From Luteibacter flocculans (GTDB lineage: Bacteria > Pseudomonadota > Gammaproteobacteria > Xanthomonadales > Rhodanobacteraceae), in assembly GCF_023612255.1 (NCBI RefSeq), contig NZ_CP063231.1, forward strand, positions 1,408,001 to 1,472,000: a stretch of 64,000 nucleotides of DNA, read 5' to 3'. Both the position numbers and the translations under genes were made by a program. Below, in pieces: positions 1 to 64,000 of this stretch (the first letter of the stretch is position 1; each line of letters opens with the position of its first letter). The notes below the pieces were generated by a model that ran no database searches, was not told where the DNA came from, and worked only from the letters and a program-made list of their open reading frames with translations.

Positions 1-1859
1 GGCCGAGCCATGCTGCACCGACGACCGTCGTGGCGCAGGGCATGGGCGTGTTCGTCACCACCGACGACGCCATCTGGCGCTGGACGGCGGAAGAAGGCTG
101 GAGCCGTCGCTCGGATCTCCCCGCGATGGTGCTCCCCGGCATGGCTCGCGCGGTAGGTCAGGCGAACATCCTCTATCTCGTGGCCGACGGGGCAGGGCCG
201 GCCCGTGCGATGACCTGGCAGATCGTCACGCGTTCATGGGCGACGCTTCCCGGCGCGACCTTCGCGCAGCCGCAGGCGATGACGCCGTGGGGCGATGGAC
301 TGCTCTGGGCGAGATCGGCGGACGAACGAACGCAGGTGGGTTCGGCCGAGATCCAGTCAGGCAAGTTGCTGCTGCGCTGGCTCGACTGGCTCGTGATCGT
401 GGTCTACCTCGCCGGCATGATCGGCATCGGCCTGTACTTCTACCTGCGCGAGAAACGCAACTCGACGTCCAACTTTTTCGTGGGCGGACGCAGCATTCCC
501 TTCTGGGCGGCAGGCATCAGCCTGTATGCCGCGAACACCAGCTCGATCAGCTTCATCGCCATTCCCGCCAAGGCGTTCGAGAGCAACTGGCAGTACATGA
601 CGAACAACCTCATCGCGGTATTCGGCCTGATGTTCGTGGCGGTATGGATTGTGCCACTGCTACGCCGGCTCGACCTGATGTCCGTGTTCTCGTACCTCGA
701 AACCCGTTTCCATCCGACGATCCGCATGCTCGCCAGTGCCTTGTGCATCCTCACCCAGCTCGGCAGCCGCATGAGCGTGATCCTGTTCCTGCCGGCGCTC
801 GCCATCGCCACCATCACGGGGATCAGCACCACCTGGAGCGTGATCCTCATGGGTGGGTTCACGATCGTCTACACCGCCATGGGCGGCATGAAAGCCGTGA
901 TCTGGACGGATGTCGTGCAGGTGATCGTCAAGATGGGCGGCGCGATCTTCGCCATCGGTTTCATCATCTGGCATCTGCATGGCGGTATGGGCGAGTTCGT
1001 CCATACCGCGATGGCCGACCACAAGCTGCGCCTGCTCGATTTCAGCTTCGACCTGACCAAGGCCACTGTGTGGGGTTTCATCTTTCTCGTGCTGTTCGAC
1101 GTGGTGCTGACCTTTCCGAAAGATCAGGTCTTGATGCAGCGGACCTTGTCGACGCCTTCCGACAAAGAGGCCGGCCGATCGATCTGGGCGTTCGCGGCAA
1201 TCATGATTCCAGGCGGCTTCGTGTTCTACATGATCGGCACCGCGCTGTTCGTGTACTACAAGGCGCATCCGGAGCGGATGAACCCCTTGCTGCCCATCGA
1301 TGCCACGTTTCCGCTGTTCATCGCCGCGGAGCTGCCCATGGGGGTGACCGGCCTGATCGTGGCGGGCATCTTCGCCGCCGCGATGGCGACGCTCTCGGGC
1401 ATCATGAACAGCGTCGCCACGCTGGTCTCCGTGGACTTCTACGAGCGGCTGGTGAAGAACCCCACGCCGAAGCACAGCGTGGTCTTCGCCGAGATCACCA
1501 CCATCGTCGTCGGGCTGGTGGGCATAGGACTCGCACTGCTGCTGTCACGCTTCGACGTGCATTCCCTGTTCGACGTGTCGATCGAACTGGCGGGACTCCT
1601 CGGCGGTGGCTTCGCAGGGGCCTACACTCTGGGCATGTTCACCCGCCGCGCCAACGCGCCGGGCGTGGCCATCGGCATCGCCGCCAGCACCGTGCTCACG
1701 CTGGTGGCGTGGATGTTCAAGCTGGTGCATCCGTATTTCTACCTCGCGATCTCCATTTTCCTCTGCATCGTGATCGGCTACATAGCCAGCCTGTTCTTCC
1801 CGCCGCCGACCGGCTCGCTGAAAGGCCTGACGATCCATCGCGACAACGCACGGCGATGA
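1..1859 (+). CDS. Kelch/mutarotase-SSS symporter fusion (5' truncated by window edge)
   Basis: The frame is open to the left edge (codons from base 3), so the GTG at 30 is probably not the start. The first ~110 visible residues are a soluble piece with W- and G-rich beta-propeller character, resembling the end of a kelch propeller of the NanM (N-acetylneuraminate mutarotase) type. From about residue 115 the protein becomes a sodium:solute symporter with roughly 13 hydrophobic helices, including the early motif FFVGGRSIPFW and the LDLMSVFSYLE segment typical of SSS transporters. Propeller-SSS fusions are known in sugar and sialic-acid uptake, where the propeller may deliver the right anomer to the carrier. 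The substrate cannot be read from sequence; sialic acid or another sugar is an inference. It ends 40 bp before the LysR gene. Confidence 0.85.
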   Translation, partial: PSHAAPTTVVAQGMGVFVTTDDAIWRWTAEEGWSRRSDLPAMVLPGMARAVGQANILYLVADGAGPARAMTWQIVTRSWATLPGATFAQPQAMTPWGDGLLWARSADERTQVGSAEIQSGKLLLRWLDWLVIVVYLAGMIGIGLYFYLREKRNSTSNFFVGGRSIPFWAAGISLYAANTSSISFIAIPAKAFESNWQYMTNNLIAVFGLMFVAVWIVPLLRRLDLMSVFSYLETRFHPTIRMLASALCILTQLGSRMSVILFLPALAIATITGISTTWSVILMGGFTIVYTAMGGMKAVIWTDVVQVIVKMGGAIFAIGFIIWHLHGGMGEFVHTAMADHKLRLLDFSFDLTKATVWGFIFLVLFDVVLTFPKDQVLMQRTLSTPSDKEAGRSIWAFAAIMIPGGFVFYMIGTALFVYYKAHPERMNPLLPIDATFPLFIAAELPMGVTGLIVAGIFAAAMATLSGIMNSVATLVSVDFYERLVKNPTPKHSVVFAEITTIVVGLVGIGLALLLSRFDVHSLFDVSIELAGLLGGGFAGAYTLGMFTRRANAPGVAIGIAASTVLTLVAWMFKLVHPYFYLAISIFLCIVIGYIASLFFPPPTGSLKGLTIHRDNARR

Positions 1860-1899
1860 CCTACCATGGCCTACCTCTGACGAGCGCCGGCGAGCCAAC

Positions 1900-2790
1900 G
1901 TGGAAACCCAGTTCCTGCATACCTTCATCACCGTGGCCGACCATGGCTCCATGGCGGCCGCGGCGCGCCTGCTGAACATCACGCCCGCGGCCGTGGCCCA
2001 GCAGATACGCACGCTGGAGCGCGAGATCGGCGCCACGCTCATCGCTCGCGTGGGGCGCACCGTCAGCGTCACGGAAGAAGGTTCGCGGATACTGCAGCGC
2101 TCGCGCGACCTCCTGCGCAACGTGGCCGACCTGCGCAGCGTCGCCAACGAGAGCGGCGTATCGGGCGAACTGCGCCTCGGCGCGTGCCCCACGGCCCTCG
2201 CAGGCATGCTTCCCGACGTGCTCGCGCGCATGGTGGAGACCTTTCCGCGCATCAACGTCTTCATCAAGCCCGGCTATTCAGTGGACCTCTACCGCGACGT
2301 CGAGACCGGCGATCTCGATGCAGCCGTCGTGCTCCAGGCACCGTTTCCGCTGCCGAAGACCCGCGAATGGCAATTGCTGCGCGAGGAGCCGCTGGTCGTG
2401 TTGGCGCCACGCAGCATGGCTGCACGCGATCCGCATGAGTTGCTCGCCAGCGAGCCGTTGATCCGCTACGACCGTAACCAGTGGGGCGGCCGACAGGCGG
2501 ACGATTACCTTCGCGCGAATGGCATCGTGCCGCGCGAGCGCTTCGAACTGAACGCGCTCAATGCCATCGCGGTGATGGTCGATCGTGGCCTCGGCGTGTC
2601 GTTGGTGCCGGACTGGGCACAACCGTGGCCCGAAGGACTCGATCTCGTGCGCTTGCCGCTGCCCAAGCCTTCGGAGCCGCGTCGCATCGGCATCGTATGG
2701 TCGCGTTCGAGCGTGCGTGTCCGGCTCGTCACGGTGTTGTTGCAGGAGAGCCGCAAGGCCATGGAGCAGACGCGTGCGTCTGCACGTTGA
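1900..2790 (+). CDS. LysR-family transcriptional regulator
   Basis: 296 aa, with the usual LysR layout: an N-terminal winged helix-turn-helix (residues ~1-60, with the AAARLLNITPAAVAQQI helix pair) and an effector-binding domain from about 90. The length is normal for the family. The start is GTG at 1900; it lies 40 bp after the symporter and no strong Shine-Dalgarno is visible. LysR proteins usually control adjacent genes through a dyad with T-N11-A spacing. Such a dyad sits just downstream at 2823-2841, ahead of the TonB receptor, so that receptor operon is the likely target. The co-inducer is unknown. Confidence 0.93.
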   Translation: METQFLHTFITVADHGSMAAAARLLNITPAAVAQQIRTLEREIGATLIARVGRTVSVTEEGSRILQRSRDLLRNVADLRSVANESGVSGELRLGACPTALAGMLPDVLARMVETFPRINVFIKPGYSVDLYRDVETGDLDAAVVLQAPFPLPKTREWQLLREEPLVVLAPRSMAARDPHELLASEPLIRYDRNQWGGRQADDYLRANGIVPRERFELNALNAIAVMVDRGLGVSLVPDWAQPWPEGLDLVRLPLPKPSEPRRIGIVWSRSSVRVRLVTVLLQESRKAMEQTRASAR

Positions 2791-3056
2791 ACATGTCGAT
2801 CATGTTGCGTCGCCGCATAGTTTTGCTTGGTTCGTAAGCAACAAAAACTAGTCTCTGAACATACCCGGCATCGGTTTCTCGGCACGCGCGAACCGCATAG
2901 ATTCGCCGTCAACGAAAACACCAGCCGAAGGGCGCGCCGGGGAGGGCGCCGCCAATCGCGAAAGCCGAGCTTCATCCGTCAGGCGCGCCGCCCAGAGCGA
3001 TCGCGCCGCCTTCGCCCACGCGGGCGATCCGCTCCAACGGCACCTACGGACCCGAC
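2791..3056 (+). promoter_or_regulatory. Intergenic control region of the TonB-receptor operon with two inverted repeats
   Basis: 266 bp between LysR and the TonB receptor. Two inverted repeats are visible. AACATG-5 nt-CATGTT lies at 2790-2806. TTGCTT-7 nt-AAGCAA lies at 2823-2841; it contains T-N11-A (2824/2836 and 2828/2840) and suits a LysR dimer. The segment 2815-2870 is distinctly richer in A+T than the flanks, as expected for a promoter. No convincing -35/-10 pair could be fixed. The first repeat touches the LysR stop and could be a small terminator or a second operator. Confidence 0.45.
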
Positions 3057-5309
3057 ATGATCAAACCACTTTCCGCCGCCATCGGCAGCATCCTGCTGGC
3101 ATCCCTTTTCGTCACCGCGGCGCATGCGCAGGAGACGCCCGCATCGGCGGCGTCCGACACGCAGGACACGGCGAAGAAAAAGAACGACAAGAAGAGCGAG
3201 CCGACCGACCTCGACCAGGTGATCGTCACGGGCACGCGCATGCCGAAGGCGGTGGACGAAATCCCCGGTGCGATCACCATCGTCAACAAGGAAGAGATCG
3301 CACACACGCTGCTGGTGACGGAAGACGCGACGGCCGTGCTGGCGCGTTCCGTGCCCGGCTATGCGGAATCGTCGCAGGCGATGAGCAACACGGGCGAAAC
3401 CTTGCGTGGTCGCATTCCGCTGCGCCTGTTCGACGGCGTGCCCCAGGGCTCGCCGCTGCGCGAGGGTTCGCGTAACGGCACCTTTACCGACATGGGCATC
3501 GTCGGTCGCGTCGAGGTGATCAACGGCCCGTCGGCATCCGAAGGCATCGGTGCGGCGGGCGGCATCATCAACTACATCTCGAAGACGCCGACGAAGGAAG
3601 GCAACGAGACCACCATCACCACGCGTTACCAGACCCAGGGCAAGTCCGATAGCGGCGGTTGGAAGACGGGCGTGACGTTCAGCCGCAAGGAGGGTAGCTA
3701 CGACGTGCTGCTCTCGGGCTCGTACATCGACCGCGGCATCACCTACGACGGCAACGGTCGTCGCATCGGCCTCAATACGTCCGGCTCGCTCGCCGATTCG
3801 ACGTCGAGGAACCTGTTCGCGAAGGTGGGCTACAACTTCGGCGAGAACGACGATCAGCGCATCCAGGCCTCCGTCAGCAGGTTCAAGATCCAGGGCAAGG
3901 GCGAGTACGTGCAGGTGCTGGGTTGCCGCGGCCCTACCGACAATCCGCCCTGCGCCGTACCGCGTACGAATACCTCGGAGAAGGGGCACATCTTCGGTTC
4001 CAAGGATGCGTTCAACGACTTCAAACAGTATTCGGTGGAATACAGCCACAAGAACGTGCTCGGCGGCTCGCTCGACATCAACGCTTACAAGGCCGACCAG
4101 GCCATGCGCTACCTGCCGGAAAACACCGAGGACAAGCAGGACCCGTTGATCGCGCCGCTCAACACACTCTTCGATCAGTCCGAGATCACCGCAAAGAAGC
4201 GCGGTATCCGTACCTCGTGGACGCGTCCCGATTTCCTCGTCACCGGGTTGGAACTGCACACCGGCGTGGACGTGGCGCGCGACGAGGCCCAGCAGCGGCT
4301 GGCCTTGACGGGTCGCTTGTGGGTGCCGCCGATGATCTACAACAGCGTGGCGCCGTATCTGCAGCTCTCCTACGACATCGGTCCGTTCACCATCAGCGGT
4401 GGCTATCGCCGTGAGAGTGATCGCCTCACGGTCAACAGCTACACCACCACGTATTACCGCAACCGGGTGTTCGTGCAGGGCGGCAAGCTCTCGTACAAGG
4501 AAAATCTGCGCAACATCGGCGGCATCTGGCGCGTCAACGACCAGTGGTCGATCTTTGCCTCGTACAGCGAAGGCTTCACGCTGCCCAACATCGGCATCCC
4601 GCTGCGCAACATCAGCACGCCGGGCCAGTCGGTCAGCCGGATCCGCGATCTCGAAGCCATCATCTACAAGAACAACGAGTTCGGCTTCAACTGGCGCGGT
4701 GACAACGGCGCGTTCGGTGCCACGCACTACATCTCCAAGTCGCCCTTTGGGTCGTCGCTCGCGGTCGATCCGCACACCACCGACTTCATTCTCTCGCGTG
4801 CACCGGTGCGCATCGAGGGCACCGAAGTCACCGGCGAGTGGCGCTTCAACGACCAGTGGAAAGTGAACGGGATTTACTCGCACATCAGCGGACGCACCTC
4901 GTTCTGGTCGAGCGATCCGGCGGGTCGCTACGGCAACGGCGGGCTGAACAAGCCGCTCGGCGTGCTCGACATCAACCCCGACAAGCTGGCGTACTCGGTT
5001 ACCTGGACCTATTCGTCGCGCCTGGACGCCACGCTCGGTGCGACTTCGTTGTTTGGCCGGCATATCTCGGGCCACGACGTCCGGAGCTACGATGGCGCCA
5101 CCTTCAGCTACGACGAGCGCACGCATGGCTACACGCTGTGGGATCTCGGCGTGAACTACGGGCTCGAACGCTACGGCAAGCTCTCGCTCGGTGTGGAGAA
5201 CCTGCTCGACAAGCAGTACATCCTGAGCTGGTCGCAGTTGGCGGGCTACCAGAACTACTGGGCGGGTCGCGGGCGAGTCACGTCGCTCACCTACACGATC
5301 ACCCTGTGA
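3057..5309 (+). CDS. TonB-dependent outer-membrane receptor
   Basis: 750 aa. A signal peptide (residues 1-25, cleavage after AHA) is followed by a Lys/Asp-rich linker and a TonB-box-like segment (DQVIVTGTR, ~residues 55-65). Then come the plug domain (to about 190) and a 22-strand-type barrel ending in aromatic/hydrophobic strands (SLTYTITL). The plug begins VDEIPGAITIVNKEEI, and the barrel has the TonB C-terminal region LGVENLLDKQYI. The length and domain pattern resemble receptors for siderophores or other small ligands rather than the longer carbohydrate receptors. The ligand is not identifiable. Its stop overlaps the start of the serine hydrolase (GTGA), so the two are translationally coupled; the downstream genes form a run without gaps to 10582. 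Confidence 0.93.
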   Translation: MIKPLSAAIGSILLASLFVTAAHAQETPASAASDTQDTAKKKNDKKSEPTDLDQVIVTGTRMPKAVDEIPGAITIVNKEEIAHTLLVTEDATAVLARSVPGYAESSQAMSNTGETLRGRIPLRLFDGVPQGSPLREGSRNGTFTDMGIVGRVEVINGPSASEGIGAAGGIINYISKTPTKEGNETTITTRYQTQGKSDSGGWKTGVTFSRKEGSYDVLLSGSYIDRGITYDGNGRRIGLNTSGSLADSTSRNLFAKVGYNFGENDDQRIQASVSRFKIQGKGEYVQVLGCRGPTDNPPCAVPRTNTSEKGHIFGSKDAFNDFKQYSVEYSHKNVLGGSLDINAYKADQAMRYLPENTEDKQDPLIAPLNTLFDQSEITAKKRGIRTSWTRPDFLVTGLELHTGVDVARDEAQQRLALTGRLWVPPMIYNSVAPYLQLSYDIGPFTISGGYRRESDRLTVNSYTTTYYRNRVFVQGGKLSYKENLRNIGGIWRVNDQWSIFASYSEGFTLPNIGIPLRNISTPGQSVSRIRDLEAIIYKNNEFGFNWRGDNGAFGATHYISKSPFGSSLAVDPHTTDFILSRAPVRIEGTEVTGEWRFNDQWKVNGIYSHISGRTSFWSSDPAGRYGNGGLNKPLGVLDINPDKLAYSVTWTYSSRLDATLGATSLFGRHISGHDVRSYDGATFSYDERTHGYTLWDLGVNYGLERYGKLSLGVENLLDKQYILSWSQLAGYQNYWAGRGRVTSLTYTITL

Positions 5310-6574
5310 TCGGACGGTTCCTCCGCCGTACCGGATTTCTGGGCGCGGTGCTCGTCGGCCTCGCGCTGGCCTGCGCTTCGGCGCAGGCCGCGCAACCATG
5401 GGCGCCCGCGCGGCTGGAAACTCTGCACACCTTTCTGCGCGGCGCCACGAACGATGAGGGCTACCTCGGTGCCGTGAGCCTCATCGTCCACGAGGGGCGC
5501 GTGGTCGACGTGGGCGTTTACGGTTACGAAGATCTCGCGCGTCGCCGACCCATGCGGCGCGACGCGATCTTTCGAATCTACTCGATGACCAAGACGGTCA
5601 CCTCCGTCGCGCTGATGATGCTGGTGGAGGAGGGCAAGGTCACGCTCGACCAGCCGCTGGCGGATGTTCTGCCGGGCTTCGATGCGCCCCGCGTTCTCAC
5701 CCAGGGGCCCGACGGTGCGTCCGTCAGCCGCGCCGCGTCGCGTCGCGTCACGCTGCGCGACCTGCTCACGCACACGGCGGGTTATCCGGCGGGATTGCCT
5801 GGCGACGAAGCCGCATTGGCTGCGATGGAGCGCGCCGATCCTCACGCCGCGAACGACCTCGCGGGTTTCACCGAGCGCATGCGCAACGTGCCGCTGGCGG
5901 CCGATCCCGGTACCCGGTTCGGCTACGACGGCGCCGCCATCGAACTGATCGCACGCGTGGTGGAAGTAGTCTCGAAGAAACCGTTTCCCGTGTTCCTGCA
6001 CGAGCGCATCTTCGTTCCGCTCGATATGCGCGACACCGGCTTTTCCGTGCCTGCCAACGAGCGGCATCGCGTCGTGGACCTCACTCGTATGGGGAACGAC
6101 GGTCGCCTCGTTCTCGACGGCAGCCCGAGCGCGAAGCATCCGGGCGATGCTTTGAACCGCTACGCCAGCGGTGCGGGCGGTCTCTACGCCACCGTCGACG
6201 ACTATGCACACTTCGCGCAGATGCTCCTGGATGGCGGACGTTATCGCGACCACGTACTGCTCGGACGCAAGACGGTGGCGTTCATGCTCAGCAACCAGCT
6301 CGGCATGCTCGACCCGCCCGTGGACCAGTTCAGCGCGGGCGAGGGCTTCGGCATTGGCGGCTACGTGGTGCTCGATCCGGCGCTGCGCGGGCAACTCGGG
6401 TCCGTGGGCCAGTACGGTTGGTCCGGCGCGGCGTCCACCACGTACACCATCGACCCCAGCGAGCGACTGATCGCGATCCTCATGCTGCAACATCTTCCTC
6501 GCGACGATGGCGGCCATGACCTGCCACGGCTTGCGCGCCCCTTCTATGACCTCGTCTACCATGCCCTCCCATGA
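5306..6574 (+). CDS. Secreted serine hydrolase, beta-lactamase/penicillin-binding (class C-like) family
   Basis: 422 aa from a GTG at 5306, which overlaps the receptor stop by 4 bp and gives a good signal peptide (arginine-rich start, hydrophobic core, cleavage near AQA at ~28). The open frame extends further upstream, but that part is a shadow of the receptor gene. The catalytic SxxK motif is SMTK at residues 93-96. A Tyr in the FGYDGAA segment (Y207) stands where the YxN motif is expected, with Asn not conserved, and a GWSGAAST segment near the C-terminus may replace the KTG/HxG box. Members act as esterases, peptidases or beta-lactamases in the periplasm. The operon context suggests a role in processing the imported compound rather than drug resistance. 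Confidence 0.88.
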   Translation: MIGRFLRRTGFLGAVLVGLALACASAQAAQPWAPARLETLHTFLRGATNDEGYLGAVSLIVHEGRVVDVGVYGYEDLARRRPMRRDAIFRIYSMTKTVTSVALMMLVEEGKVTLDQPLADVLPGFDAPRVLTQGPDGASVSRAASRRVTLRDLLTHTAGYPAGLPGDEAALAAMERADPHAANDLAGFTERMRNVPLAADPGTRFGYDGAAIELIARVVEVVSKKPFPVFLHERIFVPLDMRDTGFSVPANERHRVVDLTRMGNDGRLVLDGSPSAKHPGDALNRYASGAGGLYATVDDYAHFAQMLLDGGRYRDHVLLGRKTVAFMLSNQLGMLDPPVDQFSAGEGFGIGGYVVLDPALRGQLGSVGQYGWSGAASTTYTIDPSERLIAILMLQHLPRDDGGHDLPRLARPFYDLVYHALP

Positions 6575-8759
6575 CCTCCCTGTGTCCGCTGCCATGACCG
6601 ATCCGAACGACGACCGCGACGATCCGCCGCGTGTGATCCACGAGTTCAAGTTCTCGCACGTCACCACCGGTCGCTACCTGCCCACGCCGGGCAAGGCGCC
6701 CGGGTGGCCGTTCGCCGAGATCGGGCACTGGACCATGGACGTCGATGGCAGCGTGGACGACTGGGTCCGCGAGCTCGCCGACTGGCGGCGCGAACATCTC
6801 GTGCGTATCGGCTATGACGACGCGAACTACCGCCGGCCCGAACTGCAATGGGCGCAGCGAAACTTCGTGCATGCGCAGATGATGGTCGAGGATCGCTATT
6901 TCTACGATCCCGTGGCGCGTCGTTATACGGTCGATCGGTATCTGGACGATCTCGAACGTCGCTTCGGCGGCATCGACAGCGTGCTCATCTGGTTCGTCTA
7001 TCCCAACATCGGTATCGACGACCGCAACAAGACCGACCTCGCGCACGACCTGCCTGGCGGGCTCGAAGGCCTGCGCAGCGCCGTGGACGATTTTCACCGC
7101 CGCGGCGTGCGCGTGTTCCTGCCTACCATGCCCTGGGACCACGGGACGCGTCCGAGCGAGGCCAGCGACTGGCAGAGTATGGCGACGCTGGTCGAGTCGG
7201 TCGGTGCAGACGGCATCAATGGCGATACCTACAACGGCGTACCGCGTGCGTTCTTCGACGCCTGCGATGCCGTCGGGCGTCCCGTGGTGCTGCAACCGGA
7301 ATCGACCATCAGTGCGGAAGAGCAACTGATCTGGAACGTGCAGAGCTGGGGCAAGAAGGCGCCGAACGAGCCCGTGCCGCCGGTCGCCAAGTTCAAGTGG
7401 CTCGAACCGCGGCACATGATCAATTACGAGAATCGTTGGGGCCGCGACCGCCAGCACGATCTCCAATACATCTTCTTCAACGGCATCGGCTACAACGCCT
7501 GGGAGAACGTCTGGGGCATCTGGAACGCCTTCACGCCGCGCGATGCGGAAACGCTTCGCCGCATCGCGTCGATCGAGCGGCAGTTCGCGCCGGCCTTGGT
7601 GAGCATGGCCTGGCGTCCGTACGAGCGCACGCGGCAGGCCGGCGTGTTCGCCAGCCGCTTTCCGCTGGAAGCCTATACGCTCTGGACCGTCATCAATCGC
7701 AACGAATACGTTGTCGACGGCGAGCAACTGGCGATTCCCCATGTCGAAGGCACCCGCTATGTGGATGTGTGGAACGGCGTGACGCTGACCCCGCGCCTGG
7801 ACGACGAGCAGGCTGTCCTCAGCTTCGCGTTGGAAGGGAAGGGTTTCGGCGCTGTGCTGGCACTGCGCGAGGGTGCATCCATCGACGGGCTCGACGATTT
7901 CCTTGCCACGATGCGACGCCTGGCAGAGACGCCGCTCTCGTCGCTGTCCGCCACTTGGCACAGCCTGCCGCAGCGCCAGGTGCCTATCGCGCCCACCTTG
8001 CCGCAGGCGCAAGCGCCCGAGGGCATGGTCAGCATCCCTGCCGGTGAGTTCGACTTCGTGGTCGGTGGCGTCGAGATCGAGGGGCAGACCTGGGAAGGCA
8101 ACGACGTGCAATACCCCTGGGAACCGAGTGCGCGGCGTCACCACCGCCAGCGCATGCAGGTGGCCGCGTTCCACATCGACCGCACACCGGTGACCAATGC
8201 GCAGTTTGCGGCCTTCCTGGCCGACAGCGGTTGGTGGCCGGCGGACGATCACCACTTCCTGCACCACTGGCAGGGCGGCGAGCCGCCAGCAGGATGGGAG
8301 AACAAGCCGGTGACGTGGGTGGCCCTGGAGGATGCGCGTGCCTACGCGGCCTGGGCCGGCAAGCGTCTCCCTCACGAATGGGAGTGGCAGTACGCGGCGC
8401 AGGGAACCGACGGTCGTCGGTATCCCTGGGGCGATGCATGGCGCGACGACCTCGTACCTTCGCCGAACCGCGGGCGCATCCTGCGTGCGCCTGCCGACGT
8501 CGAAGCCTTCCCCGAGGCAGCGAGCCCGTTCGGCGTGCTCGACCTGGTCGGCAACGTGTGGCAATGGACCGACGAATACGAAGACGAGCACACGCGCAGT
8601 GCCATTCTCCGCGGCGGCAGTGCCTATCAGCCGCAGACGTCACACTGGTATTTTCCGCAGGCTTATCGTCTGGACCACCATGGCAAGTATCTGCTGATGG
8701 CGCCTTGCAAGGACCGCTCCGGGTGTGTCGGCTTCCGCTGCGTGGTGGATGCCGCATGA
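6561..8759 (+). CDS. TIM-barrel-like protein with C-terminal SUMF1/EgtB-like domain
   Basis: 732 aa from ATG 6561; ATG 6594 is an equally possible start and neither has a clear ribosome site. The first ~470 residues look like a glycosidase-type barrel (HTM, GVRVFLPTMPWDHGT, GADGINGDTYNG, then VLQPES), for which I recognise no exact family. From about residue 489 (MVSIPAGEF) to the end lies a formylglycine-generating-enzyme-like fold, with the landmarks RTPVTNAQF, WAGKRLPHEWEWQYAA, GNVWQWT and RGGSAY. The paired catalytic Cys of true sulfatase-activating enzymes, expected after RGGS, are absent, so copper-dependent oxidase activity is unlikely. The domain may serve in sugar binding or as a non-haem enzyme of another kind. 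It overlaps the hydrolase by 14 bp and the next gene by ATGA. Confidence 0.8.
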   Translation: MPSHDLPVSAAMTDPNDDRDDPPRVIHEFKFSHVTTGRYLPTPGKAPGWPFAEIGHWTMDVDGSVDDWVRELADWRREHLVRIGYDDANYRRPELQWAQRNFVHAQMMVEDRYFYDPVARRYTVDRYLDDLERRFGGIDSVLIWFVYPNIGIDDRNKTDLAHDLPGGLEGLRSAVDDFHRRGVRVFLPTMPWDHGTRPSEASDWQSMATLVESVGADGINGDTYNGVPRAFFDACDAVGRPVVLQPESTISAEEQLIWNVQSWGKKAPNEPVPPVAKFKWLEPRHMINYENRWGRDRQHDLQYIFFNGIGYNAWENVWGIWNAFTPRDAETLRRIASIERQFAPALVSMAWRPYERTRQAGVFASRFPLEAYTLWTVINRNEYVVDGEQLAIPHVEGTRYVDVWNGVTLTPRLDDEQAVLSFALEGKGFGAVLALREGASIDGLDDFLATMRRLAETPLSSLSATWHSLPQRQVPIAPTLPQAQAPEGMVSIPAGEFDFVVGGVEIEGQTWEGNDVQYPWEPSARRHHRQRMQVAAFHIDRTPVTNAQFAAFLADSGWWPADDHHFLHHWQGGEPPAGWENKPVTWVALEDARAYAAWAGKRLPHEWEWQYAAQGTDGRRYPWGDAWRDDLVPSPNRGRILRAPADVEAFPEAASPFGVLDLVGNVWQWTDEYEDEHTRSAILRGGSAYQPQTSHWYFPQAYRLDHHGKYLLMAPCKDRSGCVGFRCVVDAA

Positions 8760-10582
8760 CGTCGCGCACGCGCTTCCACGGCTTGCTGGGCGACGCGCTC
8801 GCGGCCAATCTGCGCGGACGGCTTTCGCATTTCATTGAGGACGAGACGAGTCCGGCGATCGCGCTGTTCTCGCCGGAGCGGCGCGCGACGAACGAGGAAG
8901 GCGACTGGTACGGCGAGCACGCCGGCAAGTGGCTGGTCGCAGCCTCGCGCGCCGCAGCGCGCAGCGGCGACGCGGCATTGCGTGCGAACGTGCTTCGCGT
9001 GGCCGATTATCTGCTTTCGGTGCAGGAGCCCGACGGCTACCTCGGCACTTACGCGCCCGCACGCCGTTTCATGCATCCCCGGCCGCCGAAACCGGTGACC
9101 TGGGACGGTGCCCCCAGCGTGCGCACCTGGGACATCTGGACGCACGCCTATCTCGTCCTGGGTCTGATCGAGGTGCATCGTCAGCTCGGCGGCGATCGGT
9201 ATCTCGACGCAGCGCGGCGCATCGGCGATCTGTGTCTACGGACCCTGAGCGATAGCGGCATCGACATCACCGACCTGGGCAATCATTTCGGCATGTCGGC
9301 CACGGTGTTGCTCGATCCCGCGGTGGAGCTGCACGTGGCGACGGGGGACGCCCGTTATCTCGACCTTGCGCGTCTCGTACTCGCGCAAGCCGACGCGAAC
9401 CCGCACCTCGCCTTGTTACGCCAGACGCTGGCCGGAACGGATGCGGCATTCATCGGTACAGGCAAGGCGTATCAGCTCGCCTGGAACATGGTCGGTGTAG
9501 CGAAACTCCATCGGGTCACCGGCGATCCGGCGCTATTGAGCGCGGCGCGCAACGTATGGGCCAGCATCCGCGAACATCACCTCACGCTGGGCGGCGGTCC
9601 TTGGGGCGGCGTGGCGCACCGGTCGCGCGAGGTGTTCAACGCACCGGGCGCCTTCAGTCCCGAGGCATACGTCGAGACCTGCTCCACGCTGGCCTGGATC
9701 CAGCTCAATCGCGAATTGCTCGCTGCGACCGGCGAGGCATGTTTCGCGGAAGAGATCGAGCGTTCCGCCTATAACGACCTGCTCGCCGCACAGGCCCCGG
9801 ACGGCGAAGACTGGTGCTACTACGTGTTCCCCAACGGGCGGCGCGTGCACACGACCTACTGGCGTTGCTGCAAATCCAGTGGTGCGATGGCGATCGAGGA
9901 ATTGCCGGCGCTGGCGACGAGCGTGCGCGATGGCGCCACGCTCGACGTGAACCTCTATGGCCCGGGCGAGACCGTGGTCGTGCTAGAAGGCGTTGGTCTC
10001 GTCACGCTCCGCCAGGACACCGCATGGCCTTACCCCGACGACGTACGGCTGCACGTCGCGCTCGAGCGGGAAGGTCGGTTCGCCCTGCGTCTTCGCATCC
10101 CGTCCTGGGCCGATGGCGCGGTCCTTCTGGTGAATGGCGAGGCCGCAGGTGTCGCGATCACGCCAGGCGAATACGCATCCATCGAGCGGGTTTGGCGTGA
10201 CGGCGATCAGGTGACGGCGGTGTTCCCCTTCGTCCCGGTGGCCCATCGTGCGTCGAACCGGAACGTGCAGGAATCGCGGGCACCCGATGGCAGCGAGGTA
10301 CGCCAGGAAGTGCTGCGCTTCGACTACGTCGGCTTCACCTGCGGTCCGCTGGTGTATGCCACCGAGCGGATCGACGGCTTCAAGACCGCCGAGACGGTGA
10401 GGCTGCCCGAGGGCCCGGCGAAGCTGTGGCTGAAGCTCGACCTGGAGGAGGGCGGCGCACCCGCGTTGTCGTTCTACCCGGGCTATCGCCTGCCGCTGCG
10501 CTTCACGCCTTACTTCGCCGCGGGCGGTCGCCGCGACGGTGCCTGGCGCCTGACCTGGCTGCAGGTCGCAGCCGCGGATTGA
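8756..10582 (+). CDS. GH127-family glycoside hydrolase (DUF1680, beta-L-arabinofuranosidase-like)
   Basis: 608 aa; the ATG overlaps the preceding stop (ATGA). The protein is an (alpha/alpha)6 barrel with beta domains, recognisable by NEEGDWYGEHAGKW at ~residue 45 and LLSVQEPDGYLGT at ~85. The metal/thiol catalytic site is intact: Glu307-x-Cys309 in VETCSTLAW, and the Cys371-Cys372 pair in YWRCCKSSG. In characterised GH127 enzymes a Cys acts as the nucleophile, with Zn held by Glu and Cys ligands. No signal peptide is seen, so it works in the cytoplasm on a small imported glycoside. It is the last gene of the gap-free receptor operon. Confidence 0.92.
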   Translation: MTSRTRFHGLLGDALAANLRGRLSHFIEDETSPAIALFSPERRATNEEGDWYGEHAGKWLVAASRAAARSGDAALRANVLRVADYLLSVQEPDGYLGTYAPARRFMHPRPPKPVTWDGAPSVRTWDIWTHAYLVLGLIEVHRQLGGDRYLDAARRIGDLCLRTLSDSGIDITDLGNHFGMSATVLLDPAVELHVATGDARYLDLARLVLAQADANPHLALLRQTLAGTDAAFIGTGKAYQLAWNMVGVAKLHRVTGDPALLSAARNVWASIREHHLTLGGGPWGGVAHRSREVFNAPGAFSPEAYVETCSTLAWIQLNRELLAATGEACFAEEIERSAYNDLLAAQAPDGEDWCYYVFPNGRRVHTTYWRCCKSSGAMAIEELPALATSVRDGATLDVNLYGPGETVVVLEGVGLVTLRQDTAWPYPDDVRLHVALEREGRFALRLRIPSWADGAVLLVNGEAAGVAITPGEYASIERVWRDGDQVTAVFPFVPVAHRASNRNVQESRAPDGSEVRQEVLRFDYVGFTCGPLVYATERIDGFKTAETVRLPEGPAKLWLKLDLEEGGAPALSFYPGYRLPLRFTPYFAAGGRRDGAWRLTWLQVAAAD

Positions 10583-10599
10583 TTGCGCGTTCAAGCAAT
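10582..10599. promoter_or_regulatory. Inverted repeat upstream of the CoA-transferase gene
   Basis: ATTGC-8 nt-GCAAT lies in the 96-bp gap before the CoA-transferase. Its core GTTC and its AAGCAA end resemble the dyad at 2823-2841 in front of the TonB receptor, so the same (LysR?) regulator might bind both. The likeness is short and could be chance. Confidence 0.3.
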
Positions 10600-10678
10600 A
10601 TTTTCTGCTGCCAGAACATATCCAAAGCGGGCTGATCGCGCACCGCGCCTGCTGCAAAGTGATCCGCGCAAACGGGAC

Positions 10679-11851
10679 ATGGAACCTGTGGATACCGAGA
10701 CAAGCATGGAAAACCCGACATCGTCCCCACGCGTCGCGTCAGGGCCGCTCGCTGGCGTGAAGGTGCTCGACCTGAGCGCTTATATCGCCGGACCTTACGG
10801 CTGCACGCTGCTGGCCGACCAGGGCGCGGACGTGATCAAGATCGAGCCTCCGGGCGGCGACAACCTGCGCCAGTATCCGTCCACACTCGCCGCGGAGAGC
10901 CGCGCCTTTCTCGGCGTGAACCGCAGCAAGCGCGGCATCGTGCTCGATCTCAAGAATCCATCCGACCACGCGGCGCTGTTGCGCCTCGTGCGCGATACGG
11001 ACGTGCTCGTGCACAACTTTCGTCCGGGCGTACCCGCGCGACTCGGCATCGACCACGACCGGCTCAACCCCATCAATCCACGGCTCATCTACTGTGCGGT
11101 TACCGGCTATGGCGAGACGGGGCCGATGAAAGACAAGGCCGGCTACGACCAGGTGCTGCAGACCATGACCGGCATGTGCACCCTGCAAGGCAAGCGCAAC
11201 GGTCCGCCCGAGGTGATCTACGGCTCCGTGGTCGACTACTACGCTGCGGCCTTGCTCGCGGCGGGCGTGTCCTCGGCGCTCTACGAGCGCGAACGCAGCG
11301 GACTGGGCCAGTACGTGGGCGTTTCCCTGCTGCGCAGCGCATTGACGATGCAGTCGGCGCGGATGATCTGGGCAGAAGGCGAATCGCTGGATATCGGTCG
11401 CGACATGCGCTCAGGCGGCGTGACCGGCATCCACCCCGCGCGCGAAGGCTACATCTACATCTCGGCGAATACACCGCGCTTCTGGAAAGCGCTGTGCGAA
11501 CGCACCGGCCTGATGGCGCTGCACGACGATGAGCGCTTCGATACCGTGCGCAAGCGCGCCGAGCACCACGCCGAGATCGTGCCGCGACTGCATGCTGCGC
11601 TCAGGGCGCATACGGCACTGGAGTGGGAAGCCATCTTCGGGGACGCCGTGCCGAGCGCCGCCGCACGCCGCATCGAGGACATGTTCGATCATCCGCAGGT
11701 AGCCGCCGAGGGGCTTGTCGCTACCTTCGAGCATCCTGTCGTGGGGCAGTATCGTGGCGTGAATCATCCGATCCACTTCGGCCGTACGCCCGCGCCGGAA
11801 CCCTTCGCAGCGCCGTCGCTGAATCAGCACGAGGATCTGCTCGATCGCTGA
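10679..11851 (+). CDS. Class III CoA-transferase (CaiB/BaiF, formyl-CoA transferase-like)
   Basis: 390 aa from ATG 10679; the open frame extends ~30 codons upstream, but that part carries no family sequence. The fold markers are GPLAGVKVLDLSAYIAGPY at ~residues 22-40, ADVIKIEPPGGD at 50-61, and the catalytic Asp157 in GYDQVLQTMTG, which forms the aspartyl-CoA anhydride in this family. It moves CoA between carboxylic acids in the cytoplasm, or racemises alpha-methylacyl-CoA. The substrate is unknown. It follows the GH127 gene by 96 bp and abuts the convergent GT9 gene with no gap. It may activate an acid released by the upstream catabolic operon. Confidence 0.88.
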   Translation: MEPVDTETSMENPTSSPRVASGPLAGVKVLDLSAYIAGPYGCTLLADQGADVIKIEPPGGDNLRQYPSTLAAESRAFLGVNRSKRGIVLDLKNPSDHAALLRLVRDTDVLVHNFRPGVPARLGIDHDRLNPINPRLIYCAVTGYGETGPMKDKAGYDQVLQTMTGMCTLQGKRNGPPEVIYGSVVDYYAAALLAAGVSSALYERERSGLGQYVGVSLLRSALTMQSARMIWAEGESLDIGRDMRSGGVTGIHPAREGYIYISANTPRFWKALCERTGLMALHDDERFDTVRKRAEHHAEIVPRLHAALRAHTALEWEAIFGDAVPSAAARRIEDMFDHPQVAAEGLVATFEHPVVGQYRGVNHPIHFGRTPAPEPFAAPSLNQHEDLLDR

Positions 11852-12946
11852 TCAGCGGATCGCGCCACGCAGATGGGCGGCCGCGCGCGTGGCGCTGGCC
11901 ACGGGGCATCCGTCGTCGCTGCGGAAGCCCGTGTTGCGGGGTCCGTAGGGCGCGTAGCGCTCCGGGTCCGTCGCCCCGAAGATGCCGATGGTGATGGCGC
12001 TTGTGGCGGCGGCGAGATGCATCACGCCGCAGTCTGCGCTCACGTAGATGCCGGCGGCATCGATGAAGGCGGCCAGCTTGCGCGGGTCGCTCGTGAAATA
12101 GGTGGGGTACGCGTTGCCGATGCGCGATTGACCGTCCGCTGCTACCAGTTCCACGATGCGCAGCGGCCCCACGCGCGCGAGCAACTCGCTGACGAAGGTT
12201 TGCCACCATGTCGCATCGAGACACTTGCGGCCTGTGGCGTTGGGAAAGATCGCCAGCGTCGGTCCGCTCGGATCGGGAACGCGCAGCACGCGTGCCAAGG
12301 CTGCTGCGCCGGCAACGCGCTCGGCCGCACTGAGACGCAGATCGAGGTTAGGGACCGGCGTCGCATCCGCCACGCCGAGTGCACGCCGCAGTGCCCGCAC
12401 CGGGCGCGCAGCGAAATGCGTGGGTACGTCCGAACCGAGCGCATCCACGCTCAACTGAAAGCGCGCGCGAGCCAGACTGGCCGCGATACGACCGGACGAC
12501 GAACCCGCCGCCGCATCGACGACGAGGTCATAGCGCTTGGCGCGCAGCTTGCGCAGCGTGCCTATCGTGGCGAACGGCCGGCGGAGCGCGCGACGATCCA
12601 ACAGGAACAGTTCGCCGAGGCAGTCGAACCCGGCGTACACGCTTCGCGTGGCGCCACCCGAGCCGAGCACGTCGACCTCCGCGCCGGGGAACCGGCTTTC
12701 GATCTCGCTCATCAGCGCCGTAAGCATCACCGTATTGCCTAGACGATGATTCGGGCGGCAGATGAGTACACGTTGGATACCAGCGACGGGAAGTTCGCCC
12801 TCGCGCACCAGGTTTCGCGCGGGTGGCATCACCCGGCGGAGCAACCAGGTGATCGTGCGCCGCCGCCATGCATGCATGCGCCCATGCAACGGTACGCGGG
12901 TCGGGTTGGCGCGCGTGGCCTCGTCGATCGAAACGGCCGTGGACAT
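11852..12946 (-). CDS. Glycosyltransferase family 9 (heptosyltransferase-like)
   Basis: 364 aa. GT9 layout: an N-terminal Rossmann half with ICRPNHRLGNTVMLTALM (~residues 62-79, the GD.v-type acceptor loop of heptosyltransferases) and a C-terminal nucleotide-sugar half with SADCGVMHLAAA (~305-316) followed by GIFGATDPERYAPYG, the typical donor-binding box. Such enzymes add heptose or another sugar to the LPS core at the inner membrane face. No membrane segment is present beyond a basic N-terminus. It is a single gene, convergent with the CoA-transferase and divergent from fetA. Confidence 0.88.
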   Translation of the reverse strand: MSTAVSIDEATRANPTRVPLHGRMHAWRRRTITWLLRRVMPPARNLVREGELPVAGIQRVLICRPNHRLGNTVMLTALMSEIESRFPGAEVDVLGSGGATRSVYAGFDCLGELFLLDRRALRRPFATIGTLRKLRAKRYDLVVDAAAGSSSGRIAASLARARFQLSVDALGSDVPTHFAARPVRALRRALGVADATPVPNLDLRLSAAERVAGAAALARVLRVPDPSGPTLAIFPNATGRKCLDATWWQTFVSELLARVGPLRIVELVAADGQSRIGNAYPTYFTSDPRKLAAFIDAAGIYVSADCGVMHLAAATSAITIGIFGATDPERYAPYGPRNTGFRSDDGCPVASATRAAAHLRGAIR

Positions 12947-13145
12947 GAAAGCTCCGGAGCGGGGGCGTTCGATCTACGATGCCAAAGTCAGCTTAGAACA
13001 AGCTGTCGGTTTCATGACGATCTGCTTACAACGCCGCCCGGAGCGCTTGTTTGGCGGCAATCGAAAAATCTTGCGCCGCGTGCAATGGTGCGGCACATCG
13101 CGGAAGCCGCATCATGCGCCATGTCCAGGCGCACAACGGCATTGC
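12947..13145. promoter_or_regulatory. Divergent intergenic region between GT9 and fetA
   Basis: 199 bp that must carry both promoters. I see no strong inverted repeat, Fur-like box or well-spaced -35/-10 pair. The open frame that runs through it into fetA has no family similarity and is taken as non-coding. Confidence 0.4.
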
Positions 13146-13766
13146 ATGTGTAACGAAACACCGCTCCTGTCGGTCGACGACCTGCTTGGCCCCGGTGTGG
13201 GGCCTGTCTCATTGACGCTGGCTATCGGGGAGCGCGTAGCCATCATGGGCGCGTCTGGCGCTGGGAAATCGCTGTTCCTTCGCCAACTCGCCGATCTCGA
13301 TCCCGGCGAGGGGCACCTTAGCTTGCGCGGCGAACGACGCGAAGCGCTGGCGGGGCCAGCGTGGCGGCGACGCGTGATGCTGGTGCCTGCGCAATCCGGT
13401 TGGTGGGCCCCCACGGTCGACATGCATGTCGATCCTTCCGAAAAAGCGCATGCCGCCACCCTCGCGCATCGCCTGCGTCTTCCCGACGACATCCTCACGC
13501 GAGAGGTACGTGTGCTGTCGACGGGCGAGCGCCAGCGCCTCGCGCTGATTCGCGCACTGACCAGATCGCCGGATGTCCTGTTGCTCGACGAACCGACGAG
13601 CGGACTCGATCCCGATGCCATGGCAGCGGTGGAGAACCTGCTGATCGAGTACAGCCGTGAGGGCACCGGTATCGTCATGGTCACGCACGACGCCGGGCAG
13701 GCGCGGCGCGTGGCGAACCGTTCGTTCGTGATGGAGAAGGGGAGGCTTGCGCCGGCATGGGCGTGA
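13146..13766 (+). CDS. fetA: ABC transporter ATP-binding protein, FetA (YbbL)-like
   Basis: 206 aa from ATG 13146. A complete small ABC ATPase: Walker A GASGAGKS (~residue 37), signature LSTGERQR (~120), Walker B VLLLDEPTSGLD (~142) and the switch His in VTHD. The short length and the UPF0014-type permease encoded next, overlapping by 10 bp, identify the FetAB type, which exports iron and helps resist oxidative stress in Escherichia coli. Codons upstream of 13146 are open but not conserved in character. The assignment rests mainly on the pairing with the permease. Confidence 0.88.
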   Translation: MCNETPLLSVDDLLGPGVGPVSLTLAIGERVAIMGASGAGKSLFLRQLADLDPGEGHLSLRGERREALAGPAWRRRVMLVPAQSGWWAPTVDMHVDPSEKAHAATLAHRLRLPDDILTREVRVLSTGERQRLALIRALTRSPDVLLLDEPTSGLDPDAMAAVENLLIEYSREGTGIVMVTHDAGQARRVANRSFVMEKGRLAPAWA

Positions 13767-14551
13767 TCGCGCTGCATCCTTCGGACCTTGCGGTAGCGTC
13801 GCTGCTGATTCTCGGCGATGCGCTTATCTCGCTGGTTTTTCGTCTGCGTTTTCACCGCAGCCTGATCGTCGCTGCGGCGCGCATGGTCGTGCAGTTGGTG
13901 GCGATCGGTTTTGTGCTGCGTTTTGTCTTCGCCGTGGGGCAGACCTGGCTTACGCTCACATTGATCGTCGCGATGGTGCTGGTGGCGGCACGCGAGGCCG
14001 CGGCGCGACCGTCCCGACGCCTCCGTCGCGGCGGCTTTCTCATCAGCCTTGCCAGTGTGGCGACGCCTGCGCTGCTCACCTGCCTGTTCGCTCTTCTGAC
14101 AGCGATCCGTCCCCATCCCTTGCTCTCGCCGCAGTATGCGATTCCGCTGGCTGGCATCATTCTCGGCAATGTGCTGAACGCGGCGAGCATCGCCTTCAGC
14201 GGGGTCTTCGACGGGTTAGGCGCCAACGCTGCGGCCATCGAGGCACGTCTCATGCTCGGCGACAGCTATCGGACCGCCATCGCAGACCTGTCACGCGACG
14301 CCATACGACGAAGCATGATTCCCATCGTGAACCAGATGAGCGCCGCGGGTGTCGTGACCCTGCCGGGCATCATGACCGGGCAGATTCTCGCTGGACTGGA
14401 CCCTATGGAAGCGGTGAAGTATCAGATCCTGCTCATGTTCCTGCTCGCCGGTGGAAGCTGCCTTGCGTCGGTGGCCGCGGTGTCGCTTGCCACGGCGCGG
14501 CTCACCGATCCACGTGGTCGACTCCGGCTCGATCGACTCGCGGATCGCTGA
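13757..14551 (+). CDS. fetB: UPF0014 permease, FetB (YbbM)-like iron exporter subunit
   Basis: 264 aa, about seven hydrophobic helices. The family signatures GIILGNVLNAASIAFS (~residue 134) and PGIMTGQILAGLDPMEAVKYQILLMFL (given here only by its ends, ~215-241) match the UPF0014 export proteins. It overlaps fetA by 10 bp, so the two are co-translated and form one inner-membrane complex. It ends 26 bp before the convergent cupin gene; no clear rho-independent hairpin lies in that gap. Confidence 0.92.
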   Translation: MGVIALHPSDLAVASLLILGDALISLVFRLRFHRSLIVAAARMVVQLVAIGFVLRFVFAVGQTWLTLTLIVAMVLVAAREAAARPSRRLRRGGFLISLASVATPALLTCLFALLTAIRPHPLLSPQYAIPLAGIILGNVLNAASIAFSGVFDGLGANAAAIEARLMLGDSYRTAIADLSRDAIRRSMIPIVNQMSAAGVVTLPGIMTGQILAGLDPMEAVKYQILLMFLLAGGSCLASVAAVSLATARLTDPRGRLRLDRLADR

Positions 14552-14577
14552 GGGCGGCCGCGTAACGCCGTTCTGCG

Positions 14578-15291
14578 TCAGCGCGTCGCCGCGAGTTCGC
14601 GAGCGCACCGCCCGGCCGGTTGCCAGTCGCTGATCCGAGTCGTCGCTGGCTGGGTCGCATCGTGAAGGATGAGCGCGAATGCTCGTCGCGGCGTCTTGCC
14701 GATCGCCATCAACAGCATCGGTTCGCCGCCGGGCATGACTTGCGCGTTACCGGGGCCGAAGCCGGTCTGTGCGCCGTCCGGCATCTCCAGGCAGGTGTCT
14801 CCGTCCACGGCGTAGAACCCTTCGGGACCGGAATGCTTGTGTAGCGGTGCGCTCATGCCTGGCGCGAAATACGAGTGCACATAGTCCGCGCTGAAGGACT
14901 TTGCCTTGATGACGGGAAATGGGCCGATCGTCGCGACATGCATGCCGCCGCTTGCGTGCCAGTGCTTTCCCGCCACAGTGAACAACCAGACCTTGCCGAA
15001 GTCGACGACAACGGTGCTGGTCGGACTCTTCGCTGCGCGCGTGCCAGACTCATCGGGGAAGGTGTCGATGTGCCAGTACACCGGTTCGTCGGGAAGTGCA
15101 CCGATGTCCTGATGAGCCAGCAGACAGGCGGGCCCGGGCGTAAGAGACGCCCCAGGTTGGCAAGGCTTGGACGTGACCACCGATCCAGGGTCTTGCGTCT
15201 GCGCTATGGACGGTAAGCACAACAGCGCCGCTACCGACGCAACACACAGACAGGACAACAACCTCGCGGAGCTGGATTGCTTTGCGTGCAT
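14578..15291 (-). CDS. Secreted cupin-domain protein
   Basis: 237 aa from the ATG at 15291, chosen over the upstream start at 15318 because it has a strong ribosome site (GGGAGAGG) at the right distance and begins a good signal peptide (MHAKQSSS, then a hydrophobic core to about residue 30). The cupin motif is visible as PLHKHSGPEGFYAVDG (HxH, then Glu), with a second half around GPGNAQVMPGG, so a single metal-binding jelly-roll is expected in the periplasm. No enzyme function can be assigned. It is a monocistronic gene, convergent with fetB. Confidence 0.85.
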   Translation of the reverse strand: MHAKQSSSARLLSCLCVASVAALLCLPSIAQTQDPGSVVTSKPCQPGASLTPGPACLLAHQDIGALPDEPVYWHIDTFPDESGTRAAKSPTSTVVVDFGKVWLFTVAGKHWHASGGMHVATIGPFPVIKAKSFSADYVHSYFAPGMSAPLHKHSGPEGFYAVDGDTCLEMPDGAQTGFGPGNAQVMPGGEPMLLMAIGKTPRRAFALILHDATQPATTRISDWQPAGRCARELAATR

Positions 15292-15425
15292 GCACCTCTC
15301 CCATCGTCGAGTGAGCAATCTACGCGTCGTGTATCGCTGCTGCCATCGACCGTAAGAGGGATGCCATTTTTGCAGCGCAGCGTGACAGCTCGCGCCTTTA
15401 GCGCCTTAATGCATGCCCAGGGGAT

Positions 15426-15439
15426 TTAGATCGATCCAA
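15426..15439. promoter_or_regulatory. Upstream LacI-type operator candidate
   Basis: TTAGATCGATCCAA, which differs by one base from the perfect palindrome at 15931-15944. Two sites ~505 bp apart would suit looping by a tetrameric LacI-family repressor. No LacI gene lies in the window. Confidence 0.45.
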
Positions 15440-15772
15440 GTTGGAATCCATGACGAGCTCAGCGATGGGACGCGAAGCTATCTGGTTCGGCTTGGTTGGG
15501 GTGGGGAGGGCTTCCGCGGCGTGCGCCATCGTGCATCCCGTGTCGTAGGTGTAGCTGCTTTCCCCGGGGCCTGATGAGCGGTATGGGAAGCCATCGCATG
15601 AAACCAAGCATCGCCTGTCGTTTCACCACCACGCGTTCGCGCGTCGCATTCGAACGCTTACCCCCTGGCTCCCTGGCCAGCGGTGTCCCGCGACAACATC
15701 GCGCACCCTCTACTCGACATTAGCAATGCATCGGTTCGCCACCCTGGCGGTTCCCACAAGAGCGCCTGGCGT

Positions 15773-15802
15773 CTGTGGGAGCCGCTATAGCGGCGAGAAG
15801 CC
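15773..15802. repeat. REP-like palindromic element
   Basis: A CTGTGGGA lead-in followed by the perfect 14-bp palindrome GCCGCTATAGCGGC (15781-15794) and GAGAAGCC. This build is like the extragenic REP elements of Pseudomonas and Xanthomonadales, which begin with the same CTGTGGGAG words. Only one copy was found in the window. Confidence 0.5.
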
Positions 15803-15849
15803 AACAAAGCGCTGAAGCCGGAAGGCATCAGCGCCCAAGCCGGCTGTGC

Positions 15850-15870
15850 AAGGGCTGAGCCGCAGCCCTT
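15850..15870 (+). other. Perfect 8-bp hairpin in the receptor leader region
   Basis: AAGGGCTG (15850-15857), a 5-nt loop, then CAGCCCTT (15863-15870). No T-run follows, so it is not a standard terminator. It may be part of the REP-like unit just upstream. Confidence 0.4.
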
Positions 15871-15930
15871 CCGGAGACTATCGAAGCATCCATCGACGAT
15901 GGGTCGAGGGGCCTTCTTTTGCCAAAAAAT

Positions 15931-15944
15931 TTGGATCGATCCAA
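15931..15944. promoter_or_regulatory. LacI-type operator palindrome
   Basis: TTGGATCGATCCAA, a perfect 14-bp palindrome with the central CG typical of LacI-family operators, ~100 bp before the receptor start. In Xanthomonadales such sites commonly repress TonB receptor/glycosidase units until a sugar binds the repressor. Confidence 0.6.
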
Positions 15945-16041
15945 CAGGAGGGTGCGTGTCGTCATAGATGCAGCAGTGATCGAACGGGGGATCACCGCGC
16001 CGGCTTCTTCGGGGCGCTTATCAACGAGGGGAAAGAAAAAG

Positions 16042-19000
16042 ATGACTTGTTTGCCACGTATGTTTACGCACAAGCCGCTGTACGCCGCGCTCGTCTCGGC
16101 CAGCCTGTCGCTTGGCGCTATCGCCTTGCCGACCGCGGCCTTCGCGCAGGAGGCAACTCCAACCGCGTCGAGTCCCACACAGGACGACGCCACGACGACA
16201 AAAAACCCGCCGAAGCCGAAGGCCAAGGAAAAGAATGGTTCCAACGACACGACCGACCTGCAGACGGTCGTCGTGACGAGCTATCGCCAGTCCATCGATC
16301 AGAACGTGCTGGACAAGCGTGACGCCAACTCCATTGTCGAGGTCATCAACGCGCAGAACATCGCGCAGTTCCCCGCCAAGAACATTGCCGACGCGCTGGC
16401 GCATGTGCCTGGCGTCGTGATCAGCCGTGAGTCCGGCGAAGGCAAGACGGTCAGCATCCGCGGCCTCGCCCCCGAACTGACCTATACCGAATTGAACGGC
16501 AACTATGTCGCGTCGGCCGATACGTCGGCGGGTCTGACGCGCTCGTTCAACTACACACTGTTCCCGGCGAACATGTTCTCCGACATCAAGCTCTACAAGA
16601 GCCTCGAAGCGCGCCTGGACGAAGGCGGCATCGGCGGCAACGTCGACCTGCGCACGCGCCGCCCGCTCGAGATGGGCGTGAACGAGGGCTTCGTCACCGG
16701 CACCGCGGCCAGCTCCGATACAAGTTCGAAGACGGAGCCGCAGGGTGCTGCGCTGTGGTCTTGGAAGAACAAGGACGAAACGTTCGGCGTCCTCGTTGCC
16801 GGTGCGTACCAGAAGCGCCAGGCAACCACTTACTCGGCGGATGCGTCGAGTTGGCACTGGTGGTCGGACAACTGCACGGATCACGCGACGTGTACCCAGC
16901 CACCGGTGAACGTCCACGGCAATCCGTACAACTCGGCGGTCAACAACAACATCGACCTCTGGGGTAACGGCGTGGTCGATCAGGCAGGCAACGTCTCCAA
17001 CGGGTTCTGGATGCCGCAGCAGTTCGCCACGAGTCAAAACGACCTGACCCTGAAGACCAAGGGCGCCCAGGCCACGATGCAGTTCAAGCCGAGCGACCAT
17101 TTCCTGCTGACGGGCAACTATTTCCGCTTCGAGCGCGAGCAGACCCAGATCACCAACACGCTCGAAATTCCCGAGTGGGGTTTGCCGAACAACACCAACT
17201 TCGCTGACCAGAACGGTCGCCTGCTGGCACCGAACGGACTCACCTTCGACAAGTCCGGCACGATCGTCACCGGGGCCAACTATGTGCTGCCGCGCCCGGG
17301 TGTCGGCTGTAATTCCTCCGTGAATCCGGTCACCGGCGCGCCGCGCCAGGCAGTCGACGTTTGTTCCACGGAAATCCCGTGGCTCAACGGCAATTACTCC
17401 GTCGAGAAGGCCACGTCGCAAACGCTCAACCTGGAAGGCGAGTGGGACAACGGTGGTGCCCTCAGCGGCTCGTTCAACGTCGGTCGTACCTGGGCTAAGG
17501 GCGGTCCGTCGATCGAACTCGGCATGGCTGCCAAGCCGCGCAACTTCGTGAATGGCCAGTGGGTCGACGGCAGCACGGGCGCTGCATGGAACTTGAGCGG
17601 CAAGCCGGGCATCACCGCCGATCAGGCAGTGCTGCAGAACATGCAGGCGGGTGCCGGTCAGGTGGACCTGGGCTCGACGGGTTCGAACATGGTGAACACG
17701 CGTACCTCGCAAAACTTCGCGCAAGCGGATTTCACCTGGGCCTTCGACGGCTCATGGTTGCAGTCGTTGCAATTCGGCGCCAAGTACAGCGACGCCAATG
17801 CGGAGCAGCAGAGTAACGAAGTGCGCTGGTACTGCAAGGGCACGACATTGCAGTTCCAGACCTGCGATCCCAATGCGGGGCAGTTGCCCGCGGGTTTCCT
17901 GTTGCCGAATTATCTCGACGGCGTGAACCATGCCTACGGCGACAGCATCTTCCCCGCCATCAACTTCCCGGCCTACTACAACCATCTCAACGACACCTAT
18001 GACCGGGTGATCTACAACAAGCCGCAGAACAAGTCGTCGATCGGCGAGAAGATCGCAGCGGCCTATGTGCAAGCCAATTTCGATACCGGCACGGTTCGCG
18101 GCAACGTCGGCTTGCGCTTCGTCACCACGAAGCAGGACCTCACGGTGGCCAATCAGGTCACCACCAACAACGCGGTGTACTACCACGACCCCGCGGGAAA
18201 CATCCTGATCTGTCCGGCGTCGGGCGTGAACGCGGGGGGTGGTGCATGCGCCCCGGGCGACTTCCAGTACCTGCCGCGCGAAGTGGCGGTGGTCGAGAAC
18301 TTCAACAATTCCACGACCAACAAGCGGTACAACAAGCTGCTGCCGAGCTTCAACATCGCGTGGACGATTGCCGACGACTTCGTTCTTCGTGCTGCCGGTT
18401 CGCAGGCCATGGCCCGTGCCAATTACACCGACCTTGCCCAGCTCGGTCAGCTCACCAACAACACGCAGGATTACTACAACGACCGCAAGCAGTTCGGCGC
18501 CCCGCTGCCGGGCTGGTACGGGTCCGGCGCCAATGCCGACCTTAAGCCGTTCACCGCCACTCAGTTCGACCTTGCCGGCGAGTGGTATTACGCGGAACAC
18601 GGCGTCGTCGGTATCGATCTGTTCCAGAAGAAGGTGAAGAACTTCGTCGTTCCCGTGACCGTCAACAACATCGACGTGAACGTGGGTGGCACGCAGACCA
18701 ATTTCCGGCAGTACAGCACCAACGCCAACGGTCGTTCCGGCACGTCGAAGGGTATCGAGGTGTACGCCCAGCACACCTGGGACACGGGTTTCGGCTACAT
18801 CGCCAACTACACGCTCAATCACACCAGCGAGACCGCGGTGTCGCTGGGCGATACGCAGGTGGGCAAGGCCGAGCTGATCGGCAGTGCGAAGTACGCGGCC
18901 AACGTGTCGCTGTTCTATGAGAAGAACGGCCTGCTGCTGCGCGCCAGCGACAACTGGACCGGTCGCACGATGCAGGGGCTGGCAGCGGGCCTGCCAATCT

Positions 19001-19212
19001 ACGCGCAGCCGTATCACCAGATCGATCTGAACGGCGATTACGAGTTCAACAAGCACTTCATGGTCACCGCCTCGATCATCAACTTCAACAAGGCGCGGCC
19101 GCATACCTACCTGGGCGGCGACACGCGTTCGCGCCTCGTCCAGTTGCTGTATCCGGGCCGGCAGTACTACGTCGGCGTGACCTACAAGTTCGGTGGTGAC
19201 AGCAACAAGTAA
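16042..19212 (+). CDS. TonB-dependent receptor, Xanthomonas/Caulobacter carbohydrate type
   Basis: 1056 aa from ATG 16042, preceded by a GAGGGGAAAG ribosome site; the frame is open upstream without a signal sequence, so this start is preferred. A signal peptide ends near AFA-QE (residue ~35). The TonB box lies in LQTVVVTSYRQS. The plug contains the family hallmarks NIADALAHVPGVVISRE and GLTRSFNYTLFPANMFSDI, plus LDEGGIGGNVDLRTRRPLE, as in the TIGR01782-type receptors. The barrel is long (~850 aa). These proteins import oligosaccharides across the outer membrane. The two glycosidases downstream (GH92, GH2) and the LacI-type operators upstream point to a mannose-rich glycan as ligand, which is an inference. 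Confidence 0.94.
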   Translation: MTCLPRMFTHKPLYAALVSASLSLGAIALPTAAFAQEATPTASSPTQDDATTTKNPPKPKAKEKNGSNDTTDLQTVVVTSYRQSIDQNVLDKRDANSIVEVINAQNIAQFPAKNIADALAHVPGVVISRESGEGKTVSIRGLAPELTYTELNGNYVASADTSAGLTRSFNYTLFPANMFSDIKLYKSLEARLDEGGIGGNVDLRTRRPLEMGVNEGFVTGTAASSDTSSKTEPQGAALWSWKNKDETFGVLVAGAYQKRQATTYSADASSWHWWSDNCTDHATCTQPPVNVHGNPYNSAVNNNIDLWGNGVVDQAGNVSNGFWMPQQFATSQNDLTLKTKGAQATMQFKPSDHFLLTGNYFRFEREQTQITNTLEIPEWGLPNNTNFADQNGRLLAPNGLTFDKSGTIVTGANYVLPRPGVGCNSSVNPVTGAPRQAVDVCSTEIPWLNGNYSVEKATSQTLNLEGEWDNGGALSGSFNVGRTWAKGGPSIELGMAAKPRNFVNGQWVDGSTGAAWNLSGKPGITADQAVLQNMQAGAGQVDLGSTGSNMVNTRTSQNFAQADFTWAFDGSWLQSLQFGAKYSDANAEQQSNEVRWYCKGTTLQFQTCDPNAGQLPAGFLLPNYLDGVNHAYGDSIFPAINFPAYYNHLNDTYDRVIYNKPQNKSSIGEKIAAAYVQANFDTGTVRGNVGLRFVTTKQDLTVANQVTTNNAVYYHDPAGNILICPASGVNAGGGACAPGDFQYLPREVAVVENFNNSTTNKRYNKLLPSFNIAWTIADDFVLRAAGSQAMARANYTDLAQLGQLTNNTQDYYNDRKQFGAPLPGWYGSGANADLKPFTATQFDLAGEWYYAEHGVVGIDLFQKKVKNFVVPVTVNNIDVNVGGTQTNFRQYSTNANGRSGTSKGIEVYAQHTWDTGFGYIANYTLNHTSETAVSLGDTQVGKAELIGSAKYAANVSLFYEKNGLLLRASDNWTGRTMQGLAAGLPIYAQPYHQIDLNGDYEFNKHFMVTASIINFNKARPHTYLGGDTRSRLVQLLYPGRQYYVGVTYKFGGDSNK

Positions 19213-19218
19213 ACCCGC

Positions 19219-19248
19219 GACGGGGCCAGGTGAATGCCTGGTCCCGTC
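19219..19248 (+). terminator. Hairpin between TonB receptor and GH92 gene (partial terminator/attenuator)
   Basis: A 12-bp stem (19219-19230 with 19237-19248, one G-U pair) around a 6-nt loop, followed by TTCGTTT. It sits directly after the receptor stop and before the GH92 ribosome site. A leaky terminator here would give much receptor and less enzyme mRNA from one promoter; it may also protect the receptor mRNA 3' end. Confidence 0.65.
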
Positions 19249-19273
19249 TTCGTTTCGAGCGAAGGAAGCCCCC

Positions 19274-21640
19274 ATGATCATTCCTCTGGCGCGTTTTCCC
19301 CAACGTGCCTTCGCGTTCGCGCTTTCCCTGTTTGTCGTGACTTCCGCGACAGTGGTGCTGGCAAAGGACAACAAGCCGGCCACCTCCTCGGAGCCTGTCG
19401 ACCTCGCCAATCCCCTTGTTGGCACGGCACCGCTCGACAAGCCGGCGCTGATTGGCAATGCACCGCCACCTGGCGAGCCGCTCTATACCGGCATGACCAC
19501 GCCCGGCGCGAGCCTGCCGCAGAGCGCCACCGAGGCTGCGCCAGCCAACATCAATGCGGACCTCGGCTTCACGACGGGCGTGGCCGTGGCATACGACTAT
19601 CGCCGCCCTGCGATGGTAGGTTTCACCGGCGGCGGTTCGACGTATGGCGCACGCGGCGAGCCGATGGTCATGCCGGTGGTCGGCGACTGGACCGTGCCGC
19701 CCGACTACATGACCTCGTACTACGACAAGGCCACCGAAAAGGCATCGCCGGGTTATTACGCCGTGGACCTCGCCACGTTCCGCAACAAGGTAGAGCTGAC
19801 CGCGACCCAGTGGACAAGCCTCATGCGCTTCACTTTTCCCGAAAGCCCTCGCTCGAACGTGGTTGTGAACCTGCGTCGCGAGGGTGGCGACGTGGAGGTG
19901 GTCGGCGATCGCACGATCCGCGGTGTGGGCCACGCCAATCGGCCCGACAGGGATGCCGACGGTCCGTATTTCGTTGCCGAGTTCTCGCGACCATTCAAGG
20001 CATTCGGTACGTTTCGCGCCGAGATCACCCACAAGGGCGAAGGGCTTGGGCGTGAGGACGTGCAGGCCAGCCGTCGCCAGGTGTCCGGCGATTACGCTGG
20101 CGCCTATGTCACCTTCGACACGAAAGCAGGCGAGCAAGTGGTGCTGCGCATTGCCCACGGTCACAGTACCGCCGAAGCCGAGCAGCGACTCCACGCACAG
20201 GACAGCGACGCCGACTTCGATCGTGTGCATGCGAAGGCACGAGACCGGTGGGCAGACCTGTTCGAGAAGGTGCAGGTGACCGGCGGCACGCCGAAACAGC
20301 GCATGCTGTTCTATTCGACGCTGTATCACTCGTTCGCGAGCCCGCGCATGATCGCCCGGAAGGGCGAGCACTACACCGATGCGGACGGTCGCGATCACGT
20401 CGCCGACTACGATCACTATGGACCGGTACCGTTCTGGGACACGGGCCGGAACCAGATCGCGCTGCTCATGCTGCTCGAACCGACCGTCGTGCAGGACATC
20501 ATGCGTTCCGAACTGGATCGCGCGCGCGAACGCGGCTACATGAATACGTCGTTTCATGGCGATCATGCCGTACTCCTCTACGACGGCGCCTGGCGACGCG
20601 GTATCGACTTCGACTATGCCGCGGTCTATGAGTACCTGCGCAAGAACGCGACCGATCCGAAGGGGCCGCGCGGCTATCTCGACGAGTACATGAAGCGCGG
20701 CTGGATTTCGGACATCGTTCCCGCCGGCAACCCGAGCCCGCCGTACGCTGGCGGAAAGGCGGGTGTCGCCACGACGCTGGAATACGCCTGGGACGACGAC
20801 GCGCTTGCCGACGTCGCTCGCCGCCTTGGCAAGAACGACGACGCGGCCCTGTTCCAGCGTCGCGCTGGGAACTACCGCAATGTGTTCGATCCGAGTACCG
20901 GCTTCTTTCGGGGGCGTACCGAGGATGGCCAGTGGATCTCGCCGTTCGACCCGGGCGAGCCTTACTACAACTTCATGATGAAGGAGGGCTCGGGCTGGTC
21001 CACGCTATGGCTCGTGCCGCACGACGTGCAAGGTCTGATGAACCTGCTGGGCGGACGCGATCGTTTCAACGCCAAGCTGGACGCCTTCTTCTCCACGCCC
21101 TACGAGGCCAAGGGCGTGTGCCGCGATTGCACCGGCCTCATCGGGCAATACGTCCAGGGCAACCAGCCCGATCAGCAGGCCGCCTATCTCTATGCATGGA
21201 GCGGCCAGCCGTGGAAGACGCAGGCGTTGGTCCGCCGCATCCTCGCTGATCTCTACGGCAGCGATGCCACCGGCTACGGCTACCCGGGCATGGATGATCA
21301 AGGCTCGACGTCGTCGTGGTACGTGTTGAGCGCGATGGGCTTCTATCCGGTCGATCCCTCGATGCCCGATTACATCATCGGCAGTCCGATCTTCGATCGG
21401 GTGCGCATGCGCCTGGGCAACGGGAAGACCTTCGAAGTCGTGGCACGCAATAACTCTGCGCGGAACATGTACATCCAGTCCGCCACGCTCAACGGCAAGG
21501 CTTGGAACAAACCATGGTTCAGCCACGCAGACATCGCCGATGGCGCCACGCTCGTGCTCACGATGGGTCCCGAGCCCAGCACCACCTGGGGCACCGACCC
21601 GCAGGATGCACCGCCGTCCATGTCGGGCGCTCAACCGTAA
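19274..21640 (+). CDS. GH92 alpha-mannosidase, secreted
   Basis: 788 aa from ATG 19274 with the ribosome site GAAGGAAG. The signal peptide covers ~30 residues (FALSLFVVTSATVVLA). The GH92 architecture is clear: an N-terminal beta-sandwich starting DLANPLVGT, and a C-terminal catalytic barrel with FWDTGRNQIALLMLLEP. The acidic pair sits in GYPGMDDQGSTSSWYVLSAMG (listed by its ends), which matches the NDD-x-G box of Ca-dependent inverting exo-alpha-mannosidases. It probably trims alpha-mannosyl units in the periplasm. It lies 61 bp behind the receptor, across an attenuator hairpin, and 10 bp before the GH2 gene. Confidence 0.92.
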   Translation: MIIPLARFPQRAFAFALSLFVVTSATVVLAKDNKPATSSEPVDLANPLVGTAPLDKPALIGNAPPPGEPLYTGMTTPGASLPQSATEAAPANINADLGFTTGVAVAYDYRRPAMVGFTGGGSTYGARGEPMVMPVVGDWTVPPDYMTSYYDKATEKASPGYYAVDLATFRNKVELTATQWTSLMRFTFPESPRSNVVVNLRREGGDVEVVGDRTIRGVGHANRPDRDADGPYFVAEFSRPFKAFGTFRAEITHKGEGLGREDVQASRRQVSGDYAGAYVTFDTKAGEQVVLRIAHGHSTAEAEQRLHAQDSDADFDRVHAKARDRWADLFEKVQVTGGTPKQRMLFYSTLYHSFASPRMIARKGEHYTDADGRDHVADYDHYGPVPFWDTGRNQIALLMLLEPTVVQDIMRSELDRARERGYMNTSFHGDHAVLLYDGAWRRGIDFDYAAVYEYLRKNATDPKGPRGYLDEYMKRGWISDIVPAGNPSPPYAGGKAGVATTLEYAWDDDALADVARRLGKNDDAALFQRRAGNYRNVFDPSTGFFRGRTEDGQWISPFDPGEPYYNFMMKEGSGWSTLWLVPHDVQGLMNLLGGRDRFNAKLDAFFSTPYEAKGVCRDCTGLIGQYVQGNQPDQQAAYLYAWSGQPWKTQALVRRILADLYGSDATGYGYPGMDDQGSTSSWYVLSAMGFYPVDPSMPDYIIGSPIFDRVRMRLGNGKTFEVVARNNSARNMYIQSATLNGKAWNKPWFSHADIADGATLVLTMGPEPSTTWGTDPQDAPPSMSGAQP

Positions 21641-21650
21641 GGAACAACGC

Positions 21651-23516
21651 ATGAAGATCAGTCTCACGACGCGGCCTGCGTTCGTCTCGGCCGGCATGGC
21701 CCTGGCGATCGGCGTCGCGACGACAGCGACGGCGGCGCCGGACCAGGCAAAGGTCTGGAACGGCAAGGTCGCGCCGTTGGCAACGCCCTGGACGAGCAAG
21801 GTCACGCCACGCGATGTCTTGCCCGAGTATCCGAGGCCGCGCCTGGCGCGTCCGTCGTTGGACGCGCCGCGCTGGATGAGCCTCAACGGGCTCTGGCAGT
21901 ACGCGGCCAGCGCGCAACAGATTGCGCCGCCATTCGGTCGCACGCTGAAGGACACCGTGCTCGTCCCGTTTCCCGTCGAGTCTGCATTGTCGGGGGTGGG
22001 CACGCATGCGGACTTCATGGTGTACCGGCGGCTCGTGGATATCCCTAAGGATTTCACGGCCGGTGGGCAGCATGTGCGCCTGAACTTCGGCGCGGTCGCC
22101 CAGGACGCCACGGTGTACGTCAACGGCACGCAGGTGGCGACGCATTCGGGTGGTTACACGTCATTCGGTGCGGACATCACGCCAGCACTACGAGCGCAGG
22201 GTCCACAGGAAATCGTGGTGACCGTGCATGCGCCCGTCGATGCCGAGAACGTCATGGTCGGCAAGCAGCGTCTCAAGCCGGAAGGCATCTTCTACACCGC
22301 GGCATCCGGTATCTGGCAATCGGTCTGGCTGGAACCCGTACCGGCGCTAAGTCTTGCGCAACTCGATTTCACGGCGGTCCCGAGCCTGGACGCGTTCACT
22401 GTCGCGGCCAAGGTCGACGGCCAGGGCGACGCCAATCTCCATGTCACCGCCTATTGGGATGGCAAACCGGTCGGTGAGGCGAGCGGCCCGGCGAGTCGGC
22501 CATTGCGCCTTGCGATCGCGCATCCGCGTCCGTGGACCCCGCGCGATCCGTTCCTCTATACGTTCAAGGCGACGCTCACGCGGGGCGATCAGCACGACGA
22601 CGTCACCAGCTATGCGGGGCTGCGCACCATCGGCATCGCCAAGGCAGGGGGACACAACCGCATTGTGCTCAACGGCAAACCCACTTTCCTTCTGGCGACC
22701 CTGGACCAGGGCTACTGGCCCGACGGCATCTATACCGCGCCGACCGACGAAGCGCTCAAGTTCGACATCCAGAAGACCAGGGATCTCGGCTTCAACACCA
22801 TCCGCAAGCACATCAAGGTCGAACCGGCGCGCTGGTACTACTGGGCCGACCGCATGGGCATCATGGTCTGGCAGGACATGCCCTCGCTGCCGAACGGACA
22901 CAACGAAGCGCTCAGCGACGCCGACAAGGCCCGCTTCCGTGCCGATGTCTCGTCTATCGTGGAGCAACTGCGCGGCGAGACATCGGTCGTCGGCTGGATT
23001 CCCTTCAACGAGGGATGGGGTCAGTGGAGCATTCCCGCCGCTGCCGAACTGGCCGCGCAGATAAAACGGCTCGATCCGTCACGTCTGGTCGATGCGCGCA
23101 GTGGATTGAACTGCTGCGATACCAAGGGCGATCCACACGCGGGCGACGTCTACGACGTGCACGACTACCAGGGACCAGGCCTGCCGGAGCCCGACGCCAC
23201 GCGCGCGACCATGGATGGCGAACATGGAGGACTGACCTTGAGCGTTGCAGGTCACGTCTGGCCGAACACGGCCATCAACCCTTACGGGGCGGTGAAGGAC
23301 CGCGATGCGCTGATCGATGGCTATGTCGCCAATACCGCTGTATTGCGCGACAAGGGCACGGCCAAGGGCATGTCCGGCAGCGTCTATACCCAGATCACCG
23401 ATGTGGAAGGCGAACACAACGGTTTGTTCACCTACGACCGTCAAGTGGAAAAGGTGGACGAGGCCAAAGTACGCGCGATCAACGAGGCGACGATCCGGGC
23501 GGGGGAGGGGCACTGA
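21651..23516 (+). CDS. GH2-family glycoside hydrolase (beta-galactosidase/mannosidase-like), secreted
   Basis: 621 aa from ATG 21651 with the ribosome site AAGGAA. The signal peptide runs to about residue 28 (TATAA). The order is GH2 sugar-binding jelly roll (PRWMSLNGLWQYA, ~residues 75-200), immunoglobulin-like domain (to ~310) and TIM barrel (FNTIRKHIKVEPARWYY, ~380). The acid/base Glu is in WIPFNEGWGQW (~residue 450) and a candidate nucleophile Glu is in TMDGEHGGL (~525). With GH92 and the receptor it matches the gene content of N-glycan or mannan side-chain degradation loci of Xanthomonas; the exact substrate is not certain. Confidence 0.9.
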   Translation: MKISLTTRPAFVSAGMALAIGVATTATAAPDQAKVWNGKVAPLATPWTSKVTPRDVLPEYPRPRLARPSLDAPRWMSLNGLWQYAASAQQIAPPFGRTLKDTVLVPFPVESALSGVGTHADFMVYRRLVDIPKDFTAGGQHVRLNFGAVAQDATVYVNGTQVATHSGGYTSFGADITPALRAQGPQEIVVTVHAPVDAENVMVGKQRLKPEGIFYTAASGIWQSVWLEPVPALSLAQLDFTAVPSLDAFTVAAKVDGQGDANLHVTAYWDGKPVGEASGPASRPLRLAIAHPRPWTPRDPFLYTFKATLTRGDQHDDVTSYAGLRTIGIAKAGGHNRIVLNGKPTFLLATLDQGYWPDGIYTAPTDEALKFDIQKTRDLGFNTIRKHIKVEPARWYYWADRMGIMVWQDMPSLPNGHNEALSDADKARFRADVSSIVEQLRGETSVVGWIPFNEGWGQWSIPAAAELAAQIKRLDPSRLVDARSGLNCCDTKGDPHAGDVYDVHDYQGPGLPEPDATRATMDGEHGGLTLSVAGHVWPNTAINPYGAVKDRDALIDGYVANTAVLRDKGTAKGMSGSVYTQITDVEGEHNGLFTYDRQVEKVDEAKVRAINEATIRAGEGH

Positions 23517-23663
23517 CGCAGGCGACGGTGCCCGATATGGCCCTGCATGCCGGGCGACGCCGCGAGGTCCGCCGTCGCTGGACGACCTGCCGCTTATAGG
23601 GCAGCATGCGCGAGGGGACGAAGGCCGGCTGGCCTCGACGACATCGCTAAGGGGCGGGGGACG

Positions 23664-25076
23664 ATGACAGGATTGTCTGGATGGCGTCGCGTCGCTGCCG
23701 CGCTGCGTGCCTTTACGGGTAGCTCGGGCGAACGCGTCGACGGAACGCAGGGCCCGCTCGGTGGTGCGGTACGCAAGCTTGCCTGGCCGATGGCCATGGA
23801 GATGGTTGCGGAGTCCATTTTCGCGATCGTGGATGTCTTCTGGGTCGCCCGGATCGGTATCGCCGCGGTGGCCGTCGTCGGTCTCGGCGAAGCGGCCATG
23901 AGCTTCGTCTACGCGTTTGCGCTCGGTCTCGCCATCGCGACCTCTGCGTTGGTCGCAAGGCAGGTCGGGCAGAGCGGCCGGCTCGACGCCGCTGCGCTGC
24001 CGACGGGGCAGGCGATGTCGCTGGCGATCCTGCTTTCCTTCCTCCTCGGGGTGCCTGCCTGCCTGTTGGCGGAGCACGTGCTTTCCGCGATGGGTGCCGA
24101 CGCGGAGACAGCGATCGCTGGTGCGCCCTACGTGCGCGTGCTGTTTGCCGGCAATCTGTCCGTGACCCTCATGTTCATTTGCGGTGCGTCGCTTCGCGCC
24201 GCCGGTCACGCAGGCGTGCCCATGCGTGCGCTGTGGATGGCGAACGGGCTGAACATCGTGCTCGCACCGTTGTTCATCTTCGGCATCGGCTCCTGGCACG
24301 GTATGGGCGTTGCGGGAGCGGCCGCAGCTACGGTATGCAGCCGCGGCCTCGGCGTCGTCTATCAACTTCGCTATCTCGCTCGCGGTCGCGATGGGATCGG
24401 CCTGCGTTGGCATCACCTACGCCCCGTGCCAGCGATCCTCAAGCGGGTGATTCGCATCGCCTGGACCGGCGCCTTGCAGATGCTCGTCGCTTCCACCAGC
24501 GCGATCGGGCTGTACGCCATCGCGGCGCGCTCGGGCAACGTCGCGCTTGCCGGTTGCACGATCGCCCTGCGCGCGTCGCAATTCGTTCTCGTGCCTTCGC
24601 TGGGCGTGGCGCGTGCGGCTGCGGTGCTCGTCGGGCAGAACCTGGGCGCCGGACAACCGGACCGCGCAGCCAGCGCCGTGCGCTTCACTGTCGCCGTCAA
24701 CGTGGGTGTCTTCGGGACCATGGGCGTGATCCTCTTCGTCGCCGCTCGTGCCGTCGCGAGCGCCTTGACCCACGATCCGCTCGTGATCGAAGAAGCGACC
24801 CGTGCGATGCGCGTGGTGGCCTGCGCGTTTCCTTTCTATGCGGCGGGCATGTGTCTGCAAGGTGCTTTCAACGGTGCGGGCGATACGAGCACGCCGGCAT
24901 GGACCAATTTCACGTGTTTCTGGTTGTTGCAGGTGCCGCTGGCCTGGGTCCTCGCGGTGCCGGCCGGTCTTGGCACGTTCGGCCTGTACGTGGGCGTGAC
25001 GATCGGCTTTGCGGTGCTGGCGTTCTGCAGTGGCGCGTTGTTCTTGCGCGGGCGCTGGAAAGTACACGCGATCTAA
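23664..25076 (+). CDS. MATE-family multidrug/toxin exporter
   Basis: 470 aa from ATG 23664 with a purine-rich GGGGCGGGGG site; about 12 hydrophobic helices, normal for MATE. Landmarks: WPMAMEMVAESIFAIVDVFWV in helix 1-2 (given by its ends), the LVARQVGQ and VLVGQNLGAG repeats in the two halves, and QGAFNGAGDTSTP near the end. MATE proteins expel organic compounds in exchange for Na+ or H+. It is followed after 13 bp by the aldehyde dehydrogenase gene that is translationally coupled to the AT-like gene. It therefore probably marks the left end of the polyketide cluster and exports, or protects against, the product. Confidence 0.92.
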   Translation: MTGLSGWRRVAAALRAFTGSSGERVDGTQGPLGGAVRKLAWPMAMEMVAESIFAIVDVFWVARIGIAAVAVVGLGEAAMSFVYAFALGLAIATSALVARQVGQSGRLDAAALPTGQAMSLAILLSFLLGVPACLLAEHVLSAMGADAETAIAGAPYVRVLFAGNLSVTLMFICGASLRAAGHAGVPMRALWMANGLNIVLAPLFIFGIGSWHGMGVAGAAAATVCSRGLGVVYQLRYLARGRDGIGLRWHHLRPVPAILKRVIRIAWTGALQMLVASTSAIGLYAIAARSGNVALAGCTIALRASQFVLVPSLGVARAAAVLVGQNLGAGQPDRAASAVRFTVAVNVGVFGTMGVILFVAARAVASALTHDPLVIEEATRAMRVVACAFPFYAAGMCLQGAFNGAGDTSTPAWTNFTCFWLLQVPLAWVLAVPAGLGTFGLYVGVTIGFAVLAFCSGALFLRGRWKVHAI

Positions 25077-25089
25077 AGGAGTGCGCAGC

Positions 25090-26592
25090 ATGGATTCAAT
25101 GACGATGGCGCTTGACGTGAACGATGTCGTGCCGGAGGTCGCACGCCCCTTCCTGGCGCGGGCGGGCGGCATGCTCATTGGTTCGCGCTGGGTACGCGAT
25201 ACGTCCGCAGGCGAGCTTGCAGTTGAACATCCGGGCGACGGCAGCGTGCTGACGAGCGTGGCACTCGCGGGCCCAGCGGAGGTGGACCAGGCAGTCGAGG
25301 TGGCGCAACAGGCGTTCCGCCGCTGGTCGGGTGTGTCGCCCACACAGAGGGCTGCCGTGCTGTTCCGGTTGGCGGACCTCATGGAGCGGCATGCGCTGGA
25401 ATTGGCGACGCTCGAATCGCTGGACGTCGGCAAGCCCATTCTCACCACGCGCATGATCGACGTGCCTTTTACGATCGACACATTGCGCTACAACGCCGGC
25501 TGGGCGACCAAGCTCACGGGTGAAGCCTATGAATTGGCTGGCCACGGTGGTCTGGTCAGTGCGCAGACCGTGCGCCAGCCCCTCGGCATCGTTGCTGCGA
25601 TCGTGCCGTGGAACTTCCCGTTGCTCCAGGCGGTGATGAAGGTTTCGGCCGCGCTCGCCGCGGGGTGCGTGGTAATCCTGAAACCCTCGGAACTCACGCC
25701 GCTGACGGCATTGCGCCTTGGCGAACTTGGCATCGAGGCGGGGCTACCCCCGGGCGTGTTCCAGGTATTGCCAGGCCGCGGCGACGTGGCAGGGGAAGCG
25801 CTTGTCACGCATCCTGGCGTGCACAAGGTCTCGTTCACCGGGTCGGGCACCGTGGGACGACATGTGGCGCATCGTTGCGTGGAAACCTTCAAGCGCGTCA
25901 CGCTCGAACTGGGCGGCAAGTCGCCCAACATCGTCTTCGCGGACGCGGACCTGCCGCGTGCCATCGCCGGTTCGGCGCAAGCCATCTTCTTCAACGCCGG
26001 GCAGGTCTGCTACGCGGGCTCGCGCCTGTACGTGGAGGACGCCGTCTACGACGAGGTGGTGGAAGGCATCGTCGCGATCGCCGGCCGAATGACTCCCGGC
26101 ATGCCGTTGGAGGAGGGCACGGACATCGGCCCGCTGGTCTCCGCGCGCCAGCGCGAGCGCGTGCTCGCGTATGTGCAGACCGCGGCGGACGAAGGCGCGC
26201 GCGTGCTCTGCGGCGGTCATGCGCTCGACCGGCCGGGGTACCACGTTGCGCCCACGATCATCGCGGACGTGCGCGAGGACATGACCGTCATGCGCGAGGA
26301 GGTATTCGGCCCGGTGCTGTGCGTATCGCGCTTCGCGCGGCAGAACGACGTGATCGCCTCTGCCAACGCGTCCCGATACGGGCTGGCCGCAGGCGTCTGG
26401 ACGCGCGACGGTCGCAAGGCCCAGACGGTCGCGCGCGCCCTGCGTGCCGGCACCGTGTGGATCAATCAGTACCACACGATCGATCCGCACATGCCCTTTG
26501 GTGGCTGGGGCGAATCCGGCTGGGGGCGGGAGTTCGGGCGAGCCGGCGTGGAGGCGTACACCGAAACCAAATCCATCGCGATGAGGCTATGA
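25090..26592 (+). CDS. NAD(P)+-dependent aldehyde dehydrogenase
   Basis: 500 aa from ATG 25090 with AAAGGAG upstream. A complete ALDH: cofactor loop VPWNFPLLQ, catalytic Glu273 in LELGGKSPN, nucleophile Cys307 in GQVCYAGSR, and the C-terminal PFGGWGESGWGRE. It oxidises an aldehyde to an acid or a CoA-free carboxylate in the cytosol. The stop codon overlaps the start of the AT-like gene (ATGA), so it is made together with PKS proteins. Its substrate may be a polyketide intermediate, a starter-unit precursor or a toxic aldehyde; sequence does not decide. Confidence 0.93.
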   Translation: MDSMTMALDVNDVVPEVARPFLARAGGMLIGSRWVRDTSAGELAVEHPGDGSVLTSVALAGPAEVDQAVEVAQQAFRRWSGVSPTQRAAVLFRLADLMERHALELATLESLDVGKPILTTRMIDVPFTIDTLRYNAGWATKLTGEAYELAGHGGLVSAQTVRQPLGIVAAIVPWNFPLLQAVMKVSAALAAGCVVILKPSELTPLTALRLGELGIEAGLPPGVFQVLPGRGDVAGEALVTHPGVHKVSFTGSGTVGRHVAHRCVETFKRVTLELGGKSPNIVFADADLPRAIAGSAQAIFFNAGQVCYAGSRLYVEDAVYDEVVEGIVAIAGRMTPGMPLEEGTDIGPLVSARQRERVLAYVQTAADEGARVLCGGHALDRPGYHVAPTIIADVREDMTVMREEVFGPVLCVSRFARQNDVIASANASRYGLAAGVWTRDGRKAQTVARALRAGTVWINQYHTIDPHMPFGGWGESGWGREFGRAGVEAYTETKSIAMRL

Positions 26593-27545
26593 GCGAGCAC
26601 ACCCGCGACGCAGACGACGTGACGTTTGTCTTCGCCGGGCAGGGCAGCCAGCACGGCATGATGGCCCATGCCCTGTTCGCGGCGAATCCTGTCTTTCGCG
26701 ACACGCTGCTCGCTCTGGACGAGGTGGCTGGCGACCTGGCCGGAGCATCGGTGCTTGCCGCCATGCACGATCCGGCGCGCACGCGCGATGCATCGTGGGA
26801 CGACTTGTCGATGACGCACCCGGCGATCTTCATGGTCGAGTTCGCGCTGGCACGTGCGGTCATGGCCGAGGGCATCGTGCCGCGCCGTGTGCTCGGCACC
26901 AGTCTCGGTGCCTTTGCGGCGGCGGCCGTTGCGGGCGTGCTTACACCCGAAGCCGCGCTCGGCGCGACGATCCAGCAGGCGGCCGCCATCGAAGCCTGCT
27001 GTGAGCCCGGGGGGATGCTGGCCGTGCTCGCTTCGCACCAGACATGGCTGCCGCAGCTCGGTCGTTTCGGGGAGGTCGCTGCCATCAATTTCGACGGGCA
27101 TTTCGTCATGGCGGCGCCGGACGATGGCCTTCGGCAGATGGAAGCCGTGTTGCGTGCCGCCAACGTGGGCTACCAACGCCTGCCGGTTCGCTATGCGTTT
27201 CACTCGCATTGGATCGATCCCGCGCAGGACGTGTTCCTCGCGCATTGCCGGTCTCTGCGCCTGGCGCCACCGCGCATTTCCATCGTGTGTTGTGAGCGCG
27301 GTTCGCCGTTGGAGGCGGTCGATGCCGAGCACTTCTGGCGTGTGGTGCGCCAGCCGATACGGCTCGCCGAGGCGGTGGCTCACATCAGTCCGCACTCCGC
27401 GTACCTCGACCTCGGACCCTCCGGCACGCTCGCCACCTTCCTCCGCTACATCCTCCCGCCGCCGCACCGCGTACAGGCCGTGCTGGCGCGGTTGGGGCGT
27501 GACGTCGTCGATCTGGGCAGTCTGCGGGCCGAGGCAGCGTGTTGA
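26589..27545 (+). CDS. Trans-acting AT-like protein, probably acyl hydrolase (AH)
   Basis: 318 aa, one acyltransferase fold. Visible are the oxyanion loop FAGQGSQ (~15-21), the nucleophile Ser105 in GTSLGAF (GHSLG in FabD) and the catalytic His207 in YAFHSHW. Aligned with FabD, the Arg that binds the malonyl carboxylate (FabD R117, 25 residues after the Ser) is Gln130. Loss of this Arg in favour of Gln is the mark of trans-AT acyl hydrolases such as PedC, which clear stalled acetyl groups from ACPs. Hence proofreading is more likely than malonyl loading, though transfer of a non-malonyl unit cannot be excluded. It overlaps the ALDH gene by 4 bp. Confidence 0.85.
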   Translation: MSEHTRDADDVTFVFAGQGSQHGMMAHALFAANPVFRDTLLALDEVAGDLAGASVLAAMHDPARTRDASWDDLSMTHPAIFMVEFALARAVMAEGIVPRRVLGTSLGAFAAAAVAGVLTPEAALGATIQQAAAIEACCEPGGMLAVLASHQTWLPQLGRFGEVAAINFDGHFVMAAPDDGLRQMEAVLRAANVGYQRLPVRYAFHSHWIDPAQDVFLAHCRSLRLAPPRISIVCCERGSPLEAVDAEHFWRVVRQPIRLAEAVAHISPHSAYLDLGPSGTLATFLRYILPPPHRVQAVLARLGRDVVDLGSLRAEAAC

Positions 27546-27556
27546 CCGCGCAGCGC

Positions 27557-27565
27557 TGATATATT
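27557..27565 (+). promoter_or_regulatory. Candidate extended -10 promoter of the two-component genes
   Basis: TGATATATT matches the extended -10 form TGnTATAAT with one mismatch, 32 bp before the response-regulator start, in a 52-bp gap. No good -35 accompanies it, which is allowed for extended -10 promoters. It would start a unit of regulator, kinase, KS and ECH. Confidence 0.35.
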
Positions 27566-27597
27566 CGACGCCAGGGACCCGTAGCAAAGGCAAGTGA

Positions 27598-28956
27598 ATG
27601 ACCATCCTGATCGTGGACGACGACAGCAGCATCGTCGGCGCACTGCGACTCCTGCTGACGAGCGAAGGCCTCGCGAGCCACGCGTGCGCCTCGCCCCGCG
27701 AAGCCATCGAAGCGGTGGGCAGGGAGTCCTTCGACGTGGCCCTCGTCGATCTCAACTATCTCGACGACACGACATCCGGAAAGGAAGGCCTGGCGCTGGT
27801 TCGTGAACTGAAGGCGATCGCGCCGCACCTGCCGGTCATCGCGATGACGGGTTGGGGCACGATCGGTGTCGCCGTGGAAGCCATGCGCGAAGGCGCCGTG
27901 GATTTCCTCGAAAAGCCCTGGGACAACCATCGCCTGCTCAACGTGATTCGTACGCAGATGCGTCTGCAGGCCACGGATCGCCGAGCGCGCCGTCTCGAAG
28001 CCGAGAACGAGGCATTGCGCGAGGAGGGCGGTCAGGCGGGCATCGTCTGGCGCTCGCCGGCCATGGGCCAGTTGCTGGATATCGCCACCCGCGTGGCGCG
28101 CAGCGACATGCCCGTGCTCATCACGGGCGAGAACGGCACCGGAAAAAGCCTCCTCGCGCATTTCATCCACGAACGTTCTTCACGTGCGGAGGGACCGTTC
28201 GTCGCGGTCAATATGGGGGCGCTCGCCGAGACGACCTTCGAGAGCGAAATGTTCGGTCACACGAAGGGCGCATATACGGATGCGAAAGCCGACCGCGTCG
28301 GCCGGGTCGAGCTCGCCGAAGGCGGCACGCTGTTCCTCGACGAGATTGCCAATCTCGCCATGCCGCAGCAAGCGAAGATCCTGCGCCTGTTGGAAGAACG
28401 AGTTTACGAACGGCTGGGCAGTTCGAACGCACGACATGCCGACGTCCGCTTCATCTCCGCGACCAATGCGGATCTCGACGCGCTCATCGCCGAGAGGAGT
28501 TTTCGCCAGGATCTGCTCTATCGTTTGAATGGCGTGACGCTGCACATGCCTGCCTTGCGCGAACGGCGCGAGGATATTCCGCTTCTCGCGGACGCCTTCC
28601 TGAAGCGCGCGCGGACGCGCTATGCATCGCCCGCAACCCGCTTCTCCGCGGCCGCGGAACGTGCCCTGCTGGCCTATGCATGGCCCGGGAACATCCGTGA
28701 GATGCAACACGTGATCGAGCGCTCCGTGCTGCTCGCGCAGGGCGAGGCGATCGGCGATGGCGACTTGCAACTGGGCGGCTCCCTGTCCTCCGGCGCGCAT
28801 GACGACATTGATGGGCTGACCCTGGAAGAAGTCGAAGACTGGTTCATCCGGCGAACACTGGCGCAGCACAGCGGCAACGCCAATCTGGCTGCGAAGGCGC
28901 TCGGCATCAGTCGTTCCGCGTTGTACCGCCGACTGGGACGGCAGGAACCCACATGA
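27598..28956 (+). CDS. NtrC-type response regulator (sigma-54 activator family)
   Basis: 452 aa. Receiver domain (1-120) with the acidic pocket DDD at 7-9, phospho-acceptor Asp51 (ALVDLNY) and Lys in FLEKPW. The AAA+ domain (~145-385) has Walker A GENGTGKS (177-184) and Walker B LFLDEIAN. A Fis-type helix-turn-helix at the C-terminus reads NLAAKALGISRSALYRRL. The sigma-54 contact loop reads GAYTDA (224-229) instead of GAFTGA. The start at 27598 has AAGGCAAG upstream. The kinase gene overlaps it by 4 bp, so they are a cognate pair. Being inside the PKS cluster, the pair probably controls its expression; I found no good sigma-54 promoter in front of the PKS genes. Confidence 0.93.
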   Translation: MTILIVDDDSSIVGALRLLLTSEGLASHACASPREAIEAVGRESFDVALVDLNYLDDTTSGKEGLALVRELKAIAPHLPVIAMTGWGTIGVAVEAMREGAVDFLEKPWDNHRLLNVIRTQMRLQATDRRARRLEAENEALREEGGQAGIVWRSPAMGQLLDIATRVARSDMPVLITGENGTGKSLLAHFIHERSSRAEGPFVAVNMGALAETTFESEMFGHTKGAYTDAKADRVGRVELAEGGTLFLDEIANLAMPQQAKILRLLEERVYERLGSSNARHADVRFISATNADLDALIAERSFRQDLLYRLNGVTLHMPALRERREDIPLLADAFLKRARTRYASPATRFSAAAERALLAYAWPGNIREMQHVIERSVLLAQGEAIGDGDLQLGGSLSSGAHDDIDGLTLEEVEDWFIRRTLAQHSGNANLAAKALGISRSALYRRLGRQEPT

Positions 28957-30323
28957 TCCCCGGTCTGTCGTCGTCGGCGCCGCCACGACGTCGCGCGTGG
29001 TCGCGTCCGGTTTCGCTCGTCGCAGGCATGCTGTTGGCCGTGGCGCCGGGATGTCTGGTGTTGTTCACCGCCTCGTACCGTGCGGTGCCGCGGCAGGTCG
29101 AGATCGCCGTGGCGTCACTCTCGATCGTGTGGGCGGTGGCGATCGGCTGGAGCATGGTGCGTGCGATGGAGCGCCATCTGCGCACGCTGGCGAGCCTCGT
29201 CGAATCGGCGCGAAATCATGACTTTGGGGTTCGCTCCGTCCATGCGCGCGAAGCAGGCCCGTTGGGCGATCTGTACCGGCAGATCAATGCGCTCATCGAC
29301 GATCTGGAAAACGAGCGGACCGCGAGCCAGGAACTGCTTGGCGTATTGCGCCGGGTGGTGGACCAGATCGATGTGGCCATCCTCGTCTTCGGGGCGTCGG
29401 GTCGGCTGCGTCTGGCGAACCCCGTCGCGGCGCGACTGCTAGGCATGCCTGCGGGTGACACGGTCGCCGACCTTGCCTACGACGACACGCCGTTTGCCGG
29501 CATGACCCTCGGCGGCGATCCGCGCATCGTCGATTATCGGTTCCCAGGTGGCGACGGCCGCTGGCGGATTACCGAGCAGACCTACCGGCAGCAGGGGCGG
29601 CCGGCGCGCATCGTTTTCGTCGCCGACGTGCAGCAGGTGCTGGCGACAGAAGAGATCCGCGTGTGGCAGCGCCTCATTCGCGTGATCGGGCACGAGGTCA
29701 ACAACTCGCTTGCTCCCATCGCGTCGCTCTGCCAGACACTGGACAGCATCCTCTCTCGTTCTCCCGACATCGTGGAGAAGGGCATGCTGCACGATGGACT
29801 GTCGCTGATTGCCGAGCGTGCGCAGGGCCTGAAGTCGTTCATCTCCGTGTACGCCCAGGTGGCGCGCTTGCCCGAGCCGCGCAAGGTCATGTTCCCGGTA
29901 CGGCGGCTCGTCGAGCGTACCGCGGGCATGTTCGCCGCCGACGGCGTGCGCATCGACGGCGAGGTGCCCGACCTGACGTTGTTCGGCGATCAGGTTCACC
30001 TCGAACAGGCCCTCATCAACCTGGTGCGAAACGCGGTGCAATCCCAGGCCGCCGCCGCAGCGACTGGCGCTGAACCCGTGCGTCTCGGCGTGTCCGTACA
30101 AGCGGGACGCTGCGTCTTCGAGATCGTCGACAGTGGCACGGGCATCGCCAACCCCGAAAATCTATTCGTACCCTTCTACACCACGCGCGCCGAAGGTGCA
30201 GGCATTGGTCTCGTGCTGTGCCGGAGTATCGTCGCGCAGCACGCCGGCACCGTGACGCTGCACAACCGGGACGATGCACGCGGTGCCGTCGCGCGCATGG
30301 TGTTGCCCCTGCCGCGTCCTTAG
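28953..30323 (+). CDS. Sensor histidine kinase
   Basis: 456 aa. Two membrane helices (~20-41 and ~48-68) with almost no periplasmic loop, so it likely senses a membrane or cytoplasmic signal. They are followed by a HAMP-like linker (to ~125), a PAS-like domain (~130-230), the phospho-acceptor His247 in VIGHEVNNSLAP, and the ATPase domain with NLVRNAVQ, VDSGTGI and GAGIGLVLC boxes. The HEVNN form is typical of NtrY-like kinases. ATGA overlap with the response regulator shows translational coupling. It phosphorylates Asp51 of that regulator by inference. Confidence 0.92.
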   Translation: MIPGLSSSAPPRRRAWSRPVSLVAGMLLAVAPGCLVLFTASYRAVPRQVEIAVASLSIVWAVAIGWSMVRAMERHLRTLASLVESARNHDFGVRSVHAREAGPLGDLYRQINALIDDLENERTASQELLGVLRRVVDQIDVAILVFGASGRLRLANPVAARLLGMPAGDTVADLAYDDTPFAGMTLGGDPRIVDYRFPGGDGRWRITEQTYRQQGRPARIVFVADVQQVLATEEIRVWQRLIRVIGHEVNNSLAPIASLCQTLDSILSRSPDIVEKGMLHDGLSLIAERAQGLKSFISVYAQVARLPEPRKVMFPVRRLVERTAGMFAADGVRIDGEVPDLTLFGDQVHLEQALINLVRNAVQSQAAAAATGAEPVRLGVSVQAGRCVFEIVDSGTGIANPENLFVPFYTTRAEGAGIGLVLCRSIVAQHAGTVTLHNRDDARGAVARMVLPLPRP

Positions 30324-30386
30324 CCTGGCTTGTACCCGACGCCTCCGCAGGGCATGCTTCACCGGCGCATGCGCGGGGGACTAGGG

Positions 30387-31595
30387 ATGGATGCGAGCAA
30401 ACCATGGGTAACCGGGCTCGGTGTCATGTCGACACAGGGCACGGGTAAGGCAGCGTTTCTGCAAGGGCTGCTGGAAGGGCGAACATCGTTCGATGTGATG
30501 GCCCGTGAAGGACGCCAACACGATACGTCGCGCTTTCTGGGCGCCGAACTCGCCATGCCGGCCGCATCGGGTGCGGAGCGCACGCTTTCTCTTTCCGCGC
30601 GAGCCGCCCTTGCGGTCGTTGCCGAGGCTTGGGACGAAGCGGGCCTTGACCAGCTCGATCCCACCCGTGTCGGGCTAGTGATCGGCGGCAACAACGTACA
30701 ACAGCGCGAACAGGTGTTGGTGCACGACGCCTTTCGCGAACGGCGTGCGTTCGTTCGGCCGACGTATGGTCTGGGTTTCATGGACACCGATCTCGCCGGT
30801 GCCTGTTCGGCGCGTTTCGGTATTCGCGGTGCCGCTTTCACCGCCGGTGGCGCCTCCGCCAGCGGACAGCTGGCCATCATCCAGGCGCGCCACATGGTGG
30901 CATCCGGCCAGCTCGACGCGTGCGTGGCGGTAGGCGCCTTGATGGACCTTTCTTACTGGGAATGCTCGGGCTTCCGGGCGCTCGGTGCGATGGGTTCGAC
31001 GCAGTTTGCCGATGCGCCCATGCACGCATGCAGGCCATTCGATGTGCGGCACGACGGATTCATCTTCGGTGAGTGTTCCGCTGCCATCGTGCTCGAATCA
31101 CCGGGGTCGGCGACGCGCCGCGGCCGACACGTCTACGCCAGCCTGGATGGATGGGGTCTCGCCATGGATGCGAATCGTCAACCCGATCCATCCGTCGAAG
31201 GCGAGACGCGCGCGATGACCGAAGCGCTGGCGCGCGCGGGCTGGCAACCGCACGAGGTGGGCTATGTGAACCCCCACGGCACTGGCTCGGTGATCGGCGA
31301 CGAGACGGAGTTGGCCGCCTTGCGTGCGGCCGGTCTTTCCGGTGTCGCGCTCAACGCCACCAAGTCGCTGACGGGACACGGTCTGACGGCGGCGGGGGCG
31401 GTAGAGGTGGTGGCGACGCTGCTGCAGCTTCGCGCCGGCCGGCTTCACCCCACCGCCAACCTCGACGAGCCCATCGCGCAGGATTTTCAATGGGTAAGGG
31501 AAGGGGCCGTCGCGACCGACGCGCGTCGCGCCCTCAGCCTCAGTATGGGTTTTGGCGGCATCAACACCGCCTTGTGCTGGGAGATGCATGCATGA
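30387..31595 (+). CDS. Decarboxylating ketosynthase of the beta-branching cassette (KS with Ser at active site)
   Basis: 402 aa from ATG 30387, with a GGGGGA site 8-10 nt upstream. A stand-alone ketosynthase fold. The active-site box reads FTAGGASASGQ, with Ser157 (codon at 30855) in place of the Cys of ordinary KS. Both His motifs remain (PHGTGSVIGDE and KSLTGHG). This is the signature of the PksF/CurC/MupG group, which decarboxylates malonyl-ACP to acetyl-ACP for attack by HMG-CoA-synthase-like enzymes. The next gene, overlapping by 4 bp, encodes the ECH1 of the same cassette, which supports the call. The HMG synthase itself is not in the window. Confidence 0.9.
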   Translation: MDASKPWVTGLGVMSTQGTGKAAFLQGLLEGRTSFDVMAREGRQHDTSRFLGAELAMPAASGAERTLSLSARAALAVVAEAWDEAGLDQLDPTRVGLVIGGNNVQQREQVLVHDAFRERRAFVRPTYGLGFMDTDLAGACSARFGIRGAAFTAGGASASGQLAIIQARHMVASGQLDACVAVGALMDLSYWECSGFRALGAMGSTQFADAPMHACRPFDVRHDGFIFGECSAAIVLESPGSATRRGRHVYASLDGWGLAMDANRQPDPSVEGETRAMTEALARAGWQPHEVGYVNPHGTGSVIGDETELAALRAAGLSGVALNATKSLTGHGLTAAGAVEVVATLLQLRAGRLHPTANLDEPIAQDFQWVREGAVATDARRALSLSMGFGGINTALCWEMHA

Positions 31596-32380
31596 CGTTG
31601 GAATCCACGACCGCTATCACGCCACGTCACGCCGTCGACGTGCGTATCGAAGGCGCGGTATGTCATCTCGTGTTCGATCGTCCCGACGCCAACAACGCCA
31701 TCAATGCGCAACTGGTCGCCGAGTGCCACACGGCGTTGGATCGCTACGCGCAGGACGTGTCGATCGTCGTGCTCTCCGGTTCCGCGGAAACCTTCTGTTT
31801 CGGCGCCGATTTCGCTGAACTCTCGCAAGGCGTCGATCCTCAGTTTGCAGCACATGCGGGCCCGGGCCCGATGTTCGACCTTTGGCAGCGACTCGCGACG
31901 GGTCCGTTCGTGACCGTTTCCTACGTGCGCGGCAAGGTGAATGCCGGCGGCATGGGTTTTCTCGGCGCAAGCGACATCGTGCTCGCGGACACGACTGCGC
32001 GGTTCAGTCTCTCGGAGATGCTGTTCGGTCTGTATCCCGCATGCGTGCTGCCATTCCTCGTGCGCCGTATCGGCTTCCAGCGCACCCACTATCTCACCTT
32101 GTCCACGCAGCCGATCGACGCGGCCACGGCACAGGCGTGGGGTCTGGCGGATGCGGTGGACGAGCAGGGCGACATGCTTTTGCGACGTCACCTGCGTCAG
32201 TTGGGACGCCTGTCGAAGACGGCTATCGAGCGCTACAAGACCTACGCGCGGGGCGTTACACCCGATTGGGGCGCACATCGCGAGCGCGCCATCCAGGGCA
32301 ACCTCGAAGTTTTCGAGGACCCGCACAATCGCGCCGCCATCGCCCGGTACGTCACTGAGGGTCTGTTCCCCTGGGAGTGA
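31592..32380 (+). CDS. Enoyl-CoA hydratase-like dehydratase ECH1 (PksH-like) for beta-branching
   Basis: 262 aa crotonase. The sequence closely follows the PksH group: RPDANNAINAQL (~30-41), ETFCFGADF (~66-74), GKVNAGGMGFLGASDIV (~114-130), LFGLYPACVLPFL and the C-terminal LSKTAIERYK. In bacillaene-type pathways this enzyme dehydrates the HMG-like branch on the acceptor ACP before ECH2 decarboxylates it. Here ECH2 appears to be built into the PKS (third crotonase fold of PKS2). It overlaps the Ser-KS gene by 4 bp and ends 14 bp from the convergent P450 gene. Confidence 0.92.
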   Translation: MTLESTTAITPRHAVDVRIEGAVCHLVFDRPDANNAINAQLVAECHTALDRYAQDVSIVVLSGSAETFCFGADFAELSQGVDPQFAAHAGPGPMFDLWQRLATGPFVTVSYVRGKVNAGGMGFLGASDIVLADTTARFSLSEMLFGLYPACVLPFLVRRIGFQRTHYLTLSTQPIDAATAQAWGLADAVDEQGDMLLRRHLRQLGRLSKTAIERYKTYARGVTPDWGAHRERAIQGNLEVFEDPHNRAAIARYVTEGLFPWE

Positions 32381-32394
32381 CTTGCTAGAGATCC

Positions 32395-33690
32395 CTAGGC
32401 CCCCGCGAAGCGCAGTGGCAAGGTTTTCAGCCCGCCGACGAACACGGCCTTCGAGTGCTGTGGCGCACCGGCCAGCTCCAGTCCGGTGAGACGGGGCAGC
32501 AACTCTTCGAAGAACACGCGCATCTCCATGCGGGCCAGATGCTGCCCCAGGCACATGTGTCCGCCGAAGCCGAGCGCGACGTGCTTGTTCGGCGTGCGGT
32601 CCACGCGGAAAGCACGCGGATCGTCGAACACGGCCTCGTCCTGGTTGCCTGACATGTAGCAGAGCATCAACCAGTCGCCCTTGCGGATGAGCTGGTCGTT
32701 CAGTTCGTAGTCTTCCGTCGCGGTACGCATGAAATGACGCACCGGCGATGTCCAACGCATGGCTTCCTCGCCCAGGCCGGCAATCAGCGACGGGTCCGTG
32801 CGGAGTTTCTCGAACTCGGCCGGATGCGAAGCCAGGCCTAGCATGGCGCCCGCCGTCGACGCACTTACCGTGTCGTGGCCGGCCGTGGACACGAGCGAGT
32901 AATACGACATCGCTTCGAAGGCGCCGATCGGCTCGCCGTCGATCAAACCCTGCGCGATAACCGTGGCGAGATCGTCGCGCGGATTGGCGCGGCGGTCCTG
33001 CGTGATCGCGTCGAAGTAGCCGAAAAGTTCGTCCACAGCTGCCTGCAACCCCATCAGGCCCTGTTCCGCGGTGACCACCGTTTCGCCGGAGCGATTGAGA
33101 TCCTCGTCGAGGTTGCCGAAAACCTGCTTGGTCAGACGCAGCATCATGGGTTCGTCCTCGATAGGGACGCCGAGGATCTGCATGATGACGTGCAGCGGAT
33201 AGTGCACGGCGACCTCCGTTACGAAGTCGCATTCGTTGCCCTTTGCGAACATGCGGTCGACAAACCCGCGGGCGATGCCACGAATGGCGTCTTCGCGTCG
33301 CGACAGGTTCGACGCCGTGAACCAGTTGCTCGTCAGTGCACGGTACTTCCGATGATCCGGATCATCCATGTGCGCGAGCGTGCGCGCGAGGTGCGGGCTT
33401 CCGTCGCGCAGGTAACGAACGAGCAGATCGGTGTAACGGTCGGTCAGGATGGTGGCGCGATCGCCGTTGTGGAAGACCTTGTTGTTCTTGCTGACTTCGA
33501 GAATGTCCGCGTGACGCGTCACCACCCAGAACGGGTCGAAGTTGCGCGAGCGTGCGACACCGAGCGGCAGGTTCGCGCGAAGCCAGGCGTAAGTCGACGA
33601 GAGGCGTTCGATGTCCGCGTAGGTATGGGAATCGAGCAACGTCTGCGTGACGTCGGCCGGTAGTACAGGCGCTTCCACGGAACTATCCAT
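32395..33690 (-). CDS. Cytochrome P450 (tailoring oxygenase)
   Basis: 431 aa from the ATG at 33690, which has GGTGGGGA immediately upstream; the frame runs 20 codons further but without support. All P450 landmarks are present: I-helix STAGHDT (residues ~268-274), ExxR at 309-312, and the haem loop LGFGGHMCLG with thiolate Cys380 (the usual first Phe is Leu). There is no membrane anchor, so it is a soluble bacterial class enzyme needing outside ferredoxin partners; none are encoded nearby. Alone on the minus strand within the PKS cluster, it probably hydroxylates or epoxidises the polyketide. Confidence 0.94.
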   Translation of the reverse strand: MDSSVEAPVLPADVTQTLLDSHTYADIERLSSTYAWLRANLPLGVARSRNFDPFWVVTRHADILEVSKNNKVFHNGDRATILTDRYTDLLVRYLRDGSPHLARTLAHMDDPDHRKYRALTSNWFTASNLSRREDAIRGIARGFVDRMFAKGNECDFVTEVAVHYPLHVIMQILGVPIEDEPMMLRLTKQVFGNLDEDLNRSGETVVTAEQGLMGLQAAVDELFGYFDAITQDRRANPRDDLATVIAQGLIDGEPIGAFEAMSYYSLVSTAGHDTVSASTAGAMLGLASHPAEFEKLRTDPSLIAGLGEEAMRWTSPVRHFMRTATEDYELNDQLIRKGDWLMLCYMSGNQDEAVFDDPRAFRVDRTPNKHVALGFGGHMCLGQHLARMEMRVFFEELLPRLTGLELAGAPQHSKAVFVGGLKTLPLRFAGA

Positions 33691-33964
33691 TCCCCACCAT
33701 CCCTGCGTTGAAGATCGCGCGAGTGTCGTGCGCGTTTGGGTTGCGCGCAATCAGACAAATTCCTAAGGGATCTGTCATGAGGCGTGCATATGCTTATTAT
33801 TTCCTTTGTCTTCACAAGGCAATGCTGAGTTGCATATTGACGCAATTCTTGGCCTCGTGGTACATCGTTGGACTGGGGATTCAAGCGACTTTTCGTTTTT
33901 CGTCGGCTGACGTCACGTCAGTACGGGCGGAACTGTACGTTCGAGCGCTACACAGGGGATCAGG
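33691..33964. promoter_or_regulatory. Divergent control region between P450 and the ACP/PKS genes
   Basis: 274 bp, with an A+T-rich core (33755-33855) that stands out from the surrounding GC-rich DNA. Candidate promoter toward the PKS genes: CTGTCA (33772-33777), 17 nt, TATTAT (33795-33800). A second option is TTGACG (33837-33842), 18 nt, TACATC. The operator-like palindrome at 33908-33920 lies downstream of both. No proper sigma-54 site was found: the nearest look-alike near 33818 has a GG to GC spacing of 12, not 10. Confidence 0.45.
33908..33920. promoter_or_regulatory. Palindrome TGACGTCACGTCA, operator candidate for the PKS genes
   Basis: TGACGT and ACGTCA around a single central C, a perfect odd palindrome 45 bp before the free ACP gene and downstream of the putative promoter. 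It could bind a dimeric regulator in the leader or early transcribed region. Confidence 0.4.
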
Positions 33965-34288
33965 ATGATAGTGGACAACCAACAGTTGCAGGCCTCGACC
34001 GAGGCATACCTCGAGTCCGTCGTACTCGAGGCGTTTGAAGAGGCCGATCCGCCGCTGGATCCCGCCGATCATCCGTTCGATGCGGATACGCCATTCCGCG
34101 ACTTCGGCATCGATTCCTTCCTCGTGCTGAAGATCCTTATCCGCCTTGAGAGGGACTTTGGCACGTTGCCCAAGACCTTGATGTTCGAGCACACGAATAT
34201 CCAGGAGCTTGCCGCCTACCTGGTGGGCAGCCATCCGGAAACGGCGGCGGCTGTGGCATTCGACGGACGGGTGTCGCCAGCAGTCTGA
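33965..34288 (+). CDS. Free-standing acyl carrier protein
   Basis: 107 aa with AGGGGATCAGG upstream. A four-helix ACP with phosphopantetheine Ser51 in FGIDSFLVL. The region after the Ser (LPKTLMFEHTN) closely resembles the ACPs inside PKS2 and PKS3 (LPKTLLFEY). It therefore looks like a detached module ACP rather than the small donor ACP of HMG-synthase cassettes. It lies 31 bp before PKS1, whose N-terminal transferase and lyase domains have no carrier protein of their own before the first KS. It may therefore carry their substrate, or serve as donor ACP for beta-branching. Confidence 0.92.
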   Translation: MIVDNQQLQASTEAYLESVVLEAFEEADPPLDPADHPFDADTPFRDFGIDSFLVLKILIRLERDFGTLPKTLMFEHTNIQELAAYLVGSHPETAAAVAFDGRVSPAV

Positions 34289-34319
34289 CCCGGCGCATGA
34301 ACAACGTAAGGACCGAGCT

Positions 34320-37300
34320 GTGAGCGAGATTCGCGCCGCATCCGGGGTTTCACGTTCCGCCACCACTTCAACGCAAGACAAGGGGACGAAAGCTCCCTTG
34401 CTGGTGCGCGCGTGCGACCTCGACAACGATCCCCGGTGGTCCGCCTGGGCTACTGCTTTGTTCGAGACCTACCGCAACGAAGGAGCGGCGTCGCGCGGTA
34501 TTGCGCACATCGCTCCCAACCTGTTTATCGATGCCGCACGTTCCGGCTACTTCCGGTACGCGCGCCGCGGGCGCGTACTGCTTGTGTACGCATTCATCGG
34601 GCCGGACGCATCGTTCGGGACGGCGGCGCGCGAACTGCTCGCGCATTGCGATGCCAAGGGTTACCAGCTCAACTTCCTGTCGCCCCGGCCCATCGATGCG
34701 ATCGGCGACCGCGTCTTCAGCGCGACGCCCTTCGGTGTCGTGCAGCGATTGGAAGACATCGATGCCTTCACGCTTGCGGGCGGTGCGATGCACCGGCTCC
34801 GCTACCAGGTCACCGGCTTTCAAAAGGCCGGGCGATGTACGGTCGAGGAATATGTCTGCGGCACGGACTCCGCCGTTGCCGCCGACATCGCACGAGTGAT
34901 CGACGCCTGGTGTAGCAAGAAAACGAAGATCAATCCTCTCGTACACACGGCACGTGAAGAAATCCTTGCCGGCACGCTTCACCCACGCCACCGCCTCTTC
35001 CTGACCCGCCTCGACGGGGTACTGCAGAACGTGGTGCTGATCTCGCCGCTGTCCGATCGCGACAATGGCTATCTGATGGACCTCGAGTTCTACGGCGACG
35101 ATATGCCGCGGGGCGGCCTCGAATTCGCCATCGTTCACATCATCAAGGTGCTTGCCGACGAAGGCCGCAAGGTCTTCAGCATGGGCGGCACCTACGGTTG
35201 CCGCATCGAGACCTCGCCGACGGCGGACCCCGCGGTCGATGCGCTCCTCGACGATCTGCACAAGCAGGGCATCTTCAACGACCAGGGCAATTTCCAGTTC
35301 AAGAACAAGTTCCGCCCGCTCAATAGAACCATCTACCTGTGCCGACCGATGGATGCGGGACGGGCAGACAGCGTCATCGACATCATCATGATGATTGCCG
35401 ACCCCTCTCGTTCGCCGACGGTTGCCGACGACCACACGCCACTCGAGCCTTTCGACACCACTGACGCAACGGGCGTCGGCGAGACGACGGAGGCGATCCT
35501 CGCAGTGCATGACATGCCGGACTCGCCGCGGTTGCGCGCGCTCTCGGAGGCGGGCTTCAATCCGCTCGGCATAGCGGCCGCCGACGTGCCGTTCGACGTG
35601 AAGTCCGACTCGTGGGCACAGGTGCCGAGCGACACGAAGGCGTCGCGGATGGCGGTACTGCACGAAGCGTTGCAACAACCCGTCGACGTGGATGGCGTGT
35701 TGCGCAAGGTCTTTCCCTACGACGCCTTCGTGCTGACCGAATCCGGGCGCAGCGCCGAGGAAGCGTTCTATCGAGCGTTCCAGCGGCGCGGACGAGTGTT
35801 GCAGAACATCGTGTTCCCCACGAATCTCGCGCATCAGATCGCCGCGGGGTTCACCCCGAAAGAGCTGCCGGTCACGGGTTTCGCGGGTTTCCAGTGCGTG
35901 GCGAACGGGCGAGGCGATATCGATCTCGAACGTTTGCCAGCCATGCTGGCCTCGATGCCGCAGGACATCGCCATGGTGTTCGTCGAACTCGCGAACAATG
36001 CCGCTGGCGGCGTGTCCGTCTCGCTCGATCACCTGCGTGCCGTGCGCGACCTCGTGCGCCCTCATGGCATTCCACTGGTCATCGATGCAACGCGCATCTT
36101 GGAAAACGTGCGCCTCGCGCAGCGCCAGGATGGACGCGAAGACGCCGACGTCTGGGGCGACGTCAGGGCATGGATGGAATGTGCCGACGCAGCCATCGTA
36201 AGTCTTGCCAAGGATTTCTGCGTGGATCGCGGCGGCCTCGTGTGTCTGCGCGATCAGGCACAGGCACGCGCTGTACGTGACGAGGCGCAACGCCAGGGCA
36301 CCGCGCTTCACGCGATGGATCGGAAGCTGGTGGCACTCGCGCTTCGCGAGCGCGGCGAGCTCGTTGCGCGCGTCGACGAACGCATGGCGACGGTACGTGC
36401 CTTGGCCGCGCTCTGCGCCGAGTTCGGCGTGCCCGTGGCAGACCCCGCGGGCGGTCATTGCGTGGTGATCGACGCGGGCCAGTGCGAGGCATTTCGTGGT
36501 GCGGACGATCCTGCGGCGGCGTTCTGCGCGTGGCTCTACCTCGCCAGCGGTATACGCGCCGGTCGCCACAGTACCGGCATGCAGCGAGGCGAAGGTGTTC
36601 GTTCCCTGGTACGTCTTGCCGTGCCGCTTGGCTGGTCGGCCGAGACGGCCGAGCGCTTTCTCGCCGCCGCGCGTGCCGCGTTCGCCCGCGTAGTGAACGT
36701 CCCCGTGCTGCGCGTGATCGACGGCAAGCAGGGTTTTGGCGACGCCATGGTCCGTTATGCGGCAGAAGGCTTCCGCCGCGTCGAACTCGCCGCTCTCCAC
36801 AAGGGACAGGACACCGTGACCGCAGTGCAGGGACGTTCGGAACACGTTGCAGATGCGGCGGCGTCCGATGAACGCCGCGACGAGGATGGTCCGCGACCGG
36901 ATGACATTGCCATCGTTGGCATGGCCGGGCGCTATCCCGGCGCGAAGCACGTGGGGCAGCTCTGGGAGAATCTGCGTGCAGGTGTGGACGGCATCACGCT
37001 GCTTCCCGAAGACCGCTGGGAGCGTCGCCTCCGTTATGGCGAGGCCGCCCGCTACCGGGGCGGATTCATCGACGAGGTGGATCGGTTCGATTCGCTGTTC
37101 TTCAACATTCCTCCGAAGGACGCGGAGCGCCTGGACCCCCAGGAGCGCCTTTTCGTGGAGGTGGCATGGGAAGCGTTGGAAGACGCCGGATACTACCCCG
37201 AGGCGATCGCTCGTTCCCCCGAAGGCAACCGCGTGGGCGTATTCGTCGGTGCGGTGTGGGCGATGTACCAGAGCGTCGGTGTCGAGGAGCGCCATGTCGG

Positions 37301-40300
37301 CCACTCGGCCGCTCCGAATTCTTTCCTCTGGAGCATTGCCAATCGCGTTTCGTACGCGATGAATTTTTCCGGGCCGAGCCTCACGGTGGACACGGCCTGC
37401 TCATCCAGCCTGACGGCGCTGTATCTTGCGTGTGAGGCCATTCGCCATGGCGAATGCACCTCGGCACTGGTCGGTGGCGTGAACCTCGACCTGCATCGCT
37501 CGAAGTGGGACATCAATTGGTCGGGCGGCGCGTTGTCGCCGGACGGCGTCTGCCGGAGCTTCGGTCAGGGCGCGAACGGTTACGTCGCTGGCGAGGGCGT
37601 GGGCGCCCTATACGTCAAGCCGCTTGCGCAGGCTCTCGCCGACGGCGATCAGGTGCATGGCGTCATTCGTGGCATCGCCGTCAACCACGGCGGACGCACG
37701 AGCGGTTTCATCGTGCCCAATCCGAAGGCACAAGCGCAGCTGGTGCAGGCGGCCATGGAGCGTGCAGGCGTGGCGCCGGGCACGATCGGATACATCGAGG
37801 CCCACGGTACAGGTACCGAGTTGGGCGACCCGCTGGAGATGTCTGCGCTGAACACGGCCTTTCGCGATGCCGGCATGCGCGAGGCCAGTTGCTCGGTCGG
37901 CTCACTGAAGTCGAACATCGGTCATCTCGAAGCCGCCGCTGGTGTGGCCGGTGTGACCAAGGTGTTGCTGCAGATGCGTCATCGCGAGTTGGTGCCGTCC
38001 CTGCATTCGAGCGTGCTCAACGAGCACATCGATTTCCGTGGGTCACCCTTCCGTATTCAACAACGGGCCGAGTCATGGGAGCCGATGGTGCCGGGTGCAC
38101 CCCTGCGTGCCGGTATCAGTTCGTTCGGTGCCGGTGGCGCAAATGCGCACGTGATCCTCGAACGCTACGAGCCGGCATCCTCGGCACAGGAAGAGGGCGT
38201 GCCATCCGCGCTCGTCTTCCCGCTCTCGGCGCGCACCGAGGCACAGCTGTCGGACATGGCGGCGCGCCTGCAGGGCTTTCTCGACGCGGACGCCGGCAAG
38301 ACGGCGCTGGTGGACATCGCCTTTACCCTGCAGGTCGGGCGCAAGCCGTTCGAACATCGACTGGCGATCGCCGCGTCGAGCGCGACCGAGCTGTCTACAC
38401 GACTCGGCATGTTCCTGGCCGGGCGCAAACACGCTGCGGTGGCGGCAGGCAGCGGGAAGACTGCCGATCCGGTGCTGCGGCTGCTCTCGCGCAGTGAGCG
38501 GCAGGCCATGTCGGCGATGCTGGCTTCCGGCGCCGATGCGAACAAGCTTGCGCGGCTGTGGGCCGATGGCTTGCTTGCCGACTGGCAGCACGCAGCGATC
38601 GCGGCGAAAGGGCGGCGTGTCTCGCTGCCTACCTATCCCTTCGCGGACAAGCGGCATTGGGTGCCGGACGAACCGCCCGCGCATGGCACTGCGGGCGGGC
38701 TGCCTGCCTTGCATCCGCTGATCGACGGAAATGAATCGACCTTCGATCGACAGGTTTTCAGGAAATCGTTTCACGATCGCGACTTCTTCATCTACGACCA
38801 CAAGGTCATGGATGTGCCCACGCTCCCTGGTGTCGCCTACCTGGAGCTGGCGCGCAAGGCGGGCGAGCTGGCCGCGGGGATGCCTGTTCGCCGCCTCAGG
38901 AACATTCTCTGGGTGAGCCCCATCGCGGTGCGCGGAAACGTGCACGAGGCGCGCGTCGAATTGTTGCCGGGTGCCGACGGTGTCGCCTTCGAGGTCTACA
39001 GCGAAGGCACGGGCGGCAACCGCATTCTGCATTCGCAGGGCAAGCTCGGCTACGCCGCGTCGGCAGGCGATGAGGCTTCGTCCGTCGATCTGGACGCCAT
39101 TCGTGCGCGCTGCCGCAAGGTCGCCGAGAGCGACGCCGTCTATCCGCGCTTCCGTGACCTCGGCCTCGATCTCGGTCCTTCGTTCCAGTCGCTGCGCGAG
39201 GTCTACAAGGGCGACGGCGAAGCACTCGGGCTGCTGCGCCTCCCGGCGTCGCGCCGCGGCGATCTGGCGTCGCTGCTGCTGCATCCGTCGCTCATCGATG
39301 GCGCGCTGCAGGCAGGCGTGGCCGCCGAACTCGTAGCCGGCGACGCACGCATGCTCGTGCCATTCTCGATCGGCGAGGTCGAAATTCTCGGCGCGCCCGG
39401 CGAGACCTGCTGGACTTGGGTCACCGAAGTGCGTGACGAACGCGCGGCCACCTCGGCCGTGTCGCGCAAGAATGTGACGATTCTCGATCCGGATGGCCAT
39501 GTTCTGGTGCGCATCCGCGAAGCCACCGGCGTTCCCATCGGTGAGGTGCACAAACCTTCGGCGGCGGCGAGCGACGACGTCTCGACGCACGTCTACCTGC
39601 CCACCTGGGACGAAAGCCCGGCAGTCGCGACGGCTACCCCGGACGGTGCGATTCTCGTACTGGACGATGCCGCCGAGACGAGCGAGGCCCTTGCTCGCCT
39701 GCATACCGGGATGGTGGCGCGGGTGAGTCTCGGCGAGCGCTTCGCGCAGACCGGCGATCGCCTGTTCCAGGTACGTCCGGGCAATGCCGACGACATGGAT
39801 CGGGTCATGGAGGTGACGGGCGTTCCCGCTCTCGCGATCACGACCGGCGCGCATGACGACGAAGGCCTCATCGACCGCGTATTCGGGCTCTATCAGTCGC
39901 TGGCGCGTCGGCGTCTCGAACGCCCCGTGCGTGTGCTGCACGGCATCGCGGCAGTCGGTGCGGGGCGTCCGCGCCAGCAGGCGCTCGTCGGCCTGCTTCG
40001 CTCGCTGCGCCTGGAAAACCCGCGGATCGATGGATCGGTCGTGGAGTGGGATGGCGACCCCGCGGACGCGATGGGTCTGGCTCGCGTGCTGATGGCCGAG
40101 AGCCTATGGAGCGACAGTGCCTGGATCCGCCACGTCGGTGGCTCACGCCAGACACCGAAGCTGGCGCGTCGGGACGAGGTGACCGCGCCGACGGAGCAGG
40201 GTGCGGCGCTCGCGCGCGGCGGCACCTGGTTCATCACGGGCGGCGCAGGCGGCCTGGGCATGATCTTCGCCGATTGGCTGGCGTCCACGCTGGACGCGCG

Positions 40301-43300
40301 GGTCGTGCTGATGGGGCGATCCGAGCCATCCGCGGAGCTGACCGCACGTTTTGCCGCATGGCGCGACGCAGGCGCCGATGCCATCTACGTCCGTGGCGAC
40401 GTGTCGTGTCGCGATGACGTGGCACGCTGCGTCGCCGAGGCACGCGCTCGTTTCGGGCCGCTGCACGGCATCATTCACTCTGCTGGCGTGTTGCGTGACG
40501 GCTATCTCCGACAGGCCACACGCGAAGACTTCGACGCGGTGCTCGCACCGAAGGTCGATGGCACACGGTTTCTGGACGAAGCCACGCAGGACGACCCCCT
40601 TGCCTGTTTCGTGCTCTGCTCGTCCATGGCGGCGCTGGGCGGCAATGCCGGACAGACGGCCTACGCCTATGCGAACCACTACATGGACGACTTTGCAGCC
40701 GCACGCGAGGTAGCGCGCAGCGCTGGGGAACGCCAGGGGCATACCCTGTCGGTGAACTGGTCCCTCTGGGCAGACGGCGGCATGCGTCTGGACGCTGCGA
40801 CGCAACGCATGTTTCTCGACAGCCTGGGCGTTGCCCCCTTGCCGAAGGACCGCGCGCTGGCGTGCTTCGAATCCGTGCTCTCGGCTGGCCATTCTCAGGT
40901 CGCGATCGTGGAAGGCATGCGCGATCGCATCGAGCGCGCCTGGGGCATCCGGAAGGAGAAGCCACGTACGTCGCAGCCGGCGGCATCTGCGACGGCAGCC
41001 GCCACGACCGGCAACGACCTCGCGGTGGCGGTGCGCGGCAGACTGCGCCAGATCGCGATGGACATGTTGAAGCTCGACGCAGAAGACATCGCGACCGACA
41101 GCGTGCTTCTCGATCTCGGTTTCGACTCGATCGGGCTCACGACCTACGCCAACGCGATCAATCAGGCGTATGGCGTCGAGGTGACGCCGGTACTGTTCTT
41201 CGATTACCCGTGCATTGCCGACGTAGCCGGCTATCTGTGCAGCGACTGCGCGACACAGGTCGCTGCCGTGCATGCCGCTTCATCGACGGAAACATCGTCG
41301 AGCGCCGCAACGCCAGCGACGTTGATGCCAGCGATCGGCAGCGGCGAACCGGTATTCGGCCGCAAGGCGTCCGCGGTCGTGGCCGGCGAGGCACCGGTCA
41401 TGGCTTCCCGCTCCAGTGGCAACCGGTTCCGCGACATGCCGATCGCCATCGTGGGCATGGCCGGTGTCATGCCCGGCTCCGACGACCTGGACGCGTTCTG
41501 GCAGCATCTGGACGCGGGCGACGATCTCATCAGTGTGATTCCGCGCGACCGCTGGAATTGGGAAGACTACTTCGGCGATCCGTTCAAGGAAGCCAATCGC
41601 TCCAATTCCAAGTGGGGCGGCTTCATGAACGAGGTCGACAAGTTCGACCCGCTGTTCTTCGGTATCTCGCGCCGGGAAGCGCAGATGATGGATCCGCAGC
41701 AGCGGATTTTCCTGGAAACGGTCTGGAAGGCGGTCGAGGACTCGGGCCATAAGGTCTCCGACCTCTCGGGCACGCGCACCGGCCTGTTCGTCGGCGTGGC
41801 GACCAATGACTACGTCGACGTGATGAACCGGCACGATATCGATCTGGACGGTTATTCCGCGTCCGGCAACTCGCATTCGGTGCTCGCCAACCGCATTTCG
41901 TTCCTGCTGAATCTGCGTGGGCCAAGCGCGCCGATCGACACGGCGTGTTCCAGTTCGCTGGTGGCATTGCATCGTGCCATCGAGTCGATCCACACCGGTA
42001 GCTGCGACATGGCGCTGGTCGGTGGCGTGCAGGTCATGCTGAGCCCCGGCGCGTACATTTCCTTCGGCATGGCCGGGATGCTGAGCAACGACGGTCGCTG
42101 CAAGACCTTCGACAAGCGTGCCGACGGTTACGTGCGGGGTGAAGGTTCCGGCGCCATCTTCATCAAGCCGCTGGATCGCGCCGAACGGGATGGCGATCAC
42201 ATCTACGCGGTGATCCGGGCGACCGCCGAAAACCACGGGGGCCGGGTGACCACGCTCACCGCCCCCAACTCGAATGCCCAGGCCGAGCTTCTTGTCGATG
42301 CCTATACCAAGGCCGAGGTGCCGATCTCCGACGTGGGCTACATCGAATGCCACGGTACCGGTACGAGCCTGGGCGATCCCATCGAGATCCAGGCCCTGAA
42401 AAAGGCGTTCGCCGAACTTCACGCGCGACAGGGCACGACGCCGGCGGAGGCGTACTGCGGCCTCAGCTCGGCCAAGACCAATATCGGTCATCTTGAAACC
42501 GCCGCGGGCATCGCAGGCATCCTGCGAGCGGTGCTCGCACTGCGCGCGCGGCGCATTCCGGCCAACGTGCATTTCGAGGAAGTGAATCCATACATCGATC
42601 TCAAGGCGTCACCGTTCTACATCGCCAGCGGCACGCGGGACTGGTCGGCGCCGTGCCGTGCAGGGGTCGATCGACCGCGCGTGGCCGGCATCAGCTCGTT
42701 CGGTTTCGGCGGTGCCAATGCGCACGTCGTGATCGAGGAATACGTGCCTGCACCGATGCCGGTATCGCCGCCACGCGAGCGCGTCTACCCGCTCTCGGCA
42801 CGCGACGAAGTCAGGCTCAGGGAGTACGTGACGCGGATGCTGGATCACGTTGCGCGCGATCCAGACATCGATCTCGGACGCCTTGCCTGGACGTTGCAGG
42901 TGGGTCGCGATCCGATGCAGGCGCGTGTCGCCGTGGTGGCGACCGACAGGGCGTCGCTGCTGGATGCGTGGCGTGGCGTACTGGCGGGAGCGCCGAGCCG
43001 GGCCGCGTGGGCCGGTACGGTCAAGGGTGAAGTGGACATGGCGGAGCTGCCGTCCACCGTGGACGCATCGTCCCTCGCCGCCGCCTGGGTGGCCGGCGCG
43101 CGGATCGATTGGTCCGCGCGCTGGGACGGACCCACACCGCGTCGCCTCGCGCTACCGCCGTACCCGTTCGCTCGCGAGCGTTGCTGGCTACCTGGCGTGG
43201 AGGGCTTCCGAAGAGATGCGTCCGCGGCGAAGGCGGCCGACGTGACCGACGTCCCGCTCGCGGTGACGCCGGTCGACGCATCGGTCACGCTGCTTGCCGT

Positions 43301-44969
43301 ACCGGCGTGGGTGCCCGTCCAACTCGCGGGCACGGCACGCGAGCGCCCTCGTCATGTATGGGTGCTCGGCCTCGACACGGCTGGGCTCGCGGCAGCGATG
43401 CCGACGGCGGACATCCATGCGTTACCCCTGGTCAGCACGGCGGAAGACGCGTTCGGTGCCTGGGTGCTCGCCTGTTTCGAGCGGCTGTCCGCACTGCGTG
43501 CGCCTGCGCTGTTGCAATGCGTCGTCGCGGGCGATGCAGCCGATCTCGCCATCGGCCTGGAAGGCATGTTGCGCACCGTAAGCCACGAACGTCCGGGGCT
43601 CGACACCCAATGGGTCGTCGTCCCTGCCGGATCGGACGACGCCAGCGTGGCCGCGTGGCTCGATCGAGCCGCCTGCGATCCGCCGAAGCCGGTGCTCAAG
43701 GTATCGGCCGATGGGACATGGATGGCATGGCAGCGCAGCGCTGTCGAAGTGGACGCTTCCCCCGCGCCGTGCGCGTATCGCGAACACGGAGTGTTCCTCA
43801 TCACCGGAGGACTTGGCGGTTTGGGTACCCTGTTTGCGCGCGACATTCTCACGCGAACCCGGCACGCCAAGGTCGTGCTCAGCGGACGCGCGATGCCGGA
43901 AGGTGAGCGTCGTACGCGCATCGATGCGCTCAGGCGCGAAGGCGGCGATCGGGTAAGGTTCGCGGCGCTCGATCTCGACGACGCGGCCTCGGTGCGCAAG
44001 GCCATCGACGCGATCGTGCAGGCGGAAGGGCGGCTCGATGGCGTCATTCACGCCGCCGGCATGACAGATGACGGGCGCACGGAAAGCAAGAGCCGCGCGT
44101 CGATCCACGCGGTGCTCGCGCCCAAGTGGCGTGGCACGGTCCATCTCGATCACGCCACACGGCATCTGGGTATGGATTTCTTCGTGCTGTTTTCCTCGGT
44201 GGTGGGCACCTTGGGCAACCCGGGACAATTCGACTACGCCGCGGCAAACGGCTTCATGGACGCCTATGCGGCGCGTCGCTGCGCGGAGGGCGCCACCGGC
44301 TGGTCCTCGATCGGGTGGCCGCTGTGGGCGGACGGCGGCATGCATGTGGCGCAGGACGTCCAGGCGGCCGTCCGCGCGCATACGGGCATGGAGCCGCTGC
44401 CGACGTCCATCGGCATCCACGCCTTCCATCACTGCCTCGCGAGCCGGTACGCCCAGCCGCTGGTGATGTTCGGCAGGCCCGATGCGCTGCGCACCACGCT
44501 TGAAGGCAAGGCACGCGTCGCGGCGCCAGCGATGGTGGGTGCCCTGGACGAGGCGCATGTCGCAGCAGTGCGCGAACGCATCCTCGCCGTTGTGGTGGAC
44601 ACCCTGCTGGTGCCGGCCGGGGACATGGACCCGCAGGCGCCGCTGAGCGACTACGGCCTGGACTCGATCGGTATCGCGAACCTGTTCCGCGGCGTGAACC
44701 GTTCGCTCGGTATCGAACTGGCGCCGTCCACGCTGTTCGAGCACCCGTCACTGGATGCGCTGGCGCGTCACGTCGCCAGCCTGGTAGCGCCGGTGCCCGT
44801 CGCAACGGGCGCCACGCAGCACGCCGACGACGATGAGGTGGAAATCGTGTTCGACATCGACGATGCCGAGCCGATCACGGAGGGTGAGCCGGATGCGATG
44901 GCCTTGCTCGACGCGGTGCTGTGGCGTGAGGGGGATGAAGAGGAAGGCTACGAGCGCGTGACGTTCTGA
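34320..44969 (+). CDS. Trans-AT polyketide synthase 1: LPG/GNAT-like, PLP lyase, KS-DH-KR-ACP, KS-KR-ACP
   Basis: 3549 aa from GTG 34320, with TAAGGA ~8 nt before it; the upstream frame overlaps the ACP gene and is a shadow. Domains (residues): DUF2156/LPG-synthase-C-like acyl- or aminoacyl-transferase fold ~25-345 (MDLEFYGDDMPRGGLEF, FSMGGTYG). Tryptophanase/tyrosine phenol-lyase-like PLP domain ~430-800, with SGR phosphate loop, DATR (Asp589, Arg592) and Schiff-base Lys631 in LAKDFCVDRGG. KS 861-1280 (Cys1027, His1162, His1202). DH ~1464-1745 (His1494, Asp1660; the Gly of HxxxGxxxxP is Asp). KR ~1968-2220 (Tyr2115). ACP Ser2270. KS from 2373 (Cys2543). KR from ~3157 (Tyr3306). ACP Ser3449. 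The tail is acidic. There is no AT, so malonyl loading is in trans. Module 1 should give an alkene, module 2 a hydroxyl. Confidence 0.93.
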   Translation: MSEIRAASGVSRSATTSTQDKGTKAPLLVRACDLDNDPRWSAWATALFETYRNEGAASRGIAHIAPNLFIDAARSGYFRYARRGRVLLVYAFIGPDASFGTAARELLAHCDAKGYQLNFLSPRPIDAIGDRVFSATPFGVVQRLEDIDAFTLAGGAMHRLRYQVTGFQKAGRCTVEEYVCGTDSAVAADIARVIDAWCSKKTKINPLVHTAREEILAGTLHPRHRLFLTRLDGVLQNVVLISPLSDRDNGYLMDLEFYGDDMPRGGLEFAIVHIIKVLADEGRKVFSMGGTYGCRIETSPTADPAVDALLDDLHKQGIFNDQGNFQFKNKFRPLNRTIYLCRPMDAGRADSVIDIIMMIADPSRSPTVADDHTPLEPFDTTDATGVGETTEAILAVHDMPDSPRLRALSEAGFNPLGIAAADVPFDVKSDSWAQVPSDTKASRMAVLHEALQQPVDVDGVLRKVFPYDAFVLTESGRSAEEAFYRAFQRRGRVLQNIVFPTNLAHQIAAGFTPKELPVTGFAGFQCVANGRGDIDLERLPAMLASMPQDIAMVFVELANNAAGGVSVSLDHLRAVRDLVRPHGIPLVIDATRILENVRLAQRQDGREDADVWGDVRAWMECADAAIVSLAKDFCVDRGGLVCLRDQAQARAVRDEAQRQGTALHAMDRKLVALALRERGELVARVDERMATVRALAALCAEFGVPVADPAGGHCVVIDAGQCEAFRGADDPAAAFCAWLYLASGIRAGRHSTGMQRGEGVRSLVRLAVPLGWSAETAERFLAAARAAFARVVNVPVLRVIDGKQGFGDAMVRYAAEGFRRVELAALHKGQDTVTAVQGRSEHVADAAASDERRDEDGPRPDDIAIVGMAGRYPGAKHVGQLWENLRAGVDGITLLPEDRWERRLRYGEAARYRGGFIDEVDRFDSLFFNIPPKDAERLDPQERLFVEVAWEALEDAGYYPEAIARSPEGNRVGVFVGAVWAMYQSVGVEERHVGHSAAPNSFLWSIANRVSYAMNFSGPSLTVDTACSSSLTALYLACEAIRHGECTSALVGGVNLDLHRSKWDINWSGGALSPDGVCRSFGQGANGYVAGEGVGALYVKPLAQALADGDQVHGVIRGIAVNHGGRTSGFIVPNPKAQAQLVQAAMERAGVAPGTIGYIEAHGTGTELGDPLEMSALNTAFRDAGMREASCSVGSLKSNIGHLEAAAGVAGVTKVLLQMRHRELVPSLHSSVLNEHIDFRGSPFRIQQRAESWEPMVPGAPLRAGISSFGAGGANAHVILERYEPASSAQEEGVPSALVFPLSARTEAQLSDMAARLQGFLDADAGKTALVDIAFTLQVGRKPFEHRLAIAASSATELSTRLGMFLAGRKHAAVAAGSGKTADPVLRLLSRSERQAMSAMLASGADANKLARLWADGLLADWQHAAIAAKGRRVSLPTYPFADKRHWVPDEPPAHGTAGGLPALHPLIDGNESTFDRQVFRKSFHDRDFFIYDHKVMDVPTLPGVAYLELARKAGELAAGMPVRRLRNILWVSPIAVRGNVHEARVELLPGADGVAFEVYSEGTGGNRILHSQGKLGYAASAGDEASSVDLDAIRARCRKVAESDAVYPRFRDLGLDLGPSFQSLREVYKGDGEALGLLRLPASRRGDLASLLLHPSLIDGALQAGVAAELVAGDARMLVPFSIGEVEILGAPGETCWTWVTEVRDERAATSAVSRKNVTILDPDGHVLVRIREATGVPIGEVHKPSAAASDDVSTHVYLPTWDESPAVATATPDGAILVLDDAAETSEALARLHTGMVARVSLGERFAQTGDRLFQVRPGNADDMDRVMEVTGVPALAITTGAHDDEGLIDRVFGLYQSLARRRLERPVRVLHGIAAVGAGRPRQQALVGLLRSLRLENPRIDGSVVEWDGDPADAMGLARVLMAESLWSDSAWIRHVGGSRQTPKLARRDEVTAPTEQGAALARGGTWFITGGAGGLGMIFADWLASTLDARVVLMGRSEPSAELTARFAAWRDAGADAIYVRGDVSCRDDVARCVAEARARFGPLHGIIHSAGVLRDGYLRQATREDFDAVLAPKVDGTRFLDEATQDDPLACFVLCSSMAALGGNAGQTAYAYANHYMDDFAAAREVARSAGERQGHTLSVNWSLWADGGMRLDAATQRMFLDSLGVAPLPKDRALACFESVLSAGHSQVAIVEGMRDRIERAWGIRKEKPRTSQPAASATAAATTGNDLAVAVRGRLRQIAMDMLKLDAEDIATDSVLLDLGFDSIGLTTYANAINQAYGVEVTPVLFFDYPCIADVAGYLCSDCATQVAAVHAASSTETSSSAATPATLMPAIGSGEPVFGRKASAVVAGEAPVMASRSSGNRFRDMPIAIVGMAGVMPGSDDLDAFWQHLDAGDDLISVIPRDRWNWEDYFGDPFKEANRSNSKWGGFMNEVDKFDPLFFGISRREAQMMDPQQRIFLETVWKAVEDSGHKVSDLSGTRTGLFVGVATNDYVDVMNRHDIDLDGYSASGNSHSVLANRISFLLNLRGPSAPIDTACSSSLVALHRAIESIHTGSCDMALVGGVQVMLSPGAYISFGMAGMLSNDGRCKTFDKRADGYVRGEGSGAIFIKPLDRAERDGDHIYAVIRATAENHGGRVTTLTAPNSNAQAELLVDAYTKAEVPISDVGYIECHGTGTSLGDPIEIQALKKAFAELHARQGTTPAEAYCGLSSAKTNIGHLETAAGIAGILRAVLALRARRIPANVHFEEVNPYIDLKASPFYIASGTRDWSAPCRAGVDRPRVAGISSFGFGGANAHVVIEEYVPAPMPVSPPRERVYPLSARDEVRLREYVTRMLDHVARDPDIDLGRLAWTLQVGRDPMQARVAVVATDRASLLDAWRGVLAGAPSRAAWAGTVKGEVDMAELPSTVDASSLAAAWVAGARIDWSARWDGPTPRRLALPPYPFARERCWLPGVEGFRRDASAAKAADVTDVPLAVTPVDASVTLLAVPAWVPVQLAGTARERPRHVWVLGLDTAGLAAAMPTADIHALPLVSTAEDAFGAWVLACFERLSALRAPALLQCVVAGDAADLAIGLEGMLRTVSHERPGLDTQWVVVPAGSDDASVAAWLDRAACDPPKPVLKVSADGTWMAWQRSAVEVDASPAPCAYREHGVFLITGGLGGLGTLFARDILTRTRHAKVVLSGRAMPEGERRTRIDALRREGGDRVRFAALDLDDAASVRKAIDAIVQAEGRLDGVIHAAGMTDDGRTESKSRASIHAVLAPKWRGTVHLDHATRHLGMDFFVLFSSVVGTLGNPGQFDYAAANGFMDAYAARRCAEGATGWSSIGWPLWADGGMHVAQDVQAAVRAHTGMEPLPTSIGIHAFHHCLASRYAQPLVMFGRPDALRTTLEGKARVAAPAMVGALDEAHVAAVRERILAVVVDTLLVPAGDMDPQAPLSDYGLDSIGIANLFRGVNRSLGIELAPSTLFEHPSLDALARHVASLVAPVPVATGATQHADDDEVEIVFDIDDAEPITEGEPDAMALLDAVLWREGDEEEGYERVTF

Positions 44970-45055
44970 TGGAGCTCGGCGTACGACCGGGCGAGTAGTG
45001 GGTAGGGGTGGCGTTTTTGCATGGGCACGAAGCGTGTCCTGGTTGGGGGAAAAGG

Positions 45056-48000
45056 ATGTTGGATCCAGCACGCTGTATCGTCGCGTTTCTCGCGGCGCCG
45101 CTCCGGGATGCCCTGCAGGCCGGACGAGCGCCGGATGGCGCCCGCCCCGTCCTCGACGGCCTGGGCCTGGGCGCGTGGATCGACGATGGGACGGCCCCGG
45201 TAACATCGTTTTACGGTGCGGACGCGACAACGCGTGCCGATCTCGTGGCGCGCTGGCATGCGATCACGTCGTCGGATGCTCCATGCACCCATGCCCTCGC
45301 CGTGCTGGCGGCGGCAACGTTGCACGAGACGGGTGCGAGCACGGTTGAGACGTCACTCGCCGCCTTGCCGCCGGACGTCGCGAATGCGCTTCGCCACGTC
45401 ATGGCGGTGGTGGGTTGGGACGTCGCCGACGCGTCGTCGCTGATCTTCTCGTCGAGGATGACCGCAGCGGTGGCCTGCCGAGGGGGCCTGCTCGCCTGCG
45501 CTACGGGCGATGTCGCAACGGCAGCGGCAAGCCTCGATGCCTATGCACTGCGCTTGGCAGCGACGGGAATGGTGCCACCGGAAGCGACGGAAACCGCAGA
45601 GACGGACGCTCCGCCTGCCGCGCATGCACACGCTGCACCGGCGACACCACTGGGGGCGCTGGTGGCGATGCTCGATGCTGCGGCGGGACGGCAGCCATCC
45701 ACTGCAGCCGAGGTGCTGGAATCGGCGGGTGCGCGCGGGTTCTACGACGAAGGCGACCGGTTGCCGTACGCCGAGGGAGCGCCGCTCTTCGGTGCCTATC
45801 GCTGGGCGCGGCATCCCTCACGTGTGCGCCGCGCGACGCTGGCGGATTTGCCCCGTCTTCTCGAGCTGGAACACCTCTGCTGGGATCACACACGCAGCGA
45901 CGAGACGGTGCTGCGTCGTCGCATCGATACGTATCCTGCAGGCCAGTTCGTCATCGAGATCGATGGTGCCGTGGCGGGATGCGTGTACAGCCAACGCGTC
46001 GTCACGACGGACGCACTCACCACGGTCACTGCGTACGACGTACATACCTTGCACCGGGCCGATGGTGGCCTGGTGCAGCTGCTTGCGATCAACATCGATC
46101 CACGTTGGCAGGATCAGCGGCTCGGCGATCGCCTGCTCGAATTCCTGCTGCGCCTGGCAACGGTCACCGAAGGCGTGGAGGGCGTGGTCGGCGTCACCTT
46201 GTGCAAGCGCTTCGACGGCGCAAGCCAAGATGACTTCGATACGTATGTCCAGCGCGATGGCACGGGGCAGGACCCGGTGCTCGCTTTTCATCAGGCACAC
46301 GGCGCGTCCATCGTGCGCGCAGTACCGGGGTATCGCCCCGACGATGCAGTCAATCGGACCAACGGCGTACTGGTCGCCTACGATCTCGTCGATCGCCTTG
46401 CACGCATCCGCGCCGCGTGTCCTTCGGGCAGCGCGCCGCTTGCGGGTGCATCGGAGCGCGATCTTGCGCGTTGGGTGGGGCAACGCGTGAAAGCCTTGCT
46501 CGGAAACGACAGCGCGGCTTACGCCGCGGAACGGCCGCTCATGGAAATGGGGGTGGATTCCGCAGGCCTTCTGGCCCTGCAGCGCGACCTGGAAGGCGCT
46601 CTGGGCCGCGCCTTGCCCGGTGCCTTCTTCTTCGAACACAACACCGTCGCGCGCATCGCCGCGGCACTCGGCATCCGCGACGTCGCGCCCGCGCCCGCGC
46701 CGATGGTCACCGCGCCGGCGCGCACGGCGGCGCCAATGGATGTGCGTGCCGGCGATATCGCCATCGTCGGCGTGGCCTGTCGGCTACCCGGAGGCGTCGC
46801 GTCGCCCGACGCCTTGTGGAAGGCGTTGGACGAGGGAACGAACCTGATCGGCAGCTATCCGGCGTCGCGTGGACGCTGGGCGTCGCCGTCCCGGTATCCG
46901 GGCATCGACCGGGGCGGTTTCGTCACGGATATCGAAGCGTTCGATGCGGCGTTTTTCCGCATCTCGCCGGCCGAGGCGCGCCTCATGGACCCCCAGCAGC
47001 GGCTCGTGCTGGAACTGGCATGGCAAAGCCTCGAGGATGCAGGCGTCGTACCGGCATCGCTCGCCGGCAGGGACGTCGGTGTATTCGTGGGTGCGAGCAA
47101 CGCCGACTACAGCCGCCTGTTGCAGGAACAGGGCGAGGACGCCGAGGCGCATCTGGGCGTCGCCAGTTCGCTCGCTGTCATCGCCAATCGCGTGTCGTAC
47201 TTCTTCGATCTCGGCGGCCCGAGCCTGCTGCTCGATACGGCGTGCTCGTCATCGCTCGTGGCGCTGCATACCGCGGTGCAATCGCTACGCCGTGGCGAAT
47301 GCTCCAGCGCGCTCGTGGCGGGCGTGAACGTGATCTGCCACCCCGATCTGTCCGTGGCCTATCACAAGGCCGGCATGCTCTCGCCGGACGGGTTGTGCAA
47401 GGTGTTCGATGCACGGGCGGACGGCTACGTGCGCGCCGAGGGAGCCGTGGCGATGTACCTGAAGCCACTGGCCGATGCATTGGCCGATGGCGACCCGGTG
47501 CAGGGCGTGGTGCGTGGTACGGCCATCAACCACGGTGGTCTCGCCAGCGGGCTTACCGTACCCAATCCGCGCAAGCAGCGCGATCTTCTGCTCGCGGCTT
47601 GGCGGGACGCCGACATCGACGCGTCGGCCATCGGTTACCTCGAAGCCCACGGTACGGGGACATCGCTGGGCGATCCGATCGAAGTCGAGGCGATCCGCGG
47701 TGCGCGTGCCGCTGCCGGGCTGGCTGGAAGTACCGCGCCCTGCGGCATCGGTTCGTTGAAGAGCCAGCTCGGCCACTTGGAATCCGCCGCCGGCTTGGCC
47801 GGGGTGCTCAAGGTCGTGCTTACCCTTCGCCACGATCATGTGCCTGCGACGCTGCATTTCAATCATCTCAATCCGAAGATCCAGCTGACGGACGGGCTGC
47901 GGGTGCAGTCGCCTGCCGCACCCTGGCCCGACGGGCCACGTATCGCTGGCGTCAGCAGTTTCGGATCGGGCGGCGCGAACGCGCACGCAGTCGTTGCTGC

Positions 48001-51000
48001 GTATCCAGAGACGATGGCGGCCGAACCTTCCGAGGGGCCGCACCTGTTCGTGCTGTCCGCTCATGATCCGGAGCGCCTGCGGGTTGCGGTGGCACGTGCG
48101 GTGGACTGGCTGGAGGGTGACGGACGCCACGCGCCGTTTGCAGCAGCGATCCGTACGTGGCAATGCGGTCGCACCGCGTTGCCGCACCGTATCGCGTTGC
48201 GTGTCGAGCGCCGCGAGCAACTGGTGGAGCGCCTGCGCGCATGGCTTGCTGGCGCGACGCAGGTCGATGATCTTTGGTCGGGTGACACCTCCGGCGCAAT
48301 CGACGGCCTGGACATGTGGCGCACGCCTGCTGCGCAGGCGTTGATTGCCCATGCCGCTCGCGAGGGCGATCTCACCCAACTGGCGACGCTGTGGGCGCGG
48401 GGTGTACCGGTGGACTGGTCGACGCTGCATGCATCACGGCAACGGATCGCCGGGCTTCCGTCGTATCCGTTCGCGCGCGACCGTCACTGGATCGATGCCG
48501 CTTCCGACGGGCTGGTATCCGCCGCGGGCCTCCACCCGATGTTGCACGTCAACGTTTCCGGTCTCTCGGGCGCGGCGTATACGTCGTCGTTCCGCGGAAG
48601 CGAACCGTTCCTTGCCGACCATCGTGTCCGGATCGGCGATCGCGTCGATCCGGTGCTGCCGGCTGTTGCGTACGTCGAAATGATGTGCGCCGCCTTCGAA
48701 CGCGCCACGCCTGTGGCAGAGCGCGGCAGTGGCATCGCCTTGACCCATGTGGCCTGGATGGCGCCGCTCATCGTGCGCAGCCCGGCGCAGGTGCACGTTG
48801 TCCTCAGCGTCGACGACGCGGGTAGCGTGCGTTGCGATATCGCGAGTGGCGACGAGGCACGCGTACCGCACGGTGTAGGCCACCTTGCATGGGCGTCCGA
48901 CGACACGCCGGAGGCGGTCGATCTCGCCTCGCTGCGAGCGCGCCTTGACGACGCGTCGGACGCAGGCTCGCTCTATGCACGGCTGGAAGAGCTGGGTTTG
49001 ATCTACGGCCCGGCGCACCGCGCCTTGGCTCGGTTGCGCCAGGGCCGCGACGAAGTACTTGCTGAACTGGTGTTGCCGCCATCGTTGCTCGCGACGGCTG
49101 GCGCGTATCGCTTGCATCCGTCGCTGGCGGATGCCGCCTTGCAGGCCTGTCTCGGTCTTCAAGGCGGATCGGACGCCGAGCCTCGGCTGCCATTTTCGGT
49201 CGAGCATGCCTGGATACGCTGCGACGGCTCCCGCTTGCCGAGCGTCGCCTGGATACGTCGCGCGGGCGAAGGCGACGAGCGAATCGATATCGATCTATGC
49301 GCGGAGGACGGCACGGTCGTCGCCGCGTGGCGCGGTTTCAGCACGCGCCGCATCGTCGCGACTGCCGCACCGCGCGTGCAGATCGGTGCCTCGACGTGGC
49401 AGGCCATCGTTGACGAGGCACCCGCACTGCCATGGCAGCGCCGAGTGCGTCTCACTCTCGGGACTCGCGCCTGGCCTTCGGCGACGCGGCTTGCGGTCGA
49501 GCCCACGGACGTCGTGGCGGTGGTCACAGCGTGTCTTGCCCATATCCAGGCGTCGTTCGCGACGCGTGACGCCGAACCCTGCCTGTTTCAGATCGGCATC
49601 GACGAAGGCTCCGCCCTGGGTGACGGTCTTGCCGCGATGTTCCGCACGATCGCACGCGAGGAACCTCGTTGGCACGGGCAGGTGCTGGTCGCACCGGCCT
49701 CGGTCGATGGCGATGCGTTCTCTGCCTGGGCCGATGCGATGGCGGCACGGCCAGGGCTGAAGCTGGTGCGCTGGAAGACGCACGGTCTGGGAGAAACGCC
49801 GGCATGGAACTTCATGCCGGGCGTGCCCGATGGCGTGCCTTACCGAGAGCATGGCGTCTATCTCGTCACCGGCGGACTTGGGGGCATCGGGTCGCTGGTC
49901 GCCACAGACATTCTGTCCAGGGCCGCGCATGCACGTGTTGTCGTCGGTGGGCGCGGTGCTCTGGAGGGCGAACGTGCCGTGCGCTTCGAACGACTTCGTC
50001 GGCGCTTTGGCGAACGCATCGACTATCGTTCGATGGATCTCGCCGACGATACGAACGTCGCTGCCGCCATAGCGGGCATCGTCGCTTCGCATGGCGCACT
50101 TCACGGGGTATTTCATGCTGCGGGAACCACACGCGATGCGTTCGTCAGGGGCAAGGCGCTCGATGACGTAGCCGCGGTGCTGGCACCGAAGGTGGCCGGT
50201 ACGCTGTCGCTGGACGCTGCGACCGTCCGGCTCGCATTGGACACGTTCGTCTGCTTCTCGTCGACGACGGCTGCGCTCGGTCAGGTCGGTCAGGCCGACT
50301 ATGCGGCGGCGAACGGATTCATGGATGGCTTCGCGCGGCTGCGCAACATGCGCGTGGCTGCGGGAGAGCGACACGGGCGGACGCTCTCCATCGCATGGCC
50401 GCTGTGGAAGGACGGTGGCATGCGCATGGACGATGTCGCCCGGCGCGAGTGGCAAAAGGCGACCGGCATGCTGCCCCTTGGGACGGACGACGGTCTGCGC
50501 GCCCTGCGTGCAGTGCTGCTATCGGGTATCGAGCACGGCATCGTCATGTCGGGACGCGTCGACGCCTTGCAGCGCACGCTGGACGCGACCCGTAAGGCCG
50601 CCCCGGCGACGTTGCCGCGTGATGCACAAATGATCGCCGCGCCCGCGTCGGCAGGTGACGACCTTCGCGCCGCCGTGGAGACGTGGTTGCGCGGCGAGCT
50701 GGCACGGGTACTGAAGACACCGGCGGACCGCGTGCAGGCCAGTGCTGCGTTCGAGACCTTCGGCATGGACTCGATCCTGGCGATGGCGTTGACCGGTGCA
50801 TTGGAGAAGACCACCGGCCCGTTGCCCAAGACGCTCCTGTTCGAGTATCGGAACCTGAGCGAACTTGCCGGCTATCTCATGACGTCGCACGCGGACTCGC
50901 TCACGGCACGCTTTGCGGTAACGCCTGCGCAGCGTGCGGTGGCATCGGTGGCGGCGCGTACGCTGCCCGCGCCCACGGCGAAACTTCCCGCGCTTGCCCG

Positions 51001-54000
51001 TCGCGGTCAAGCGCGAGGCGCCGAGCCGATCGCCATCGTCGGCATCAGCGGTCGCTATCCGGGGGCGCCTGATCTGGCGACGTTCTGGACGAACCTGCGC
51101 GACGGGGTGGACAGCATTGTCGAGGTGCCGGCGGATCGTTGGGACTGGCGGCAGTATTACAGTGACGATCGCACGGCGGCGGGCCGGCACTACAGCCGCT
51201 GGGGCGGTTTCATCGAAGGCGTGGACGAATTCGATCCGCAGTTCTTCTCGATTGCACCGCGTGAAGCGCGCTTCATCGATCCGCAGGAGCGCATGTTCCT
51301 GCAACACGCGTGGATGGCAGTCGAGGACGCCGGTTATACGCGCGCGACGCTGCGCGGAGGCGATGAAGAGGCTGGGCGCGTCGGCGTCTACGTCGGTGTG
51401 ATGTACAGCGAATACCAGTTGTTCGGCGTGCGTGCGCAGCCGGAATCGTTGCGCATGGGCTTTGCCGGCAACGTGGCGAGCATCGCGAATCGCGTGTCCT
51501 ACGTGCTGGACCTGCATGGTCCGAGCATGACGGTCGACACGATGTGCTCGTCATCGCTGACGGCGATTCACCTTGCCTGTCAGGATCTGCGTTCGGGCGC
51601 GACCCGGATGGCGATTGCCGGTGGCGTCAATCTGACCGTGCATCCGCACAAGTACCTCATGTTGTCCGCGGGCCAGTTCATCTCCAGCGACGGCCATTGC
51701 CAGAGCTTCGGCGAAGGCGGCGACGGATACATTCCGGGCGAAGGCGTCGGCGCGGTGGTGTTGAAGCGTCTGGCCGATGCCGAGCGCGACGGCGACGTGA
51801 TTCACGGGGTGATCCGTGGCAGTGCGTTGAATCACGGTGGCCGGACCAACGGCTATACCGTGCCGAACCCGCAGGCGCAGGCAGCTGCGATCGAGCGCGC
51901 CTTGAGCGAAGCGGGTGTGGACGTGCGCCGGATCGGCTATGTCGAAGCCCACGGCACCGGTACGCGATTGGGCGATCCCATCGAAATCGCCGCCTTGTCG
52001 CGGGCGTTTGGTCCCGCGGCGGAGAAAGGTGGCTGCCTGATCGGTTCGGCCAAATCGAACATTGGCCATTGCGAAGCGGCGGCCGGCATCGCCGGGTTGA
52101 CCAAGGTGCTGTTGCAGATGCGCCATGGTCAGGTGGTGCCCTCGCTGCACTCGGCACGGCTTAATCCGCATATCGACTTTGCATCGAGTCCGTTCACGGT
52201 GAACCAGACGCTGCGGGCGTGGGAGGCGCCGGTCGTCGAGGGGCGTCGGGCGCCGCGGATGGCGGGCCTGTCGTCGTTCGGCGCGGGCGGCTCGAATGCG
52301 CACATGGTGGTGGAGGCGTACGAAGCGACCGCGATGGCGTTGCCGGACGGTCCGGTGGTGCTGGTGTTGTCCGGCCGTACCGCGGAGGCCCTGCGCGGTC
52401 GCGTGGCCGATCTTCTGACCTATCTGGAAGACCGCCCCGCGCCGCTGGCTTCGGTGGCGTGGACGCTACAGATCGGCCGCGAGGCGATGAACGAGCGGCT
52501 GGCCTGCGTGGCCGCGGACGTGCCGGGTGCGATCGGGCAGTTGCGTGCGTACCTGGAAGGCGAAGAGAGCGAAGGCCTGTTCGCCGGTCAGGCGCAGCAG
52601 CATCGTGACGCGGTGGCGTGGTTTGCCGAAGACGCGGAGCTGCGTGAAGCGGTGGCGCGCTGGGCGAGTGCGGGACGGTTGGAACGTGTGGCGCAGGCCT
52701 GGGTACGCGGCGTGGAAATCCCCTGGTCCGCACTGCATGGCGGGCGGACGCTGCCGAAGACGAGCCTGCCGACGTATCCGTTTGCCCGCGAGCGCTATTG
52801 GCTGGATCTGCCAAAGGCCGATATCGCACCAGGCGCATCGCGGCTGCATCCGCTGCTGCACGAGAACGTGTCGGATCTGCGTGGGCAGCGTTTCCGCTCG
52901 CGCTTTGGCGAGGCGATCGGTGCGTGGGACGTGCTGGAAATGGCACGTGCCGCAGCCGTACGTGCGCTGGGTGTGGACGATGCCACGCCGTTGGGTCTGT
53001 ACGACGTGGCGTGGTTCGATACGCCGCGTCACGACGACGTGCTCGACGTGCAGGTGTGGCAGGACGACGACGGCATGTTGGGTTTCGCCGTCACCCGCGA
53101 CGATGCCGACGAGACTTTGCTGGCCGAGGGCGGCGTGGACATCGCCGCGACCATGCCATCCGCCGATGCGAGCCTGGAATCGCTGCGCCAACAGCTACCG
53201 CTATTTGAAGCGGACCATCACGAAGGCGCAGACGACTACCTGCTGCTCGCGAACGGCGAATGGTCAGGTATCGCTTCGGTGCTCGATCGCGTGGCATCGC
53301 CGACGTCGCTTGCGGCCATGCTGTGTGGATCGGCATGGCCGCAACAGGCATGGCTTCGCATACGCAGGCAGACCGGGAGCGTGCGCGTCGATATGTATGC
53401 TGGTGACGGTACGTATTGTGCGCGTCTCGATGACGTGCGCATCGATGCGCCGATGGCTCGCGTCGATGCTCAGGACGAGGCCGAGAAAGCAAAGACGATC
53501 GAGCAACCGTGGTGCGCCGGCCCCGCCTGGGTGCGGACCATCGGCGGCGCGCGCGCGGACGACGCGATCACGGCTCGCGAGGCTTCCGTGATTGCCAAGC
53601 CGCGTATTGCGCTGGACGCCTTGGACGCGTCGGGCAGCGGCTTCGGGGGATGGATCGCCTCCCGGCCACGCATTGCCTTGCCTGCCACCGTTCACGGCGA
53701 CGACACGGTGGCGACGAGCGAAGTCCGCGTGGATGACGTGGCGAAAGGCGTGGCACGCCTTGGGATTTCAGCGGCAGGCGGCATGATCTCGGCCGCGGTG
53801 CACGACGCAGTGCTCGCTGCGCTCGCCCATGTCGCGACGCGTACGGATCTGCGCGTCCTGCTCGTTGCCTTGGATGCCGAGAGTGGAGCTTTCGAGACGA
53901 TGGGCTTCGCGCGCGACGTCGCCGCCCAGCTTTCCGCGCTGCCATGCGCTGCGGTGGGGTTGTGTCGCGGCGACGCGATCGGCGCGTCGTGGTGGTTGGC

Positions 54001-57000
54001 GTTGTCGTGCGATGCATTGGTGGTGTCGTCGGGGGGCCATTACGGTCTGGATGAAGGTTCATGGAGTCTGGCGGGTGCGGTGCGTCGGCGGACGGGTGTG
54101 GTCGATGTCGCGGTGCGCCCCGGTGCCGCCTGGCAGGCGGCGGGTTGGAGCGGTCGCGTCGTGCCCGCGGCGCAGGTGGACGAGGAAGCGCTGTCGCTGG
54201 CTCGTGCGCTGGCCGAGAAGCCGGCCGACGCGCTGCGTCTGCTCAAGGCGCACCTGTGGCGTGGCGAGATGGACGCGCCTTTCGAGGTGTCCGCAGCCGT
54301 GGCCGATGCGCCGGCACTGGTCCGCGTGGATGCCCGCGAGGTGTCGGCGGTGCGCCGACAGCTAGACGAAGCGATCGCGCGTGGCGCGTCGTCGGTGGTG
54401 CTGTGGAGCGAGGTGGCGCCGTTCGAGGACGGCGTGGAAGCCAACGCCATCGCCTCGCTGTGCGCATGGCTGGCTGAGGCGCCGGTGCCCGTCGTGGCGG
54501 CATTGGGCGGCGATGCGCAGGGCGCGGCGTGGTTGGGCCTGCTTGCATGCGACGAGGTCGTGCACGCCGCCGAAGGCTGGTACGGCGCCCAAGGCGTGCT
54601 CGATGCCACGCCGTTGTCGGGGTGGGCGGGTGTGTGCCTGCCGTTGCATCTGGGGCATGAGGGCCGTCGGGCATTGCTGGACGGCGAGAGTCGCCAGGGT
54701 CGCGCGTGGCGTGGTGCGCAGGTGGCGAACGCGGGCGACGTATTGTCGCGAGCCCAAGCCCTCGCCCGTCGCTGGGCCGGTCAACCGGCCGCGGTACTTT
54801 CGGCCTGGCGCCAGGCACGTCGGGTTCCCTCGGTGGTCTGGGAATCGACGAGCGAAGCGCTGCCAGCGGCCGGTCCGATCACGTTGTCGAACGCGGTGGT
54901 GAAGGCCACGGCGCAGGCCGATGGCGTGCTGCTGATCGAGCTGTGCGATCGCGACGCTCGCAACATGTTCTCCGAGGCGCTGGTCCGTGGCGTGGAGGAA
55001 GCCTTCGCGCATGCGGCGAGCCAGCCGTACCGCGCGGTGGTGGTGACCGGTTACGACACGTATTTCGCTTCGGGCGGTACGCGCGAGAGCCTGCTGGCGA
55101 TCCAGTCGGGGCAGGCCCGGTTTACCGACTTCACGATCTTCCGTCTGCCGATGAGCTGTCCGGTGCCGGTGATCGCGGCGATGCAAGGCCACGGCATCGG
55201 AGCAGGCTGGTCGCTGGGTCTGTTTGCGGACCTGGGGTTCTACGCGGAAGAAGCGCGTTACGTCAGCCCGTACATGGATTACGGCTTCACGCCAGGCGCG
55301 GGCGCGACCTTGATGGCGCCGGCACGACTGGGTCAGGCGCTGGGTCGGGAAAGCCTGCTGAGCGCCCGCGAATACACGGGTCGTGCGCTGGGCGAGCGTG
55401 GCGTGGGCGAGGCGGTGCTGCCGCGCGCCGAGGTGTTGCCGGCGGCACTGGCGTTGGCGTCGCGGATGGCGCGGCATCCACGCCATCGATTGGTCGGGCT
55501 CAAGGCGTTGTGGAACGTGGGGCTGGCCGAACGGGTGGACGAGACCTTCGCGCGCGAGCTGGACATGCACGACAAGACCTTCGTCGGCGACGCGGCAACG
55601 CTCGCGCGTATCGAGGGTCGATTTGGCTCAGGCAGCGCAACGACGCCCGTCGTCGCCCCCAAGTCGACGCCGTCGAGAGCGGCGGCCTCTGCGACGGGGC
55701 GCGAGACACCGGCCCTGGACGTCAAGACTACCTTGCGGCGCCTGCTTGCACAGGAACTGCAGATGCCCGAAGACGACATCGACGAACAGGCGCAGTTCGT
55801 GGATCTCGGCCTGGATTCGATCGTCGGCGTGACCTGGGTGCGCCGGATCAACGAGACCTACGGTCTCGCGATCGAAGCGACGCGGGTCTACAGCCATCCG
55901 ACGCTGGCACTCATGGCTCGACACGTGGGTGAGCAGGTCAAGTCCATGGCACCGGTCGAAGCCGTTGATGTTGCCGCACCGGCCAACGCACCGACGACCT
56001 TTGCCGATGCGCCGCGGCGTCCGTCGATCCGGCGTCGCCGCCCACATGCCACCGCGGCGACGCGGCGCACGGCGGAGCCGGAAGCGATCGCGGTCATTGG
56101 CATGGCAGGGCGCTTCCCGCAAGCGAACGATCTCGATGCGTTCTGGCGCAACCTGGCGGAGGGGCGCGACTGCATCGACGAAGTGCCGGCCTCGCGCTGG
56201 TCGGTGGATCGTTACTACCGTGCCGGCGCGGCGGAGCCGGGTCATACCAACAGCCGCTGGATGGGCGCGCTGGACGGTCACGATCAGTTCGATCCGCTGT
56301 TCTTCAGCATCTCGCCGAAGGAAGCGGAGCACATGGACCCGCAGCAGCGTCTGTTCCTGCAGACCTGCTGGCATGCGTTCGAAGACGCGGCCTATGGTCC
56401 GCGCAGCCTCGCCGGTACGCGTTGCGGTGTATTCGTCGGCGTCACCAACACCGATTACCAGCAGCTTTCGGCCGAACAAAGGCGCACGGCGCAAGGTTTT
56501 ACCGGCAATGCCACGTCGATTCTTGCCGGACGCGTGGCTTACCTGCTCGACCTGCAAGGCCCCTGTCTGTCGATCGACACGGCGTGTTCGTCCTCGCTGG
56601 TGGCGATGTCGCATGCGTGCGAGAGCCTGGTCAACGGTACGGCAGACATGGCGCTGGCTGGCGGTGTGTACGTGATGGTCGGGCCGGACATGCACATCAA
56701 GACGGCGCAGGCCGGCATGCTGTCCACCGACGGACGCTGCTTTGCCTTCGACGCCCGTGCCAACGGTTTCGTGCCGGGCGAGGGTGTCGGTGCCGTGGTG
56801 CTCAAGCGCCTGGCCGACGCCGAACGCGATGGCGATCGCATTCACGGCGTGATCCGCGGTTGGGGCGTGAACCAGGACGGGCGTACCAATGGCATCACCG
56901 CACCGAACCCGGTCGCGCAACAGCGCTTGCAACGGGGCGTGTACGAACGCTTTGCGATCGACCCGGCACAGATCCAGTTGATCGAAGCGCACGGCACGGG

Positions 57001-58885
57001 GACCAAGCTGGGCGATCCGATCGAGGTGCAGGCGCTCAAGGACAGCTTTGCCGCGTACACGCGGCGGGAAGGCTACTGCGCCTTGGGCTCGGTCAAGAGC
57101 AACATCGGGCACACGCTGACGGCGGCGGGTGTGGCCGGATTCCTGAAGCTGCTGCTGGCCCTGCGACATCGTCAGTTGCCCCCGACCGCCCAGTTCGAGC
57201 GCTTGAACGAGCACATTGCCCTGGAAGGCAGCCCGTTCTTCGTCAACGCGCAGCTGACGCCGTGGATGGTGGGGGAGGGCGAGCGTCGCCGTGCGGCGCT
57301 GAACTCGTTCGGCTTCAGCGGCACGAATGCGCATCTGGTGGTGGAGGAATACGACGCACCGGTGGTGGCCTCGCCCAAGGGCGAGGCCCTGTGTGTGCTC
57401 TCGGCACGCACGCCCGAGGCGCTGCGCACGTTGGCCACGGCGCTTGCCGAGCGGCTGGAGCGCGACGGTTCGGACTGGCTGGACCTTGCGTACACCTTGC
57501 AGGTTGGCCGTGAGGCCATGGAAGAACGGTTGGCGTTCGTGGCGGACGATGCGGCCACGGCCGCAGCACGACTGCGTGGCTGGTTGGCTGGTGAGCGCGG
57601 TGGCGTGCACGTGGGCCAGGCGGGTCGGCAGCGCGAAGCGGTGGCGATGTTCGCTGGCGACGAGGATCTGCGGCGCACGGCGGACGGCTGGTTGCGCGAG
57701 GGGCGTCTGGAGAAGCTGGGCGAATGGTGGGTGCGCGGTCTGGACCACGACTGGGCGCAACTGCATCGCGAGCGCACGCCTCGCCGTGTCGATGTGCCGT
57801 TGTACCCGTTCGCCAAGGAGCGCTATTGGCACGACGCGCCGGAAGAAGAGTCGGCGACGCTGCCGTCCACACAGGCGCATGCGCATCTGCATCCGCTGAT
57901 CCATCGCAACGTCTCGCTCATTGGTATGCACGCCTATCGCTCGCGTTTCGATGGCGGCGAGTCTTTCCTGGCCGACCACCGCGTGCGTATCGGCGACAGC
58001 GGCGTGCAGCGCGTGCTGCCTGGCGTCGCTTCGCTCGAGATGGCGCGTGCTGCCATTTGCCTTGCCTCGGGAGCGGCGCTCGAACAGCCGGTGGCGCTGT
58101 CGCAGCTTGTCTGGCTCGCGCCCTTCGTAGTCGCTGCGCCGCGCGACGCCGTGGTGGATGTGACGATGGCCGAAGGCGGCATGCTCGATATCGCCATCGA
58201 GGATGAAGAGGGCGTGTCGCTCTGTCGCGTGAGCGGGCAGGTGGTGCAGGCCCTGCCTCCCGCACGGCTCGATCTTGCCCACGTCGCGGGCGGCATGGCG
58301 GAGCATGTCGATGCGTCGACGCTGTATGGCGCTTTGACCGCCATGGGTCTGCACTACGGTCCCGCGCATCGCGCCGTGACCGAGGTGCAGCGCGGTGATC
58401 GCCAAGCGCTGGCAACGCTGCATCTTCCCGCCGACCTGTCGCTCGACGAGCGCTGCCTGCTGCATCCCTCGCTGCTGGATGGCGCGGTACAGGTCGTGGC
58501 CGCCCTCATGCTTGCCGATGGTCCGCTACCGACACAGCCACCGGTACCTTCGGCGCTGGCAAGCGTGCGCGTGCACGCGGCATGCGGCGAGACAACCCAT
58601 GTGTGGATGCGTGCAGCGCGGGGACACGCCCCCGAGCACGGGCAGTGGGTGGTGGATATCGACCTCTGCGACGACGACGGCCTGGTGAGCGTCGAGCTGC
58701 GCGGCTTCGTCTTGCGCCTGCTTGGTGCTGAACGCGCCGACGCATCGCGAGGCGTCGGCGAATCCGCCACGCCCGTTCCGGACGCCACGCCCGAAGCCGT
58801 GGACGACCTCATGTTCTACCGGCAATTGATCGACGCCGTCGCGAACCGCGACATGTCGGTCGACGAAGCGCTCGACCTTGGATAA
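45056..58885 (+). CDS. Trans-AT polyketide synthase 2: GNAT-ACP, KS-DH-KR-ACP, KS-DH*-crotonase x3-ACP, KS-DH
   Basis: 4609 aa from ATG 45056 (GGGGGAAAAGG upstream). Domains: adaptor region ~1-250; GNAT ~257-447 (RRATLADLPRLLELEH, NIDPRWQDQRLGDRLLEF); ACP Ser502. KS from 567 (Cys730; KSQLGH instead of KSNIGH). DH ~1160 (His1189). KR ~1600 (Tyr1749). ACP Ser1906. KS from 1990 (Cys2164, box DTMCSSS). DH-like region ~2598-2815 lacking the catalytic His segment. Three crotonase folds ~2870-3070, ~3085-3260 and ~3275-3515, the last PksI-like (GHGIGAGW, GFTPGAGAT, ELDMHDKTF). ACP Ser3588 with Trp3594, the beta-branching mark. KS from ~3677 (Cys3844). DH ~4279 (His4308). It ends without KR or ACP; these open PKS3. 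No AT is present. GNAT-ACP is the acetyl-loading arrangement known from CurA and pederin-type systems. Confidence 0.93.
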   Translation: MLDPARCIVAFLAAPLRDALQAGRAPDGARPVLDGLGLGAWIDDGTAPVTSFYGADATTRADLVARWHAITSSDAPCTHALAVLAAATLHETGASTVETSLAALPPDVANALRHVMAVVGWDVADASSLIFSSRMTAAVACRGGLLACATGDVATAAASLDAYALRLAATGMVPPEATETAETDAPPAAHAHAAPATPLGALVAMLDAAAGRQPSTAAEVLESAGARGFYDEGDRLPYAEGAPLFGAYRWARHPSRVRRATLADLPRLLELEHLCWDHTRSDETVLRRRIDTYPAGQFVIEIDGAVAGCVYSQRVVTTDALTTVTAYDVHTLHRADGGLVQLLAINIDPRWQDQRLGDRLLEFLLRLATVTEGVEGVVGVTLCKRFDGASQDDFDTYVQRDGTGQDPVLAFHQAHGASIVRAVPGYRPDDAVNRTNGVLVAYDLVDRLARIRAACPSGSAPLAGASERDLARWVGQRVKALLGNDSAAYAAERPLMEMGVDSAGLLALQRDLEGALGRALPGAFFFEHNTVARIAAALGIRDVAPAPAPMVTAPARTAAPMDVRAGDIAIVGVACRLPGGVASPDALWKALDEGTNLIGSYPASRGRWASPSRYPGIDRGGFVTDIEAFDAAFFRISPAEARLMDPQQRLVLELAWQSLEDAGVVPASLAGRDVGVFVGASNADYSRLLQEQGEDAEAHLGVASSLAVIANRVSYFFDLGGPSLLLDTACSSSLVALHTAVQSLRRGECSSALVAGVNVICHPDLSVAYHKAGMLSPDGLCKVFDARADGYVRAEGAVAMYLKPLADALADGDPVQGVVRGTAINHGGLASGLTVPNPRKQRDLLLAAWRDADIDASAIGYLEAHGTGTSLGDPIEVEAIRGARAAAGLAGSTAPCGIGSLKSQLGHLESAAGLAGVLKVVLTLRHDHVPATLHFNHLNPKIQLTDGLRVQSPAAPWPDGPRIAGVSSFGSGGANAHAVVAAYPETMAAEPSEGPHLFVLSAHDPERLRVAVARAVDWLEGDGRHAPFAAAIRTWQCGRTALPHRIALRVERREQLVERLRAWLAGATQVDDLWSGDTSGAIDGLDMWRTPAAQALIAHAAREGDLTQLATLWARGVPVDWSTLHASRQRIAGLPSYPFARDRHWIDAASDGLVSAAGLHPMLHVNVSGLSGAAYTSSFRGSEPFLADHRVRIGDRVDPVLPAVAYVEMMCAAFERATPVAERGSGIALTHVAWMAPLIVRSPAQVHVVLSVDDAGSVRCDIASGDEARVPHGVGHLAWASDDTPEAVDLASLRARLDDASDAGSLYARLEELGLIYGPAHRALARLRQGRDEVLAELVLPPSLLATAGAYRLHPSLADAALQACLGLQGGSDAEPRLPFSVEHAWIRCDGSRLPSVAWIRRAGEGDERIDIDLCAEDGTVVAAWRGFSTRRIVATAAPRVQIGASTWQAIVDEAPALPWQRRVRLTLGTRAWPSATRLAVEPTDVVAVVTACLAHIQASFATRDAEPCLFQIGIDEGSALGDGLAAMFRTIAREEPRWHGQVLVAPASVDGDAFSAWADAMAARPGLKLVRWKTHGLGETPAWNFMPGVPDGVPYREHGVYLVTGGLGGIGSLVATDILSRAAHARVVVGGRGALEGERAVRFERLRRRFGERIDYRSMDLADDTNVAAAIAGIVASHGALHGVFHAAGTTRDAFVRGKALDDVAAVLAPKVAGTLSLDAATVRLALDTFVCFSSTTAALGQVGQADYAAANGFMDGFARLRNMRVAAGERHGRTLSIAWPLWKDGGMRMDDVARREWQKATGMLPLGTDDGLRALRAVLLSGIEHGIVMSGRVDALQRTLDATRKAAPATLPRDAQMIAAPASAGDDLRAAVETWLRGELARVLKTPADRVQASAAFETFGMDSILAMALTGALEKTTGPLPKTLLFEYRNLSELAGYLMTSHADSLTARFAVTPAQRAVASVAARTLPAPTAKLPALARRGQARGAEPIAIVGISGRYPGAPDLATFWTNLRDGVDSIVEVPADRWDWRQYYSDDRTAAGRHYSRWGGFIEGVDEFDPQFFSIAPREARFIDPQERMFLQHAWMAVEDAGYTRATLRGGDEEAGRVGVYVGVMYSEYQLFGVRAQPESLRMGFAGNVASIANRVSYVLDLHGPSMTVDTMCSSSLTAIHLACQDLRSGATRMAIAGGVNLTVHPHKYLMLSAGQFISSDGHCQSFGEGGDGYIPGEGVGAVVLKRLADAERDGDVIHGVIRGSALNHGGRTNGYTVPNPQAQAAAIERALSEAGVDVRRIGYVEAHGTGTRLGDPIEIAALSRAFGPAAEKGGCLIGSAKSNIGHCEAAAGIAGLTKVLLQMRHGQVVPSLHSARLNPHIDFASSPFTVNQTLRAWEAPVVEGRRAPRMAGLSSFGAGGSNAHMVVEAYEATAMALPDGPVVLVLSGRTAEALRGRVADLLTYLEDRPAPLASVAWTLQIGREAMNERLACVAADVPGAIGQLRAYLEGEESEGLFAGQAQQHRDAVAWFAEDAELREAVARWASAGRLERVAQAWVRGVEIPWSALHGGRTLPKTSLPTYPFARERYWLDLPKADIAPGASRLHPLLHENVSDLRGQRFRSRFGEAIGAWDVLEMARAAAVRALGVDDATPLGLYDVAWFDTPRHDDVLDVQVWQDDDGMLGFAVTRDDADETLLAEGGVDIAATMPSADASLESLRQQLPLFEADHHEGADDYLLLANGEWSGIASVLDRVASPTSLAAMLCGSAWPQQAWLRIRRQTGSVRVDMYAGDGTYCARLDDVRIDAPMARVDAQDEAEKAKTIEQPWCAGPAWVRTIGGARADDAITAREASVIAKPRIALDALDASGSGFGGWIASRPRIALPATVHGDDTVATSEVRVDDVAKGVARLGISAAGGMISAAVHDAVLAALAHVATRTDLRVLLVALDAESGAFETMGFARDVAAQLSALPCAAVGLCRGDAIGASWWLALSCDALVVSSGGHYGLDEGSWSLAGAVRRRTGVVDVAVRPGAAWQAAGWSGRVVPAAQVDEEALSLARALAEKPADALRLLKAHLWRGEMDAPFEVSAAVADAPALVRVDAREVSAVRRQLDEAIARGASSVVLWSEVAPFEDGVEANAIASLCAWLAEAPVPVVAALGGDAQGAAWLGLLACDEVVHAAEGWYGAQGVLDATPLSGWAGVCLPLHLGHEGRRALLDGESRQGRAWRGAQVANAGDVLSRAQALARRWAGQPAAVLSAWRQARRVPSVVWESTSEALPAAGPITLSNAVVKATAQADGVLLIELCDRDARNMFSEALVRGVEEAFAHAASQPYRAVVVTGYDTYFASGGTRESLLAIQSGQARFTDFTIFRLPMSCPVPVIAAMQGHGIGAGWSLGLFADLGFYAEEARYVSPYMDYGFTPGAGATLMAPARLGQALGRESLLSAREYTGRALGERGVGEAVLPRAEVLPAALALASRMARHPRHRLVGLKALWNVGLAERVDETFARELDMHDKTFVGDAATLARIEGRFGSGSATTPVVAPKSTPSRAAASATGRETPALDVKTTLRRLLAQELQMPEDDIDEQAQFVDLGLDSIVGVTWVRRINETYGLAIEATRVYSHPTLALMARHVGEQVKSMAPVEAVDVAAPANAPTTFADAPRRPSIRRRRPHATAATRRTAEPEAIAVIGMAGRFPQANDLDAFWRNLAEGRDCIDEVPASRWSVDRYYRAGAAEPGHTNSRWMGALDGHDQFDPLFFSISPKEAEHMDPQQRLFLQTCWHAFEDAAYGPRSLAGTRCGVFVGVTNTDYQQLSAEQRRTAQGFTGNATSILAGRVAYLLDLQGPCLSIDTACSSSLVAMSHACESLVNGTADMALAGGVYVMVGPDMHIKTAQAGMLSTDGRCFAFDARANGFVPGEGVGAVVLKRLADAERDGDRIHGVIRGWGVNQDGRTNGITAPNPVAQQRLQRGVYERFAIDPAQIQLIEAHGTGTKLGDPIEVQALKDSFAAYTRREGYCALGSVKSNIGHTLTAAGVAGFLKLLLALRHRQLPPTAQFERLNEHIALEGSPFFVNAQLTPWMVGEGERRRAALNSFGFSGTNAHLVVEEYDAPVVASPKGEALCVLSARTPEALRTLATALAERLERDGSDWLDLAYTLQVGREAMEERLAFVADDAATAAARLRGWLAGERGGVHVGQAGRQREAVAMFAGDEDLRRTADGWLREGRLEKLGEWWVRGLDHDWAQLHRERTPRRVDVPLYPFAKERYWHDAPEEESATLPSTQAHAHLHPLIHRNVSLIGMHAYRSRFDGGESFLADHRVRIGDSGVQRVLPGVASLEMARAAICLASGAALEQPVALSQLVWLAPFVVAAPRDAVVDVTMAEGGMLDIAIEDEEGVSLCRVSGQVVQALPPARLDLAHVAGGMAEHVDASTLYGALTAMGLHYGPAHRAVTEVQRGDRQALATLHLPADLSLDERCLLHPSLLDGAVQVVAALMLADGPLPTQPPVPSALASVRVHAACGETTHVWMRAARGHAPEHGQWVVDIDLCDDDGLVSVELRGFVLRLLGAERADASRGVGESATPVPDATPEAVDDLMFYRQLIDAVANRDMSVDEALDLG
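51884..52397 (+). repeat. Direct repeat copy 1a (KS end of beta-branching module, PKS2)
   Basis: Matches 61578-62091 at an offset of 9694 bp with only one difference seen by eye (C/T near 52289). Similarity at lower identity extends on both sides, from about 51.1 to 53.07 kb. Silent positions are also identical, so this is recent copying, not selection on protein. Confidence 0.88.
54062..54546 (+). repeat. Direct repeat copy 2a (first and second crotonase folds, PKS2)
   Basis: 485 bp with no difference seen from 63516-64000 (offset 9454). The true end of the repeat is unknown because the partner reaches the window edge. The offset is 240 bp smaller than for block 1, so PKS2 has 240 bp more in the divergent stretch between the blocks. 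Confidence 0.88.
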
Positions 58886-58889
58886 TCGC

Positions 58890-61800
58890 ATGCAAGATCG
58901 CAATGGAAGTTTTCCTACGACGTCGCTGAGCCGCCAGGCACTGGCGCCGATCTATGCCGACCTCGCTGCCGGCCGGATCAGCCGCGCCGAGGCGCTGGAT
59001 AGGATCGTGGCGCTAAGGCGTGCGCCCGCTGCCATCCGCGCACCGTTGGTGGTGGCCTCGCCAATGTGGAGCGCCAGCTCGCGCGGTGCGCTGGTAAGCC
59101 GGCGTTGGACCGAGCGTCGCGTCCTGCTGTTGGACATCGGTTCGGCGACAGCATTGACGACGCTTCTGCCGGCCGGTCAGGTCGAGACGCTGGAACTCCC
59201 ATCGGCAGGCGATCCGCCCGCGCGCTATGCGGCGCTGGCCGCCGAATGCCTGCAGCGCGTGCAGGCGATGCTCGCCTCGCGTCCCTCCGGCGACGTGTTG
59301 TTCCAGGTCGTGGTGGCCGAAGGCGATACGGAAGCCCTGCAAGCTGGCGTGGCGGGTTTGCTGCGCACGGCGACACGGGAAAACCCGCGTTTCAAGGGGC
59401 AGGTCGTGTTCGTTCGCGGCGACGCCACCGCCGCGGCCATCGCACAGCAGCTTGAGCAGGCCCAGGCTCACGGTGACGAGGCGGTCATGCGTTTCGAGCG
59501 CGGAACGCAGCCGATGGGACTGCGTTGGCGCCCGGCCCCGGTCTCGATCTCCGTCGCACCCTTTCCCTATCGCGAGCATGGCAGCTACCTCATCACGGGT
59601 GGCCTCGGCGGACTGGGGCGTCTGTTCGCGCGGGACATTCTTTCAAACACGCAGCATGCGCGGGTCATCCTCACAGGTCGCCAGGCGAGTTCGGGCGACA
59701 GCGAGCCCCGCCTGGCAGCGCTGCAGGCCATCGGCGGCCAGCGCGTGAGCTACGTCTCGCTCGACCTCGACGATGCAGCGCAGGTGCAACGCCTGATCGA
59801 CACGCAAACGCGTGACGGCCACCGGCTGCACGGCATCTTGCATGCGGCCGGCATGACGGCCGACAGCTTCATTCTCAAGAAGAGTGCGGACGAACTTGCC
59901 AATGTACTCGCGCCAAAGGTGCGCGGTACCTGGTTGCTGGACCGCGCCACCCGCGACCTCGATCTGGATTTCTTCGCGTTGTTTTCGTCCGTGGCGTCGG
60001 TCTTTGGGAATGTCGGTCAAGCCGACTACGCCGCCGCCAACGGATTTCTGGATGAATTCGCGACCTGGCGGCAGAAGCAGGTAGCGCTTGGCAATCGCCG
60101 TGGTCGTACGGTGTCGATCGCATGGCCATTGTGGGCCGAGGGCGGCATGCGTCTGCCGGAAGCGCACGATTCGGCCATCGCTGCACTCACCGGCGATCCG
60201 CTTTCGACGGAAGACGGCTTGCATGCGTTCCGCATCGCCCTCGCGTCGCCGTCACCACGCTGCATGGTGCTTGCAGGCGACGGCGCTGCTGCCGGATTGA
60301 CCGATGGCACTGCGACCGCCGCTCGCAGCGCGGATGGCACGCGCCAGGATGCGGAAGGCGATCCCGCGCAATGGCTCGACAAGGCGCGGGACGTGCTGCG
60401 ACGTGTATTCGCCTCCGTGCTGAAGATCGAGGCGACGCGCCTTGGCTGGGACACGCCGCTCGATCGGTTCGGCATCGATTCGATCGTTGCCATGCGCCTG
60501 ACCGCCGAGATCGAGAAGGAGTTCGGGCCGCAGTCGAAGACGCTGCTCTTCGAATACCGGTCCATCGACGATCTTGCGCATTATCTCGTCGCATCGTATC
60601 CGGCGCGTTTGCAGGCGCTGGTTTCTGCAGGGCGACAGACGCGTTCGCGTGCCGCCGCACCGATCGTGCCGGCACGGCCGGTGCGGACGGCCGCTCCGGT
60701 TGCCGTGGGCGCTGCACCATCTCGCTTCGAGCCCATCGCCATCGTGGGTCTGAGTGGCCGCTACCCGGGTGCGCGCGATCTCGAAACCTTCTGGGCCAAC
60801 CTGCGCGATGGCGTGGATTGCGTCGTCGAGGTGCCGGCGGATCGTTGGGACTGGCGGGACTACTACAGTGACGATCGCACGGCGGCAGGCCGGCACTACA
60901 GCCGCTGGGGCGGTTTCATCGAAGGTGTGGACGAATTCGACCCGCAGTTCTTCAACATCGCCCCGCGCGAGGCGCGTCAGATCGACCCACAGGAACGCCT
61001 GTTCCTGCAGCACGCCTGGATGGCGATCGAGGACGCGGGTTATACGCGCGCGGCGCTGTCTGCGGGCGGCGACGTCGGCGTGTACGTGGGCATGATGTAC
61101 AGCGAGTACCAGCTGTTCGCGGCCGAAGCGAGCGTGCGCGGCCAACGCCTGGGCGTCGCCGGCAGCTTCGCCAGCACGGCCAACCGTGTGTCGTTCGCGC
61201 TGGACCTGCACGGTCCGAGCATGACGCTGGACACGATGTGCTCCTCGTCGCTGACCGCGATTCATCTCGCCTGCCAGGACCTGCGCCTGGGCCGCACGGC
61301 GATGGCGATCGCCGGTGGCGTCAACGTAACGATCCACCCGAACAAGTACCTGGCCTTGTCGGCCGGCCAGTTCATTTCCAGCGAGGGCCATTGCCAGAGC
61401 TTCGGCGAAGGTGGTGACGGGTATATTCCGGGCGAAGGCGTCGGCGCGGTGGTGCTGAAGCGCCTGGCCGATGCCGAGCGCGACGGCGACGTGATCCACG
61501 GGGTGATCCGTGGCAGTGCGTTGAACCATGGCGGTCGCACGAACGGCTACACCGTACCGAACCCCCAGGCGCAGGCGGCTGCGATCGAGCGCGCCTTGAG
61601 CGAAGCGGGTGTGGACGTGCGCCGGATCGGCTATGTCGAAGCCCACGGCACCGGTACGCGATTGGGCGATCCCATCGAAATCGCCGCCTTGTCGCGGGCG
61701 TTTGGTCCCGCGGCGGAGAAAGGTGGCTGCCTGATCGGTTCGGCCAAATCGAACATTGGCCATTGCGAAGCGGCGGCCGGCATCGCCGGGTTGACCAAGG

Positions 61801-64000
61801 TGCTGTTGCAGATGCGCCATGGTCAGGTGGTGCCCTCGCTGCACTCGGCACGGCTTAATCCGCATATCGACTTTGCATCGAGTCCGTTCACGGTGAACCA
61901 GACGCTGCGGGCGTGGGAGGCGCCGGTCGTCGAGGGGCGTCGGGCGCCGCGGATGGCGGGCCTGTCGTCGTTCGGCGCGGGTGGCTCGAATGCGCACATG
62001 GTGGTGGAGGCGTACGAAGCGACCGCGATGGCGTTGCCGGACGGTCCGGTGGTGCTGGTGTTGTCCGGCCGTACCGCGGAGGCCCTGCGTGGTCGGGTGA
62101 GCGACCTGCTGACCTACCTGGAAGACCGCCCGGCGGCCCTGGCCTCGGTGGCGTGGACGCTGCAGATCGGTCGTGAGGCGATGAACGAGCGGCTGGCCTG
62201 CGTGGCCGCAGACGTGCCGGGTGCGATCGCGCAGTTGCGCGCGTACCTGGAAGGCGAAGAGATCGAAGGCCTGTTCGCCGGTCAGGCGCAGCAGCATCGG
62301 GAATCGGTGGCATGGTTTGCCGAAGACGCGGAGCTGCGTGAAGCGGTGGCGCGCTGGGCGAGTGCGGGACGGTTGGAACGTGTGGCGCAGGCCTGGGTGC
62401 GTGGGGTGGAGATTCCCTGGTCAGCGCTGCATGGCGGCCGGACACTGCCGAAGACCAGCCTGCCGACATACCCGTTTGCCCGCGAGCGCTATTGGTTGGA
62501 CCTGCCAAAGGCCGATATCGCACCGGGGGCATCGCGGCTGCATCCGTTGTTGCACGAGAACGTATCGGATCTGCGTGGGCAGCGTTTCCGCTCGCGCTTT
62601 GGCGAGGCGATCGGTGCGTGGGACGTGCTGGAAATGGCACGTGCCGCAGCCGTACGTGCGCTGGGTGTGGACGATGCCACACCGTTGGGTCTGTACGACG
62701 TGGCGTGGTTCGATACGCCGCGTCACGACGACGTGCTCGACGTGCAGGTGTGGCAGGACGACGACGGTGATGTCGTGCTTCAGGTGGTTCGCGCGGATGC
62801 CGATGCGTTGCTGATGCAGGGCGCGGTGCGCCTCGCGAACGACGACGTGGTGGCGAATGAGCCATCGCCAGACGACGTCCGCGTGTCCCTTGCACCTTTG
62901 CCAAACGCTGCTTCGTCCAATGCAGGCATCGTGCTGGGCGAGGCGCTGCTCGACGCCCTATTGGGTGCCGATGGCGAAACACATGCTGTGCTTACGCTCG
63001 ACACGGTACACATTCGTGCAAATGTGTCCGCGGGCGGAGTGGTGCACATACACCGTCGCGTTGGCGAGGGTGGCCTGATTGAATTCGATGCCGACGTTCG
63101 CGATGCGCGAGGCCACGTCGCGATCGTGTTGCGCGGTTTGGTGGCAGAGCGCAAGCAGGATGGCGGCACCGCGTCCCGTGACTTGCCGACGATCGATGGC
63201 TGCATCTTCGATGAACCGACGTCCGGCGTGATCCGTATTGCATTGGCGTCGGCGCAGTCATGGGACGCCGCGCTGGCCGCACTGGACGGCGTCGAGGACG
63301 TGAAGGCGGTGGTGCTGACAACGACGGCCCACGACAGCGACACCTCGCTGCCCGCCGATGCGTTTGCTGCCACGACGACCCGTTTGCGCAACGCGGCGTA
63401 TCCCGTTATCGCAGCATGCCTGGGCGACGCGATCGGCGCGTCATGGTGGCTGGCGTTGTCGTGCGATGCATTGGTGGTGTCGTCGGAGGGCCATTACGGT
63501 CTGGACGAGGCGTCGTGGAGTCTGGCGGGTGCGGTGCGTCGGCGGACGGGTGTGGTCGATGTCGCGGTGCGCCCCGGTGCCGCCTGGCAGGCGGCGGGTT
63601 GGAGCGGTCGCGTCGTGCCCGCGGCGCAGGTGGACGAGGAAGCGCTGTCGCTGGCTCGTGCGCTGGCCGAGAAGCCGGCCGACGCGCTGCGTCTGCTCAA
63701 GGCGCACCTGTGGCGTGGCGAGATGGACGCGCCTTTCGAGGTGTCCGCAGCCGTGGCCGATGCGCCGGCACTGGTCCGCGTGGATGCCCGCGAGGTGTCG
63801 GCGGTGCGCCGACAGCTAGACGAAGCGATCGCGCGTGGCGCGTCGTCGGTGGTGCTGTGGAGCGAGGTGGCGCCGTTCGAGGACGGCGTGGAAGCCAACG
63901 CCATCGCCTCGCTGTGCGCATGGCTGGCTGAGGCGCCGGTGCCCGTCGTGGCGGCATTGGGCGGCGATGCGCAGGGCGCGGCGTGGTTGGGCCTGCTTGC
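58890..64000 (+). CDS. Trans-AT polyketide synthase 3 (3' truncated): KR-ACP, KS-DH*-crotonase folds...
   Basis: At least 1703 aa, open to the right edge. ATG 58890 lies 4 bp after the PKS2 stop, so the two are coupled. A short N-terminal helix-rich docking piece (LSRQALAPIYADLAAGRISRAEAL, ends given) precedes KR ~231-480 (GGLGGLG, Tyr380) and ACP Ser531, which complete the last KS-DH of PKS2. Then KS from ~615 (Cys784, box DTMCSSS), a DH-like region from ~1218 that again lacks the catalytic His segment, and crotonase folds from ~1450 onward. This module is a near duplicate of the beta-branching module of PKS2, with long stretches identical at DNA level. A PksI-like ECH2 and a Trp-bearing ACP are expected just beyond the window. 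Confidence 0.93.
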   Translation, partial: MQDRNGSFPTTSLSRQALAPIYADLAAGRISRAEALDRIVALRRAPAAIRAPLVVASPMWSASSRGALVSRRWTERRVLLLDIGSATALTTLLPAGQVETLELPSAGDPPARYAALAAECLQRVQAMLASRPSGDVLFQVVVAEGDTEALQAGVAGLLRTATRENPRFKGQVVFVRGDATAAAIAQQLEQAQAHGDEAVMRFERGTQPMGLRWRPAPVSISVAPFPYREHGSYLITGGLGGLGRLFARDILSNTQHARVILTGRQASSGDSEPRLAALQAIGGQRVSYVSLDLDDAAQVQRLIDTQTRDGHRLHGILHAAGMTADSFILKKSADELANVLAPKVRGTWLLDRATRDLDLDFFALFSSVASVFGNVGQADYAAANGFLDEFATWRQKQVALGNRRGRTVSIAWPLWAEGGMRLPEAHDSAIAALTGDPLSTEDGLHAFRIALASPSPRCMVLAGDGAAAGLTDGTATAARSADGTRQDAEGDPAQWLDKARDVLRRVFASVLKIEATRLGWDTPLDRFGIDSIVAMRLTAEIEKEFGPQSKTLLFEYRSIDDLAHYLVASYPARLQALVSAGRQTRSRAAAPIVPARPVRTAAPVAVGAAPSRFEPIAIVGLSGRYPGARDLETFWANLRDGVDCVVEVPADRWDWRDYYSDDRTAAGRHYSRWGGFIEGVDEFDPQFFNIAPREARQIDPQERLFLQHAWMAIEDAGYTRAALSAGGDVGVYVGMMYSEYQLFAAEASVRGQRLGVAGSFASTANRVSFALDLHGPSMTLDTMCSSSLTAIHLACQDLRLGRTAMAIAGGVNVTIHPNKYLALSAGQFISSEGHCQSFGEGGDGYIPGEGVGAVVLKRLADAERDGDVIHGVIRGSALNHGGRTNGYTVPNPQAQAAAIERALSEAGVDVRRIGYVEAHGTGTRLGDPIEIAALSRAFGPAAEKGGCLIGSAKSNIGHCEAAAGIAGLTKVLLQMRHGQVVPSLHSARLNPHIDFASSPFTVNQTLRAWEAPVVEGRRAPRMAGLSSFGAGGSNAHMVVEAYEATAMALPDGPVVLVLSGRTAEALRGRVSDLLTYLEDRPAALASVAWTLQIGREAMNERLACVAADVPGAIAQLRAYLEGEEIEGLFAGQAQQHRESVAWFAEDAELREAVARWASAGRLERVAQAWVRGVEIPWSALHGGRTLPKTSLPTYPFARERYWLDLPKADIAPGASRLHPLLHENVSDLRGQRFRSRFGEAIGAWDVLEMARAAAVRALGVDDATPLGLYDVAWFDTPRHDDVLDVQVWQDDDGDVVLQVVRADADALLMQGAVRLANDDVVANEPSPDDVRVSLAPLPNAASSNAGIVLGEALLDALLGADGETHAVLTLDTVHIRANVSAGGVVHIHRRVGEGGLIEFDADVRDARGHVAIVLRGLVAERKQDGGTASRDLPTIDGCIFDEPTSGVIRIALASAQSWDAALAALDGVEDVKAVVLTTTAHDSDTSLPADAFAATTTRLRNAAYPVIAACLGDAIGASWWLALSCDALVVSSEGHYGLDEASWSLAGAVRRRTGVVDVAVRPGAAWQAAGWSGRVVPAAQVDEEALSLARALAEKPADALRLLKAHLWRGEMDAPFEVSAAVADAPALVRVDAREVSAVRRQLDEAIARGASSVVLWSEVAPFEDGVEANAIASLCAWLAEAPVPVVAALGGDAQGAAWLGLL
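61578..62091 (+). repeat. Direct repeat copy 1b (KS end of beta-branching module, PKS3)
   Basis: Partner of 51884-52397. After it the copies remain very alike to ~62768, then diverge (62770-63415) before the second near-perfect block begins. Confidence 0.88.
63516..64000 (+). repeat. Direct repeat copy 2b (crotonase folds, PKS3, cut by window edge)
   Basis: Partner of 54062-54546, apparently identical up to the last base of the window. Confidence 0.88.

Follow-up and report, generated by a model that had tools for sequence, protein, structure and literature searches.

A leinamycin-kind DUF-SH didomain beside a free carrier protein, probably its own and probably in mid-line, in a trans-AT polyketide synthase of Luteibacter flocculans

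Background

What does a lysyl-phosphatidylglycerol (LPG) synthase-like domain, fused to a tryptophanase-like, pyridoxal phosphate (PLP)-dependent lyase, do at the beginning of a large polyketide synthase (PKS) protein? The question is raised by the gene PKS1 of Luteibacter flocculans, which lies in the window analysed here, a stretch of 64,000 nucleotides from a 4.3-Mb genome in a single contig. A sequence-only reading had taken the pair for a loading module without known precedent, in which the first domain places an amino acid on a neighbouring acyl carrier protein (ACP) and the second acts on it by beta-elimination, giving a rare starter or a sulfur or nitrogen function. We find that the pair is not a new one: it is the DUF-SH didomain known from synthases of the leinamycin kind. 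The didomain of PKS1 is real, intact and informative, and its placement in a loading module was probably wrong. A supposedly new loading module thus becomes a known, little-studied sulfur-insertion unit with a probable place in the assembly line.

Results

The gene cluster

PKS1 (34320..44969, forward strand) has the domain order DUF-SH-KS-DH-KR-ACP-KS-KR-ACP according to Pfam and domain scans, and its C-terminus is an acidic tail. The free ACP gene that had been noticed directly before it is real (P0002, 33965..34288, forward strand; 107 residues; Pfam PP-binding E 1.7e-12); a gap of 31 bases separates it from the GTG start of PKS1 at 34320, with AAGGA upstream of the GTG. Further upstream on the same strand lies a free ketosynthase (KS) gene (30330..31595; Pfam ketoacyl-synt) whose motif, GGASASG, has Ser replacing the active-site Cys, and which we take to be of the HMGS-cassette type. 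A cytochrome P450 gene on the reverse strand (32395..33750; Pfam E 3.7e-23) stands between the free KS and the ACP, in the window as well as in 7 of the 7 other loci with a free ACP.

PKS2 follows on the forward strand (45008..58885), with a GNAT-ACP loader and then KS-DH-KR-ACP-KS-ECH-ECH-ACP-KS-DH, as judged from a match to the CurA GNAT domain and from domain scans; PKS3 (58878..64000, forward strand, from domain scans) runs past the end of the window. Beyond it, downstream, are PKS4, an asparagine-synthase-like gene, a metallo-beta-lactamase-fold (MBL) gene, HMGS, a donor ACP, AT and NRPS genes. The synthase is of the trans-AT kind, with AT absent from the Pfam results for PKS1 to PKS4 and present as a free gene. 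A search of the whole window against Rfam gave no match at gathering scores.

Several other features of the cluster deserve mention. Both PKS2 (window positions 52385-54907) and PKS3 (L004 3067-5364) have an apparent tandem pair of in-cis ECH domains before Trp-flag ACPs, the first ECH being a weak match. Directly after PKS4, and also in the related genome G116, listed in the same genus, is an asparagine-synthase-like amidotransferase (L005 5606-7453), possibly responsible for an amide-forming step. The MBL-fold protein (L005 7431-8351) has as its best solved relative 4ysb (E 8.6e-22), which we take to be a bacterial persulfide dioxygenase; it could serve in self-protection, or it could be an ordinary trans-AT acyl hydrolase.

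Identity of the DUF-SH pair

Both folds recognised by the sequence-only reading were confirmed by profile searches. Its assignment of the N-terminal 345 or so residues to an LPG synthase-like fold agrees with a match to DUF2156/LPG_synthase_C (residues 75-342, window 34542..35345, forward strand; E 2.9e-17, 63.1 bits against a cut-off of 27.5), and its tryptophanase- or tyrosine phenol-lyase (TPL)-like domain is matched by Beta_elim_lyase (residues 461-710; E 5e-29, 102 bits against a cut-off of 27). The motif DATR at residues 589-592 and the Schiff-base lysine, Lys631 (codon 36210..36212, forward strand), are where that reading had put them. With the SH domain at 35502..36689 (forward strand), identified by the 9cen_A match and the SH tree described below, the pair extends from about 34542 to 36689, within the 34390-36740 first assigned to it. 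In this trans-AT synthase a DUF2156/LPG_synthase_C domain thus stands immediately before a Beta_elim_lyase domain, and an ACP lies beside the DUF.

The "unknown domain" and PLP lyase of leinamycin-type synthases, which had been mentioned only as a parallel, are the same pair: the text of Milano 2013 gives LnmJ (Q8GGP2) as CP-CP-DUF2156-PLP3, and Lysobacter F8TUA6 and Kordia A9ECY5 as CP-DUF2156-PLP3-KS (PMC3870968). Since both the pair and the N-terminal layout were already in print, the latter in 2013, neither is new. According to the text of Meng 2021, 109 dereplicated biosynthetic gene clusters contain DUF-SH, with three families outside leinamycin among them (PMC8479088).

The solved structure closest to the SH domain is 9cen_A, "Polyketide Synthase Protein" (E 7.6e-51), followed by TPL (E 1.1e-36); 9cen_A is also the top solved relative of a Streptomyces SH domain of the C-terminal type. 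Matches to curated families were significant but fell below the required scores: 171.7 of 285 bits for the tryptophanase subfamily NF009709 (E 2.3e-50), 126.9 of 720.7 bits for the tyrosine phenol-lyase family TIGR02618 (E 9.8e-37), and 98.5 of 825.8 bits for TIGR02617. By these scores the SH domain is akin to tryptophanase and TPL yet outside the curated families. A tree of 33 lyase domains, from which locus L045 was omitted because only the start of its SH is present, placed the window, 13 N-terminal-type and 6 leinamycin-type domains on one side (100/100) and 13 free tryptophanase-like proteins on the opposite side; the leinamycin-type rows were assigned from layout, LnmJ by name being absent among the loci. 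The PLP-site residues F499, N560, D589, T591, R592, K631 and R765 are kept in 18 of 18 SH rows, and R477 in 17 of 18; residues were matched to TPL by an alignment to its structure as far as this reaches. We take Lys631 to correspond to Lys257 of TPL, and R765 to Arg404. The PLP site of the window SH is therefore intact, and we regard the domain as a putative thiocysteine lyase.

Distribution among genomes

A genome search for the same fusion, one of the checks proposed with the sequence-only reading, found further DUF-SH PKSs. Genome contigs scanned for two peptide patterns of the DUF yielded 23 loci: 14 with an N-terminal DUF-SH (followed by a KS where the contig continues), 6 of the C-terminal type, and 3 with the DUF alone. 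Loci that are also numbered genomes were counted once (L033, L034, L036, L037 and L045 are G116, G187, G226, G225 and G230, respectively), and L044 was counted as N-terminal. The C-terminal-type loci have the order KS-ACP(-ACP)-DUF-SH and then an alpha/beta-hydrolase-like tail, with GxSxG in 5 of the 5 examined, L050 being cut. A fused DUF-SH is present in 6 of the 233 genomes of the family, our own included, plus 1 cut by a contig end, and in 2 of the 369 genomes of the class sample, again including our own, at E <= 1e-60.

Two loci are unusual. At L044 (9491-22475), from a metagenome-assembled genome (MAG), the DUF and the SH are in separate reading frames, through a frameshift, an assembly error or a real split. 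At L072 (G371:C32:90145-92412), from a gammaproteobacterium of another family, a DUF-SH with 35% identity lies within an open frame of 7013 residues.

Place in the assembly line

PKS1 is the first of the large PKS genes in the cluster, but the domains suggest that the line begins elsewhere. The N-terminus of PKS2 matches the CurA GNAT loader with E 3.4e-44 and continues into an ACP, so that this GNAT-ACP loader (45773..46669, forward strand) is likely to be the true start of the line. PKS4 ends in KS-DH, with neither ACP nor TE. Its final KS has an intact Cys-His-His, while the DH after it (L005 4099-5628) lacks both catalytic motifs, HxxxGxxxxP and DxxxQ/H.

Help comes from a relative, G224, a genome in a single contig. 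Several PKSs, the last of them ending in a bare KS, are followed by HMGS, ECH, a donor ACP, a free KS and two ATs, then by ACP-DUF-SH-KS-DH-KR-ACP-KS, and then by further KS genes and a TE; ACP-DUF-SH is here in mid-line. No loader was identified in G224, where the first PKS found begins with a methyltransferase-like stretch and an ACP. The bare KS end and the cassette also precede ACP-DUF-SH in L040, L041 and L042. These layouts suggest that DUF-SH probably works in mid-line, and that the PKS1 gene merely stands before the other PKS genes. For the window we infer the order PKS2, PKS3, PKS4, then the free ACP with PKS1, so that PKS1 is not first in line, and after it probably the NRPSs. The latter have TubC docking domains (L005 14574-17963, C-A-T; L006 181-10686, three C-A-T and a TE) and may continue the line from the acidic tail of PKS1.

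In trans-AT synthases KS phylogeny follows the substrate, and a single clade of KSs after SH would be expected if these KSs read the product of DUF-SH. The KS after SH in PKS1 (36894..38024, forward strand; Cys-His-His intact) does fall in one clade with its counterparts: all 6 of the 6 that were placed group together (100/100), these being the window, G116 and G224, with L037, L038 and L042 as the 3 that the tree took from the 14 N-terminal-type loci. We also expected a common clade for the KSs before ACP-DUF-SH, but the same tree did not group those of the window and G116 with those of G224 and L042. The equivalence of position between the window and G224 or L042 therefore rests on layout. 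Taken together, a single clade after SH and none before it would mean that the output of DUF-SH is alike among these systems and its input different.

The carrier protein beside DUF-SH

Each of the 14 N-terminal-type loci has an ACP immediately in front of DUF-SH, encoded by a separate gene in 7 of them and fused in the other 7. The free-gene form occurs in Luteibacter (including the window), Rhodanobacter, Tahibacter and Lysobacterales relatives. Together with the window, the 15 DUF-adjacent ACPs form one lineage, supported by 96/96 in a tree of 50 rows and by 91/86 in a tree of 47 rows, from which 1 KS fragment and 2 long branches had been dropped. Sister to it are the 5 rows that represent the second ACP of the tandem in leinamycin-type modules, at 91/86 in the first tree and still 88/93 in the second. 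With an alignment of only 89 columns, and with groups defined once the first tree was known, these values suggest, and do not show, a dedicated lineage to which that second ACP also belongs. An AU test in which the lineage was held with the first tandem ACP instead was borderline (p 0.052, not rejected).

Two other identities for the free ACP were considered and rejected. It is not an ordinary branching ACP of the Trp-flag kind: the Trp is absent, and grouping with the cluster's own three Trp-flag ACPs was disfavoured (AU p 0.008). Nor is it the HMGS donor ACP, which is present separately between HMGS and AT, likewise in G116; moreover, 7 relatives carry a member of this ACP lineage as a fusion with DUF-SH. 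As a separate observation, L048 (Micromonospora sp. RHAY321) has a C-terminal-type DUF-SH with a single ACP of the first type and no tandem, which counts against the idea of a dedicated lineage.

The weishanmycin paper of 2024 leaves open, in its text, whether sulfur is inserted on the first or on the second ACP (PMC7618002). The ACP lineage favours the second as the carrier. We put forward tentatively, at a little under even weight, that a dedicated ACP travels with DUF-SH in both architectures and that sulfur is installed there ("pathway b" of PMC7618002) and not on a branching ACP; a KS followed by ACP-DUF-SH-KS would then be a portable mid-chain insert, leaving a thiol or hydropersulfide inside the chain and not at its end. 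The second-type ACP of weishanmycin is described as having no part in condensation or HMGS branching (PMC7618002), which speaks against condensation and branching on the free ACP; yet in the window the DUF-SH module shows no ACP other than this related one.

Discussion

We consider it quite likely that PKS1 carries a leinamycin-kind DUF-SH acting on its own carrier in the middle of a trans-AT line, with the last KS of PKS4 delivering to the free ACP, the DUF adding cysteine or thiocysteine, and the SH leaving -SH or -SSH. In this scheme that KS would extend the chain onto the free ACP, leaving a beta-ketoacyl chain, since neither a KR nor a functional DH comes after it. The HMGS cassette (free KS, HMGS, donor ACP and ECH) would probably convert it into an alpha,beta-unsaturated branched thioester. 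The DUF would then add cysteine or thiocysteine to the unsaturated chain by conjugate addition, and the SH, with PLP on Lys631, would eliminate pyruvate and ammonia so that a thiol or hydropersulfide stays on the chain, which would pass to the KS after SH. What the sequence-only reading had proposed survives here in its two folds, in the link to the neighbouring ACP, and in a beta-elimination giving a sulfur function; the starter role and the lack of precedent do not.

Which sulfur donor is used bears on the product. Thiocysteine lyase activity was demonstrated in 2021 for three leinamycin-family SH domains (PMC8479088). A variant that overlaps with the reading above keeps the same module and position, with cysteine as the donor and a plain thiol installed. 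The original description of LnmJ-SH was indeed that of a cysteine lyase, and each of the three SH domains assayed also cleaves the cysteine adduct; however, all three preferred the thiocysteine adduct, cleaving the other 50- to 106-fold less efficiently (PMC8479088), and the window SH shares a clade with the leinamycin-type domains. We regard cysteine as an unlikely donor, if one still to be taken seriously.

The role of HMGS is the next point of doubt. Its cassette is present in the cluster, as the free KS with Ser, HMGS, a donor ACP, and ECH domains in cis in PKS2 and PKS3. No free ECH gene was found in the cluster to account for dehydration on the free ACP, and neither HMGS nor a free KS was found in the flanks examined of 4 of the 14 N-terminal-type loci (L038, L039, L043 and L049). 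In a second overlapping variant, DUF-SH would work without HMGS: an upstream module would make the double bond and the chain would merely be handed to the free ACP. The missing ECH fits this variant, as do the DH and KR of upstream modules. On the other hand, the terminal KS of PKS4, with its Cys-His-His, looks condensing, and all 7 of the 7 free-ACP loci, like the window, have a free KS with Ser close to DUF-SH; we therefore think this variant rather unlikely.

The chemistry assigned to the DUF, addition of (thio)cysteine, has been proposed in the literature on leinamycin (PMC8479088, PMC7618002). A profile built from the 23 DUFs can be matched along almost its entire length to solved MprF-type proteins (best 5vrv, E 3.4e-15), and the DUFs share with them the D and the K.KF.P stretch. 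This likeness would suit a DUF that is a tRNA-dependent aminoacyl transferase, taking cysteine or cysteine persulfide from Cys-tRNA. However, at the position where MprF-type proteins, including the genome's own MprF, have D-L-M-R, the stretch typical of tRNA-dependent LPG synthases, all 23 DUF rows have D-x-E-F, and the DUF shares 16-22% identity with the MprF domain of the genome itself. The Arg of D-L-M-R is essential in MprF. Its replacement disfavours plain aminoacyl-tRNA transfer, and with it the aminoacyl transfer onto the ACP that had been proposed for the first domain. Ester-type transfer would also, we reason, leave no S-linked free cysteine, which SH needs; in the reasoning of PMC8479088 the PLP mechanism requires an S-linked cysteine whose amino group is free. 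We judge a tRNA-dependent DUF to be very unlikely.

The DUF also occurs by itself, in three betaproteobacterial MAGs (L053 4305-5345, L054 10085-11188 and L055 10016-11119), with 40-41% identity to the window DUF. Its neighbours in L054 include an SDR, an AMP-binding ligase, a free PKS-type dehydratase and an MBOAT; no PLP lyase was found among the 10 ORFs scanned there, 2 of which had no family match. A free dehydratase next to a stand-alone DUF is in keeping with a DUF that acts on enoyl thioesters.

Highly improbable, finally, is a loading module in which the free ACP receives an amino acid from the first domain, for conversion by the PLP domain into an unusual starter: PKS1 is the first of four large PKS genes, with a free ACP before it, and its DUF belongs to an aminoacyl-transferase family, but PKS2 carries its own GNAT-ACP loader, PKS4 ends without ACP or TE, ACP-DUF-SH is in mid-line in G224, and leinamycin-type synthases have the same pair in their last module (PMC7618002).

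If DUF-SH on its own carrier works as we propose, the hydropersulfide-bearing polyketides that Luteibacter and its relatives may make would represent new chemistry; no title among the papers listed in literature searches named such a product, most subscription papers being accessible by title only. A single-ACP system with a free ACP of 107 residues is also simpler than the leinamycin synthases for testing which ACP carries the chain and what the DUF does. Compared with the text of the cited papers, supplements aside, this analysis adds the module assignment in Luteibacter, the free carrier beside the fused forms, and the suggested lineage of dedicated ACPs.

Comparison with known systems

PKS1 resembles the leinamycin-family DUF-SH proteins (LnmJ, GnmT and WsmR) in the two domains, their order, and the ACP before them; the window SH shares a clade with SH domains of leinamycin-type layout, and the window's cluster likewise has an HMGS cassette, with a free KS bearing Ser, HMGS and a donor ACP. 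It is not a leinamycin-type PKS proper, whose terminal module is KS-ACP-ACP-DUF-SH-TE: where the leinamycin family has the pair C-terminal, before the TE, in PKS1 it is N-terminal and followed by a KS and more modules, with a single ACP encoded by a separate gene, and it is probably not in the last module.

The non-leinamycin DUF-SH PKSs of Lysobacter and Kordia have the same Pfam order, CP-DUF2156-PLP-KS-KR-CP-KS, although the layouts in the text of Milano 2013 show no DH. Like PKS1, non-leinamycin systems have one ACP and no TE in the DUF-SH module (PMC7618002). The window differs from the CP-DUF2156-PLP3-KS proteins in that its carrier is a free gene. Tryptophanase and TPL (TIGR02617, TIGR02618) share with the PKS1 SH their family and PLP-site residues, while the SH scores under their cut-offs and forms a separate clade; and MprF or LPG_synthase_C proteins match the DUF profile at near full length, from which the DUF differs by its D-x-E-F and by an identity of 16-22%.
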